From: Chamaelirium japonicum
Taxonomy: Eukaryota > Streptophyta > Magnoliopsida > Liliales > Melanthiaceae
Length of the DNA stretch: 64,000 nucleotides
Assembly (NCBI GenBank): GCA_947650365.1
Contig: OX393555.1
Span: 13,595,550 to 13,659,549 of the forward strand
Direction of reading: 5' to 3'
Shown here: positions 1-64,000 of the stretch, one piece after another
How the letters are laid out: every line of letters begins with the position of its first letter
How positions within the stretch are numbered: position 1 is the first letter of the stretch
The notes under the pieces: model-generated
Told to the model about the DNA's origin: nothing
Database searches by the model: none
Seen by the model: the letters and a program-made list of their open reading frames with translations, nothing else
Position numbers and translations under genes: made by a program

Positions 1-1652
1 CGCTCCAGTTCCCTGCGAGCTTCTCTTTCTTCATCGAGGGCCTTCTTCTTTGCCTCAACCCTCTGCTCGAGGGCTTGCCTCTGCTTTCGCTCTGCCTCAA
101 TCCTCTGCTCGAGGACCTGCCTCTGCTCTCGCTCCGCGTCTAGCGCAGACTGCAGCTGAGTGATAGCACCGGTCTGGGTGTCCCGTGCCCTCGAGCGCAT
201 ACCCTCTCGTCCAAAGTAGGAGGAGGGCGTGACTCCAAGGCCCGTACAGAGGACACGGCCGTGCGTGGCAGGTCTCAGCACAGTATCCATCGCTGAGTCG
301 ACAGATACTGAGCTGGAGGAGGAGCCGGCCTCACCCGACGGGGTCACCAGAAGTCGCATCCTCTCCTATATAAAAACAACCAATGATATTCAATGATATT
401 TTATGGCATATGTATAAGAATATATTAACAGTAATTTAATTACTTACCACTTGCGAGGCAACCCTGACCCTGTCGTCCAGAAATGCCCCATCGATACGCC
501 GCCTCCTAGAGGCCTCAAAAAGGTCAATCCTATTAGGCTCGTGGCCCAAGGACTGTGTCTGTTGGACATATAAAATAAATAGATGAGTTAATATAACATG
601 TATAGAGCTTTAAATAATAATAATGTTTGTATCATTTACCAGCTGCTGGGCAAGCTGGGGCATGGAGGTCCTCCCCTTCACTGGAGCAGGTGTCGTCGAG
701 GCACTTCTATTCTGCTTGCCTATAGCAGATTTCGCCTGTGTCAATCGATTAAATTTTGAAACATCAATACAAATTTTTAGTATAATATTAAAACAAGTAC
801 GAATCAACAAAATTATAATTATACCTGAAAGTGAGGGGTGGCCCAGTGAGCGACCAAAAACTGTAGAACGTGTAGCGGTGGCGCGTCTCTCGTCCCGGCC
901 GCAGCCTGTACCTCCTCAGCCGGCTGGCCGACCAAGTAACTGTAGAGCTGGTAGAGCTCGTGACGGTAATCCCTGTACCGCTCACCTATCATCTTCCACA
1001 AGTCCTCCCGATGGGTGTCGGTTTCCATGTTCTCCCATTTAAATTTCTCCTGTAAAATCAATTTAGAAATAAGTCATTTTATCAAATCAAATTATAAAGA
1101 AGTACAATATTATTCTAAAATGCTTTAATGAAACTAACGTACCAAAAACTGCCGATACATCCTCTCCTTATAGGATGCATCAATGTTCTTCCACCCCCTT
1201 AACCGCACAATCGGGGCATTTCTCTCCTCTCGTACTATAATACCGACCCACGTGGCGGCGTCAAAAGCGTGCTCGCCCACAAAGGTCCTGCCGCTCCACT
1301 GTAGAGAAAGCGGCTCGCGTAAGGTCGACAAGCGTCGGGCCGTCGTCACGCCCCGATCGCCTACGTGCCTGGTGATCCTCGACCTTGCAAATAAAATATA
1401 CATCAGTACTGAAGAAGTATTTGCAACATGTATAAAACTTTAGATCTAAACATTACCTGTGGGCGTAGACGCTGTAGCCGAGTGCTGAGCACTGCTCGAA
1501 GCTCCGGAGGCTGCGACCACATCAGGAGCTGGTGTGGAGAGAGGAACAGCACTACCAGATCCGGACGGCTCAGCCTCGGACCCTGGAGTGGCAGCCGGAG
1601 CGCTCCGAGCTACCCCACCCCTGCCTCTACGAACATATGACCGTGATGCCAT
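1..1652 (-). CDS. TNPA-like Ptta/En/Spm transposase (Transposase_24 family), outer copy, 3' end cut by window
   Basis: This is the second CACTA protein, of the plant Ptta/En/Spm (Transposase_24) type. In En/Spm such proteins bind subterminal repeats. By-eye exons on the minus strand are 1652-1457, 1383-1143, 1049-825, 735-640, 558-448 and 365 to below 1, with GT/AG boundaries shared with the inner copy. The ATG at 1652 follows an acceptor-like CAG and opens MASRSYVRRGRGG, a basic low-complexity start. The middle exons carry a tryptophan-rich part (ATWVGIIVREE, VAHWATPHF) and KSAIGKQNRSAST, the family's usual Lys/Asn/Arg segment. The last exon is a Glu/Arg/Gln coiled coil. By comparison with the inner copy, the stop codon lies about 50 bases beyond the window start. 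No break is seen in the visible exons. Function is inferred from family membership. Confidence 0.72.
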
Positions 1653-1659
1653 CTGAAAC

Positions 1660-1890
1660 AATTTAATTTACATATGAAACAGTAAGATTACATATAAAAC
1701 AATATGAAACAGATTGATTTACATATGAAACAGTATGATTTATGAAACAATATGAAACAGTTTGATTTACATATGAAACGGTATGATTTACATATGAAAT
1801 AGTATAAATTAATATGATATACATATGAAACAATATGATTTATATATGAAACAATTTGATTTAAATATGAAACAATTTGATTTACATACG
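1660..1890. repeat. Spacer between TNPA and TNPD made of degenerate ACATATGAAACA repeats
   Basis: About 230 bases of short imperfect repeats (ATATGAAACA, ATTTACATATGAAAC) separate the two genes of the outer element. The same repeat occurs in the inner element at 14041-14180 and 15262-15360, where it flanks the inserted satellite array. Open frames here are repeat artefacts. Confidence 0.8.
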
Positions 1891-1892
1891 GT

Positions 1893-4800
1893 CTAGTCAT
1901 TTTCTGTCTCATCTCTGTCACTCTCATCGTATCCCTCTTCTATCATTTGATCTGCATTCGCTGTCCAGTTTATATTGTCGACATCTTCATTTTCGTCATG
2001 CACTGCATCGACAATGATTATCTCATCATTCTGGTATGCATCCAAATCATCATCGACGACCCCCGCATCCTTGTCTCCCATGTCATAAAAATCTCTGGGT
2101 GGTGACCTGACTATAATTTGCCAACCTGGAGAGGTATTATCCGGTGCATAAAATATCTGTTACGCTTGAGATGCAAGAATGAATGGATCTTCATATTGGG
2201 TATTCAATCTCTTGCCAGTGTTGATGCTGATAAAACCGTATTTGTCGACATTATAACCAGTCCCGCGATTATTAACATCATACCAATCGCATTTGAATAA
2301 TACGATCCGATTTTGGCCAAGGAATTTAATCCCGAGAATCTCGTTGAGGACGCCGTAGAAGTCGATATTTTCTAATTCTTCTTGCTCACCGTTGACGATA
2401 ACCCCACTATTTTGGGTTCTTCGAGATTTTTCACTATCTTTCGTCCGAAATCTATAACCGTTCACGATATAACCATCGTACGATATTGCGTCCTGCAAAG
2501 GACTACAAGATAAGCGCCAGAGATCCTCATTCATCAACGGATTGTAGTTGTCGTGTAGCTCTTGTGCCTATAATAACCACATGACATTCATGATATGAAT
2601 ACATAATTATTGTTCAGTAATGGATGTCAATGAAATTCAGTAATGATATGAATACTTACGTGTTTCTCGAACCACGATGGGAATTCACGATCATGAATTT
2701 GGGGAGCATTTCGAGTACCCCGATTATTAATGATGGCTTTATGCTTCCTATTTTACAGGTTATGAATTAGATTATAATTAGCACATATACTTAATGAATG
2801 GACTGAAAGAATGAGTAAATGATCGTAAAATGCTTACTCAATAAATGGCCACACTTTATCACATTGGCGCAACACATACATATGTGCCTGTTGAATCTCA
2901 TCTACAGACAATTGACGGGTTTTGCCTCCTCCTACAGGTCTACCCATTTCGGCAAATATAGACAGACCCCCATCAAAGTCTATTGGACCACCGTCATAGT
3001 TCCGCTCAAGTTGATTGAATCGCGTGTCTATACCATGTAGGTATCTTGAGCAGAATGTTAGACATTCTTCTGCTAGGTATCCTTCAGCAATTGATCCCTC
3101 CGGACGACTTTTATTACGAACATATGATTTCAATGTTCGCAAGTACCTAATTTGAGAAAAAAATATTTGGATGAATATATCAAGAACGATAAAAAACATT
3201 GTGCGAATGAGACAAGAAGATTACCTCTCGATAAAATACATCCAGCGGTAATGAACTGGGCCACCGAGTTTGGCCTCATTTGCCAAGTGAACGGTCAAAT
3301 GCACCATGACATCAAAGAAGGAAGGTGGAAATATCATCTCTAGCTTGCACAATGTGAGCGCAATATCCCTCTCCATCTGTTCACGTTGGTCCACTCTAAG
3401 TACCTTCGAGCACAAGTGTCTGAAAAAAGTGCTGAGCTCAATTAACGGACCGGACACCTGTTCGGTTAAATTCCCACGTATAGCAAGAGATAACAATCGC
3501 TGCATAAGAACATGACAATCATGACTTTTTAATCCAGACAACTTCCGGCCGTTCTCTTGCACGCATCGTGCGATATTCGAAGAATAACCGTCTGGCGTTT
3601 TCACAGACCGTAGGAATGCACATAAGGCTGCCTTTTGCTGTGAGCTCATGGTGTAGCATGCAACTGGCAACACATACTTATCCCCAATCTCTTTGGGATG
3701 AAGTGATTTTCGGATGTCCAACTCCTTAAGATCGAGACGAGATTTAAGATTATCCTTCGCCTTACCGTCGAGATTCAGCAGTGTTCCTATAATGTTGTCA
3801 CACACATTTTTCTCGATATGCATGACATCCAAGTTATACCGCAAGAGTAGGCTGCTCCAGTACGGTAGTTTAAAGAAAATACTCTTCTTCTTCCAGTTAT
3901 GCTCACGCGTAGAATCTTCATGTGTTCTCTTCTTTTTACCTTTCCCAAGTGCCACGGCATCAAGCTGATCCAATTCGCACAAGACTTCTACCCCCGAAAG
4001 CTGCTCCGGGGCCTTTGCAAGTTCCTTCTTGCCGTTGAAAGCTCTTTTGTTCTGCCTCCACTTATGGCCGTCAACAAGGAATCTTTGATGGCCCATATAA
4101 CAGAACTTGCCTCCATTCTTCAACCGTAATGAATATGTCTCCTTATTGCATGTAGGGCACGCCAATTTTCCTTTAGTACTCCACCCGGATAAGTTGGCAT
4201 ATGCAGGAAAATCGTTGATGGTCCATAGAAGTGCCGTATGCATCCGAAAATTCTGGCGCAACGAGGCATCATACGTATTGGCCCTAACTTCCCATAACTC
4301 GTTCAACTCCTCAATTAACGGCTGCAAGTAAACGTCAATATCATTACCAGGCGACCTGGGTCCGGGAATGAGCAAGGAGAGCATTGTGTATGGCTTTTTT
4401 AAGCACATCCAGGGAGGCAAATTGTATGGAACTAGAACAACTGGCCAAATGTTGTACGACACACTCATATTCCCAAAGGGATTGAAGCCATCGCTAGCAA
4501 GCCCTAACCTGACGTTGCGAACTTCACATGCGAATTCAGGATAGGTATGATCAAAATCTTTCCACGTCAGAGAGTCGGCCGGATGTCTCATAATCCCATC
4601 ATCTGTATGTTCTCGTGTATGCCACCTCATGTGCTCAGCAGTCTTCGATGACATAAACAACATCTGAAGCCTGTCCCTAAGCGGGAAGTATAGGAGAACC
4701 TTTGTAGATACATTTTTCTTCCTTCGACTGGTACTAGACTCGGCATCCGTCTCTTTATATCTCGTTGCTCCGCATATGTGGCATGACCGTGCATGTTCGT

Positions 4801-5494
4801 ACTCTTTCCGGTACAACATACAATCGTTCACGCATGCATCAATTTTCTCATAACCCAGACCGAGATCTTTAATTGTCTTCTTTGCCTCGTAGAATGATTT
4901 CGGTACTGTCTCACCCATAGGAAAAGCCTCTTTCAGCAACTCTACCAATATATTAAATGACTTATTACTCCAACCATTGAGGCACTTCAAATGAAGAAGC
5001 TTTACAGTGAAAGAGAGTTTTGAAAACTTCTCACACCCCGGGTATAGAGGTTGTTCGGCATCTTTAAGCAATCTGTAGAACTTGTCCGCTTTGATATTGG
5101 GCTGATCACCTGACGGTGTTTCCGTGCCTATTCCACCTTGCAAATCATGTATCATATCCTGCATGTCATCGTCATCGTCTGTATTAATATTATCATCAGC
5201 GATTACTGTGTTTGAAGTTTCACCGTGAGCTGCCATGGGGACTGCATCTAGCTCCTCACCGTGCGAGAACCAACGGGTATAGCTAATGTCAATGCCACGC
5301 ATTACCAGATCAACCTCACATTCCTCTCGAACCTTCCTAGTCACCCTTCCGCAGTCTATACAGGGACACACAATTTTTCCATCAAGCGGTGCAAGACGCT
5401 CAAATGCAAAATCCAGAAATTTCCTGACTCCTTGTCTGTACTCTTGGCTCATGCGAATTGAATTACGCATCCAACTCTTATCGATCGAAGACAT
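1893..5494 (-). pseudogene. TNPD-like CACTA transposase, outer copy (one internal stop, promoter lost)
   Basis: This is the catalytic CACTA transposase. Minus-strand exons are 5494-3225, 3146-2838, 2747-2660 and 2567-1893. The large exon starts MSSIDKSWMRNS, a transposase-associated domain with the Cys cluster CPCIDC at residues 43-48. The Tnp2-type (Transposase_21) core follows, with RLGLASDGFNPFG near residue 335 and LDVMHIEKNVCDN near 554, which contain conserved Asp residues. A DUF4218 segment (FFDVMVHLTVHL, near 720) continues into exon 2. The last exon has a DUF4216 domain (KCDWYDVNNRG) and an acidic tail. An in-frame TAA at 2162-2160 replaces a Gln codon (CAA in the inner copy), removing the acidic tail. 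The start codon is 12 bases from the inner CACTA insertion at 5507, so the original 5' leader and promoter are now about 15.9 kb away. Confidence 0.88.
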
Positions 5495-5503
5495 CTTCGT
5501 CTA

Positions 5504-5506
5504 TCT
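5504..5506. other. Left target-site duplication TCT of inner CACTA
   Basis: TCT at 5504-5506 directly precedes CACTA and is repeated at 21379-21381 directly after TAGTG. The uninterrupted inner copy has a single TCT in CTATCTGGCTATAC (about 18971-18984). A 3-bp duplication is characteristic of CACTA transposition. Confidence 0.93.
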
Positions 5507-6060
5507 CACTACAAAAAAAACAGTTATTACCGACGGACAATATCCGTCGGTAATATTAAAATTCCGTCGGTAATGTTCTATAGCGACGGAAGATATTTCC
5601 GTCGCTGGCTGTCGGGAAAGAAGGCGTCGGGGAAAACAATATGACGGACCAAATATTACCGTCGGTAATAATAATTAATACCGACGGTAATATTAAAGCC
5701 GTCAGTAATATTTAATCAATTAAAAACTAATATAATATAGTATTACCGACGAAACATAAGAATACATCGGTAATATATAACCATTTTACCGACGGGTATA
5801 GTCTATACTGTCGGTAATACTATATATATTACCGACACATATATATATTACCCGTCGGTAATAATATATATATTACCGACAAAATTTATATAACCGTCGG
5901 TAATACTATATATATTACCGACGCATATATATATTACCCTTCGGTAATAATATATATATTACCGACGGATATTATATGCCGTCGGCACATTATTAATAAT
6001 TTAAAAAAAATAAAAATATTATTACCGACGGAATAATTAATTTCCGTCGGTAATAAGTAT
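5507..6060. repeat. Left terminal and subterminal repeat region of inner CACTA
   Basis: After the CACTA terminus comes a dense run of the near-palindromic motif TACCGACGG / CCGTCGGTA in both orientations, spaced by short AT-rich segments. In En/Spm-type elements such subterminal motifs are TNPA binding sites; that role here is inferred. The 58-bp hairpins of the right end are absent from this end. Confidence 0.88.
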
Positions 6061-6497
6061 GTTTTATTTTTTAATAAATTTACCTAAATAATGTTATTTA
6101 ATTCCTGTGATTCAATACCACAATATATTACCACAATTTATCAAATATTACCACAATTTATAAAATATTACCGCAAATTTTAAAATATTACCTAAATTGA
6201 TAAAAAAATTACAGCAAATTATCAAATATTACCACAGTTCCCGGCCGACAATTATAGAAAGAACAAAAAATAACCATATATTACAAAATAATATTTACAC
6301 AATCCAGAACTGAGAGATGATACATGTCCTATCTCAACCACCCCCGCCCGCCACCAACGCCGGTGCTCTCATCGATCCCCTGACGCCGCCCTATCTCAAC
6401 CACGCCCGCCCACCACCAACGCTGGTGCTCTCATCGATCCCCTGACGCCGCCCTGCTCCTGCAATTAACATGTATTTGTTAAAAAAATGGTTTATAT
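6061..6497. repeat. AT-rich stretch with ATTACCACAA repeats and a ~62-bp tandem duplication
   Basis: No gene is seen. Bases 6110-6240 contain repeated (A)ATATTACCACAA(TTT) words. Around 6330-6455 a unit of about 62 bases with CTCATCGATCCCCTGACG occurs twice in tandem. It links the subterminal region to the satellite array. Confidence 0.6.
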
Positions 6498-9400
6498 CTA
6501 TAACTGAGTCTAAGCGTTAAAAAATGATAAGTTAGCGTGTTTCGGTTTTGAAATAGGTTTGGATTCGATCCGATCGTAGAATTATCGGCATCCGATAATT
6601 CGAACTTGGAATTATTCCGTATTTCGGACTTGCGAGCGGGTTCTAATTGGATATTTGACCAATTTACGCTCCGATTCACCGATTTAGAGTCTAAGTGTTG
6701 AAAAATCATAACTTAGCGTGTTTCGGATATGAAATAGCTAGGTTTGGATTCGATCGGATCGTCATCGGATCGGCATTCAATAATTCGAACTTGGAATTAT
6801 TCCGTATTTCGGACTTGCGAGCGGGTTCTAATTGGATATTTGACCAATTTACGCTCCGATTCACCGATTTAGAGTCTAAGTGTTGGAAAATCATAAGTTA
6901 GCGTGTTTCGGATATGAAATAGGTTTGGATTCGATCCGATCGTCATCGGATCGGCATCCGATAATTCGAAGTTGGATTTATTCCGTATTTCGGACTTGCG
7001 AGCGGGTTCTAATTGGATATTTGACCAATTTACGCTCCGATTCACCGATTTAGAGTCTAAGTGTTGGAAAATCATAAGTTAGCGTGTTTCGGATATAAAA
7101 TAGGTTTGGATTCGATCCGATCGTCATCGGATCGGCATCCGATAATTCGAACTTGGAATTATTTCGTATTTCGGACTTGCGAGCGGGTTCTAATTGGATA
7201 TTTGACCAATTTACGTTCCGATTCACCGATTTAGAGTCTAAGTGTTGGAAAATCATAAGTTAGCGTGTTTCGGATATGAAATAGGTTTGGATTCGATCGG
7301 ATCATCATCAGATCGGCATCCGATAATTCGAACTTGGAATTATTCCGTATTGCGGACTTGCGAGCGGGTTCTAATTGGATATTTGACCAATTTACGCTCC
7401 GATTCACCGATTTAGAGTCTAAGTGTTGGAAAATCATAAGTTAGCGTGTTTCGGATATGAAATAGGTTTGGATTCGATCCGATCGTCATCGGATCGGCAT
7501 CCGGTAATTCAAAGTTGGAATTATTCCGTATTTCGGACTTGCGAGCGGGTTCTAATTGGATATTTGACTAATTTATGCTCCGATTCACCGATTTAGAGTC
7601 TAAGTGTTGGAAAATCATAAGTTAGCGTGTTTCGGATATAAAATAGGTTTGGATTCAATCCGATCGTCATCGGATCGGCATCCGATAATTCGAACTTGGA
7701 ATTATTCCGTATTTTGGACTTGCGAGCGGGTTCTAATTGGATATTTGACCAATTTACGCTCCGATTCACCGATTTAGAGTCTAAGTGTTGGAAAATCATA
7801 AGTTAGCGTGTTTCAGATATGAAATAGGTTTGGATTCGATCCGATCGTCATCGGATCGGCATCCGGTAATTCGAAGTTGGAATTATTCTGTATTTCGAAC
7901 TTGCGAGCGGGTTCTAATTGGATATTTGACCAATTTACGTTTCGATTCACCGATTTAGAGTCTAAGTGTTGGAAAATCATAAGTTAGCGTGTTTCGGATA
8001 TGAAATAGGTTTGGATTCGATCGGATCATCATCGGATCGGCATTCGATAATTCAAACTTGGAATTATTCCGTATTTCGGACTTGCGAGCGGGTTCTAATT
8101 GGATATTTGACCAATTTACGCTCCGATTCACCGATTTAGAGTCTAAGTGTTGGAAAATCATAAGTTAGCGTGTTTCGGATATGAAATAGGTTTGGATTCG
8201 ATCGGATCATCATCGGATCGACATCCGATAATTCGAACTTGGAATTATTCCGTAGTTCGGACATGCGAGCGGGTTCTAATTTGATATTTGACCAATTTAC
8301 GCTCCGATTCAACGATTTAGAGTCTAAGTGTTGGAAAATCATAAGTTAGCGTGTTTCGGATATGAAATAGATTTGGATTCGATCCGATCGTCATCGGATC
8401 GGCATCCGGTAATTCGAAGTTGGAATTATTCCGTATTTCGGACTTGCGAGCGGGTTCTAATTGGATATTTGACCAATTTACGCTCCGATTCACCGATTTA
8501 GAGTCTAAGTGTTGGAAAATCATAAGTTAGCGTGTTTCGGATATGAAATAGGTTTGGATTCGATCCTATCGTCATCGGATCGGCATCCGATAATTCGAAC
8601 TTGGAATTATTCCGTATTTCGGACTTGCGAGCGGGTTCTAATTGGATATTTGACCAATTTACGCTCCGATTCACCGATTTAGAGTCTAAGTGTTGGAAAA
8701 TCATAAGTTAGCGTGTTTCGGATATGAAATAGGTTTGGATTCGATCCGATCGTCATCGGATCGTCATCCGATAATTCGAACTTGGAATTATTCCGTATTT
8801 CGGACTTGCGAGCGGGTTCTAATTGGATATTTGACCAATTTACGCCCCGCTTCACCGATTTAGAGTCTAAGTGTTGGAAAATCATAACTTAGCGTGTTTC
8901 GGATATGAAATAGGTTTGGATTCGATCCGATCGTCATCGGATCGAAATCCGATAATTAGAACTTGGAATTATTCCGTATTTCGGACTTGCGAGCGGGTTC
9001 TAATTGGATATTTGACCAATTTACGTTCCGATTCACCGATTTAGAGTCTAAGTGTTGGAAAATCATAACTTAGCGTGTTTCGGATATGAAATAGGTTTGG
9101 ATTCGATCCGATCGTCATCGGATCGAAATTCGATAATTAGAACATGGAATTATTCCGTATTTCGGACTTGCGAGCGGGTTCTAATTGGATACTTGACCAA
9201 TTTACGCTCCGATTCACCGATTTAGAGTCTAAGTGTTGGAAAATCATAAGTTAGCGTGTTTCGGATATGAAATAGGATTGGATTCGATCCGATCGTCATC
9301 GGATCGGCATCCGATAATTCGAACTTGGAATTATTCCGTATTTCGGACTTGCGAGCGGGTTCTAATTGGATATTTGACCAATTTACGCTCCGCTTCACCG

Positions 9401-11858
9401 ATTTAGAGTCTAAGTGTTGGAAAATCATAACTTAGCGTGTTTCGGATATGAAATAGGTTTGGATTCGATCCGATCGTCATCCGATAATTCGAACTTGGAA
9501 TTATTCCGTATTTCGGACTTGCGAGCGGGTTCTAATTGGATATTTGACCAATTTACGCTCCGCTTCACCGATTTAGAGTCTAAGTGTTGGAAAATCATAA
9601 CTTAGCGTGTTTCGGATATGAAATAGGTTTGGATTCGATCCGATCGATATCGGATCGAAATCCGATAATTAGAACTTGGAATTATTTCGTATTTCGGACT
9701 TGCGAGCGGGTTCTAATTGGATATTTGACCAATTTACACTCCGATTCATCGATTTAGAGTTTAAGTGTTGGAAAATCATAAGTTAGCGTGTTTCGGATAT
9801 GAAATAGGTTTGGATTCGATCCGATCGTCATCGGATCGTCATCCGATAATTCGAACTTGGAATTATTCCGTATTTCGGACTTGCGAGCGGGTTCTAATTG
9901 GATATTTGACCAATTTACGCTCCGCTTCACCGATTTAGAGTCTAAGTGTTGGAAAATCATAACTTAGCGTGTTTCGGATATGAAATAGGTTTGGATTCGA
10001 TCCGATCGTCATCGGATCGAAATCCGATAATTAGAACTTGGAATTATTCCATATTTCGGACTTGCGAGCGGGTTCTAATTGGATATTTGACCAATTTACG
10101 TTCCGATTCACCGATTTAGAGTCTAAGTGTTGGAAAATCATAACTTAGCGTGTTTCGGATATGAAATAGGTTTGGATTCGATCCGATCGTCATCGGATCG
10201 AAATCCGATAATTAGAACTTGGAATTATTCCGTATTTCGGACTTGCGAGCGGGTTCTAATTGGATATTTGACAAATTTACGCTCCGATTCACCGATTTAG
10301 AGTCTAAGTGTTGGAAAATCATAAGTTAGCGTGTTTCGGATATGAAATAGGTTTGGATTCGATCCGTTCGTCATCGGATCGGTATCCGATAATTCGAACT
10401 TGGAATTATTCCGTATTTCGGACTTGCGAGCGGGTTCTAATTGGATATTTGACCAATTTACACTCCGCTTCACCGATTTAGAGTCTAAGTGTTGGAAAAT
10501 CATAACTTAGCGTGTTTCGGATATGAAATAGGTTTGGATTCGATCCGATCGTCATCCGATAATTCGAACTTGGAATTATTCCGTATTTCGGACTTGCGAG
10601 CGGGTTCTAATTGGATATTTGACCAATTTACGCTCTGATTCACCGATTTAGAGTCTAAGTGTTGGAAAATCATAAGTTAGCGTGTTTCGGATATGAAATA
10701 GGTTTGGATTCGATCCGATCGTCATCGGATCGGCATCCGATAATTCCAACTTGGAATTATTCCGTATTTCGGACTTGCGAGCGGGTTCTAATTGGATATT
10801 TGACCAATTTACGCTCCAATTCACCGATTTAGAGTCTAAGTGTTGGAAAATCATAAGTTAGCGTGTTTCGGATATGAAATAGGTTTGGATTCGATCCGAT
10901 CGTCATCGGATCGGCATCCGATAATTAGAACTTGGAATTATTCCGTATTTCGGACTTGCGAGCGGGTTCTAATTGGATATTTGACCAATTTACGATCCGA
11001 TTCACCGATTTAGAGTCTAAGTGTTGGAAAATCATAAGTTAGCGTGTTTCGGATATGAAATAGGTTTGGATTCGATCCGATCGTCATCGGATCGGCATCC
11101 AGTAATTCGAAGTTGGAATTATTCCGTATTTCGGACTTGCGAGCGGGTTCTAGTTGGATATTTGACCAATTTACGCTCCGATTCACCGATTTAGAGTCTA
11201 AGTGTTGGAAAATCATAAGTTAGCGTGTTTCGGATATGAAATAGGTTTGGATTCGATCCGATCGTCATCGGATCGGCATCCGATAATTAGAACTTGGAAT
11301 AATTCCGTATTTCGGACTTGCGAGCGGGTTCTAATTGGATATTTGACCAATTTACGCTCCGATTCACCGATTTATAGTCTAAGTGTTGGAAAATCATAAG
11401 TTAGCGTGTTTCGGATATGAAATAGGTTTGGATTCGATCCGATCGTCATCGGATCGGCATCCGATAATTCCAACTTGGAATTATTCCGTATTTCGGACTT
11501 GCGAGCGGGTTCTAATTGGATATTTGACCAATTTACGCTCCGCTTCACCGATTTAGAGTCTAAGTGTTGGAAAATCATAACTTAGCGTGTTTCGGATATG
11601 AAATAGGTTTGGATTCGATCCGATCGTCATCGGATCGACATCCGATAATTCCAACTTGGAATTATTTCGTATTTCGGACTTGCGAGCGGGTTCTAATTGG
11701 ATATTTGACCAATTTACGTTCCGATTCACAGATTTAGAGTCTAAGTGTTGGAAAATCATAACTTAGCGTGTTTCGGATATGAAATAGGTTTGGATTCGAT
11801 CCGATCGTCATCGGATCGGCATCCGATAACTTAGCGTGTTTCGGATATGAAATAGGTT
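6498..11858. repeat. 181-bp satellite array 1 (about 30 monomers)
   Basis: A head-to-tail array has a 181-base period; landmark positions are 6869, 7050, 7231, 8136, 8317 and 8498. Each monomer contains TTAGAGTCTAAGTGTTGG, CATAAGTTAGCGTGTTTC, a small inverted repeat CCGATCGTCATCGGATCGG and CTTGCGAGCGGGTTCTAA. Two monomers (near 9476 and 10552) lack 11 bases and are 170 long. They lie 1075 bases apart within a duplicated six-monomer block. 181 is not a multiple of 3, so the recurring 68-residue open frames change frame every unit and are not a coding repeat. The first monomer (6498-6700) is the most diverged and the last (about 11820-11858) is partial. Confidence 0.96.
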
Positions 11859-12396
11859 TTTGTAATTTTCCCCAATATAATATCTTACGTTTGACTTTGA
11901 TTAGTTTTAAAAATGTCCCCCTCTAGTTTGAAAATCCTTACAATTACACCCCTTCACTCATGCAATTGGTATAATCCTTATAATTAATTCTCTTCGTATA
12001 ATCGTAAAAAGTACCAATTGCATGAGTGAATTTAAAATAATTTGCATTTACAAAGCTTCAGTCAAAGTTTACCTATATGCCAGCATAACTGCAGAGATAG
12101 AAATCGAACTCCGTTGGGTGGCATATTGTTGTGTCCACTACAAATGTCACATGAGGGAGATATCCCTCTTCCAACGAGGCACACACCTAGCATGATTAAA
12201 AAACAAAATTCTATAATTTAAAAGAAAAACAGAGGCTACATCATTACCATGAGAGAGAGAGAGAGACCATTTACAATCCGATTTACCGATTTAGAGTCTA
12301 AGTGTTGGAAAATCATAAGTGTGATAATATGATCTAAACTCAAATTAGTAAGATTCATATTTTTTGCTAATATTATAAAGATTAGTAAGTACCTGA
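11859..12396. other. Non-coding spacer with a hairpin and a stray satellite fragment
   Basis: No gene is seen. A perfect 19-base inverted repeat (11953-11971 and 12012-12030, arm TTCACTCATGCAATTGGTA) with a 40-base loop could fold as a hairpin. It may be a MITE remnant, but its ends are not defined. A short (GA)n lies at 12249-12266. Bases about 12267-12320 are a 181-bp satellite fragment (TTAGAGTCTAAGTGTTGG) in array 1 orientation. Confidence 0.65.
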
Positions 12397-14030
12397 TCAT
12401 GAGGATGAGCCACCGCTAGACCGGCTTATGAATTCATTAAATTTACGCTCCAGTTCCCTGCGAGCTTCTCTTTCCTCATCGAGGGCCTTCTTCTCCGCCT
12501 CAACCCTCTGCTCGAGGGCCTGCCTCTGCTCTCGCTCCGCCTCCATCCTCTGCTCGAGGGCCTGCCTCTGCTCTCGCTCCGCGTCTAGCGCAGACTGCAG
12601 CTGAGTGATAGCACCGGTCTGGGTGTCCCGTGCCCTCGAGCGCATACCCTCTCGTCCAAAGTAGGAGGAGGGCGTCACTCCAAGGCCCGTACAGATACTG
12701 AGCTGGAGGAGGAGCCGGCCTCGCCCGACGGGGTCACCAGAAGTCGCATCCTCTCCTATATAAAAACAACCAATGATATTCAATGATATTTTATGGCATA
12801 TGTATAAGAATATATTAACAGTAATTTAATTACTTACCACTTGTGAGGCAACCCTGTCGTCCAGAAATGCCCCATCGATACGCCGCCTCCTAGAGGCCTC
12901 AAAAAGGTCAATCCTATTAGGCTCGTGGCCCAAGGACTGTGTCTGTTGGACATATAAAATAAATAGATGAGTTAATATAATATGTATAGAACTTTAAATA
13001 ATAACAATGTTTGTATCATTTACCAGCTGCTGGGCAAGCTGGGGCATGGAGGTCCTCCCCTTCACTGGAGCAGGTGTCGTCGAGGCACTTCTATTCTGCT
13101 TGCCTATAGCAGATTTTGCCTGTGTCAATCGATTAAATTTTAAAACATCAATATAAATTTTTAGTATAACATTAAAACAAGTACGAATCAACAAAATTAT
13201 AATTATACCTGAAAGCTAGGGGTGGCCCAGTGAGCGACCAAAAACTGTAGAATGTGTAGCGGTGGCGCATCTCTCGTCCCGGCCGCAGCCTGTACCTCCT
13301 CAGCCGGCTGGCCGACCAAGTAACCGTAGAGCTGGTAGAGCTCGTGACGGTAATCCCTGTACCGCTCACCCATCGTCTTCAACAAGTCCTCCCGATGGGT
13401 GTCGGTTTCCATGTTCTCCCATTTAAATTTCTCCTGTAAAATCAATTTAGAAACAAGTCATTTTATCAAATCAAATTATAAAGAAGTACGATATTATTCT
13501 AAAATACTTTAATGAAACTAACGTACCAAAAACTGCTGATACATCCTCTCCTTATAGGATGCATCAATATTCTTCCACCCCCTTAACCCCACAATCGGGG
13601 TATTCCTCTCCTCCCGTACTATCATGCCGACCCACGTGGCGGCGTCAGAAGCGTGCTCGCCCACAAAGGTCCTGCCGCTTCACTGTAAGGGCAGCGGCTC
13701 GCGTAAGGCCGACAAGCACCGGGCCGTCGTCACGCCCCGGTCGCCTACGTGCCTGGTCGACCCTGCAAATAAAATATACATCAGTACTGAAGAAGTATTT
13801 ACAACATGTATAAAACTTTAGATCTAAACATTACCTGTGGGCGTAGACGCTGTAGCCGAGTGCTGAGCACTGCTCGAAGCTCCGGAGGCTGCGACCACAG
13901 CAGGAGCTGGTGTAGAGAGAGGAACAGCACTACCAGATCCGGACGGCTCAGCCTTGGACCCTGGGGTGGCAGCCGGAGCGCTCCGAGCACCCCTGCCTCT
14001 GCCTCTACGAACATATAACCGTGATGCCAT
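12397..14030 (-). CDS. TNPA-like Ptta/En/Spm transposase, inner copy
   Basis: This is the inner counterpart of the outer TNPA-like gene. By-eye minus-strand exons are 14030-13835, 13762-13527, 13433-13209, 13119-13024, 12942-12838 and 12755-12397 (stop at 12399-12397). The protein starts MASRLYVRRGRGRG, carries the conserved tryptophan-rich and KSAIGKQNRSAS segments, and ends in a coiled coil of repeated AEREQRQALEQR units followed by a Ser/Gly tail. Relative to the outer copy it has lost 54 bases at about 12692, between two ACAGA words, and 6 bases in the preceding exon. Both losses keep the frame. No stop or frameshift is evident in the exons, so this may be the more usable of the two proteins. 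Its likely role is binding the subterminal CCGTCGGTA motifs, inferred from En/Spm. Confidence 0.74.
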
Positions 14031-14040
14031 CTGAAACAAT

Positions 14041-15360
14041 TTAATTTACATATGAAACAGTAAGATTTACATATGAAACAATATGGAACAGTTTTATTTA
14101 CATATGAAACAGTATGATTTACATATGAAACAATATGAAACAATATGAACCCGCTCGCAATATGAAACAATATGAAACAATATGAAACACTTAGACTCTA
14201 AATCGGTGAATCGGATCGTAAATTGGTCAAATATCCAATTAGAACCCGCTCGCAAGTCCGAAATACGGAATAATTCTAACTTCGAATTATCGGATGCCGA
14301 TCCGATGACGATCGGATCGAATCCAAACCTATTTCATATCCGAAACACGCTAACTTATGATTTTCCAACACTTAGACTCTAAATCGGTGAATCGGAGTGT
14401 AAATTGGTCAAATATCAAATTAGAACCCGCTCGCAGGTCCAGAATACGGAATAATTCCAAGTTCGAATTATCGGATGCCGATCCGATGATGATCCGATCG
14501 AATCCAAACCTATTTCATATCCGAAACACGCTAACTTATGATTTTCCAACACTTAGACTCTAAATCGGTGAATCGGAACGTAAATTGGTCAAATATCCAA
14601 TTAGAACCCGCTCGCAAGTCCGAAATACGGAATAATTCTAACTTCGAATTAGCGGATGCCGATCCGATGACGATCAGATCGAATCCAAACCTATTTCATA
14701 TCCGAAACACGCTAACTTATGATTTTCCAACACTTAGACTCTAAATCGGTGAATCGGAGCGTAAATTGGTCAAATATCCAATTAGAACCCGCTCGCAAGT
14801 CCGAAATACGGAATAAATCCAACTTCGAATTATCGGATGCCGATCCGATGACGATCGGATCGAATCCAAACCTATTTCATATCCGAAACACGCTAACTTA
14901 TGATTTTCCAACACTTAGACTCTAAATCGGTGAATCGGAGCGTAAATTGGTCAAATATCCAATTAGAACCAGCTCGCAAGTCCGAAATACGGAATAAATC
15001 CAACTTTGAATTATCAGATGCCGATCCGATGATGATCGGATCGAATCCAAACCTATTTCATATCCGAAACACGCTAACTTATGATTTTCCAACACTTAGA
15101 CTCTAAATCAGTGAATCGGAGCGTAAATTGGTCAAATATCCAATTAGAACCCGCTCGCAAGTCCGAAATATGGAGTAATTCCAAGTTCGTATTATCGGAT
15201 GCCGATCCGATGATGATAGGATCGAATCCAAACCTATTTCATATCCGAAACACGCTAACTTATTGTTTTACATATAAAACAATATGATATACATATGAAA
15301 CAATATGATTTATATATGAAACAATTTGATTTAAATATGAAACAATTTGATTTACATACG
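14041..15360. repeat. 181-bp satellite array 2 (six monomers, reversed) set in the ATATGAAACA spacer
   Basis: The spacer of ACATATGAAACA repeats (14041-14180 and 15262-15360) is split by six 181-bp satellite monomers at about 14187-15261. They run opposite to array 1, so the same 68-residue frames now read on the plus strand. A 13-base scrap of the satellite (AACCCGCTCGCAA) lies at 14148-14160 inside the spacer, apart from the array. The outer element has the spacer but no satellite. Confidence 0.93.
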
Positions 15361-15362
15361 GT

Positions 15363-18300
15363 CTAGTCAATTTCTGTCTCATCTCTGTCACTCTCATCGC
15401 TTCCCTCTTCTATTATTTGATCTGCATTCGCTGTCCAGTTTATATTGTCGACATCTTTATTTTCGTCGTGCACTGCGTCGACAATGATTATCTCATCATT
15501 CTGGTATGCATCCAAATCATCATCGACGACCCCCGCATCCTTGTCTCCCATGTCGTAAAAATCTCTGGGTGGTGACCTGACTACAATTTGCCAACCTAGA
15601 GAGGTATTATCCGGTGCATAAAATATCTGTTGCGCTTGAGAGGCAAGAATGAATGGATCTTCATATTGGGTATTCAATCTCTTGGCAGTGTTGATGCTGA
15701 TAAAACCGTATTTGTCGACATTATAACCAGTCCCGCGATTATTAACATCATACCAATCGCATTTGAATAATACGATCCGATTTTGCCCAAGGAATTTAAT
15801 CTCGAGAATCTCGTTGAGGACGCCGTAGAAGTCGATATTTTCTAATTCTTCTTGCTCACCGTTGACGACAACCCCACTATTTTGGGTTCTTCGTGATTTT
15901 TCACTATCTTTCGTCCGAAATCTATAACCGTTCACGATATAACCATCGTACGATATTGTGTCTTGCAAAGGACTACAAGATAAGCGCCAGAGATCCTCAT
16001 TCATCAGCGGATCGTGGTTGTCGTGCAGCTCCTGTGCCTATAATAACCACACGACATTCATGATATGAACACATAATTATTGTTCGGTAATGGATGTCAA
16101 TGAAATTCAGTAATGATGTGAATACTTACGTGTTTCTCGAACCACGATGGGAATTCACGATCATGAATTTGGGGAGCATTTCGAGTACCCCGATTATTAA
16201 TGATGGCTTTATGCTTCCTGTTTTACCGGTTATGAATTAGATTATAATTAGCACATATACTTAATGAATGGACTGAAAGAATGAGTAAATGATCATAAAA
16301 TGCTTACTCAATGAATGGCCACACTTCATCACATTGGCGCAACACATACATATGTGCCTGTTGAATCTCATCTACAGACAATCGACGGGTTTTGCCTCCT
16401 CCTACAGGTCTACCCATTTCGGCAAATATAGACAGACCCCCATCGAAGTCTATTGGACCACCGTCATAGTTCCGCTCAAGTTGATTGAATCGCGTGTCTA
16501 TACCATGTAGGTATCTTGAGCAGAATGTTAGACATTCTTCTGCTAGGTATCCTTCAGCAATTGATCCTTCCGGACGACTTTTATTACGAACATATGATTT
16601 CAATGTTCGCAAGTACCTAATTTGAGAAAAAAATATTTGGATGAATATATCAAGAACGATCAAATACATTGTGCGAATGAGACGAGACGATTACCTCTCG
16701 ATAAAATACATCCACCGGTAATGAACTGGGCCGCCGAGTTTGGCCTCATTTGCCAAGTGAACAGTCAAATGCACCATGACATCAAAGAAGGAAGGTGGAA
16801 ATATCATCTCTAACTTGCACAATGTGAGCGCAATATCCCTCTCCATCTGTTCAAGTTGGTCCACTCTAAGTACCTTCGAGCACAACTGTCTGAAAAAAGT
16901 GCTCAGCTCAATTAACGGACCGGACACCTCTTCGGTTAAATTCCCACGTATAGCAAGAGATAACAATCGTTGCATAAGAACATGACAATCGTGGCTCTTT
17001 AATCCAGACAACTTCCGGCCGTTCTCTTGCACGCATCGTGCGATATTCGAAGAATAACCGTCTGGCGTTTTCACAGACCGTAGGAATGCACATAAGGCTG
17101 CCTTTTGCTGTGAGCTCATGGTGTAGCATGCAACTGGCAACACATACTTATCTCCAATCTCTTGGGGATGAAGTGATTTTCGGATGCCCAACTCCTTAAA
17201 ATCGAGACGAGATTTAAGATTATCCTTCGTCTTACCGTCGAGATTCAGCAGTGTTCCTATAATGTTGTCACACACATTTTTCTCGATATGCATGACATCC
17301 AAGTTATGCCGCAAGAGTAGGCTGCTCTAGTACGGTAGTTTAAAGAAAATACTCTTCTTCTTCCAGTTATGCTCATGCGTAGAATCTTCATGCGTTCTCT
17401 TCTTTTTACCTTTTCCAAGTGCCGTGGCATCAAGCTGATCCAATTCGCACAAGACTTCTACCCCCGAAAGCTGCTCCGGGGCCTTTGCAAGTTCCTTCTT
17501 GCCGTTGAAAGCTCTTTTGTTCTGCCTCCACTTATGGCCGTCAACAAGGAATCTTCGATGGCCCATATAACAGAACTTACCTCCGTTCTTCAACCGTAAT
17601 GAATCTATCTCCTTATTGCATGTAGGGCACGCCAATTTTCCTTTAGTACTCCACCCGGATAAGTTGGCATATACAGGAAAATCGTTGATGGTCCATAGAA
17701 GTGCCGCATGCATCCGAAAATTCTGGCGCAACGAGGCATCATACGTATCGGCCCCAACTTCCCATAACTCTTCAACTCCTCAATCAACGGCTGCAAGTAA
17801 ACGTCAATATCATTACCAGGCGACCTGGGTCCGGGAATGAGCAAGGAGAGCATTGTGTATGGCTTTTTTAAGCACATCCAGGGAGGCAAATTGTATGGAA
17901 CTAGGACAACTGGCCAAATGCTGTACGACACACTCATATTCCCAAAGGGATTGAAGCCATCGCTAGCAAGCCCTAACCTGACGTTGCGAACTTCACATGC
18001 GAATTCAGGATATGTATGATCAAAATCTTTCCACGTCAGAGAGTCGGCCGGATGTCTCATAATCCCGTCATCTGTACGTTCTCGTGCATGCCACCTTATG
18101 TGCTCAGCAGTCTTCGATGACATAAACAACCTCTGAAGCCTGTCCCTGAGCGGGAAGTATAGGAGAACCTTTGCAGATACATTTTTCTTCCTTCGACTGG
18201 TACTAGACTCGGCATCCGTCTCTTTATATCTCGTTGCTCCGCATATGTGGCATAACCGCGCATGTTCGTACTCTTTCCGGTACAACATACAATCGTTCAC

Positions 18301-18963
18301 GCATGCATCAATTTTCTCATAACCCAGACCGAGATCTTTAATTGTCTTCTTCGCCTCGTAGAATGATTTCGGTACTGTCTCACCCATAGGAAAAGCCTCT
18401 TTCAGCAACTCTACCAACATATTAAATGACTTATTACTCCAACCATTGAGGCACTTCAAATGAAGAAGCTTTACAGTGAAAGAGAGTTTTGAAAACTTCT
18501 CACACCCCGGGTATAGAGGTTGTTCGGCATCTTTAAGCAATCTGTAGAACTTGTCCGCTTCGATATTGGGCTGATCACCTGACGGTGTTTCCGTGCCTAT
18601 TCCACCTTGCAAATCATGTATCATACCCTGCATGTCATCGTCATCGTCTGTATTAATATTATCATCAGCGATCACTGTGTTTGAAGTTTCACCGTGAGCT
18701 GCCATGGGGACTGCATCTAGCTCCTTACCGTGCGAGAACCAACGGGTATAGGTAATGGCAATGCCACGCATTACCAGATCAACCTTACATTCCTCTCGAA
18801 CCTTCCTAATCACCCTTCCGCAGTCTATACAGGGACACACAATTTTTCCATCAAGCGGTGCAAGATGCTCAAATGCAAAATCCAGAAATTTCCTGACTCC
18901 TTCTCTGTACTCTTGGCTCATGCGATTCGAATTACGCATCCAACTCTTATCGATCGAAGACAT
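15363..18963 (-). pseudogene. TNPD-like CACTA transposase, inner copy (frameshift and stop)
   Basis: It has the same exon plan as the outer transposase: minus-strand exons 18963-16695, 16616-16308, 16217-16130 and 16037-15363. The domains are the same: N-terminal Cys cluster, Tnp2 core, DUF4218 and DUF4216 (KCDWYDVNNRG). Two lesions disable the main exon. One G present in the outer copy is missing near 17770, shifting the frame. A Trp codon has become TAG at 17329-17327. The last exon is intact and lacks the stop that breaks the outer copy, so it shows the full acidic C-terminus (DESDRDETEID). Unless another element supplies transposase, this copy should be immobile. Confidence 0.9.
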
Positions 18964-19566
18964 CTTCGTCTATCTGGCTATACAACACCTGAAGTAATTT
19001 CAAACAATGCTATAAGACTCCGCACAAATTCGGTTTCGGTTCCCGGGTATGGAACACGGAACCGAAACTTCTACAGGCCTTTAAAACTCAAGGATAAACT
19101 TTGCAAGACAGTAATAATACTCGCAATTCTATATCAATGGATAAGACCTAAGAATCCCATGGAAAATTAGAATGAGAGAATTGATCGCGATTCTCCAGGT
19201 CATTCTAAAAGAACCCCAAATATTACCAAGAATAGTAGGAAAAGATGGACTATACTTAGGGCACTAATTGCCCAATAGTGAAGTAGTTAAGTAGTGATTA
19301 CTTCACGACTTCTTGCTAATAGTGTAGTAGTTTGCATGCTTTATAGGAACTATAAGTCGATCATGTTTTAATCGCGACTAATTCAGGAAACGTTAACTAC
19401 GCGACTCTTTCTCGAATATTTGAATTGTTCTTGGTCCCGATCGCTCACTTCATTACACGTGTGGCGATTCACATATCGGGCGCACCCCACCGGATGGTTG
19501 TGACGCACATGTCGTCGTGTCGTTCATTTCGTCATATAATTAAAAGACTCTCTTTCAATATAACTG
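18964..19566. promoter_or_regulatory. Upstream region of inner TNPD gene
   Basis: This is about 600 non-coding bases between the transposase start and the tRNA gene. The first 110 bases match the outer element at 21379-21485, which shows they are part of the ancestral element. A transposase promoter is expected here from gene position, but I see no clear TATA box. Confidence 0.4.
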
Positions 19567-19647
19567 GTGGACGTGCCGGAGTGGTTATCGGGCATGACTA
19601 GAAATCATGTGGGCTTGCCCGCGCAGGTTCGAATCCTGCCGTCCACG
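19567..19647 (+). tRNA. trnS-AGA: tRNA-Ser (AGA anticodon)
   Basis: The acceptor arms GTGGACG and CGTCCAC pair, with discriminator G at 19647. The anticodon arm CATGA-CTAGAAA-TCATG gives anticodon AGA. A long variable arm (GGGC-TT-GCCC) identifies a class II Ser tRNA, and the T arm is CAGG-TTCGAAT-CCTG. The B box GGTTCGAATCC and an A box (TGCCGGAGTGG) are present, and a long T run follows directly at 19648, a normal Pol III terminator. The length is 81 bases; the variable loop is one T shorter than I recall for nuclear plant Ser-AGA genes. It lies inside the inner CACTA element and is absent from the matching part of the outer one. Confidence 0.93.
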
Positions 19648-20341
19648 TTTTTTTTTTTTCATTTTGAGTTTTAAGGGAAAAATTTAAAACCCTCTTCTAC
19701 TTCTTCTAGGGAAAAATTTTAGGGGGACTTATGTTTGGATACGCTCCGTTTCCAGGATTCTGGAAGCCCAGAATTCCTAAAAAAGATAAAGAGCCTGTTT
19801 GGATACAACCTGATCCCAAAAAGTGTTTTTGTGGAGAGCCTGTTTGTGAACTCAGACTGTGGAACAGTAGAAATTAAACTACCACCCTTAGATCATCGAA
19901 TTGTTTAATTCTCCCTTCAGCAAATGCATTGCTTCTTTCATAGGACAACAAGTGAAATGAAAATCGATTTAAGCCTTCCAAAATTTTCAACATTAACAAT
20001 ATATCATACGGAGGACTTATCCGCTTCAGCCAGACTTGGGGTAGCCCGATCCAAAACCATGATAAAATTTGAAAGAAAAAGCCGAATAGAATGTTTGTAC
20101 CAAAAAAGGATGGTTTTGACTCACAACTATTTGGTGTTTGGACATATCCCACAAACTAATCACAATTAGACATACCCAATAATAAAAATATGGTATTTAG
20201 GCCTAACTCCTTAGAAAATATACTGGAAGTTCGGCAAGCAATATACTGGAAAAAAATAAAAGCTTCTGCCATGAGAATCCAATTTTATCTGGAAAGAGAG
20301 ATAACTGTGAATAGTCAAAAATCAGTTAAGATCTACATGCC
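19648..20341. other. Non-coding stretch of inner CACTA with tRNA terminator
   Basis: It begins with a 12-13 base T run (Pol III stop) after the tRNA. A short near-duplicate GAGCCTGTTTG(GAT/TGA) occurs at 19790 and 19836. No gene is convincing. The 81- and 92-codon frames here overlap on opposite strands and match nothing I recognise. Confidence 0.5.
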
Positions 20342-20578
20342 ATGGGAGGAGGAGGAGCTCACCGGGGGGAGGAGGAGGAGGAGGATCTCACCGGCCGGAG
20401 CCCACGAGGAGGAGGAGGAGCTTGCCGCCGAAGCTTGCCGTCGGTCGATCGGTCGGCCGGAGGGACGCGACGCGAGGGAGGCCGGGGAGGGGGGGAGGGA
20501 GGCCGGGGAGGGGGGGGAGGCCGGGGAGGGGACGAGGGAGGCCGGGGAGGGGGGGAGGGAGGCCGGGGAGGGGGGGAG

Positions 20579-20613
<35 letters not shown>

Positions 20614-20660
20614 GGGAGGTTAGATTGAAACAGAACAGAAGGGGGGGGGATCGCTGGATT
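20342..20660. repeat. GGA/GA-rich low-complexity block, inner CACTA
   Basis: The block has GGAGGAGGA runs, a repeated GGGAGGCCGGGGAGGGG word and a (GA)n tract near 20581-20612. The same block, shortened, is at 22586-22860 in the outer element, so it belongs to the family. Its long plus-strand frames (Gly/Glu/Arg only) are composition artefacts. Confidence 0.8.
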
Positions 20661-20675
20661 TAATTTGAGACAGGT

Positions 20676-21378
20676 TTTTTACCGACGGACATCTTTACCT
20701 CCGTCGGTAAAAATAACCTTTATACCGACGGAAACCTATTCTCCGTCGGTACAAAGCGACGACGAAACTCAGGCTCCATTTTTTTCCAGAGGCTTGGTTT
20801 TACCCTGAGTTTCGTCGTGATATTTTTACCGACGGAGATATATTGTCCGTCGGCATATACCGACGGAAAAATAAGTTCCGTCGGTAAAAATCACCGACGA
20901 AACTCAGGGTTCCATTTTTCCAGAGGCTCGGTTTTTACCCTGAGTTTCGTCGGGACAATTTTACCGACGGATATTTATTTACCGTCGGTATCGTGCCGAC
21001 GGCAATAAAATTTCCGTCGGTATAATTAGTTATACCGACGGCGATATAAAGTCCGTCGGTAAAACTCTCCGACGGAACTCAGGGTCACATTTTTCTCCAG
21101 AGGCTCGGTTTTTACCCTGAGTTTCGTCGTGACATTTTACCGACGGTATTTATGTAGCCGTCGGTATAAAGTATATTACCGACGGGACATATATGTACCG
21201 TCGGTATAAATATTTATACCGACGAAATCTATTTGACCGTCGGTAATAAATGTGCAAAAAAAAATTAAAAAATTAAAGTTATAATACCGACGGATATTAT
21301 AGTCACCGTCGGTAAAAAGTGTATTATTACCGACGGTGATAAAAATATCCGTCGGTAAAGACCCTCTTTCTTGTAGTG
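20676..21378. repeat. Right terminal and subterminal repeats of inner CACTA with three hairpins
   Basis: Dense TACCGACGG/CCGTCGGTA motifs run to the terminal TTCTTGTAGTG. Three imperfect hairpins with arms GACGAAACTCAGG and CCTGAGTTTCGTC lie at about 20757-20818, 20896-20953 and 21068-21130, each with a loop containing CCAGAGGCTCGG or a close variant. The subterminal motifs are probable TNPA sites; the hairpins have no known role that I can name. Confidence 0.88.
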
Positions 21379-22585
21379 TCTGGCTATACAACACCTGAAG
21401 TAATTTCAAACAATGTTATAAGACTCCGCACAAATTCAGTTTCGGTTCCTGGGTATGGAACACAGAACCGAAACTTCTACAGGCCATCCACATCCCTAAT
21501 GGATGGGATAAATCTTTATATTTTTGAGCTAAATTTTTTGAGCTAAATTTTTGAGCTAAAATATTTTTGAGATAAATAGATTCGGGTATGGAACACGGAA
21601 CCGAAACCGAAACTTCTACAGGACATTCATAATGCTACGCATACATGGCGTGTATGTAAAGTGCGCGCAGTATCCAAGCCGCGAGCGCCATAGGATATGT
21701 ACGTGCACTGTGCATGTGGACCGCCGTCATTCTAACATCACAGTTGTGCATCAAGATTCGTATGCTGCCCCGATCCCACGGGGGCTCACGAAACTAGGTT
21801 GCATACGTATGTACATGTCACAATATCTAATAGTATAATACTTAAATGAAGCCCTCATTAATTCCCGTGTTGTGACATGTGGACATCTTTTGAAGAGCTA
21901 GAATCCTTCTCCTGTGTGTGAAAATGATTATCCATCATAAATCTTATTCAAACCCTAATATAAAGATGATAAATATCCATTCAAAGGTATTTAATAATCA
22001 TTTTATATTAATTTGGAAAATCATTTGTACTATCTCTCTCTCTTTAACAAGTGAATCACACTGTGACAAGTGAATCACACTCACATACTCCAAATTGCAC
22101 ATTCCTTCGGATGACTGTAATTTCGTCTGTGCCAAGTGACATAATCAAGTTCATGTCTTACTACTTATAAGAGACTACTGGGACTAATACGAATTCCTTC
22201 TCACTATCGTGTAATTAATGGAGAGAGAGAGAGAGGAACATGTTTAATACAAATATATTGAAGGATGAGTGAGATAGAGGAACATGTTTAATTAACTACA
22301 AATAAATTGAAGAGAAGGGGGGGGAGGGATGTCATGGGGAGTCTGCCACATGGCACCAACGACCTTAGCATTATAAGAATGATATAGATAGATAAATTAT
22401 AAATAGATGAAATTCGGACAACGCTCGAGAAAGAAACACAAAATTAAATTTTCACCTTAGAAACCCTTCAATCATATCTTAGCTAGGTTCTTCCTAGAAC
22501 CTCCTATAAATAAACCCAACTTTGTATACAAGTTGTAGGAGGAAACCCACATGAAACCGCAACTAGAACCAACCTAACTCTGCCT
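21379..22585. other. Displaced upstream region of the outer CACTA transposase
   Basis: After the TCT duplication the outer element resumes (GGCTATACAACACCTG). The first 110 bases match the inner upstream region, then the sequences diverge. A phrase with GGAACACGGAACCG and CTTCTACAGG recurs near 21460 and 21595. No tRNA and no gene are seen. The (GA)n tracts near 22220 are short. Confidence 0.6.
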
Positions 22586-23597
22586 ATTAACTAGGGGGGA
22601 GAGGGAGGAGGAGGAGGAGGAGGAGCTCACCGGAGTCCACAGGAGGAGGAGGAGGAGGAGCTCGCCGGCGCGCACGAGAGAAGCTCACCAGAGTCCACAG
22701 GAGGAGGAGGAGGCGGAGCTCGCCGGCGCGCACGAGAGGGGAGGGGTGGCCGGCCGGAGGGGGGGAGGGAGGCCGGGGAGGGGGGGGAGGCCGGGGAGGG
22801 GGGGAGATTGAGAGAGAGAGAGAGAGAGGCGGGGAGGGGTTTAGATCGAAACAGAACAGAAGGGGGGATCGCTGAATGTGATATAACACAGGGTTTTTAC
22901 CGACGGACATTTTAACTTCCGTCGGTAATAATAACCTTTTTACCGACGGCATAAAAATATCCGTCGGTAAAAATCGACGACGAAACACAGGGTTCCATTT
23001 TTTCCAGAGACTCGGTTTTTATCCTGAGTTTCGTCGTGACCTTTTTACCGACGGATATTTAATGTCCGTCGGTATATACCGACGGAAAAATAAGGTCCGT
23101 CGGTATAATGGCTTTATACCGACGGAAAAATAAGGTCCGTCGGTATAATGTCACGACGAAACTCAGGGTTCCATTTTTTCCAGAGGCTCGGTTTTTACCC
23201 TGAGTTTCGTCGTGATCTTTTTACCGACGGAGATTTAATGTCCTTCGGCATATACCGACGGAAAAATAACTTCCGTCGGTAAATGTCACGACGAAACTCA
23301 GGGTTCCATTTTTTTCCAGAGGCTCGGTTTTTACCCTGAGTTTCGTCGTAACATATTACCGACGGACGTTATTTGTTCGTCGGTATAAACTAATTGTACC
23401 GACAGAAAATATATTGACGTCGGTATAAAACATTGTACCGACGGATTATATATAACCGTCGGTAATAAATGTGCAAAAAATATTAAAAAAATCGAAGTTA
23501 TAATACCGACGGAAATTATTGTAACCGTCGGTAAAAAGAACATTATTACCGACGGTACTTAAAAGGTCCGTCGGTAAAGAAGCTATTTCTTGTAGTG
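22586..23597. repeat. Purine-rich block and right subterminal/terminal repeats of outer CACTA
   Basis: The GGA-rich block (22586-22860) is followed by CCGTCGGTA motifs and three hairpins (about 22978-23036, 23153-23214, 23288-23350) of the same design as in the inner element. The terminus is TTCTTGTAGTG at 23587-23597. The 3-bp duplication should be AAT (23598-23600); its partner lies outside the window. Confidence 0.88.
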
Positions 23598-24182
23598 AAT
23601 CTTCCATTTAAAATTACTGGAGGTACTTACTTCATTTTATCCACGTATTTAGATGATCTTATAGAGGATCACCCGAGGATCGCAATGCCTCCAAAATCAC
23701 TAAATTCCGATGAGCAATGAAGAAGCCGAACTCGACTCCGGCTCTCATTTCTTACTGCCTACCAACGCCACCGGCCATGGTCCGCTCGCCACCGGCTTGA
23801 CGGCAAGGACTCACTAAATACATTATGCTATGTAAGGATGTCGTGAACAAAAAATGACACCATCCAAACGATCTCCGGCGACGAGAGGCAGTTGAAACGA
23901 GAAAAAATTCAAACAAAGAAGATGAAAATACTTTTTATTTATTTTGTTTAGTCTTTAAGGGTAAAATGGTCACAAAAATACAACAACTGTTCGGAAGTGA
24001 CATTTGGTACATGTCGAGGGATAGAAAAGTAATGCAAAAAGTGACGAGTCTATTTCAAGTAATAAGTGTGAGTTGGGGGCTATTGGAAAAAGCCTCCTTA
24101 ATAGGCCTCACGCACCAAAGAGAACTAAGGTCATGTGACCATGTCCTCATTGTATTGTACATCAGCACAAAACGAGAAGAGA

Positions 24183-24229
<47 letters not shown>

Positions 24230-24884
24230 GGCTGGTTTTGGTTTTATCATAAAATAAACGGCATGTAAGTTCGAACCAATTCTCTTTTTTTTTTGTAAAA
24301 AAATACATTGGCTCCATCTTATATGTTGTGTATTTTATTGTCAACCGTGAAATACATGGCATAAGGAGACAAGTTTTGCTGAGCTGTCAGTCATCCCACT
24401 ATGCTATTTTTATTCCATAAGGTTGGCCTTTTGGAGCATTTCCGGTGTTGTCATATGGTATCTGAGATGGACCTGCTCCGGGATCATTTCTTGAGCATGG
24501 CCCTGCCGCACCTGTTGACGTCTCTCCCTCCATGTGCGGGTAAGTTCCTGTTGAAATGCTGCGTAAGGACGGATGTTGAGTGAGTATATTATTCTGATCT
24601 GGTAATGGTGTTCAATTTGAATGGTTAACAAGAATAACGTGACATCCAATCACAGCATCCCTTTGCTTGACCATCGTGGTTAAACATTTTGAGCTATATA
24701 ACATTTTCAATATTGTTTTTGAACAATAGTTGTCGGCTACCCCATGTGCAGGTAAAACTAGCACACGGTGAGGCGGCATGTAGGGATTGTGAAGAGGAGT
24801 GGGGGCCAAGACATCCAAAAATAAAATAAAAAAGAATTCAAATCTCTTCTAGTTAGTTGGCCCTGATCATGAGCCCTACATGCC
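23598..24884. other. Unassigned flanking DNA with an (AG)n microsatellite
   Basis: No gene is recognised. An (AG)n tract of about 20 units lies at 24185-24225. The short open frames overlap on both strands and have no recognisable domain. Confidence 0.5.
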
Positions 24885-25668
24885 CGGCACGTATCATAGC
24901 CGCACGATGATGCACCGTCTGCTATGGGTGCAAAATTTAGCAAAACGCCCGATATGGGACTCGCAGTCCTGTCTGGGACCTATGAAGACGACAGTGAGAC
25001 CCGCAGCCCTGCTTAGGGCCTACGAAGACAACACTGGGACTCGTAGCCATACTTGGGGCCCACGAAAACGACAGTGGGACTCGCAGCCCTACCTGGGGAC
25101 CAAGCATGCCATCCGGGGTCTGATAAATCCCCCGGATAATTGCCTAAACTCCTGATATTCTAGAAAATATTCTCTGAATATTCTCAAACCTCTATATATA
25201 GCCAACCCTATAAAGAATCCATATCCAATTCCATTATTCCCAATTCCACTTTCTGTTTTCCCGAGCTCCTAGAATCGTCTGATACGTCTTCAGACTTCCA
25301 GAGCCTACTCCACACTCTGTCTACTTGTATAAGCACTCCTCGGCCTGTCGAGAATAGTTTTACTTTACACAGAGATAGTGGATTCAAAGGTTGCGTCTTA
25401 CCGCACAGAGACGTAGGCTTCGGCCGAACTTAGTTACCACATCCTATGTCAACCCTCTCTCTCTTTCTCTCTCTCTCTCTATCCTTCATTGTGTCTCTTT
25501 ATTACTATTGTGTCTGTGTGACGGCTAAGCATACGACGACTAGGCATCGATCCCACAGTTTCACACCTCGAAAATTCAACCCTTCAATCGACTGTTGGAC
25601 GGGGGTTACGTACGACGGCCAAAATTCTCCCCACATCTGCTAGAGTGTGATTCATTAGCCAACCAACT
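24885..25668 (+). mobile_element. LTR retrotransposon LTR remnant with a 40-bp repeat
   Basis: A 40-base unit beginning GGGACTCGCAG is repeated about 3.6 times at 24957-25100. A TATA-like CTCTATATATAGCC (25189-25202) and a leader follow, with CTTACCGCACAGAGACGTAGGC near 25400, a layout typical of plant gypsy LTR R/U5 regions. CT microsatellites lie at 25455-25482. No ends or coding region are visible. It is cut at 25668 by the next element. Confidence 0.5.
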
Positions 25669-26615
25669 TGTAACACCTGTGGTGTTAGATTTGAGAATAA
25701 TAGAAATCCTCCATAGCTAGTTTCGTCTTTTTACAGCCAGACTTTTTCTTTGGGCTTTTTCCCAATAAATGGAACGTAAACCTATGAGATGTTTTATGTT
25801 CACATTCTCCGTAACTTCGAGCATGTCACGATGGTGCGTTCCGTGCAACGATCATGTGTATGCGCAGGCAGTTTCGGCAGCCCGGCAGGTAAACCCTAGA
25901 AAAACGATAATTAGTCGATAGTTGTACCTGTTTTGTTTCCTACAAGAGATCGGTTGATCGGATCGTAACAAAACAAGATACGTTAGATGAGGCTCTGAAA
26001 GAGCCTTCCAATGAGCCTAAGTTAGGGTCGATCCGACACCCGGGTGAATAGTTATTACTATTTTGAGTTTTGGAGTCTTTCCTTCTTTTCGGGAGATCTA
26101 GAAGTTAGAAAATTATGTACCAAGCGCTAACGCGTTTGCGTTGACGAGACCTTTCCAACCAATCCTCTCAGGCCCAATTCCGACTTCCGGTTTGATAGTT
26201 ACGACTTATTATTCTTTTCAGCCCGGTTGATGGATAAATCGCACCCGGATTCCAACTGAGCCCGGTTCAGGGCTCGGGACCGAGCCCAACCATCCCTAGA
26301 GCCTGCCTCTTGGTATCCTAGCATAACTTAAGCTCTCCTGACCTCCCTCCCCAGTGATTTAAAATCCAAAATTTGGATGGTAATTATCGGGTAAGATTTC
26401 GGGATGATAAATCCATATCAATCTTTTAGCCCTTATCCCAATCTTTCTTCCTTTATCCCTTCCCCTTAACCGACCCTATCCCCAACCCATATCCATAATA
26501 GCCTCCCCCTCTATATATAGAGAGAGGAACGTGAGAGAACGTGAGAGAACGTGAGAGAAATAGAGAGAGAACGGGAGAGAGAGAGAGAAGGATGTAGTAG
26601 AGAGAGAGAGAGAAC

Positions 26616-26662
<47 letters not shown>

Positions 26663-29600
26663 GGATGCAGAGAGAGACAGAGCGAGACGGAGACGGAGAA
26701 GGAGGAGAGATCGAGGGAGATGGAGCACCGACCCGCCCCTCGCCGGAGCACCGGCTAGCACGCCGAGACGCCCAGGTCAGCCACCCTCCTCCTCCCATCC
26801 TCCTCCGTGACCCAACCCGCGACCCCCTTCCTCCTCTCTTGCCGCGGCCCGCACGGGCAGTGCTTGCCGCCGCAACCGAGCCCCTCCCCGGTGACCACCG
26901 ACCTCCAAACCCCATGCGAGCCCCCCCCTCCGTCCGAGCCCTTGGGAGTCCGACGGCCGCTCCGGCCGCCTCCCACCGCGCCTCCTCCGTGGGGGTGGTG
27001 CGGGAGAGGCCGGCCGAGCGCTCGCCGGCGCTCCAGGCCGCCCCTCCCGTCGGCCGCCGGTGCGCAAGAACCAGCACCGCTGGACTCGCGATCGGTCTCG
27101 TGGAGAAGATGAAGTGGGGGGGGTAAAATAGTAATTTCCTGCAGGTTATTATTTAACCCTGAACCCGATCCGTTTAGCCCTAAACCCGACCCGACCTAAC
27201 CACTGCAGACCCGACCCGACCAGCAGACTAGAACCGACCCACTTAGTGAACCGGTCTGGTTCACTCGAACCAGACCCGCGAACCAGTGAATTTTGGTTCG
27301 ACTGCCATTTCTCTGTCCGAACTCGGAATTGGACGAAACCAGTGCCATTTCGACCGGCTCAGAAAATACTACCTGTTGGTCATAGTTTAGCATAGTAATT
27401 GTACTATTTAATCCCCTGTTTTATCCTTGGACCGAATCTTATCGTGGTACCGTGGTTTGACCGTCGTTTCATCGTCCGAACTCGGATTCGGACGAAACCA
27501 GCGGCATTGTGCTCAGAACTTTGATTCCTACCTATTAAACCTAGACTATAACCCTAGAACCTCTTCTACCCTAGTGAACCAACCATGCGATCGGTTTCAC
27601 CGGTTCTACGTGGTTTGACCCAAAACCATTCGACCGAAGTCGGATTCCAGCAAAACTGGAACCAACGGAAAGAGTTCTTCGAGCCCGATTCGATGAGTAG
27701 GTTTAGCTTCTGTTTACTTGATTGGCCTAGTATTGTTTAGGTTCGAGTTCTTCAGTCGCACAGATTTGCGTGCTGTCGACTCAATATTGGTCCCCTATCG
27801 AGGGCGACCGACTATCCTTGGCATAGAACCCTTATCGTAGATTCTTTTGTTTTAATCGATAGAGTTGTGATGCGGAGCTGTGGTTATTATCAGACCTTGA
27901 TCGTGGTGATCCAGCGGAGACGGATCAGAGGCAGCTAGCAGGAGTCATGTGTAATCGACAACCAGGTGACATCTACTACCCTTGCGTGGTCTTTAATAGT
28001 GGGAAATGAGAATGACTAAGGGTAGGTGTCCAGGACACTGCATGCGGGACCCGCCGGGCATCGTCGCATGTGGTCAAGTGGACCCCGCCTTGCATGCGGA
28101 GTCGCGAGTCCGGCGACGCATGCTTAAAATATTAATAAAATAATAATAGTGATTGCTAGCTTTTGATTGTATGGACACCGTAATTAGGATTCCCTTAAAT
28201 TAAACAATAAATTGAATAATTAGTAATTATCGGAGCCATCCTCCTGAGAGGAGTATGGCAACCCTAGCACACGGGTCATCGGGATGAGTGTTTTACTTTA
28301 TTGATTTATTATGTCGCATGGGTTGCGAGAGCAGTACGGGACCAGGGATAAATTGTTGGAAATTGATAAGCATTAAATATACCTTTTGTAGCGTCATTGT
28401 ATGTATTGAAAGATGTTATATGTGAATCTACCTGGTTAGAAGGTAGGGACCCCGTGCGCGCAAGGGCCGTGAACCACCCTGCGCGTACAGCCGAAGTTAA
28501 GTAGGTTAGGGGTCACGGGCAAGGGTTGTGGTAAAGCCAATAGGTGGTGCCCTCGAGTAGGGATTGGCCTAGCAACCCTGTCCCGGGGAGTTGAAGTTCC
28601 CATAGTAAAACAAGTTGGGCGGTAGAGCTCCACCGTGAAAGACGGGAAACCCCTTATGATCATCTGGGTGATTTGTGCATGGTGTTGGTGGATGCACGGC
28701 GAGAGAGTTGGCCCTCTACATCGAAATAAAAGGCCCTATAGTAATGCCCGACCGGGGGCAGGATGAACAAAATATCCGGGGTTCACATTCTGATAGTGTG
28801 TGTTTTATCTGTATATGAATTTAGAATTGTATGACTGTTCACATGATAATCTCGTGACTTTAGATGAACGTCTTATTTAATTTGTTCTTTAATGCTGTAG
28901 AACTTTGAATGGACTTCATGTTAGATAACCTAGTGACAGTAGGAATTGCATGTGAATATAGACTACTGATAGGTTTAGGTATCATTCTGCAAACTTTGAT
29001 TCTACTAGAACTGATAGATCTCATCTTAATTTATTACGAATGGTCGTCTCATATTATTATAGACTATTAGGATGTCACTAGCCTTTGGGAGTCCGACGGC
29101 CGGTCCGGCCGCCTCCCACCACGCCTCCTCCGTGGGGGTGGTGCGGGAGAGGCCGGCCGAGCGCTCGCCGGCGCTCCAGGCCGCCCCTACCGTCGGCCGC
29201 CGGCGCGCAAGAACCAGCACCGCTGGACTCGCGATCGGTCTCGTGGAGAAGATGAAGTGGGGGGGGGGGTAAAATAGTAATTTCCTGCAGGTTATTATTT
29301 AACCCTGAACCCGATCCGTTTAGCCCTGAACCCGACCCGACCTAACCACTGCAGACCCGACCCGACCAGCAGACTAGAACCGACCCACTTAGTGAACCGG
29401 TCTGGTTCACTCGAACCAGACCCGTGAACCAGTGAATTTTGGTTCGACTGCCATTTCTCCGTCCGAACTCGGAATTGGATGAAACCAGCGCCATTTCGAC
29501 CGGCTCGGAAAATACTACCTGTTGGTCATAGTTTAGCATAGTAATTGTACTATTTAATCCCCTGTTTTATCCTTGGACCGAATCTTATTGTGCTACCGTG

Positions 29601-31978
29601 GTTTGATCGTCGTTTCATCGTCCGAACTCGGATTCGGACGAAACCAGCGGCATTGTGCTCATAACTTTGAGTCCTACCTATTAAACCTAGAATATAACCC
29701 TAGAACCTCTTCTACCCTAGTGAACCAACCATGCGATCGGTTTCATCGGTTCTACGTGGTTTGACCCGAAACCATTCGACCGAAGTCGGATTCCAGTGAA
29801 ACTGGAACCATCGAAAAGAGTTCTTCGAGCCCGATTCGATGAGTAGGTTTAGCTTCTATTTACTTGATTGGCCTAGTATTGTTTAGGTTCGAGTTCTTCA
29901 GTCGCATAGATTTGCGTGCTGTCGACTCAATATTGGTCCCCTATCGAGGGCGACCGACTATCCTTGGCATAGAACCCTTATCGTAGATTCTTTTGTTTTA
30001 ATCGATAGAGTTGTGATGCGGAGCTGTGGTTATTATCAGACCTTGATCGTGGTGATCCAGCGGAGACGGATCAGAGGCAGCTAGCAGGAGTCATGTGTAA
30101 TCGACAACCAGGTGACATCTACTACCCTTGCGTGGTCTTTAATAGTGGGAAATAAGAATGACTAAGGGTAGGTGTCCAGGACACTACATGCGGGCCCCGC
30201 CGGGCATCGTCGCATGTGGTCAAGTGGACCCCGCCTTGCATGCGGAGTCGCGAGTCCGGCGACACATGCTTAAAATATTAATAAAATAATAATAGTGATT
30301 GCTAGCTTTTGATTGTATGGACACCGTAATTAGGATTCCCTTAAATTAAACAATAAATTGAATAATTAGTAATTATCGGAGCCATCCTCCTGAGAGGAGT
30401 ATGGCAACCCTAGCACACGGGTCATCGGGATGAGTGTTTTACTTTATTGATTTATTATGTCGCATGGGTTGCGAGAGCAGTACGGGACCAGGGGTAAATT
30501 GTTGGAAATTGATAAGCATTAAATATACCTTTTGTAGCTTCATTGTATGTATTGAAAGATATTATATGTGAATCTACCTGGTTAGAAGGTAGGGACCCCG
30601 TGCGCGCAAGGGCCGTGAACCACCCTGCGCGTACAGCCGAAGTTAAGTAGGTTAGGGGTCACGGGCAAGGGTGTTGGTAAAGCCAATAGGTGGTGCCCTC
30701 GAGTAGGGATTGGCCTAGTAACCCTGTCCCGGGGAGTTGAAGTCCCCATAGTAAAGCAAGTTGGGCGGTAGAGCTCCACCGTGAAAGACGGGAAACCCCT
30801 TATGATCATCTGGGTGATTTGTGCATGGTGTTGGTGGATGCACGGCGAGAGAGTTGGCCCTCTACATCGAAATAAAAGGCCCTATAGTAATGCCCGACCA
30901 GGGGTAGGATGAACAAAATATCCGGGGTTCACATTCTGATAGTGTGTGTTTTATCTGTATATGAATTTAGAATTGTATGACTGTTCACATGATAATCTCG
31001 TGACTTTAGATGAACGTCTTATTTAATTTGTTCTTTAATGCTGTAGAACTTTGAATGGACTTCATGTTAGATAACCTAGTGACAGTAGGAATTGCATGTG
31101 AATATAGACTACTGATAGGTTTAGGTATCATTCTGTAAACTTTGATTCTACTAGAACTGATAGATCTCATCTTAATTTATTACGAATGGTCGTCTCATAT
31201 TATTATAGACTATTAGGATGTCACTAGCCATTAATTTGGCTAATCTCCCAATTTCCTATTGGGGGCTACTCTTTCCCACGAGTAGGCTCAATTGCAGGTC
31301 CGGAGGCTCAGGAGTAGCAGTAGGATTCCAGAGGCAGAGTTAGAGTTGCAGTGTTACCTTTCTGCTTAGTACGTTAATCTTGTAGTCTTTTCTCTTCAGA
31401 TATTGTAATAAGAGTTCTTATTAGTTAGTTAGTATTCTATGGTCGTAGTTGCAATGGTTCCAGCTGAATTCTTTTGGGTAGACCTCTCCTTAAGGCCCCA
31501 AGCCTAGGATAGATCATGATGAAAATATAAGTATATATAACTGACTAAATTGATTAACCTTGTAGATAGGAACCCTAGACTGTTGCACCTGAGTGTTAGG
31601 ACGTGGATGAGACCACTTGGCTAGCCGTAGGAGGCTTGAGCCTCGTGCTCCCTCAGATAGACTCCTGTCAGTATGTAGTGGCACCGACAGGTCACTCATA
31701 CTGAAAGGATAGGACTTTTGAAGGTTGAGCTTGACTAGATAATATTTTCTCTCTGTTGATAATTTCTCTTTCTTTGCTTTTTAATAAAAATATTTTTTGA
31801 AAAATCAAATTTAAAAGATTCCCCTCTTGTTTCTCCCTCCTTCTTGTTTTTCATATTAGAGAGCGTAGAAGCCCTGTGAGAACCCAAATTGGTGTAATTA
31901 ATTTACCAGACCCAAAACCCTCTTCATTTTCTCATTTCACAACCCAGGGATCGGTCTTCAGATTTCTGGGGCGTGACA
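25669..31978 (+). repeat. 5' LTR (6310 bp, with internal duplication)
   Basis: It runs from TGTAACACC to GTGACA. A TATA-like CTATATATAG is at 26511-26520, followed by a GA-rich leader (26521-26660) and a GC-rich block (26700-27120). It is 2147 bases longer than the 3' LTR because bases about 26941-29083 are repeated at 29084-31229. Otherwise the LTRs are nearly identical, so insertion looks recent. The GC-rich block has overlapping frames of up to 191 codons made of Arg/Glu/Pro/Ser repeats; I do not treat these as genes. Confidence 0.92.
26941..31229 (+). repeat. 2.1-kb tandem duplication inside the 5' LTR
   Basis: Copy A is about 26941-29083 and copy B about 29084-31229. The junction reads CACTAGCC followed by TTTGGGAG. 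In the undivided 3' LTR, CACTAGCC is followed by ATTAATTTGG, and the other side reads CGAGCCCTTCGGAG. The shared AGCC suggests microhomology at the joint. Copies differ by scattered substitutions and the length of a G run. Confidence 0.93.
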
Positions 31979-31980
31979 GC

Positions 31981-31992
31981 TGGTATCAGAGC
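31981..31992 (+). other. Primer-binding site (tRNA-iMet type)
   Basis: TGGTATCAGAGC lies two bases after the 5' LTR. It is complementary to the 3' end of plant initiator tRNA-Met, the usual primer of plant LTR retrotransposons. This fixes the element on the plus strand. Confidence 0.93.
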
Positions 31993-34594
31993 TTAGGGAT
32001 ATGTTCCTAGGGGTATTGTTAGGATGTGGTTCATGTCTTGCTGTTCTTTCTTCAGAAAGTTCAGACTCTAGTGGTGTTAGAATGTTTTCTAGAGATTGTA
32101 TAGATAGTGAGTCGATAGAATTCTCGTAGTAGCTAGTGGTGGTATAGCGATTATTTCTGAGGATAAGGACCTAGTGTTAATAATACTTGGAGAACTGGTT
32201 TTGTTTGAGGAATTGATCTGTAACTAAGAACTGTCTATGATTGAGTTTTTGATTGATCGAGAATCGTGAATCAATCTATATGTCGTATGAGCATGATTGT
32301 ATTTGAACTCTGATGTGCTGTAATGTTTAGGTTTAGAGTTAGTCATTGCAACTCGGGTGATAATTCTTAAGAAGGAGCCACTTGGAACATCTTAACCAAG
32401 GGTGGTATTTCTTGATCTCTAGGCAGAAGCATAGTATTTGAGTCTATATCGGAGTATAGATTGGGAGTCTTCTAATATGGATTCTCTTGAACTTTCTAGT
32501 GGTAAGGAGCTGACCAAGGACTAGATATTCAACTCTAGTTAGTAATTTGGTTGATTGGTTTTGGAATTGATGTATTTGAATATGTATGGAAGGATGTATA
32601 TCCTTGATGGTTTATCTGGCATGGTTGTGAGGTTACTCTTTTTGTTGGTTTTGTTATTTTTCATTGACCCTAAGTGCTAGAAACTTAGTCGGTGTTTTAT
32701 GATTCCTTGATCTTTGTTGACCCTTAGTATTAGAGACATAGTCGGTGTTTAGGATCCCTTGATCTTCGTTGACCCTTAGTACTAGAGACTTAGTCGGTGT
32801 TTTAGGATTCCTTGATGCTTATTGACCATTGGTACTAAAGACCTAGTTGGTGTATTTAGGATTGTCCATTATCTCGATATAGATGTAATAATTAGATTAG
32901 TTTACTTGTTAGATCTCTCTGATGTATCGTGGTTTATAATTAGTTTGGTGTAGAGCTTGTGTGTTTTTTTTATATAGATCCTTTGAGTAATGATGATGAC
33001 TCGTGGGGATAATGGTTTCAATGAGTACACCAGGAGATAGAAATCTTAGGTGGTCGTTTGATTTTCCCATGGTTTGTAGATTACGGGATACCTTGATAGT
33101 GACTCTTGCGAAAGAGTACGCACTGTTCCTAGGGAACTTTGGCGGTGGATGATGATTGTCCGGTAGAGGATATACTGTGGCTATACACTGACTCTTCGGA
33201 GGCTTTGGCGGTTGGTTTCGCAGTTCTTATTGGAACTCGCGGGAGAGAGCGCACTGACTAGATGACAGTGACGTTAAGATCGAATTGAGATATTTGAGTA
33301 CTAGAAAGATGTTAGCGACGATGTCAAGAGGACTGCCTATGTTTATAAAATTTGGGAATACCTTATCAGTTGGAATCTTAAGAATGATAATTATTCTGCT
33401 GATTCACCTCACTTTGTTTCTAATTATTATTTGATTCTAGTAACTTTCGTTTGCTTCAGTTTCTTTTGAGTGATTGCCTTTAGTTCTCAGAATGTTAAGA
33501 TTGTGCTAGTTCCCTCAGTTGTCATTTTTCTAAGTTGTCTCTAATTGTCTCGGGTCCTTTATTCTTATTTTTGTATGGTTGCGAGGTTTCCGTCTAGCTA
33601 TCTCGATGTTTAGTTTAGGGTAGAATTTAGTACTTGGTATCGATCTACTCAGTCGATATTAGTTGGCCATTAGTTTTCTAGTAGGTAGTTTCTTCAGCCA
33701 ACTCATAATAGTTTGGTTTAGGATCGATCCCCTCGTCTTGGAGTGAGCCAATGAGATGACTATCTATTGTCAGAGGGTAGCTATCTAGTTTGGACCCACT
33801 TAAGAAATAGATTTTTCGGGCATTTGTTCATTAGTCCCTTGAGCAGTATTGGTAGTTTGATTAGTGTAGGTGTTAGTCTCATAGGAATCTTATAGAATTT
33901 TAGTTTAGTATTAAATACACGTTAGGCGTACTAGTTGAGACATCTCTTTTGTCAAATCATTCTGGAATGTGTACTTAAGCATATGTGTATGGGCGCATAT
34001 GTGTAGTATACATTGCTATGATTGTAGAGTCGATACCAAAAGTATAAATTATATATGGGTGTATGGGCACTCATATACATTGATATACCTTTTATATCGG
34101 CACTGACAATTGAGTGTATTCTAAGTTTCTGAATCTATGAGTTTTGGTAGTTACCCTACCGAGGAGGACACCCCTCGGCGGTACTAATAAGGGGGATATG
34201 ATGCCCCTTATCAAGGCAGGGTTAATGATCAGAACTCATGATTTAGGTCTAATCTGTAGTGCTTAGAATGGGAAATGGAAACCAAAACTCGTATTCGCGA
34301 TCGATGCGAGAATTTGGTGGTTCATTTCTATTCTAATAATTACGAGAGTCGACTCGTATAATGTTTAGGTTAGTAGAGAGAGTAGAATTGTGAGTAGTAG
34401 AGGATTTTCTTTTAGTAAGATTTGGTGTAGTGACTTGGCTTTCTTGTTGGCAGTGTTAGTGAGGATCTTCGTGCTCGTTATAGTTAACTTTTCATTACTA
34501 TAATGTTCTTGTTTTGGTAGTAGAGATGAGTGGACTCGTATATGGCTTTTGTAGTTGAATTTTCGGGACGAAATTTTTTTTAAGGTGTGTAGGT
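31993..34594 (+). other. Non-coding internal region of the LARD-like element, with degenerate PPT
   Basis: The 2.6 kb is AT-rich and free of open frames of 60 codons or more on either strand. About 32668-32850 carries a repeated phrase built on TTAGTCGGTGTTT and GATTCCTTGAT (roughly four units of 60 bases). The end, TTTTTTTTAAGGTGTGTAGGT before the 3' LTR, sits where a polypurine tract is expected, but pyrimidines interrupt it. Confidence 0.8.
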
Positions 34595-35529
34595 TGTAAC
34601 ACCTGTGGTGTTAGATTTGAGAATAATAGAAATCCTCCATGGCTAGTTTCGTCTTTTTACAGCCAGACTTTTTCTTTGGGCTTTTTCCCAATAAATGGAA
34701 CGTAAACCTATGAGATGTTTTACGTTCACATTCTCCGTAACTTCGAGCATGTCACGATGGTGCGTTCCGTGCAACGATCATGTGTATGCGCAAGCAGTTT
34801 CGGCAGCCCGGCAGGTAAACCCTAGAAAAACGATAATTGGTCGATAGTTGTAGCTGTTTTGTTTCTTACAAGAGATCGGGTGATCGGATCGTAACAAAAC
34901 AAGATACGTTAGATGAGGCTCTGAGAGAGCCTTCCAATGAGCCTAAGTTAGGGTCGATCCGACACCCGGGTGAATAGTTATTACTATTTTGAGTTTTGGA
35001 GTCTTTCCTTCTTTTCAGGAGATCTAGAAGTTAGAAAATTATGTACCAAAAGCTGACGTGTTCGCGTTGACGAGACCTTTCCAAAGAATCCTCTCAGGCC
35101 CAATTCCGACTTCCAGTTTGATAGTTACGACTTATTATTCTTTTCAGCCCGGTTGAGGGACGAATCGCACCCGGATTCCAACCGAGCCCGGTTCAGGGCT
35201 CGGGACCGAGCCCGACCATCCCTAGAGCCTGCCTCTTGGTATCCTAGCATAACTTAAGCTCTCCTGACCTCCCTCCCCAGTGATTTAAAATCCAAAATTT
35301 GGATGGTAATTATCGGGTAAGATTTCGGGATGATAAATCCATATCAATCTTTTAGCGCTTATCCCAATCTTTCTTCCTTTATCCCTTCCCCTTAACCGAC
35401 CCTATCCCCAACCCATATCCATAATAGCCTCCCCCTCTATATATAGAGAGAGGAACGTGAGAGAACGTGAGAGAAATAGAGAGAGAACGGGAGAGAGAGA
35501 GAAGGACGTAGTAGAGAGAGAGAGAACGG

Positions 35530-35582
<53 letters not shown>

Positions 35583-38500
35583 CGGGATGCAGAGAGAGAC
35601 AGAGCGAGACAGAGACAGAGAAGGAGGAGAGATCGAGGGAGATGGAGCACCGACCCGCCCCTCGCCGGAGCACCGGCGAGCACGCCGAGACGCCCAGGTC
35701 AGCCACCCTCCTCCTCCCATCCTCCTCCGTGACCCAACCCGCGACCCCCTTCCTCCTCTCTTGCCGCGGCCCGCACGGGCAGTGCTTGCCGCCGCAACCG
35801 AGCCCCTCCCCGGCGACCACCGACCTCCAAACCCCATGCGAGCCCCCCCTCTGTCCGAGCCCTTCGGAGTCCGACGGCCGCTCCGGCCGCCTCCCACCGC
35901 GCCTCCTCCGTGGGGGTGGTGCGGGAGAGGCCGGCCGAGCGCTCGCCAGCGCTCTAGGCCGCCCCTCCCGTCGGCCGCCGGCGCGCAAGAACCAGCACCG
36001 CTGGATTCGCGATCGGTCTCGTGGAGAAGATGAAGTGGGGGGGGGGGGTAAAATAGTAATTTCCTGCAGGTTATTATTTAACCCTGAACCCGATCCGTTT
36101 AGCCCTGAACCCGACCCGACCTAACCACTGCAGACCCGACCCGACCAGCAGACTAGAACCGACCCACTTAGTGAACCGGTCCGGTTCACTCGAACCAGAC
36201 CCGTGAACCAGTGAATTTTGGTTCGACTGCCATTTCTCCGTCCGAACTCGGAATTGGATGAAACCAGCGCCATTTCGACCGGCTCGGAAAATACTACCTG
36301 TTGGTCATAGTTTAGCATAGTAATTGTACTATTTAATCCCCTGTTTTATCCTTGGACCGAATCTTATCGTGGTACCGTGGTTTGACCGTCGTTTCATCGT
36401 CCGAACTCGGATTCAGACGAAACCAGCGGCATTGTGCTCAGAACTTTGAGTCCTACCTATTAAACCTAGAATATAACCCTAGAACCTCTTCTACCCTAGT
36501 GAACCAACCATGCGATCGGTTTCACCGGTTCTACATGGTTTGACCCGAAACCATTCGACCGAAGTCGGATTCCAGCGAAACTGGAACCATCGAAAAGAGT
36601 TCTTCGAGCCTGATTCGATGAGTAGGTTTAGCTTCTGTTTACTTGATTGGCCTAGTATTGTTTAGGTTCGAGTTCTTCAGTCGCACAGATTTGCGTGCTG
36701 TCGACTCAATATTGGTCCCCTATCGAGGGCGACCGACTATCCTTGGCATAGAACCCTTATCGTAGATTCTTTTGTTTTAATCGATAGAGTTGTGATGCGG
36801 AGCTGTGGTTATTATCAGACCTTGATCGTGGTGATCCAGCGGAGACGGATCAGAGGCAGCTAGCAGGAGTCATGTGTAATCGACAACCAGGTGACATCTA
36901 CTACCCTTGCGTCGTCTTTAATAGTGGGAAATGAGAATGACTAAGGGTAGGTGTCCAGGACACTGCATGCGGGACCCGCCGGGCATCGTCGCATGTGGTC
37001 AAGTGGACCCTGCCTTGCATGCGGAGTCGCAAGTCCGGCGACGCATGCTTAAAATATTAATAAAATAATAATAGTGATTGCTAGCTTTTGATTGTATGGA
37101 CACCGTAATTAGGATTCCCTTAAATTAAACAATAAATTGAATAATTAGTAATTATCGGAGCCATCCTCCTGAGAGGAGTATGGCAACCCTAGCACACGGG
37201 TCATCGGGATAAGTGTTTTACTTTATTGATTTATTATGTCGCATGGGTTGTGAGAGCAGTACGGGACCAGGGGTAAATTGTTGGAAATTGATAATCATTA
37301 AATATACCTTTTGTAGCTTCATTGTATGTATTGAAAGATGTTATATGTGAATCTACCTGGTTAGAAGGTAGGGACCCCGTGCGCGCAAGGGCCGTGAACC
37401 ACCCTGCGCGTACAGCCGAAGTTAAGTAGGTTAGGGGTCACGGGCAAGGGTGTTGGTAAAGCCAATAGGTGGTGCCCTCGAGTAGGGATTGGCCTAGCAA
37501 CCCTGTCCCGGGGAGTTGAAGTCCCCATAGTAAAGCAAGTTGGGCGATAGAGCTCCACCGTGAAAGACGGGAAACCCCTTATGATCATCTGGGTGATTTG
37601 TGCATGGTGTTGGTGGTTCCACGGCGAGAGAGTTGGCCCTCTACATCGAAATAAAAGGCCCTATAGTAATGCCCGACCAGGGGTAGGATGAACAAAATAT
37701 CCGGGGTTCACATTCTGATTGTGTGTGTTTTATCTGTATATGAATTTAGAATTGTATGACTGTTCATATGATAATCTCGTGACTTTAGATGAACGTCTTA
37801 TTTAATTTGTTCTTTAATGCTGTAGAACTTTGAATGGACTTCATGTTAGATAACCTAGTGATAGTAGGAATTGCATGTGAATATAGACTACTGATAGGTT
37901 TAGGTATCATTCTGCAAACTTTGATTCTACTAGAACTGATAGATCTCATCTTAATTTATTACGAATGGTCGTCTCATATTATTATAGACTATTAGGATGT
38001 CACTAGCCATTAATTTGGCTAATCTCCCAATTTCCTATTGGGGGCTACTCTTTCCCACGAGTAGGCTCAGTTGCAGGTCCGGAGGCTCAGGCGTAGCAGT
38101 AGGATTCCAGAGGCGGAGTTAGAGTTGCAGTGTTACCTTTCTGCTTAGTACGTTAATCTTGTAGTCTTTTCTCTTCAGATATTGTAATAAGAGTTCTTAT
38201 TAGTTAGTTAGTATTCTATGGTCGTAGTTGTAATGGTTCCAGCTGAATTCTTTTGGGTAGGCCTCTCCTTAAGGCCCCAAGCCTAGGATAGATCATGATG
38301 AAAATATAAGTATATATAACTGACTAAATTGATTAACCTTGTAGATAGGAACCCTAGACTGTTGCACCTGAGTGTTAGGACGTGGATGAGACCACTTGGC
38401 TAGCCGTAGGAGGCTTGAGCCTCGTGCTCCCTCAGATAGACTCCTGTCAGTATGTAGTGGCACCGACAGGTCACTCATACTGAAAGGATAGGACTTTTGA

Positions 38501-38757
38501 AGGTTGAGCTTGACTAGATAATATTTTATCTCTGTTGATAATTTCTCTTTCTTTGCTTTTTAATAAAAATATTTTTTGAAAAATCAAATTTAAAAGATTC
38601 CCCTCTTGTTTCTCCCTCCTTCTTGTTTTTCATATTAGAGAGCGTAGAAGCCCTGTGAGATCCCAAATTGGTGTAATTAATTTACCAGACCCAAAACCCT
38701 CTTCATTTTCTCATTTCACACCCCAGGGATCGGTCTTCATATTTCTGGGGCGTGACA
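34595..38757 (+). repeat. 3' LTR (4163 bp)
   Basis: It starts TGTAACACCTGTGG and ends GCGTGACA, followed by the CAACT duplication. It matches the 5' LTR apart from the 2.1-kb duplication and scattered substitutions. It has the same TATA-like motif (about 35437) and GA-rich leader. Confidence 0.93.
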
Positions 38758-38762
38758 CAACT

Positions 38763-40130
38763 AAAGGATATTTTAACTCGAGTAGTGCTATATATATTGG
38801 GGAGTCACTAATCTCTATTTTGCTGTTGATACCATGTTATTTTGTGAAGCTGGCATTTCCTAACTCGATCAATATGCTGAAGATCATTTTATACGCATTA
38901 GGCTTGCGATTAACTTCAACAAGAGCTCACTCTTTTACATCGGGTTTGGTAGTAGCCGGGGTCAGAAGATGGTGCAACTCATGAACTGTAAGTATGATTT
39001 TCTTCCAATGAAATACTTATTTTTTCCAATTAATGAGTTGATACCTATCGATTGGAGGGAGATTGATCTTATTGAACTCGATTCTCACCTCCATTCCCAC
39101 CCATTTGATAGCCTACTACTATCTGTTATCCTATGTGATTAAGAAGATACATAAGACCAGAAGGTGATTCTTGTGGCGAGGAGCAAATGAGACGTCCTGA
39201 TATCACCTCATGCGTTGGGATGATGTTTTCAAACGGAAGTCCATAGGAAGGCTGTGTGTGGCCAACTTGATTAGGGACTTCAATCTGGCACTCCTAGGAA
39301 AATGGTGGTGGCAACAACAAAACAACTACTACAAATGGCGCGAGATCATTAAGTGGTGATGCTTAAGAAAATTCTCCCTAGTGCAAATCAGAAGCAGGAT
39401 CACCAAAAAAAACCGTCTCCCTTTGGAAGAGGAGTTATAAAAGTGAAAGTTGCCTTCAAACCGGGAGCAAAGTCATATTGGGGAATGGTAGACACATCAA
39501 ATTGTAGGAAGTCACTTGGTTTAGAGATACTCAGTGCTGCACCATTTTCCTTGAGTCTTATGATCGAGCATGGCATAAGTCGGCATCGATCAGGTTCCAA
39601 GTTTCTCTATGTGGAAGCCATGCTATTTGGAACCCGACTTTCTTGTCTCCGATTCATGACCACCTCCACCATAAATTGGATTACCTTGTTCATATATTAT
39701 CCCACTTCTCCATGTCGAGTGCAGCAGAATTCATAGTTTGGTGCAGCAACCACTTTGGGTAAGTTCATGATGAACTCCTTTTACAAGCTAATCAATGATG
39801 ATGAAAGTTGTTGTCTAGCTTTCCAATATCTCTGGCGCACTTGGACTCTCATGAAGACAATGATTTTTCTATGTTTGGCCTTAAAAATAAGATACTCGAT
39901 AGCTAAGATGAATCTAAAGCGAAGAAATCACAAGGCTATCCAAGAAGTCGCTTGTCCACTCTGCAATGGGGCTGATGAAGATGCTAACCATCTACTGCTT
40001 CAATGTAACATTTCTAGGGATATATGGAACTACTTCATGAGGAAGTTGGGCATCTCCCATCAGCCCTCCAACCTTTGTGGAGAAAAAGGTAAATCCCTAA
40101 AGAGATGAGAAAGATGTGGGACAACCTTTT
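38763..40130 (+). pseudogene. LINE ORF2 fragment (reverse transcriptase end and zf-RVT), degenerate
   Basis: Broken plus-strand frames give the C-terminal half of a plant L1-type LINE polymerase. NFNKS-like and FLPMKY segments (38900-39030) belong to the reverse transcriptase domain, WFLWRG (about 39165-39182) and GKWWW (39297-39310) to the region after it. LWRTWTLMKTMIFLCLALK (from about 39830) with CPLCNGADEDANHLLLQC (from 39955) is a zf-RVT domain with the expected Cys/Cys/His/Cys spacing. Several stops and frame changes interrupt it. The LARD-like element lies directly upstream, but the LINE does not continue on its far side, so this fragment was already truncated. Confidence 0.8.
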
Positions 40131-40485
40131 GATTGCTATTTGTTGAAAATTTTAGCTCAAAATAAATAGAAAAGTACTATTGAAGAAGAAATTCAGCTCC
40201 GCCTCGAGGATTTTATGACGCACAAAGGATACCATCAAGCTATGGGCGGCGTCGATCTCAGACCATCTTCAAAAAAATTTAGATAATCTGCTATAATCAT
40301 TTTCTTTTATTGGTCATTCTTGTAATTTTTATTTTTACTCAATGTAAGGAAGTGGTCCATGGCAACCCCCCTTTCGATAAGATGGATTTTTCAAAAACTT
40401 TTGGTTGCCTACTCAACATGATGTGGAGAGTTGACAAGGCCTATTTACTGCAAGTATTTTTCAATAGGCTATGGGGTGAATCCTA

Positions 40486-40690
40486 TGGTGATGCCACGTA
40501 AAGTTGGCAAACTAGTTGGCTACCTAGCATTTGCTATCAAGCCCGGAGGTTTTCCCGAATCCGCTCAGCCCGATTGACATAACAGCATAAGACTAGTGGT
40601 GTGAGAGATTTAAATCTCACTAGTGAGATTCAACCACCACTTGTGGGCTGCCACGTCAATCGGGCCGAGGGAAAACCTTCGGGCTGAGTA
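40486..40690. mobile_element. Inverted-repeat (MITE-like) element
   Basis: Bases 40540-40578 (AGCCCGGAGGTTTTCCC...CCCGATTGAC) are the inverted complement, with small gaps, of 40655-40685 (GTCAATCGGG...TTCGGGCT), around a core with GAGATTTAAATCTC. Flanking bases 40490-40540 (GCCACGTAAAGTTGGCAA, ACTAGTTGGCTACC) recur inverted at about 45645-45715. I could not define a target duplication, so the superfamily is open. Confidence 0.55.
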
Positions 40691-41187
40691 GCATGTCTTC
40701 CCTTTGAACTAGATAAAAGCTGCAAGGATTTGACCACGTAACATGGAGGTACTGAGCCACTAAGGGGGTGTTTGGTATGAGGAACAGTTGTTCCCCTTAA
40801 TCCTCTTCCAGAAGAGGTTATTATCGTTAATTACTATTTCTAATACAATTTGATGGTTCAGCATTCCGGTTGGTATGGAAACAGCCAGAGTGATATTTTT
40901 TAGTTCCCAAGTCCTTTATTCCACCAGAACAATTACTAGCCGTTATTTTTAAATCATGGAATTTGGAATGAAAATAGATTGTTCAAAAATGATGCCAAAC
41001 ACCACCTAAGTTATCAGCACTGTGTGAAGGCGTGCTTTACGACACACAGGCCCTACGGCCCCTACCTACACATGGGTACGTAGTCGACAAGTATTGTTCT
41101 ACAATTTTTTGGATGGGACAACCATAGTCAGTGCCTCACCTGTAAGTGCGCCGGAAGACCAAGGATCGAAACTCAAATATGTTGTAG

Positions 41188-41190
<3 letters not shown>
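40691..41190. other. Unassigned
   Basis: I see no gene, terminal repeat or array here. Confidence 0.4.

Positions 41191-41250
<60 letters not shown>
41191..41250. repeat. (AG)n microsatellite
   Basis: About 30 AG units. Confidence 0.97.
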
Positions 41251-42172
<922 letters not shown>

Positions 42173-42204
42173 TCAAAGGGAGAACGAAACCTCAAGGGGA
42201 GAAT

Positions 42205-43510
42205 GAGGGCAAATTCTTGGGGTATGCTTCCGGAGTTAAGGGGTACAGGATTTGGTGCCCAGAATAGTATAACTTTATTACTAGCAGAGATGTGACATTC
42301 GACGAGACTCAACTGCAGACTTCCAGCAGGTTGGGGTTAGAGATCGATCTTGAGGGCAAAAATCACGGTGATCAGTTGCAGGTGGAGCTACAGGCTCCTA
42401 AAGTTTCTACAGATGTAAAACAAACTACTCCAACAGAGATGACTACTCTAGAGGAGGCAGTTCAGGTTCTAGTGCAGTAGTCTGTGGCACCCGACAGGAA
42501 GAAGCAGACTATCAGAGCTCCAATTAGATATGGGTAGGGCTGGCAATTTCGGACCCGACACGGCAGACCCGACACGAAGTTAGCGGGTCTGGGTCAGGGC
42601 TAAACGGGTTCGAGTCGTAAAAGGGTCGACATGATAGAGCCGTTTAATAAACGGGTCGGGTCCGGGTTTAGGGTCTGGATACGATAGACCTGGGAAGACC
42701 CGTTTAGTATTCAACGGGTCATGTCGGGTCGGGTCGGGTCTACCCACAATCTGATACTATAATATATAATACCAGCGGGTCTTTCGGGTCAGGTCGGGTC
42801 GAGTCGAATTGGGTCGGATCGGGTCAACTGAATAGACCCGGGTGGTAAACGGGTCTTATCGGGTCTACCCGTTTATTAGCGGGTCGGGTACGGGTTTAGG
42901 ATCTAGACACAATTAGTTAAACGGGTCTGGTCCGATTCTAGGGGTTTTGGACACGTCATGAAACTAGACACGACACGAACCCGACACGACACTACCCATT
43001 GCCACCCTTAGATATGGGTATGAGGAGTTAGTTGCTTATCACTAACCCTTGTTGATGGTAACGAGCCAACCACTTTTTGTGAGGCAGTTCAGGATAGAGA
43101 TTATGTTGAGTAGGGAATGGCCATGGATGATAAGATTGAGTCTCTTCACAAGAATCAGACTTGGGAGCTTGTTGCGAGACCTAAAGGATAGAAAGTGATC
43201 AGCTGCAAGTGGGTTTACAAGAAGAAATGGGATACTCCAGGAGATATTCGGTACAGGGCGCAATTGATAGCTAAGGGCTACTTACAGAAAGAAAGTGTTT
43301 ACTACAATGAGGTGTTTTCACTTTTGGTGAAGCACACCTCTATCATCCTTTTATTGGCTATGGTGGTATTGTGTGCAACTAGATGTGAAGACAACGTTCT
43401 TGCATTGCGAGTTGAAAGAGCTTATCTATATGCAGCAGCTTGAGGGGTTCGTGATAGAAGGTAATGAAGACCATGTGTGCCGATTGAGAAAGTCTAAGTT
43501 GTAAACTATA
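42205..43510 (+). pseudogene. Copia retrotransposon pol fragment, split by a hAT MITE
   Basis: Plus-strand segments [12 protein letters not shown] and [11 protein letters not shown] (42210-42310) are the integrase/reverse transcriptase linker of copia pol. After the inserted MITE (42535-43010) the reading resumes as KIESLHKNQTWELV, VISCKWVYKKKW, LIAKGYLQKESVYYNEVFS and VKHTSI, the start of the copia reverse transcriptase. Stops (for example before 42480) and frame changes show it is dead. No LTRs can be assigned to it. Confidence 0.85.
42535..43010. mobile_element. Non-autonomous hAT element (476 bp), copy 1
   Basis: Ends TAGGGCTGGCAAT and ATTGCCACCCTTA form imperfect terminal inverted repeats. 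The 8-bp duplication GATATGGG flanks it on both sides (42527-42534 and 43011-43018), as expected for hAT. The interior is made of GGGTC/GACCC words (CGGGTCGGGTC, AAACGGGTC) and has no coding capacity. It is the inverted relative of 48235-48723. Confidence 0.93.
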
Positions 43511-43539
43511 CTCATATGAGACGATGAGAATAAGCCTGA

Positions 43540-44280
43540 AGCCTTGCCCTTGGCACTCAAAGACAAATTCTAAGGTGACCAATGCCTCGGCACTCTATAA
43601 GTCTAAGGCTCTACCCTTGGCAATCGAAGAAAAAGTCCAAGGCGACCAACGCCTCAGCACTCTACAAGCCCAAGACCCTGCCCTTGGCACTCGAAGACAA
43701 AGTTCGAGACGACTAATGCCTTGGTGCTCTACAAGCCCAAGGCCTTGCCCTTGCCACTCGAAGACAGAGTTCAAGGCGATCGTCACCTCAGCATTCGACA
43801 AACCCAAGGCCTTGCCCTTAGCACTCGAAGACAAAGTTCGAGGCAAGCGCCACTAACTTGGCATGCACCAAGTCCAAGATACAGCCTTAGCACTCGAAGA
43901 GAAAGTCCGAGGAAGGCGTCGCTACCTCGGCATACACCAAGTCTAAGAAGACAGCCTTGGCACTCGAAGACAAAGTCCGAGGAAGGCATCGCTGCCTCAA
44001 CATACACCAAGTCCAAGGAGACAGCCTTGGCACTCAAAGACAAAGTCGATCCGAGGTAGGTTTCACCGCCTCGGCATGCACCAAGTCCAGGGAGATAGCA
44101 TTGGTAGTTAAAGACAAAGTCCGAGACATCCGTCGTCGCCTCGGCATGCAGCAAGTCCAATGATGCATCCTTGGTACTTAAAGATAAAATTTGAGATGCC
44201 ACCGCTGATGTCTTGGTACTCGAGCAAAAGTCCAACCTTACTATCTTAGCATGCAACGATAAAGTCCTAGACCGATGGAT
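43540..44280. repeat. Minisatellite array, ~67-bp unit, ~11 copies
   Basis: The degenerate unit contains TTGGCACTCGAAGACAAAGT and CCTCGGCATGCACCAAGTCC (for example at 43550, 43618, 43685). Length varies slightly between copies. Frames up to 167 codons are repeat artefacts. It probably belongs to the interior of a gypsy-like element. Confidence 0.85.
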
Positions 44281-46640
44281 CACCATTCGATCAAAAATCC
44301 AAGCTTAGCCTTGTCACTCGGGTCCAAACATCTGATTGCTACCGATCATTACCCTCTCTCGACAGCTAACGGTTCCAAACTGGACAGAGGGTGGTCGGTC
44401 CAACCTTATCAGCGCGCACTACCTTCGCATCGTGGCATTCAAAGAAATGGACAGTTGGTAAGCAATCGATTAACCGGCAGCAATCGAACTTCCGGTAACG
44501 ATCGATCGACCAAAGTTTAATATTTTGTGAGAGATGCCAAGAGAATAGTCAATCTCCTGAACCGTCATCGACTAGTAGCGACTGATCGATCGATCATTGG
44601 CCGGGGGTTGCACATGTCCACGCATGCACTCGATGCCTGATGAATATCGTCAGACTACGATATTCACCAATTAAAGGCGACTATGCAGATCTGCCAAATC
44701 ACACTCAAGCTCAATCAGAGAATCGCATTTGCAAACAAGGGACATGGTTATACAATTTCAATACATGGAACCACTCCAAGTAGATTAAGATCGACATACC
44801 ACTACTTATCCGTCAATCCGATTCAAGTGGCATCCAGACACAAGGATCATTCAAAGACAAAGAACTACCTTCCATTGGGTTGGTTGAATAGCACTCATCC
44901 AAACCTATTGAGCTAGTTGTACAAACTTCACAAGAAAAAAAAATCCTCCCTCTCATTTAGGGGTGGGCCTGCGGTAATCACCACAACATCACTAGGGCCC
45001 GACTGCTGTCCCTAGTGAACATAGTATCTAGGTGCAGTTGGTTGTCGAACAGTGATGGGTGAATTATCGAGAGTCGATGCGTCTTAGAGACACGAGCTGA
45101 AAACGTGGTCGACACACTCTTTAAAGTCACCTTCTTATGAGGATGAATATCGGAAAAGTCACACATCAAGGTGTACCATACTTCATGTCCATTTTGATCG
45201 GTTTTTTTGGCATCGACGCAACGGCTCCTTATACGCATTGATCCGACTCACATATGAAAAATTACGGCTGTCGAAAGTTTTCGAGGCCTTTTTCTCCGAA
45301 GACAGGCATCAAAAATATTACATGTCAAGGTGTACGATGTTTTATGTCCACTTTGATTGATTTTTTGGTGCCGAAAGTTATGTCGAAAGCTTTTGAGACT
45401 TTTCCCTCCGAAGACCAGCATCAGAGAAGTTGCACGGCAATAATGGTCATGCTCAAGCTCTCAACCTAGTTCACTACACACCCAACTCACAGCAGGCCAA
45501 ACACCGTGCATGCAAGAAGGACTCACGCCTCTTGCCACGCACGCACGCTCCTGGAGACAATGGGTTGGAACAGGGATAGGGGTCGGATGAACCGACCCCC
45601 CCCCCCCCGTGGGTGCTCCTTCGCGCACAACGGCCGACGCCAACACGCGACCCAAATGCTATGTAGCCAACTAGCTTGCCAACTTTTGGGTTGCCAACTT
45701 TACGTGGCATCCGCCTAGGGCTCATCCTTTAGCCCCCACAAAAATGCTCCCAGCAATGAGGACTTGCCAGCACTCCCCATCACGTGGAGTTGGCAACAAA
45801 AGTTGCAATTGGCAACTCATCCCTGAAATCGATCGGCATGCCCTTGAAACCGATCCCTCAAGCCTATGGGAACAGCGCTCCAAAACTGACCCCGCACCTC
45901 CAAGATCGACCGGCCCCGAGATCTCGCGAAGGGGCCTTCATGCACAAGATTAGCCATCCATCAATTGGCAACCACTTCTCGACGAGCAACCTCCCCTTGA
46001 CTTCGGTCCCGATGTATAGCAATATGAAGTAGGAGAAAGCTCACGGTCCCTCCTCTTCTCTCCAATCAGCCAACATAGAGAGAAAGGGATGCTTCCCCTC
46101 TCCCCCCTCTCAGATTTCGATGACGGCAATGGGGAGAAACCCTTGACCTAATCGATGAATAAAGATCAGCGATTTCGTGGACTCGAGAGATCCTTCATAT
46201 CAACAATTTTGTGGACTCGGGATTAGATATGTAGAATCGGGGTCGACATCTCCTCCCTCAACCACTCAGTCTCTTCTTCCGCTGCGGTTACCCGCGCAAC
46301 GGAAGAAGAGAGGGAGATCCACCCTCTCCCCCTCGTGCTCCTCCAACTGGTGACGACAACCCAGGGGGGGAGGGGGGTCGGATGGTTTGACCCTCCCATC
46401 CGCGTGCTATCTCACTCGACGTTTCTCGGCGACAGGGGGTTGGACGGTTCGACCCTTCCATGCATCCGCGTGCTTTCTTACCCGACGTTCCTCGGCGATG
46501 GAGGGTCGGACGACCTGATCTTCCCACTCCACCATTACCCTCGTAATGGCAAGAAAGAATTGAAAGAAGGAGGAAGCGTACATGCACGGAGGTTACGGCT
46601 AGAGGGAGCTAGGAAGCGTACCCTCGTGGAAGGGCGACAA
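44281..46640. other. Unassigned repeat-like region
   Basis: No gene is recognised. About 45140-45230 and 45295-45395 share a diverged ~80-base phrase (ATCAAGGTGTACCATACTTCATGTCC). Bases 45645-45715 carry the inverted match to 40490-40540. A run of 13 C is at 45596-45608. About 46375-46530 holds two or three copies of a ~75-base unit (CCCATCCGCGTGCT...CGACGTTTCTCGGCGA). Confidence 0.5.
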
Positions 46641-47830
46641 CTAGAACGAATGGAGGAAACCCTAACTTCAGATGCACCGAAGCAGGGTAGAATTCAGCCG
46701 AATAAACTAAGTCTAGAACGTGCATCCCAAAGCGTGGCGCACCAAAGACCATCCAGGATTCGCTCGAAAAGCTAAGTCTGGAATGCGCATCCCGAAGCGT
46801 GGGGCACCGAAGGCAGGCCATAATTTACCTGAAAAGATAAATCTAGAAAGCACATCCTGAAGCATGGCGCACCGAAGACCGGCCAGAATTCTCCTGAAAA
46901 AGCTAAGTCTAGAACGCGCACTCTGAAGCGTGGCGCACTAAAGACGTACATGCTAGAATTCGCCCGAAAAGCTAAGTTTGGAACGTGTACCCCGAAGCGT
47001 GGCTCACCGAAGACCGGCTACAATTCGCTCGAAAAACTAAGTCTGGAATACGCATCTCGAAGCATGACACACCGAAGACCGACCAGAATTCAGCTAAAAA
47101 ACTAAGTCTGGACTGTACATCTTGAAGCATGGCGCACCGAAGACTGGCCAGAATTTGCCCGAAAATCTAAGTCTGAAACGTGCACCCTGAAGCGTGGCAC
47201 ACCAAAGACTAGCCAGAATTCACCCAAAAAGTTAAGTCTAGAACGCGCATCCCAAAGCATAGCACACCAAAAATCAGCCAAAATTTGCCTGAAAAGCTCA
47301 GTCTGGAACACACACTTCAAAGCATGATGTATTGAAGACCAGCTAGAATTCTCTCAAAAAACTAAGTCTGGAACACGCATCCCGAAGCGTGGTGCACCGA
47401 AGACCGATCATAATTCAACTGAAAAACTAAGTCTGGAACACGCATCCTGAAGTGTGGCGCACCAAAGATCGGCCAGAATTCAGTCAAAAAATTAAGTCTG
47501 GAACGTGCATCCCGAAGCGTGGCGCATCGAAGATTGACCATAATTTGCCCGAAAAGCTAAGTCTAAAATACGCATCTTGAAGCGTGGCGCACCGAAGAAC
47601 GGCCAGAATTTGCCCGAAAAGCTAAGTTTGGAATGGGTATCCCGAAGTATGGCACACCGAAGACCAGCTAGATTTCACCCGAAATCTAAGTCTGGAATGC
47701 ACATCTCGAAGCGTGGCACACCAAAGACTGACCAGAATTCAGTTGAAAAGCTAAGTCTGGAATGCGCATCCCGAAGTGTGGCGCACCAAACCAGGGCAAG
47801 AACTCAGCAGAAAAAACTAAGTCCGGGAAG
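46641..47830. repeat. Minisatellite array, ~65-bp unit, ~18 copies
   Basis: The unit contains GCTAAGTCTGGAACGCGCAT, CCCGAAGCGTGGCGCACC and GAAGACCGGCCAGAATTC. Starts at 46709, 46774, 46839 and 46905 give a period near 65. Copies vary at CG/TG and CG/CA positions, as expected of methylated, decaying DNA. Confidence 0.93.
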
Positions 47831-47999
47831 TCTACCACCTCGACCCGTGACTGAACTAACACCTTTGCTAGCTCGAGCCTACCAACCCCGCAGCATCGGG
47901 AATTGCCCAAACTCGAGTCACACCAAGTAGCCGGAGCTTTATTGCACCAGAAGATCCAAGCGATCCACAAAACCCTACCTCGATTGGGAGGGGGTAACT

Positions 48000-48995
48000 A
48001 TGGGTGCAAAAATTATATCAGACCAGACTAGACCGATATGGGCCTGCGCAATGTCCCGGCTGGGCATGCCCAGGCCCATGGACCTACTAAGCAGGGCCCA
48101 CAAATCAAGCCCCCGTTATTGGGCCCGGACAACGGTCCAATAAGGGGCCCAACAAGAAGGCTCAGGATCAGCGTCACCTCAGCACAGACATGTCATTACT
48201 GCCATATCAGCACTTACCTCAGCTATAAAAGGACTAGGGGTGGCAATGGGTCGGGTCGTGTCGTGTTCGTGTCGTGTCTAGTCGGGTTCGTGTCCAAAAA
48301 CCCCAGACCCGGACCCGACCCGTTTAACTAATCGTGTCTAGATCCTAAACCCGTACCCGACCCGCCAATAAACGGGTAGACCCGATAAGAGCCGTTTATC
48401 ACCTGGACTATTCAGTTGACCCGATCCGACCCAATCCGACTCGACCCGACCTGACCCGAAAGACCTGCTGGTATTATATATTATAGTATCGGATTGTGGG
48501 TAGACCCGACCCGACCCGACTCGACACGACCCGTTGAATACTAAACGGGTCTTCCCGAGTCTACCGTGTCCAGACCCTAAACCCGGACCCAACCCGTTTA
48601 TTAAACGGGTCTATCGTGTCAACCCATTTACGACCCGAACCCGTTTAGCTCTGACCCAGACCCGCTAACTTCGTGTCGGGTCGTGTCGGGTCTACCGTGT
48701 CGGGTCCAAAATTGTCAGCCCTAAAAAGGACCCATTTGGCATAAAGAAAGTGGGGTTGATCATTCGATCAGAGGAAGAGGGGATTCCAGAGCCAGAACCA
48801 GAGCTCTATTCTCTTCTTCTTAATTTCTTCTAGTTGCTCCATGCAATCACATTGTAAGAAGCTTCTCTCGACCTGCCGAGAGAACGCTCTCCCCCCCTCC
48901 CATTTCGTACACATTATAGTGCAGACTAGGTGGCACCTCTCGCCCGGAGACGTAGGTCGTAAGACCAAACTTTGACAACAACCCCTTGTGTCATC
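48000..48995 (+). mobile_element. Gypsy-like LTR (3' LTR) with PPT, split by hAT copy 2
   Basis: GATTGGGAGGGGGTAAC (47981-47997) resembles a polypurine tract and is followed by TATGGGTGCAAAAATTATATC, a likely LTR start. A TATA box in CAGCTATAAAAGGAC (48221-48234) is interrupted by the hAT element and continues as CCCATTTGGC at 48732. R/U5-like sequence follows with GGAGACGTAGGTCGTAAG and CTTTGACAACAACCCC (48950-48990). The minisatellite arrays upstream would be the element's interior. The right boundary and the partner LTR were not found. Confidence 0.55.
48235..48723. mobile_element. Non-autonomous hAT element (489 bp), copy 2
   Basis: It starts TAGGGGTGGCAATGG and ends ATTGTCAGCCCTA, flanked by the perfect 8-bp duplication AAAAGGAC (48227-48234 and 48724-48731). 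Its GACCC-rich interior is the reverse complement of copy 1 by eye over most of its length. It landed at the TATA box of the surrounding LTR. Confidence 0.93.
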
Positions 48996-49049
48996 TCTAT
49001 CTTTTTTGAGTTTCTAATATCTACAACATACAAACTATCTAATTCAATA

Positions 49050-49500
49050 AAAAATTGTGGGGCGAAGTCTCTTATCAAGACGGCACAAAATTTTTTCCCA
49101 CACCTGTCTTAGTCCAATCTTGTTCCTTTGTAGCTCTGTATTCCGCCATCCTCCACACATGAACCTTGGACATTATAGAGGACTTGTTTTAAGCCAACAT
49201 CCTCAACAGAGTATAGAGAGTTATAGGTTGAGAGTAGTGTAAAGAGATAGTAGACACAGGGATTTGTTGTCAAAGTTCAGTCGTAGCTTAAGTCTTCGTA
49301 CGGTAAGCCGCAATCGTTTAATCAACTATCATTTGAATGAGTAAAGCTACCCCTCAACAGGCCAAGGGGGGACTTGTATAGAGAAGTGAGAAAGAAGTAG
49401 AAGGTTGGAGGATCTCGTCAGCCTAGATGCATAGCTCTGCTACTCTACACGAAGCTGAGAGTGCTCCAATTAGGGAAAAAGTTGTTAATGAGTCAAAAGT
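49050..49500 (-). mobile_element. LTR remnant, minus orientation
   Basis: Read on the minus strand, 49340-49260 gives GCGGCTTACCGTACGAAGAC and CTGAACTTTGACAACAAATC, close to the R/U5 motifs at 25400 and 48950. No other structure is visible. Confidence 0.4.
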
Positions 49501-49639
49501 CCTTCTATTGTTGTCTTGAGGTGTATTTATGAGTGTTGGCCTTCCATAATCGTCGGACTGATATGACATGGGATTGGTCAACTTGTCGACCTATGACTGG
49601 TCCATGTCCTCGTGGGCCTCTAGCAGTGTGGACCCCTGT

Positions 49640-49928
49640 TGACCTTGTAATATGCATCCCAAATATATAAGATATTATCCGTTTTGTCCATGCCTGCACG
49701 AGGATTTCCCAGGTGGGTCACCCATCCTCGTACTACTCTTGTCTGAGCATACTTAATTACAGAGTTCTTACGAAATTCGTAGCAGCACACGGCTTTAAAA
49801 CGCGTCGTCTATATTTGGGAGGAAAAATTATATAAGTAGCTCATGATCTCTTTCTCTCCAAACGATGTGGTGAAAACTCGTAGCCTTTGACACTTCACCT
49901 CACCTCATTCATCTTGGCATCATAGCCT
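49640..49928 (+). mobile_element. Cassandra-like TRIM LTR carrying the 5S sequence
   Basis: The 5S-derived segment is followed on the plus strand by GGCTTTAAAACGCGTCG, a TATA-like ATTATATAAGTAGC (49827) and CCAAACGATGTGG. About 30 bases later comes TTGGCATCATAGCC (49914-49927), a degenerate initiator tRNA-Met primer site. Cassandra TRIMs are known for 5S sequence inside their LTRs. The left LTR end and the second LTR were not found, so it is a fragment or single LTR. Confidence 0.55.
49690..49790 (-). repeat. 5S rRNA-derived sequence
   Basis: On the minus strand the bases match the 3' half of plant 5S rRNA with changes: GAGTAGTACGAGGATGGGTG, ACC, CACCTGGGAAATCCTCGTGC. The upstream part (GAACTCTGTAATTAAGTATGC for GAACTCCGCAGTTAAGCGTGC) keeps the internal promoter area. 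The 5' end is divergent and it is not in a tandem array, so it is not a working 5S gene. Confidence 0.85.
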
Positions 49929-50983
49929 CAGGAGTCTTGTCTATTGGTTATTGGCTATTGGATCTTGGTCATCACAAACCTGCTAGCGGGCCAAGAGCTG
50001 GCCTCATGAAACTTAAAAGATGCAAGTCTTTACTGTTCCGCTGGTGGGCTACGAGTTGTCCTCGTGGGCCTCTGAAAATGTGAGCCTCTGTTGGCCTGCT
50101 GGTGGGCCATGAGTTGTCCTCGTGGGGCTTGGAGAGGTGGGCCTATGTTATCCTACTTTTTAATGGGCTTTGAGCCTATGGACTGGCTAAATATCTTAAC
50201 CATTTTTTTCACCCACACCCCTAACACCATGTGCGTGACCCAAGCTACATCATAGTCATCCTTTACTGCTAAACCATCTTTAATTTTGAGACTCGACATG
50301 TGTTTTACTTGTGCAACTCGAGTAACATCGTTGCCATCCATTCGTTGCATGGGTTAATAACTAGTAATTAGATCAAGGAAAAGATCTATAGAAGTAGACT
50401 AAACAAAGGGGAGAGAGAGAGATCCCATATATCCATTGTATGTATCACAAGGAGTCCCATAGGTATCCCTATCTGCAAACATAACAGCTCTTTATTTAAG
50501 GAAGAGTTAGTGATAGCTCCCTGTCAAAGGTATCAACTTGCAATAAGCCCTCCTGCAAGTTTTGTATTGCAATAGTTCCCTCCCAAAATCCCGCCTAACC
50601 AAATAGAAAAGAAGGGCAATAGCGTCCAACCAAAGTTTTATAAAATTTATATTTCTTGCTATCAACTTAACACGAACCATTTTTTGCATGGAAATCAATT
50701 GAAATCACTCCATATTGTCGATTTAAAACCACAAAACAATTGATTTTTTTTCCTGTACGTTTTTATCAAAAAAGATTCATTATGTCAACCGACCAAACAG
50801 CTTCTCTTTTTTACCTAATTGTTACGCTTTATGTGAGAGATAGAATCGACTTGGTTTCGCATGGTTAAATGCATTTTTTGTGACAAAGATAATCATATTG
50901 TAACCAAATGAACATAAATACCACTACAATCAATCGACATTTAAGACATTTTACCATATCAAATTGTTACTTTTTGCTAACGG
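49929..50983. other. Unassigned
   Basis: Phrases with GGTGGGC(C/T)A and GAGTTGTCCTCGTGGG(C/G) recur at 50040-50130. No gene is seen; AT-rich after 50160. Confidence 0.4.
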
Positions 50984-51756
50984 ATTGTTGCTCGCTAAGA
51001 TTGTTACACTTTATATGTCGGGTTGCTCGCTAAGATTGTTACACTTTATATGTCGGGCTAAATTTGTCATTTAAATCTTTTTGTTATTGCATGTGCGTGA
51101 TAGAAGGAGCACGTGTTAGCCAAAGCTAACAGATTTTTGCTCTTTAACAATTGTTACTCTTTTGCTACAATTGTTACGCTTGATCTGTAGGGGTAAAATT
51201 ATCATTTAAAATTTTTTGGTATTACATGTGTGTGGGAGAAGGAGCTCATGTTAGCCAAAGTCCAACTATAGTAAAATGACATTTGAATTTATCACGTAAA
51301 TATCCAAAGGTGCATTTGAATTTATAAATAGTGCCACCCATTCTTTCACAAAGAACCTAGTTTGGGGGCGTTTTTGCACTACTCCCGCGCCATGCTCGGA
51401 CACTGGTCGACCTCCCCCGTGCCGTCGATGCGGAGAGAACGCGGAGAACCATCGGAGACTGTCCGTTTGTGCAGAGGTTTGTCGATTCCGCGTCGACGGA
51501 CTCCGCGGTCTGGGACGAACTCCGGTTATGGAGTCCATACATGTGGTGGAAGGGTTGTAACTAGCCATGTGGTCACGCGAGGTGGTCCGGGTAGCTCGGA
51601 TTTAGATTCTGGTCGCCTTATTGCTGACCGGGTAGGTCTAATGCCATGCAGGGAGGGCCGCAAGAGTTCTGTAGGGGTAAATTTTCTATTTAAAATATTT
51701 TGTTATTACATGTGCGCGGGAGAAGGAGCTCGCGTTAGCCAAAGTCCAACTATAGG
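50984..51756. repeat. Direct repeats around a GC-rich insert
   Basis: A 36-base unit with TTGCTCGCTAAGATTGTTAC occurs twice in tandem (50986-51056). A ~90-base unit ending in GAGAAGGAGCTC.TGTTAGCC or close variants occurs at about 51040-51125, 51185-51268 and 51672-51755. Between the last two copies lies a GC-rich segment (51355-51665) whose composition differs from its surroundings and whose origin I do not recognise. Confidence 0.6.
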
Positions 51757-52054
51757 TGCTTAACGTTAAGTGCAAACTTTACATACGCTTAACGTAAAAC
51801 AAAAACAGCTAACGTTAATAACCCCTTTATTTAAGGGGCAAACTGCAAACAGTCCTTTTTAAGGGTTTCATTTTATGATAGGTCCCAATAACCTTTTTCT
51901 CTAAGCCCAGATTAATATTTCAGTAGATTAGTTGCAATAGCTCTTTTGGTTAATATAAGACTAAAATAGCCTTGGTTAAGTTGCCAAATTTACCAACGAA
52001 CCATTGTCTATATAAGTTCACATGATCTCTACGAAACGTACACTTTCGAGACCT

Positions 52055-52845
52055 AGTATGGGACCACTATAGCAGCTACAGTGATTTCACTGTAGCCACT
52101 ACAGTGAAATCACTATAGCGCTTTAGTGATTCCGCTGTAGCATCTACAGTGAAAACACTATAATGATTTCCCTGTAGCAACTATAGTGAAATCACTGTAG
52201 CACTATAGTGATTCCGTTGTGGCTGCTAAAAATTATATTGCTATAGTAAAATTACTTTTGCAATAGTACTTCATTTTGTAACAATAATATTCATTTCAAT
52301 TGAGTATTATTGACATATATTTGAGTATATTTGCTACAGTGAAATCATTGTAGCTGCTATAGTGATTTTTTTCGTGAATGTTAAAAACACTTTGCTACAG
52401 TAAAATCACTATAGTACTCAATTTTAGTTACAATAATACTCTATAAAATTGAGTATTATTTGAATAAAATTGAGTACTTTGTTATAGTGATTCACTATAG
52501 GGAAGCCTTTTTAGCCAGCACAATGAAATTCACTGTAGCAGCTATAATGAAATTACTGTAGCAACCCGTACATGGTACTCAACTATATAAAATAATACTC
52601 AATTCGATTGAGTATTATTTGCATAAAAATGAGTACTTTGCTACAATGGTTTTACTGTAGAAATATCTTTTTAGCATCCACGATTAAATCACGGGTTGCT
52701 ACAGTGATTTCGCTGTAGCAGTTACTGCAAAATCAGTGTAGCAGCTATAGTGAAATTATGGATTACTACAGTGATTTCATTATAGCATCTATAATGATTT
52801 CACTATAGCGGCTATAGTGATTTCACTGTAGCAACCCGTGCCACT
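52055..52845. repeat. Cluster of short palindromes (CTACAGTGAAATCACTGTAG type)
   Basis: Twenty or so copies of CTACAGTGA / TCACTGTAG words, mostly paired as near-perfect 20-base palindromes, are densest at 52070-52230 and 52685-52845. The intervals hold AT-rich TTGAGTATTATT words. The single-stranded form could fold into many small hairpins. Confidence 0.85.
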
Positions 52846-53518
52846 ATTGCCATAAAAAAACGTATCATATTTCATCTACCGTTATTTAATATGGGAGGAT
52901 ACTATGGGTATTTATGATATTTTTAAAAAAACAATTATCCAAAACAGTTAAGATCGGATCATTTGCAATCAAAACAATAAATAGAGGATCAGACTTTATG
53001 CAATGGTCATACCGGTGGACTTAATGTAAATAGGAACTTAAGATGGGACTAAATGTTATACGCATTATGTTTTTTGGACCTAACACCGATTTCCCCTTTA
53101 TTTAATCTAAAAACTTGCTACAGTAATGATCAGGTTAACCATGAACTGAATGTACATCCAATGAAGCAAAGCATTTTGAACTTTGCAGATGTTTACCTAC
53201 CTGCGGGGAAAGGTAGGATTTCGATTCCTCCAAAAAAAAATTTCTGATCTTTTTCATGCAACCCCCTCTTTGTCATCAAATCACACATCAGGCTTGTTCA
53301 AGGACTTGGGATACCTTTCTTTACATCTGAAGAGAAGGAATAAAGCAACCTGCATTGTTTCCTATGTTTCCTTACTTCAATGAAATTGGCATGGGAAGAA
53401 TTCCTTGCCCAGCATACAAAGACATGGAGAATAAAAGAGTCCTGAACATGGTTCCATACAACATCATCAATCTAATTAAGAATGGCATCGGAACGACAGC
53501 ACGGTTGCGGGGCCGAGG
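52846..53518. other. Upstream region of the UBX gene
   Basis: AT-rich, with no recognisable domain in its short frames and no obvious TATA box. Promoter function is inferred from position only. Confidence 0.35.
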
Positions 53519-55471
53519 ATGCCGTTCGATGTCCTTGTCCGCCGCATGGTCAGGCTCCCTTTGAACATAACCGAAGGGATCTCGAGAGCGATAAGCCGTG
53601 GAGATCCGCCGCCCCTCGAACCGCCCGAAGGCGGGCTTCTGCTCATTCCGGAGGAATAGTTCTTTCTGACGGAGTTCGAACGAGAGTTCGGGAGCTCCCA
53701 TCCGTTCTTCTACGCGCGCCGGTTCGCAGAAGCCCTGAAGATCGCGAGAGACGAGTCGAAGCTCCTCTTCATGTTCCTCCATGCTCCTGAGCACCCCGAC
53801 ACAGCTACGTTCTGTCGCGACACGCTCTGCTCGGCGCTGGCGGTAGAGTTTCTCGACACAAACTTCGTCTCGTGGGGGGCAGTTGCCGGCATGGGAGAGG
53901 GTCGACTGATGGCTACGGCGCTGAGAGCATCCAGTTTCCCGTTCTGTGCAGTTGTAGCCCCAGCCTCTGATGATAGTATTTCTGTTCTACGACAGGTAGA
54001 GAGCAACATTTTCTTGTGATTGTTACAGATCAGCCCCCTGCAATATTCATTATTTACATACAAACCCCTCAAATTATCCTAACCTTATAAATGGATCCCT
54101 GCAGTTAGCTCACATCCAAAGTAAAGAAATATTTGGTTATTCGTTTTGGATAACAGTTTTACATTTCTCATTTTAACCTTAATTTTTTTTTCTAAATCCC
54201 CTAAATACCTCTACAAAGTGAGAAAGTTCAGGTTAGGTCCAAGTTAAATTCAGGTTAGTTCCAAGTTAGTTTTGGGTTAGGTCCAGATTCAACAATGATG
54301 GGTCAGTATAAGTAATAAAACCAAGGGTAAATTGGACATTCTCTAGTTTTGTAGGTCGATTTGTAAGGTAATATGTAGATTTGAAGTGTTAAAATCTAGA
54401 TTTGATAGGGATTAGTATGTAAATAAGGAAGATTGCAAAGGTTGAAGTATGAAAAATCCACTGCGAAAGAGAAGTTCATTTCCAAAAACCATTCAGGTCG
54501 AAGGACCAGTTTCTCCTGAAGAACTAGTCGAGATTCTACGGAGGACGATCGAGGAACAAGGTTCGGCTTTCAGGGCCTCGAGAACAGCAGAAGAAGAGAC
54601 GGTAAGAGCAAACCGGAAACTCCGAGAGGAGCAAGATGCAGCTTACCAAGCATCACTACAGATGGACAAGGTAACTCAGACTAACCACCACCAAAACAAC
54701 AAGGAAGAGCATCAATGATACTTCAAACTAATTACTTACAGGAAAAGGATATGATCCGAGACGTGCTCATCGAAGATGGGGTTCCCGCGGCAGCTCAGAG
54801 GCAGCGGAGAGCAAACAACGAGAGGCTCCGAAGAATACCCGCACCAAAACAACCGATTGAGAAAGCGAGAGAAGCATCCAACCGAACCCTACAAAAAGTA
54901 GCCGTTGCTTCAAGAAAAACACAACCCATCACCAAGGTAATCTAAAATTATCCATCAGCAATTATAAAAATGGGTAAATTACCCATAGACCCCAGTAGTT
55001 TAGCCCAAAATCACAACCCCCACAGAAATTACCAAAAGAGGGAGTTTAGTAGTTGAGGAAAGGTGGTATTGTGCTAAACATTTAAAACTATAGGGACCGA
55101 TTCGGAACCAAAAAAAAAACTTCAGAGGGGTTAAGTGATTTTGTGCTAAATTTCCAGCGCGGGGGGGGGGGGGGGGGGCGGTTAAAGTGTAATTTAACCT
55201 AGAAAAAATGGTTCTGATATGAAGGAAAATGATTTCACAGATTCTGATTCGGTTTCCAAATGGGATGCGAAAAGAGCAGAGTTTCCTCAACACAGACACA
55301 ATCCGTTCGATATGCAAATACATCGATTCCCTGGACTTACCAGGAATCGGAAGTTATCGGCTGATATCCAACTTCCCCAGAAAAGTTTTCGGTTACGAAC
55401 AGCTCGAAACGACTCTCGTTGATGCAGGCCTCCATCAGAGTGCTGCCATGTTCTTGGAGCTGATTCAGTAA
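53519..55471 (+). pseudogene. UBX-domain protein gene (UAS + UBX, PUX10/FAF-like) with one in-frame stop
   Basis: This encodes a plant UBX-domain protein, probably a CDC48/p97 adaptor. Exons are 53519-53995, 54497-54670, 54742-54936 and 55241-55471; all have GT/AG borders and whole-codon lengths (359 codons with stop). The ATG at 53519 opens MPFDVLVRRMVRLPLNITEG, a plausible N-terminus for the family. A UAS thioredoxin-like domain follows (FYARRFAEALKIARDESKLL, APEHPDTATFCRD, FVSWGAVAG, residues about 60-155). Then come a charged coiled-coil stretch (EELVEILRRTIEEQG, REEQDAAYQA) and a C-terminal UBX domain with the p97-binding FPR signature (SNFPRKVFGYE). Codon 47 (53657-53659) is TAG, where I recall related proteins having Trp. 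That stop removes every domain. It may be a recent loss, an allele or a base-call error, since all else is intact. Confidence 0.85.
54937..55240 (+). other. Third intron of the UBX gene with a G homopolymer
   Basis: It contains an 18-base G run (55161-55178) and a phrase (GGGTAAATTACCCATAGACCCC at 54971) of the kind found in dispersed plant repeats. The run is prone to sequencing length error but lies outside the coding exons. Confidence 0.6.
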
Positions 55472-56239
55472 TAAGTCAGTGATGTAATAATGTAGTCAGA
55501 TGTTAATTTCACAGATGTATATTCAGTTGCTATCAAGAAATTAAATTTCGAATTCGGATGCATATCAGAATCCTGAAAAATAGAGATATTTCTGTAAATT
55601 ATTTGCAGAGTATTTCGGGACAGCTGTACAAACCCCGAAAATTTTGTCTTTTTTTTGTGTACGTAGTTCGTTCGGTATCCTGAAAAAAAAGATAGATTTC
55701 GTAAAACTTTGTGAAAAAAAAATCATGATTTATCATTCTTTGTTTGGTATCAGTGTGTAAGAGCATCTCCAACAAGCTCCTATGATTCATCCCTATTCTT
55801 CAAAGCTTATAACTACCACGTAGCTAGGCTAGGAATGGAAGAGCACTCCAACGGGCTCCTCCATCTCTCCCTATTTTCGTGTAAAATGACCAAATCAGAA
55901 CCCATGAAAACAATCTTTACTAGGGGTGTGCATCGGTTCGAAACCGACCTATTTAGGCAAAACCCAAACCGATCCAACCTTGGTCGGTTTTGAGGATTTT
56001 CAATCCGATCCAAACCGAACTAAGATTGGAATCCAATCCAATCCAATTAAAGTCGGTTTGGATTGGATTGGATGGTCAGTTTAGGCTTTGGACCATGTTC
56101 TTATTGGGCTCTCTTCCCCCCCACTCTCTTTTATTAGGACCTAGTTCAAACTTTAAAAATAATAATTGTTACCAAATCATTAGGCCTAAATAAGATTTCT
56201 TAAATCAGTCAACAGATAATATGTTCTCATTGCCTTATC
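55472..56239. other. 3' flank of UBX gene with MITE-like phrases
   Basis: GAGCATCTCCAACAAGCTCCT (55761) and GAGCACTCCAACGGGCTCCT (55840) are two diverged copies of a phrase common at plant MITE ends. TAGGGGTGTGCATCGG at 55921 looks like a hAT-type end, but its partner was not found. Bases 55935-56085 repeat CCAATCCAATCC / AAACCGA words. Confidence 0.45.
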
Positions 56240-56253
56240 TCATTGGATGATTC

Positions 56254-58452
56254 TTTTTTTTTTTTTTTTTTTGTAGATCAGAGGTGGTCATAACCATATG
56301 ACCAAAAGGCCTCCAAACACAAGACCAGGTATTACATAGGTGACCACAACAACCCATAACGCAAGCCACAAAATCTGCACGCGGACCCAACCTCCCAACT
56401 TACTCGAGCAAGGATCCCAAAACATATCGGTCATCACAGACCACCAATGTAGGAGGAATCGACCCAAGTACAACCAACAGCCCACCAAACCAGCTAAAAT
56501 GCCTGACCATAGCAGACTCTCCCAACTGTAAGACCCCCAACCTCCGCCCTCCCTAGGTCATAAAAAATCACAAAAGACCATCAGTGAGGAAGGGTAGAGA
56601 GCAAGGAGGCAGGGAGCCGACCCCCCTTGCCTGGTTTCTTCAGGAGATGACCCTTCAATGCCAACCTACACGTAAACCGGCCCTTGGGCCTGATGCACTG
56701 CCCACCTGGGTCCATGTCCGACACTCCCGCCCCGCCATCATCCTCAAGCCTCTCCCCGGCGGCAGACTCGCCATCACTCATCTCTTCCTCCAACGGAACC
56801 TCATCCATAGCAGCTAACAGTCGATTAACTTGGTCGACGGCATCCTCGTGAAGCGCCATTGACCACCAGCCCCTAAACTTTCCACCTATTCAAACCCGGG
56901 TGGTTGAACCGGTGACGCCGGTGGATCGTCCGCCCCAAGCAAAACACATGGCCCCCCACCATGGGCACCACCACTAGGCCCACTAAACCCACGAGAATGG
57001 AACGGTCGCGAGTTAGCTGAAAGTCCAGGCGAACCAGGCCTACCATGACTCGGGTCCGCCGAGCCTCCCATCGACTTATTCGAGGTCTCACTCACACCCC
57101 GAGAAGGAGTCAATTCTGGGCCCACCCCACTTTGGCCTCCACGAGAGACGACACCCACCCCACTGGCTTCCTTCATGCATGCATCTGCCGCCCGAAGTGG
57201 GGTCTTGTCCTCAACGTCATCATACATTGGAACTCCCTTGCGAAACTCATCAGGCAGCCCCACCAATGACTGAAACCTCGAACTTGATTGGTGCAACTCC
57301 ATCGGTGGCTTCAACGGGCCATCATTACGTCGCCACATCAGTCGCCTCGCATCAACCTCCACCCTTCGATCTGGATCCCCCACTAGGGTATGACGCATTG
57401 CTGAGCTGAAACCCTGAGGAACCCGAGCTGTTGCCCCTCCTCCGCCCTGACGATCATGCACTGCTGGTCGTCTCCCCTGACTCCGCGGCACAACAATCCA
57501 AGGCCCAAAGGTCGACTGCGCCACGGGCTCAACCCCCGGCGTTGATGGTGCCTGAACCGGAGACTCCACCGAAGAGTCTGCCTTCTCGCCACTCGTCCAC
57601 GGCACCTCAACACTGCCACCACCGAAAGGTGGACGCGACGAACAATGGTTATGTAGATGGCCACCTCGTCCACACCCAAAACAAATCCGTGGAAGATTTT
57701 CGTAGACAAAAGGTTGGTAAAAACGCACCTTCAAATCGGACGTTGCAACGTTGGTCCCTGGGCGGAGGCTCTTCGTTAGATCAACTTCAACACAAACACA
57801 CGAACATATAGCTCACTGGTTTCGGATAAAGAATTCAGATCAACCCGAATTGGACGCCCCGCAGCAGCCGCTATCTCCTTCACCAATTGCTCATCATGAC
57901 AATCCACCAACAGACCAGGTAGCCACACCCACACCGACGCCAGATCTATGCTCTCATGGAGAGGTTGAAAAAACGGAGACCAGCGCTTGAGAGCGAGCAC
58001 CCGACCCTCAAAAATCCATGGGATTCCTTCCCACACATCAAGCAGATCTTCGAGTTCAAACCGAAAACTAAAGAAACCATTGGGGAGATCCATCACCTGG
58101 ACTCTACCCGCACACGGCCACCTCTGCGCCACCTGCGAGCGTAAGGTATCGAGCTGAAGCTTAGACCCTAAGAACTTGCCCACCAAGGCCATTCGCCACT
58201 TCGCCTGAGTCGCCTGCAGCCGCTCTGGGTTCAAAACCACCACGCCATCGACCAACGGGGACATCCGCGACGCATGAGGCATCAAACCTCCCCTCCCAGG
58301 AAGAGGGTTTGTGGGCAGTCGCAGTCGCAGCCGCCAAATAGGAGGGGCGAAATTCACGATCACCGTCGGGATCCAAGCCGTGCACCACCGAGGCCGGATG
58401 TTGGGATGTGGGAGAGAAAGGAGGAGGCTCCGGGTCCATTAGCAAGGTTTTT
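56254..58452 (-). mobile_element. ORF1-only LINE (L1 type), 2.2 kb, with poly(A) and 14-bp target duplication
   Basis: The 14-base sequence TCATTGGATGATTC lies on both sides (56240-56253 and 58453-58466). The 3' end is a 19-base poly(A) tract (T run 56254-56272 on the plus strand). The 5' end lies just upstream of the ORF1 start at 58439, so it is not 5'-truncated in the usual way. After ORF1 come about 600 bases, then the tail: no endonuclease or reverse transcriptase is present. Confidence 0.9.
56886..58439 (-). pseudogene. LINE ORF1 (DUF4283 + CCHC zinc knuckle), two frameshifts
   Basis: It starts MDPEPPPFSPTSQHPASVV at 58439. The frame then changes near 58290. The DUF4283 domain follows (KWRMALVGKFLGSKL, VMDLPNGFFSFRFE, WIFEGRVLALKRW) on 58230-57950. 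One extra base near 57798 shifts the frame again before the zinc knuckle CFGCGRGGHLHNHC (57690-57649, spacing C-x2-C-x4-H-x4-C). A Gly/Ser/Pro-rich tail ends at 56886. Such proteins are the nucleic-acid-binding ORF1p of plant L1 elements. Another open frame (56859-56581) follows; it is not recognisable as ORF2. Confidence 0.88.
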
Positions 58453-58466
58453 TCATTGGATGATTC

Positions 58467-58709
58467 GAAATATCCAAATGCTCCTCCATTGAACTGGACA
58501 AAATAATACATAGGACTGGCGATTCATTCTTTGATCAATTTGACTCAGTTTTTTTTTTTTTTTAAATCCCCCTGTAGATAAGATCCTGCAAAACCAAATT
58601 CAGGTTAAAAGTATCACAATCCTTGTGAAGGTAGATTTTCAGATAGTTCGGTGGTGAAAGAGAAAAAAATTAATCCTCCAATAAGTTCGTGGGCTAATAT
58701 TCTACGGGC
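58467..58709. other. Unassigned, with a 14-15 base T run
   Basis: The T run at 58549-58563 could be the tail of another minus-strand retroposon, but no body is identifiable. Confidence 0.35.
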
Positions 58710-58975
58710 ATCATTGTAGAGTTGTTGACAGACACCATTGAAGGAGGTGTAATGGGCCAACGACCACCATTAAAGGAGGTACCTATGGCACAATTGGAGG
58801 AGCTGCCAACGGGCACCATCCAGAGGTACCAACAAACACCATTAGAAGAGGTGCAGATAGGCACTATTGCGGAGATGCCGACAGGTATCATTGTGAAGGT
58901 GTCAATGGGCATCATTGCGGAGGTGCCAACATTCACTGATGGAGAAGGTGCCAATGGGCACATTGGTGGCAACTA
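58710..58975 (+). repeat. Minisatellite, ~24-bp unit, open in frame
   Basis: About ten degenerate units around GAGGTGCCAATGGGCATCATTG. Because 24 is a multiple of 3, an 84-codon frame stays open (58722-58976, with PTGTI / MGIIAEVPT units). There is no evidence that it is a gene. Confidence 0.75.
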
Positions 58976-59715
58976 AGGCCGCATGCACGCCTGCAGTTCT
59001 GCAGGATTCTTTGGGCCGTCAATGGAACCACCTCTCTATTTGAGCAGCCCCCAACACCCCCCGTACCGCGCGCGCGAGTATTTGATCCCGTGTCTAAAAC
59101 CAAAACCCCTATCAACTTAACCACCTGCACTATCTACGACTTGTGTTAAAAATAAGCTTATATTATATATAATATTAAAAACCTAATATAATTACTTTTA
59201 AGTCATCTCTCTTCTTTGTCCGTCGAAGTCGTCCTCTTTTTCGTCCATCCACTCAAGTCGCAGACCTCTCCGGCCACTACCCGAGGCCATGGCGACGGGA
59301 GTTCATCTGCATCGCCCAACGCGCCGCCCTCTCCTCCGTCACCGCTCGCCGATCTACTTGACCAACGCGCTCGCCGATCTACTCGACCGTTTCCGGCCGG
59401 GTATGTGGATCTCACTCGCCGAATTTGATCAACCTTTTCCGGCGGGTGGTGGGACGTCGAATTCACTGGACATTTTCCGGTCTGGTGGTTATCTCCGCCG
59501 GATTTGGTCGACTCACTAAAACCCGACAAAACTCGATACAAAAAACTCGACATTATATAATATATTTTAATATTATATATATATTTAAAAATGGATATCT
59601 AACAAGTTTTGATGACCTTAAAGCTTATCACCAAATAACATGTCATTACAAAACATAAATTATTCTACCGGATCCCGATTTTACCCCAAAAAATACAACG
59701 ATCAAGACTCGAACC
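58976..59715. other. Unassigned
   Basis: A GC-richer patch (59220-59520) has overlapping short frames on both strands and a partial repeat CTCGCCGATCTACT(T/C)GACC at 59345 and 59370. I recognise no domain. Confidence 0.4.
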
Positions 59716-59890
59716 GAGTCACACACCCCAAAAACTCGAGTGACTCGCCCGAGTCACTCGAGTTTTGGTCCGAGTCACTCGAGTTTTGGTCCGAGTAGTT
59801 GCCAAACCGAGTGTTGGACCGAGTCGGATCGAAACTCAGCCGAGTCAAGTCGACTCGGCCGAGTTTCGAGTCGAGTCGGCGAGTTTTAAA
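59716..59890. repeat. CGAGT/ACTCG-rich repeat
   Basis: A 22-base unit (GAGTCACTCGAGTTTTGGTC) is repeated in tandem, then GAGTCG/GACTCG words continue to 59890. This resembles the interior of composition-driven hAT MITEs such as those above, but no ends are visible. Confidence 0.6.
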
Positions 59891-60526
59891 ACAGTGAACA
59901 TTTCTCTCTGACATAAACAATATGTGAAACATTATTGACGTACTGCACCGAGTGATCATTGATTTCTGTACCAAATTTCTGACATCCTTAAGTCACCACC
60001 GTGCCAGACATATGAAGTTCACAAACTATTGAACTACCTAAAAAAATGATTTTCTTCTCTATATTGTAAACTCGACCCTTTAAATCCATTATATATTATA
60101 GAAATTAAAATCAGACTGCGTACAACACACATTTTACTTCTCACATGATCGGGGTTCATGCAGCTGTATGCATGATGCAACAATATGATGGTTAATGTAG
60201 CATCCTCAATTCTCAATTAAAGGGTTGAGCTTTGAGAGTCTTTGCATCATCAATTAAAGGGTTGAGCTTCAAGCACAAATAATTAAAATTTTCAGTTTGA
60301 TAAAGAAATATAGTACATAAGATTTAAATATAGCACATGCACGAACAATTAAGGTCTTACCATTATATTTTCTAAATATATATTATAATATTGGTATACT
60401 TTCATTTGTTTCTAGTGTAGACAAAACTGTTAAAATAGTATACTATTTGTCTTATCATATTTAATATATGCATATTCTAACAATTTCTTTTTGTGTTTGT
60501 AGAAATTTAGTTATATTCAATTCAAA
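59891..60526. other. Upstream region of the right-hand CACTA gene set
   Basis: AT-rich. The phrase CAATTAAAGGGTTGAGCTT occurs twice (60215-60233 and 60250-60268). No CACTA terminus is visible. Confidence 0.45.
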
Positions 60527-61977
60527 ATGAATAGATCTTGGATGTCTAAAAGTAGAAGATCACGAGAATATGAAGATGGGGTTGAAGAATTTATAAACTT
60601 TGCAGCACTCAATGCGAATAATCCTAATTATAGTGAAGAAGCAAAAGTAAAAGTAAAAGTAAAAGCTGTATATGCATTTCCCTTTTGTTTTAGGAATTGT
60701 CTCCTTTGCATTTCTATGGAAATGGTTGCACAAAGTTTGATTTCTACGGAACCTTCATAGCCAGAATGCTATTTCTACCTGAATTGGTGGCCACTCATTT
60801 TCATTGATGTCAAGGATATGGAATTTCATCTTCCATACCAACTTTGCCAAACTTGGGAGTATGGGATATATAGTGAACAAATAGCAATGGCGAACCACCC
60901 GACCTCAGCCAAAAAAGAAGCTTGTCCCTGTTGATAATAGTCAGGCTGAACAATCGGTTAGGTTGTGTATTCGGGGCATGTGAGCTATCCTGCAGTGAAG
61001 TGTGCAATCGATCTTTTCGAAGGATATGATCAATAATTTCAATGGAGGGTAACTTGCATGGTCCCTAGACAACAAGTTTTTCTTGGCTCGACTCCACTTC
61101 ATTTGCTAATATCAATATTTAGATGCTATGAACAAAAAACAACGCACATGGGGTGTGGTGTGCAGGCACATTCAATCAACATGGCTTGATGAGATTCAAG
61201 AGCATGTAGCATCAACTATGGCTATGGTTGTGACTATAGCGTAGCAAACCATTTGGCAGCGTGTAAAGCATTCACATGTTGCTAGCAAAGTATTATCATT
61301 TCGACCAATTCTAAATGTTTATTTTGACTATTTGAATTTATTTGTAAAACTTTCATTTCAGACTTTTTATTTACATATTTCAGACTTTTTATACACAAAT
61401 ATTCTTCTCATAAGAGTTATACAGAATGATAGGCATTCTAAGTTTGTTTAAATTAGTTATCCTATTACTATCTGTGCCTTATAGAAACGTAGTTGTGGAA
61501 TATCTGAGGATATTGATAGGAGCATTCTCTGGAAGATGGCCCATCAAAGAAAAGACGGTGGATATGATGTGGCCACCTTAGAGGTAGTGAGTAAAATTGT
61601 AAGTTTCTCTCCTACTTAAACCAATGATTTAAGATTAAATGAAATTATATTATAATTTACATATTTGCAATATTGTAGGATGATCTAAACCAGCAGCAAA
61701 CTCAGGATGGGACCGTATCCACTATAGGTCCTAATGACATCCTCACTATAGTTTTGTGACACCACGACATTACTTTCATGTCCCTAAAAAAAGCACTAAA
61801 TTGCAAGAGATGGAAGCAGAATTAAAACAATTGAGAAGTGAAAATCATTATTTGAAGCATATGGCTGCCCCTACTACACCTCAGTTTGATGTTAGTAGCT
61901 CAAACATTAACATGGGTCATCAAAAAAAAAAGGTTACTAGATTTTTTCCAAAAAAACTCATTCTGCTTCGATATTAA
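60527..61977 (+). pseudogene. CACTA transposase pieces: transposase-associated domain and Ptta/En/Spm exons
   Basis: The first exon starts MNRSWMSKSRRSREYEDGVE, the beginning of a transposase-associated domain, but the Cys cluster expected after NPNYSEEAK is missing. Degenerate sequence follows. An exon at about 61485-61600 (GISEDIDRSILWKMAHQRKD) and one from 61681 (QQTQDGTVSTIGPNDIL) match the Ptta/En/Spm (Transposase_24) type. A frame change at about 61757 leads to PRHYFHVPKKSTKLQEMEAE, the family's coiled-coil part. The domain order suggests a fused or collapsed TNPD/TNPA region. Confidence 0.65.
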
Positions 61978-62009
61978 TATTTCCTAATTTATTTCCTAAT
62001 TTGTTACAG

Positions 62010-63791
62010 CAAAAACAATTGTATGAGGAGATGGTCATAAAAACTACCCCTCCCATGGATTGCAAAAAAAAAAAAAAGGTATATGTTTTTATTATTTGTA
62101 ATTTATTTTTTTGATATTGGTATTCCCTAATTTGTTTCTTGTTTTGTTACAGGAAAAACAATTTAAGGAAAAAAGGGTCATCAAAAACACTCCCTCGATG
62201 CCACCCATGGATCAAAAAAATAAAATGAAGGTTTAGGATTTTAATTTCCTATTAAAAGTTGTATTGTTTTGTTAATCATATATTCATCATCAATTTTTTT
62301 TATATATTTCTATATAATTCTTTGTTATAGGAAGAAATATGTAAATTGGCAATAGGTTCAATAGAAAATATCGTTGCCCATGGAAGAGTTATAGACTCCC
62401 TTGGGCCCATCCATAACAATCCCTTGGGAGACTCAAATTTAAGGGTGGCTATTGATGTTGGAATAAACATGAGTGCACTTCTTCCAATACCAGTTCCCGG
62501 TGAGATGACTACTGTCAGAGAAGCAATTGGGTCTCATGTGGCTTGGCCCAAACATCTCGTTATAGCGACCCATGATAAGGTGCAATGTTTTTTTTATATC
62601 AATTTCTTCATTATTTTTTAATATATTGATCTGACTCAATTTCATTCATAGGTAGTTTTAACATCAAATACTCCAAATGTTGTCCGTAATCTTAGTAAGT
62701 ATGTGAAACATTTTTTGGTTGATGGTGCTTCCGTCAAGGTTGAATTAGAGAGTGATATTTTTGGGGAGGAAATCACTACTTATCTTCTAAAGGATTCAAT
62801 TTTAGAGTTTTGTGATATGAAAGAGATATCAAATATGTGCATAATATTTTACATAAGGTAAGAAATAAAATATTTGTTTTGTGAACAGTTCAAATATTTT
62901 TTGCATATGATCTTATAGTATTTTTTTATTTTTTTAGGCATCTCTATCAGTTAATAAAAAGAAAAAATTCACAAGATATGTATGGATTTGTTAATCCTAG
63001 TGCCGTATCTACAGCTGCATACGGCAACAAGATTCATGATAGCGCATCGAAAGAGGTTGCAAAGCGTTTGATGGTTTCGAAACCTAATCAACTTATTTTC
63101 ATTCCGTTTAACCCAAGGTAATTATATTGATGTTTATTTTTAACTAATAATACACTGAGCTCATATTCTGACAAATATATACAATTTTAGGTTTCATTGG
63201 ATGTTGATTGTTATCGATCCATCATCAGACACAGTCTATTACTTTGATTCTATGGGAGGGAAGACTATGGATGAAGATATTAAATTGATTGTAAACACGT
63301 AAGTATCTATATTTTTTCACATTTATTTGGAATAGATATTATATATTATATATAATTCGTAAATTGTTTTTTATAGTGGATTTAGAATATATCATGCTCA
63401 AATAATGAAAAGGACAAATAAAAACCCAACTTGGAAAAATATGGAGGTATGCAATTTCGATTATTGTACAAACTTAACATTAAGTAATTTATAAAAAATA
63501 ATTGTCATTTAATAGTGATTGTATATAGTGCCCAATACAGCCCACACATGTTGAATGTGGCTATTATGTAATGAAGTTCATGAAAGACCTTATCGATGAT
63601 CGGGACCTCCTACTAACAATAAAGGTATATCGAATCAAATTATGAGATGTATTAATTTACTAGTAAATTTAATTCTTTCACTTATCTTTTATACAATCTT
63701 GCAGTTTAACAGTAAAAAAACTTACACACAAGCTGAAATTGATGAAGTGCGGTCTGAGTTTGCTCATGCTCTCCAAGAATGTTTAGACTAG
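62010..63791 (+). CDS. CACTA-associated Ulp1 (C48) cysteine protease, spliced
   Basis: A SUMO-protease-like domain of the type found in plant transposons. By-eye exons are 62010-62078, 62153-62230, 62331-62579, 62652-62858, 62938-63117, 63191-63298, 63377-63446, 63529-63624 and 63705-63791, all with GT/AG borders. The 62331 exon (NIVAHGRVIDSLGPIHNNPLG, NMSALLPIPVPGEMTTVREA) is the DUF8039-type region that often precedes this protease. Catalytic residues are visible: His in FHWMLIVID (63191 exon), Asp in YYFDSMGG, Gln in CPIQPTH and Cys in VECGYYVMKFM (63529 exon). The frame stays open across junctions to TAG at 63791. The link to the upstream exons is broken by a frame change, so its own start is unclear. 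The real 5' boundary could be earlier. Confidence 0.78.
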
Positions 63792-64000
63792 TAAGGTACG
63801 TACAATATCTTTTTGTTTATTAGCTTCCTTACTGATTTACACCTCTAATTTGAGAACATTTTTTGTAGAAATTGTTGGGAGAGAAACACAGTACACTCAC
63901 TGCTGAGGTATGGTTACACTTTTATGTTGATGGTTGGCACTCCCCATTTTCTGTTACCATTTAGTCTTATTGACACATTACCCATCAATAATGTGGGCAT
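63792..64000 (+). other. Downstream of the Ulp1 exon, possible 3' UTR exon
   Basis: An acceptor-like TTTTTGTAG at 63861-63869 precedes AAATTGTTGGGAGAGAAACAC and a donor-like GTATGG at 63907. This fits a 3' untranslated exon, but the window ends before it can be judged. Confidence 0.35.

What the first reader, a model, noticed from the sequence alone, without database searches (positions are those of the whole stretch)
6498..15261. A 181-bp satellite amplified inside a DNA transposon, in two opposed arrays
About 30 monomers lie at one side of the inner CACTA and six more, reversed, between its two genes; a 54-base piece (12267-12320) and a 13-base scrap (14148-14160) lie elsewhere in it. The outer copy's visible part lacks the satellite. 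The monomer length is in the range of plant centromeric satellites. The element could have captured a satellite, or could be its birthplace and carrier.
Basis: partly seen in the sequence, partly recalled or inferred. Interest (0 to 1): 0.8.

Follow-up and report, generated by a model that had tools for sequence, protein, structure and literature searches.

The report
Satellite carried inside a jumping gene
A plant DNA transposon carries a short DNA sequence repeated dozens of times inside itself, and copies of this transposon seem to account for nearly all of the roughly 50,000 copies of that repeat in the assembled genome, so the repeat looks like cargo that multiplied inside the transposon rather than a centromere repeat it picked up.

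Summary
Window 5507-21378 is a complete CACTA transposon (TSD TCT, tnp2 transposase) with about 29.5 units of 181 bp near its 3' side (6506-11859) and 6 reversed units between its genes (14186-15272). The outer copy also has the long array (37 units), just outside the window; it lacks only the reversed one.

The satellite belongs to the transposon. Genome-wide tags: 49,904 units, 1,415 long-array left junctions, 1,212 transposase tags, 589 reversed-array junctions. A looser tag gave 52,574, so there is no large pool diverged by up to about 12%. All 12 places found by satellite sequence and read with flanks were this CACTA. The 54-base piece is the array's own gene-side end, parted from it by filler DNA.

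Arrays grow locally. One copy holds a 29-unit block three times at nearly 100% identity. Another site repeats a 3.3-3.5 kb unit made of about 280 bp of CACTA plus 17-18 units.

The closest known case is a quinoa CACTA with 32.5 units of 171 bp at the same place; the sequences are unrelated. New here: the linked opposed second array and the whole-genome accounting. Capture of a centromeric satellite is not supported, though unassembled centromeres and other species could not be examined.

The parts
5507..21378 (-). Inner CACTA element, 15,872 bp, genes read on the minus strand (5' end at 21378)
   Evidence: CACTACAAAA at 5507 and TTTCTTGTAGTG ending at 21378; flanking TCT/TCT
5504..5506 (.). 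Target-site duplication TCT, left copy
21379..21381 (.). Target-site duplication TCT, right copy
6506..11859 (+). Long array: about 29.5 units of 181 bp, two spacings of 170 and one of 185, plus a 34-bp piece at 11826-11859
11860..12268 (.). Filler sequence (409 bp here) between the array and its gene-side end; 49-205 bp of its gene-side part are present in 7 other sampled copies, none in the outer copy and C241, and C7_36.82 is deleted there
12269..12320 (+).
   Evidence: the end ...AATCATAAGT directly before the second gene region is shared by 5 of 11 copies (inner, outer, C241, C1_87.5, C2_83.03); in outer and C241 the array reaches it without a break
12321..14027 (-). Second gene region (perhaps TnpA-like, from memory of En/Spm; coiled-coil ORF 12397-12825, no Pfam family reaches its cut-off)
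14028..14185 (.). 21-bp minisatellite between the genes, holding a 13-bp satellite scrap at 14148-14160
14186..15272 (-). Reversed array: 6.0 units of the same satellite in opposite orientation
15273..18975 (-). tnp2-type transposase gene
   Evidence: 97% identical to the outer copy, whose ORFs match Transpos_assoc, Transposase_21, DUF4218 and DUF4216; the inner ORF 15363-16037 matches DUF4216
1..5506 (-). Outer copy of the same family, left part; its left end and 37-unit long array lie upstream in locus L009
21379..23597 (-). Outer copy, right part, ending GTAGTG

Best explanation
The 181-bp satellite is a built-in part of one young, abundant CACTA family. The long array on the 3' side moves with the element to new sites (shown by shared junctions and target duplications). 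It lengthens and shortens in place, with duplicated blocks of units (shown); unequal exchange or slippage is the inferred cause. A second array, in reverse, sits in a 21-bp minisatellite between the two genes in many copies. It was probably pasted there by template switching at short homologies during repair of a transposon gap, and then inherited (inferred). In this assembly the transposon is the only carrier found. Sometimes the array grows together with a piece of its CACTA flank into a larger complex repeat, which looks like a first step towards a free satellite (structure shown, direction inferred).
For: Left junction in 11 of 11 sampled copies; same layout in 9 of 9 further places. Perfect 3-bp TSDs in 4 of 4 complete copies. 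Tag counts: 49,904 units, 1,415 left junctions, 1,212 tnp2 tags, i.e. 35 units per junction; sampled copies hold a median of 33 and a mean of 41 (11 copies); five stepped junctions head arrays of 32 to at least 55 units. Looser tag 52,574: ratio 1.053 against 1.036 in the sampled copies. On C1, 7 of 7 satellite clusters in the capped list (first 7.24 Mb) are this CACTA: five by an exact left junction nearby, two by fetched flanks. Of 10 best-match clusters on C1, 9 have an exact left junction within 7.6 kb and the tenth shows the CACTA flank. 46 of 56 reversed-array junctions on C1 have an exact left junction 4.4-20.9 kb away on the same strand; chance expectation 0.6. Growth: C2 array of 107 units with a 5,249-bp (29-unit) block three times at 99-100% in most 500-bp windows; L037 repeats of about 280 bp CACTA plus 17-18 units. 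Long-array units differ less within a copy than between copies in 10 of 11 copies.
Against: The unit has no detectable match elsewhere in the element, so birth from the element's own sequence is not shown. Only 49 of 73 exact tnp2 tags on C1 have an exact left junction within 35 kb, so some copies may lack the array; at least 7 of the other 24 do carry the satellite. In copy C1_87.5 units differ as much within as between copies (4.1 against 4.0%). The genome has 3,253 contigs; centromeric arrays may be missing. One 10-kb stretch (L034) is array throughout and its far end was not read. The nearly identical C2 blocks could be an assembly artefact. Template switching rests on my reading of junctions.
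Confidence: 0.8

Rival explanations
1. The element captured an existing centromeric, knob or dispersed satellite and spread it.
For: Monomer length fits plant satellites (recalled). The unit is unlike the rest of the element. The family does hold foreign-looking filler (11860-12268). The authors of the quinoa case prefer capture for their array (PMC8978399, passages seen).
Against: No free array was found: unit counts match junction counts, and 12 of 12 flanked places found by satellite sequence are CACTA. No large diverged pool up to 3 mismatches in 24.
Confidence: 0.17
2. The opposed arrays work as a unit: a transcript crossing both forms a long hairpin that feeds small RNAs and limits or tunes the transposon.
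For: Opposed arrays 95-96% complementary over 1,087 bp. Both genes are on one strand with one array between them and one after them. 589 reversed-array junctions against 1,415 long-array junctions.
Against: No expression or small-RNA data. The outer copy lacks the reversed array, and 52 of 100 exact left junctions on C1 have no reversed-array junction (up to 1 mismatch) within 25 kb. The reversed array varies from 1 to 14 units.
Confidence: 0.12
3. The arrays are neutral cargo that accumulates because the element tolerates length; they have no role. This is compatible with the best explanation and concerns function only.
For: Long arrays vary from 22 to 107 units. Within-copy homogenisation is modest.
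Against: No sampled copy has lost the long array, but the sample was chosen by satellite sequence, so this is weak.
Confidence: 0.6

Closest known systems
CACTA-like element with captured satDNA in Chenopodium quinoa (Belyayev et al. 2022, PMC8978399; outline and passages seen)
   Same: Element of 16,523 bp with one array of 5,550 bp, 32.5 units of 171 bp, close to the 3' end; found in elements on further scaffolds; dispersed FISH signal.
   Different: Monomer unrelated. No second reversed array is described in the passages seen. There a related satellite exists in C. sosnowskyi without connection to CACTA; here no free array was found.
CACTA Jozin / CficCl-61-40 satellite in Chenopodium (Belyayev et al. 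2020, PMC7320549; parts 1-2 of 5 read)
   Same: A CACTA family giving rise to a satellite.
   Different: There a ~40-bp unit derives from tnp2 sequence; here the 181-bp unit matches no other part of the element.
Tetris foldback transposon, Drosophila virilis (Dias et al. 2014, PMC4079207; abstract, outline and one section read)
   Same: Internal tandem repeats of about 220 bp, in its terminal inverted repeats and hence opposed, that seed longer satellite arrays.
   Different: Arrays lie in the terminal inverted repeats of an apparently non-autonomous element; here they are internal to an element with transposase genes.

Membership tests
CACTA (En/Spm) superfamily | Terminal CACTA inverted repeats | tested here: met
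   CACTACAA... / ...TTGTAGTG at both ends of the 4 copies with both ends in hand
CACTA (En/Spm) superfamily | 3-bp target-site duplication | tested here: met
   TCT, AAT, GAT and GAC in 4 of 4 copies with both ends in hand
CACTA (En/Spm) superfamily | tnp2-type transposase | tested here: met
   Transposase_21 E 3e-99 with Transpos_assoc, DUF4218 and DUF4216 in the outer copy; DUF4216 in the inner
CACTA (En/Spm) superfamily | Subterminal repeats | tested here: met
   Direct and inverted copies of the TTACCGACGG type in both end regions
Satellite DNA | Head-to-tail units in very high copy number | tested here: met
   49,904 to 52,574 tags, about 9-9.5 Mb by arithmetic
Satellite DNA | Long arrays outside transposons | tested here: inconclusive
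   None found; counts are explained by element copies, but the assembly may lack centromeres and only part was read with flanks
Centromeric satellite | CENH3 chromatin or primary-constriction location | not testable with these tools
   No ChIP or FISH; left junctions lie from 0.49 to 116.8 Mb of C1, where the capped list stops
3'-array CACTA of the quinoa type | Array of 160-185-bp units near the 3' end of a tnp2 CACTA | tested here: met
   Layout compared with the passages
3'-array CACTA of the quinoa type | Homologous monomer | tested here: not met
   Local score 9, below the shuffled mean of 12.4; 200 of 200 shuffles score as high
Foldback elements | Repeats inside the terminal inverted repeats | tested here: not met
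   Arrays start about 1.0 kb and 8.7 kb inside the left end

The most novel reading that the evidence does not exclude
This CACTA family is both the birthplace and the sole carrier of a roughly 50,000-copy satellite, seen while complex arrays that still bear a CACTA fingerprint are being formed (L037). Its opposed second array could give each copy that has it a hairpin-forming transcript that couples the satellite to control of the transposon.
Probability: 0.3. Interest if true: 0.65.

Novelty: new variant of a known kind. Interest (0 to 1): 0.45.

Why it matters
How a new satellite starts is an old question, and good intermediates are rare. This family gives about 1,400 dispersed replicates of one array at different lengths, with fixed flanks that serve as fingerprints, and at least one place where the array multiplies together with its flank. 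That makes birth, growth and escape of a satellite directly countable. It also warns that a plant repeat of centromere-like length and high copy number can be transposon cargo.

Tried and rejected
Capture of a centromeric satellite: rejected as first choice (counts, flanks). Birth from element coding sequence, as in Jozin: no match. Kinship with the quinoa 171-bp unit: none. Open reading frame through the array: 181 is not a multiple of 3 and all six frames have stops. An 'empty reversed-array site' count (2,615) was uninformative: the pattern also hits the minisatellite of copies that have the array (e.g. C1:428485, beside reversed units at 428653-430143). Distance between units by separation showed no clear trend. 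Diagnostic sites between the two arrays: only one alignment column differs by more than 0.3, so I could not tell which array came from which. Pfam for the second gene: nothing above cut-off. Literature searches: (9 of 10); as far as titles and the shown beginnings of abstracts tell, none concerns this family or an opposed pair of arrays in CACTA. PMC9659126: passages only. Monomer divergence used 284 units of 150-200 bp (227 long-array, 57 reversed); units that my fuzzy splitter merged were dropped, although the tag finds 450 in the same copies. My array merging bridged gaps up to 60 bp, so the long arrays of C1_87.5 and C2_83.03 include about 50 bp of filler. The first gene tree held 506 bp of the outer copy in the inner row; it was redone.

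Full report
WHAT IS THERE. The window lies at G000:C7:13595550-13659549 in an unnamed 1.52-Gb genome, by my inference a plant. Window 5507-21378 is a complete CACTA element: CACTACAA... to ...TTGTAGTG with TCT on both sides. It sits in another copy of the same family (1-5506 and 21379-23597; 95-97% identical in long blocks). Both genes read on the minus strand. Pfam finds Transpos_assoc, Transposase_21, DUF4218 and DUF4216 in the outer copy's gene, and DUF4216 in the inner ORF 15363-16037. The second gene has a coiled-coil ORF and no family at cut-off. The long array, 6506-11859, lies on the 3' side of both genes; the reversed array, 14186-15272, lies between them.

All coordinates hold. One inference changes: the outer copy does carry the long array, 37.2 units, in the 10 kb upstream of the window. 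It lacks only the reversed array. The 54-base piece is the array's own gene-side end. In the outer copy and C241 the array reaches ...AATCATAAGT directly before the second gene region without a break. In the inner copy, C1_87.5 and C2_83.03 filler of 409, 53 and 49 bp stands between array and end piece. In C10_29.6, C9_59.09, C1_52.97, C3_35.2 and C12_34.35 the array stops at 118-205 bp of filler, and the end piece and the first 32 bases of the gene region are gone. In C7_36.82 the region is deleted. The filler's gene-side end is nearly constant and its array-side end varies, so the array border has moved in the filler more than once.

OTHER COPIES. I fetched nine further places chosen by best satellite match. 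In 9 of 9 the arrays sit at the same two places of the same CACTA: the long array has 22 to 107 units, the reversed one 1 to 14. Three more places that had a satellite but no exact left junction in the list were also CACTA (L029, L030, L031). So 12 of 12 places found by satellite sequence and read with flanks are this element. Two short loci, L007 and L008, are almost all array, each with a piece of the element's filler. The left junction is found with up to 3 mismatches in 11 of 11 copies.

COUNTS (up to 3 mismatches; reversed-pattern controls 0). Unit 40-mer 49,904. Long-array left junction 1,415. Reversed-array junction 589. tnp2 tag 1,212. Looser unit 24-mer 52,574. That is 35 units per left junction. 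Eleven sampled copies hold 27-114 (median 33, mean 41). Five left junctions taken at steps through the C1 list (entries 10, 30, 50, 70, 90 of 100) head long arrays of 40.3, 37.3, at least 55.1, 32.3 and 54.2 units. At 33-44 units each, 1,415 arrays would hold about 47,000-62,000, which brackets the total. The 24-mer to 40-mer ratio is 1.053 in the genome and 1.036 in the sampled copies, which leaves no large pool diverged by up to 3 in 24. By arithmetic the satellite is about 9-9.5 Mb, 0.6% of the assembly.

LINKAGE. On C1, 46 of 56 listed reversed-array junctions (up to 1 mismatch; 7 beyond 117 Mb left out because the capped left-junction list ends at 116.8 Mb) have an exact left junction 4.4-20.9 kb away on the same strand, against 0.6 expected. 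From the other side, 48 of 100 exact left junctions have such a partner (three of them, in L037, share one), so about half of the copies lack it or have diverged there. Of 73 exact tnp2 tags below 116.8 Mb, 49 have an exact left junction within 35 kb. At least 7 of the other 24 carry the satellite: 431825, 5071330 and 104122103 by satellite hits or fetched flanks, and 8709153, 85147395, 86702087 and 104570215 by a reversed-array junction within 5 kb on the same strand. Exact matching thus undercounts; for the other 17 I cannot tell.

HOW THE ARRAYS CHANGE. Pooled, long-array units differ by 2.6% within a copy and 3.7% between copies; the pool is weighted by C2_83.03 (57 of 227 units). Copy by copy, within is lower than between in 10 of 11 (C1_87.5 is the exception). 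Units of the two arrays of one copy differ by 3.7%, about as much as across copies (3.9%). So the two arrays of one copy do not visibly convert each other. The C2 copy holds a 29-unit block (5,249 bp) three times at 99-100% in most 500-bp windows; an assembly artefact cannot be excluded. In the inner copy a block repeats at lag 1,075 bp with 98.7% identity over 900 bp. At C1:89.27 Mb three left junctions lie 3,329 and 3,509 bp apart: about 280 bp of CACTA left region plus 17-18 monomers, two whole units and the start of a third in the 8 kb read, 95-100% alike in the windows that align fully. This is a complex repeat carrying the fingerprint of its source. It is the only same-strand cluster of left junctions closer than 15 kb among the 100 listed.

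THE SECOND ARRAY. It lies in the 21-bp minisatellite. By eye, its left junction shares AACA with the minisatellite, and satellite scraps are mixed with minisatellite units on both sides. This looks like template switching at short homologies. PMC8978399 refers to the capture mechanism of Rubin and Levy (passage); applying it here is inference. The outer copy has the longest branch in the transposase tree and differs from the other ten by 2.5-3.5%; the others differ by 1.1-2.4%, save one pair of partly fetched genes at 3.9%. It lacks the second array. That fits a later gain, but one copy cannot exclude loss.

KNOWN RELATIVES. The nearest published case I found is a 16.5-kb quinoa CACTA with 32.5 units of 171 bp near its 3' end (PMC8978399, passages). 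Length, copy number and place are strikingly alike; the sequences are unrelated. The parallel hints that the 3' side of CACTA elements tolerates, or favours, such arrays. Jozin (PMC7320549) and Tetris (PMC4079207) show transposon-born satellites by other routes.

VERDICT. A real, well-defined case of a satellite as transposon cargo: a new variant of a known kind. Carrier is shown; birthplace is likely; capture of a centromeric satellite is not supported; any role of the opposed pair is open.

Noticed in passing
L037 (G000:C1:89270000-89277999): Higher-order tandem of about 280 bp of CACTA left region plus 17-18 satellite units, two whole units and the start of a third.
   Followed up: partly
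L020-L022 (G000:C2:83.03 Mb): A 107-unit array with a 29-unit block repeated three times at nearly 100% identity: very recent growth or an assembly effect.
   Followed up: partly
11860-12268: Filler of unknown origin whose gene-side end is nearly constant while its array-side end varies from copy to copy (49 to 409 bp).
   Followed up: partly
25668-31978 and 34594-38757: Long direct repeats of 2.1-3.4 kb at 97-98% identity, apparently a tandem or segmental duplication.
   Followed up: no
46674-47787: A separate 65-bp tandem array, 17 copies, 74% matches.
   Followed up: no
41995-42170: Perfect TA run of 88 units.
   Followed up: no
20345-20610: GC-rich tandem blocks near the element's 5' end, perhaps a promoter or control region; similar blocks at 22620-22806 in the outer copy.
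   Followed up: no
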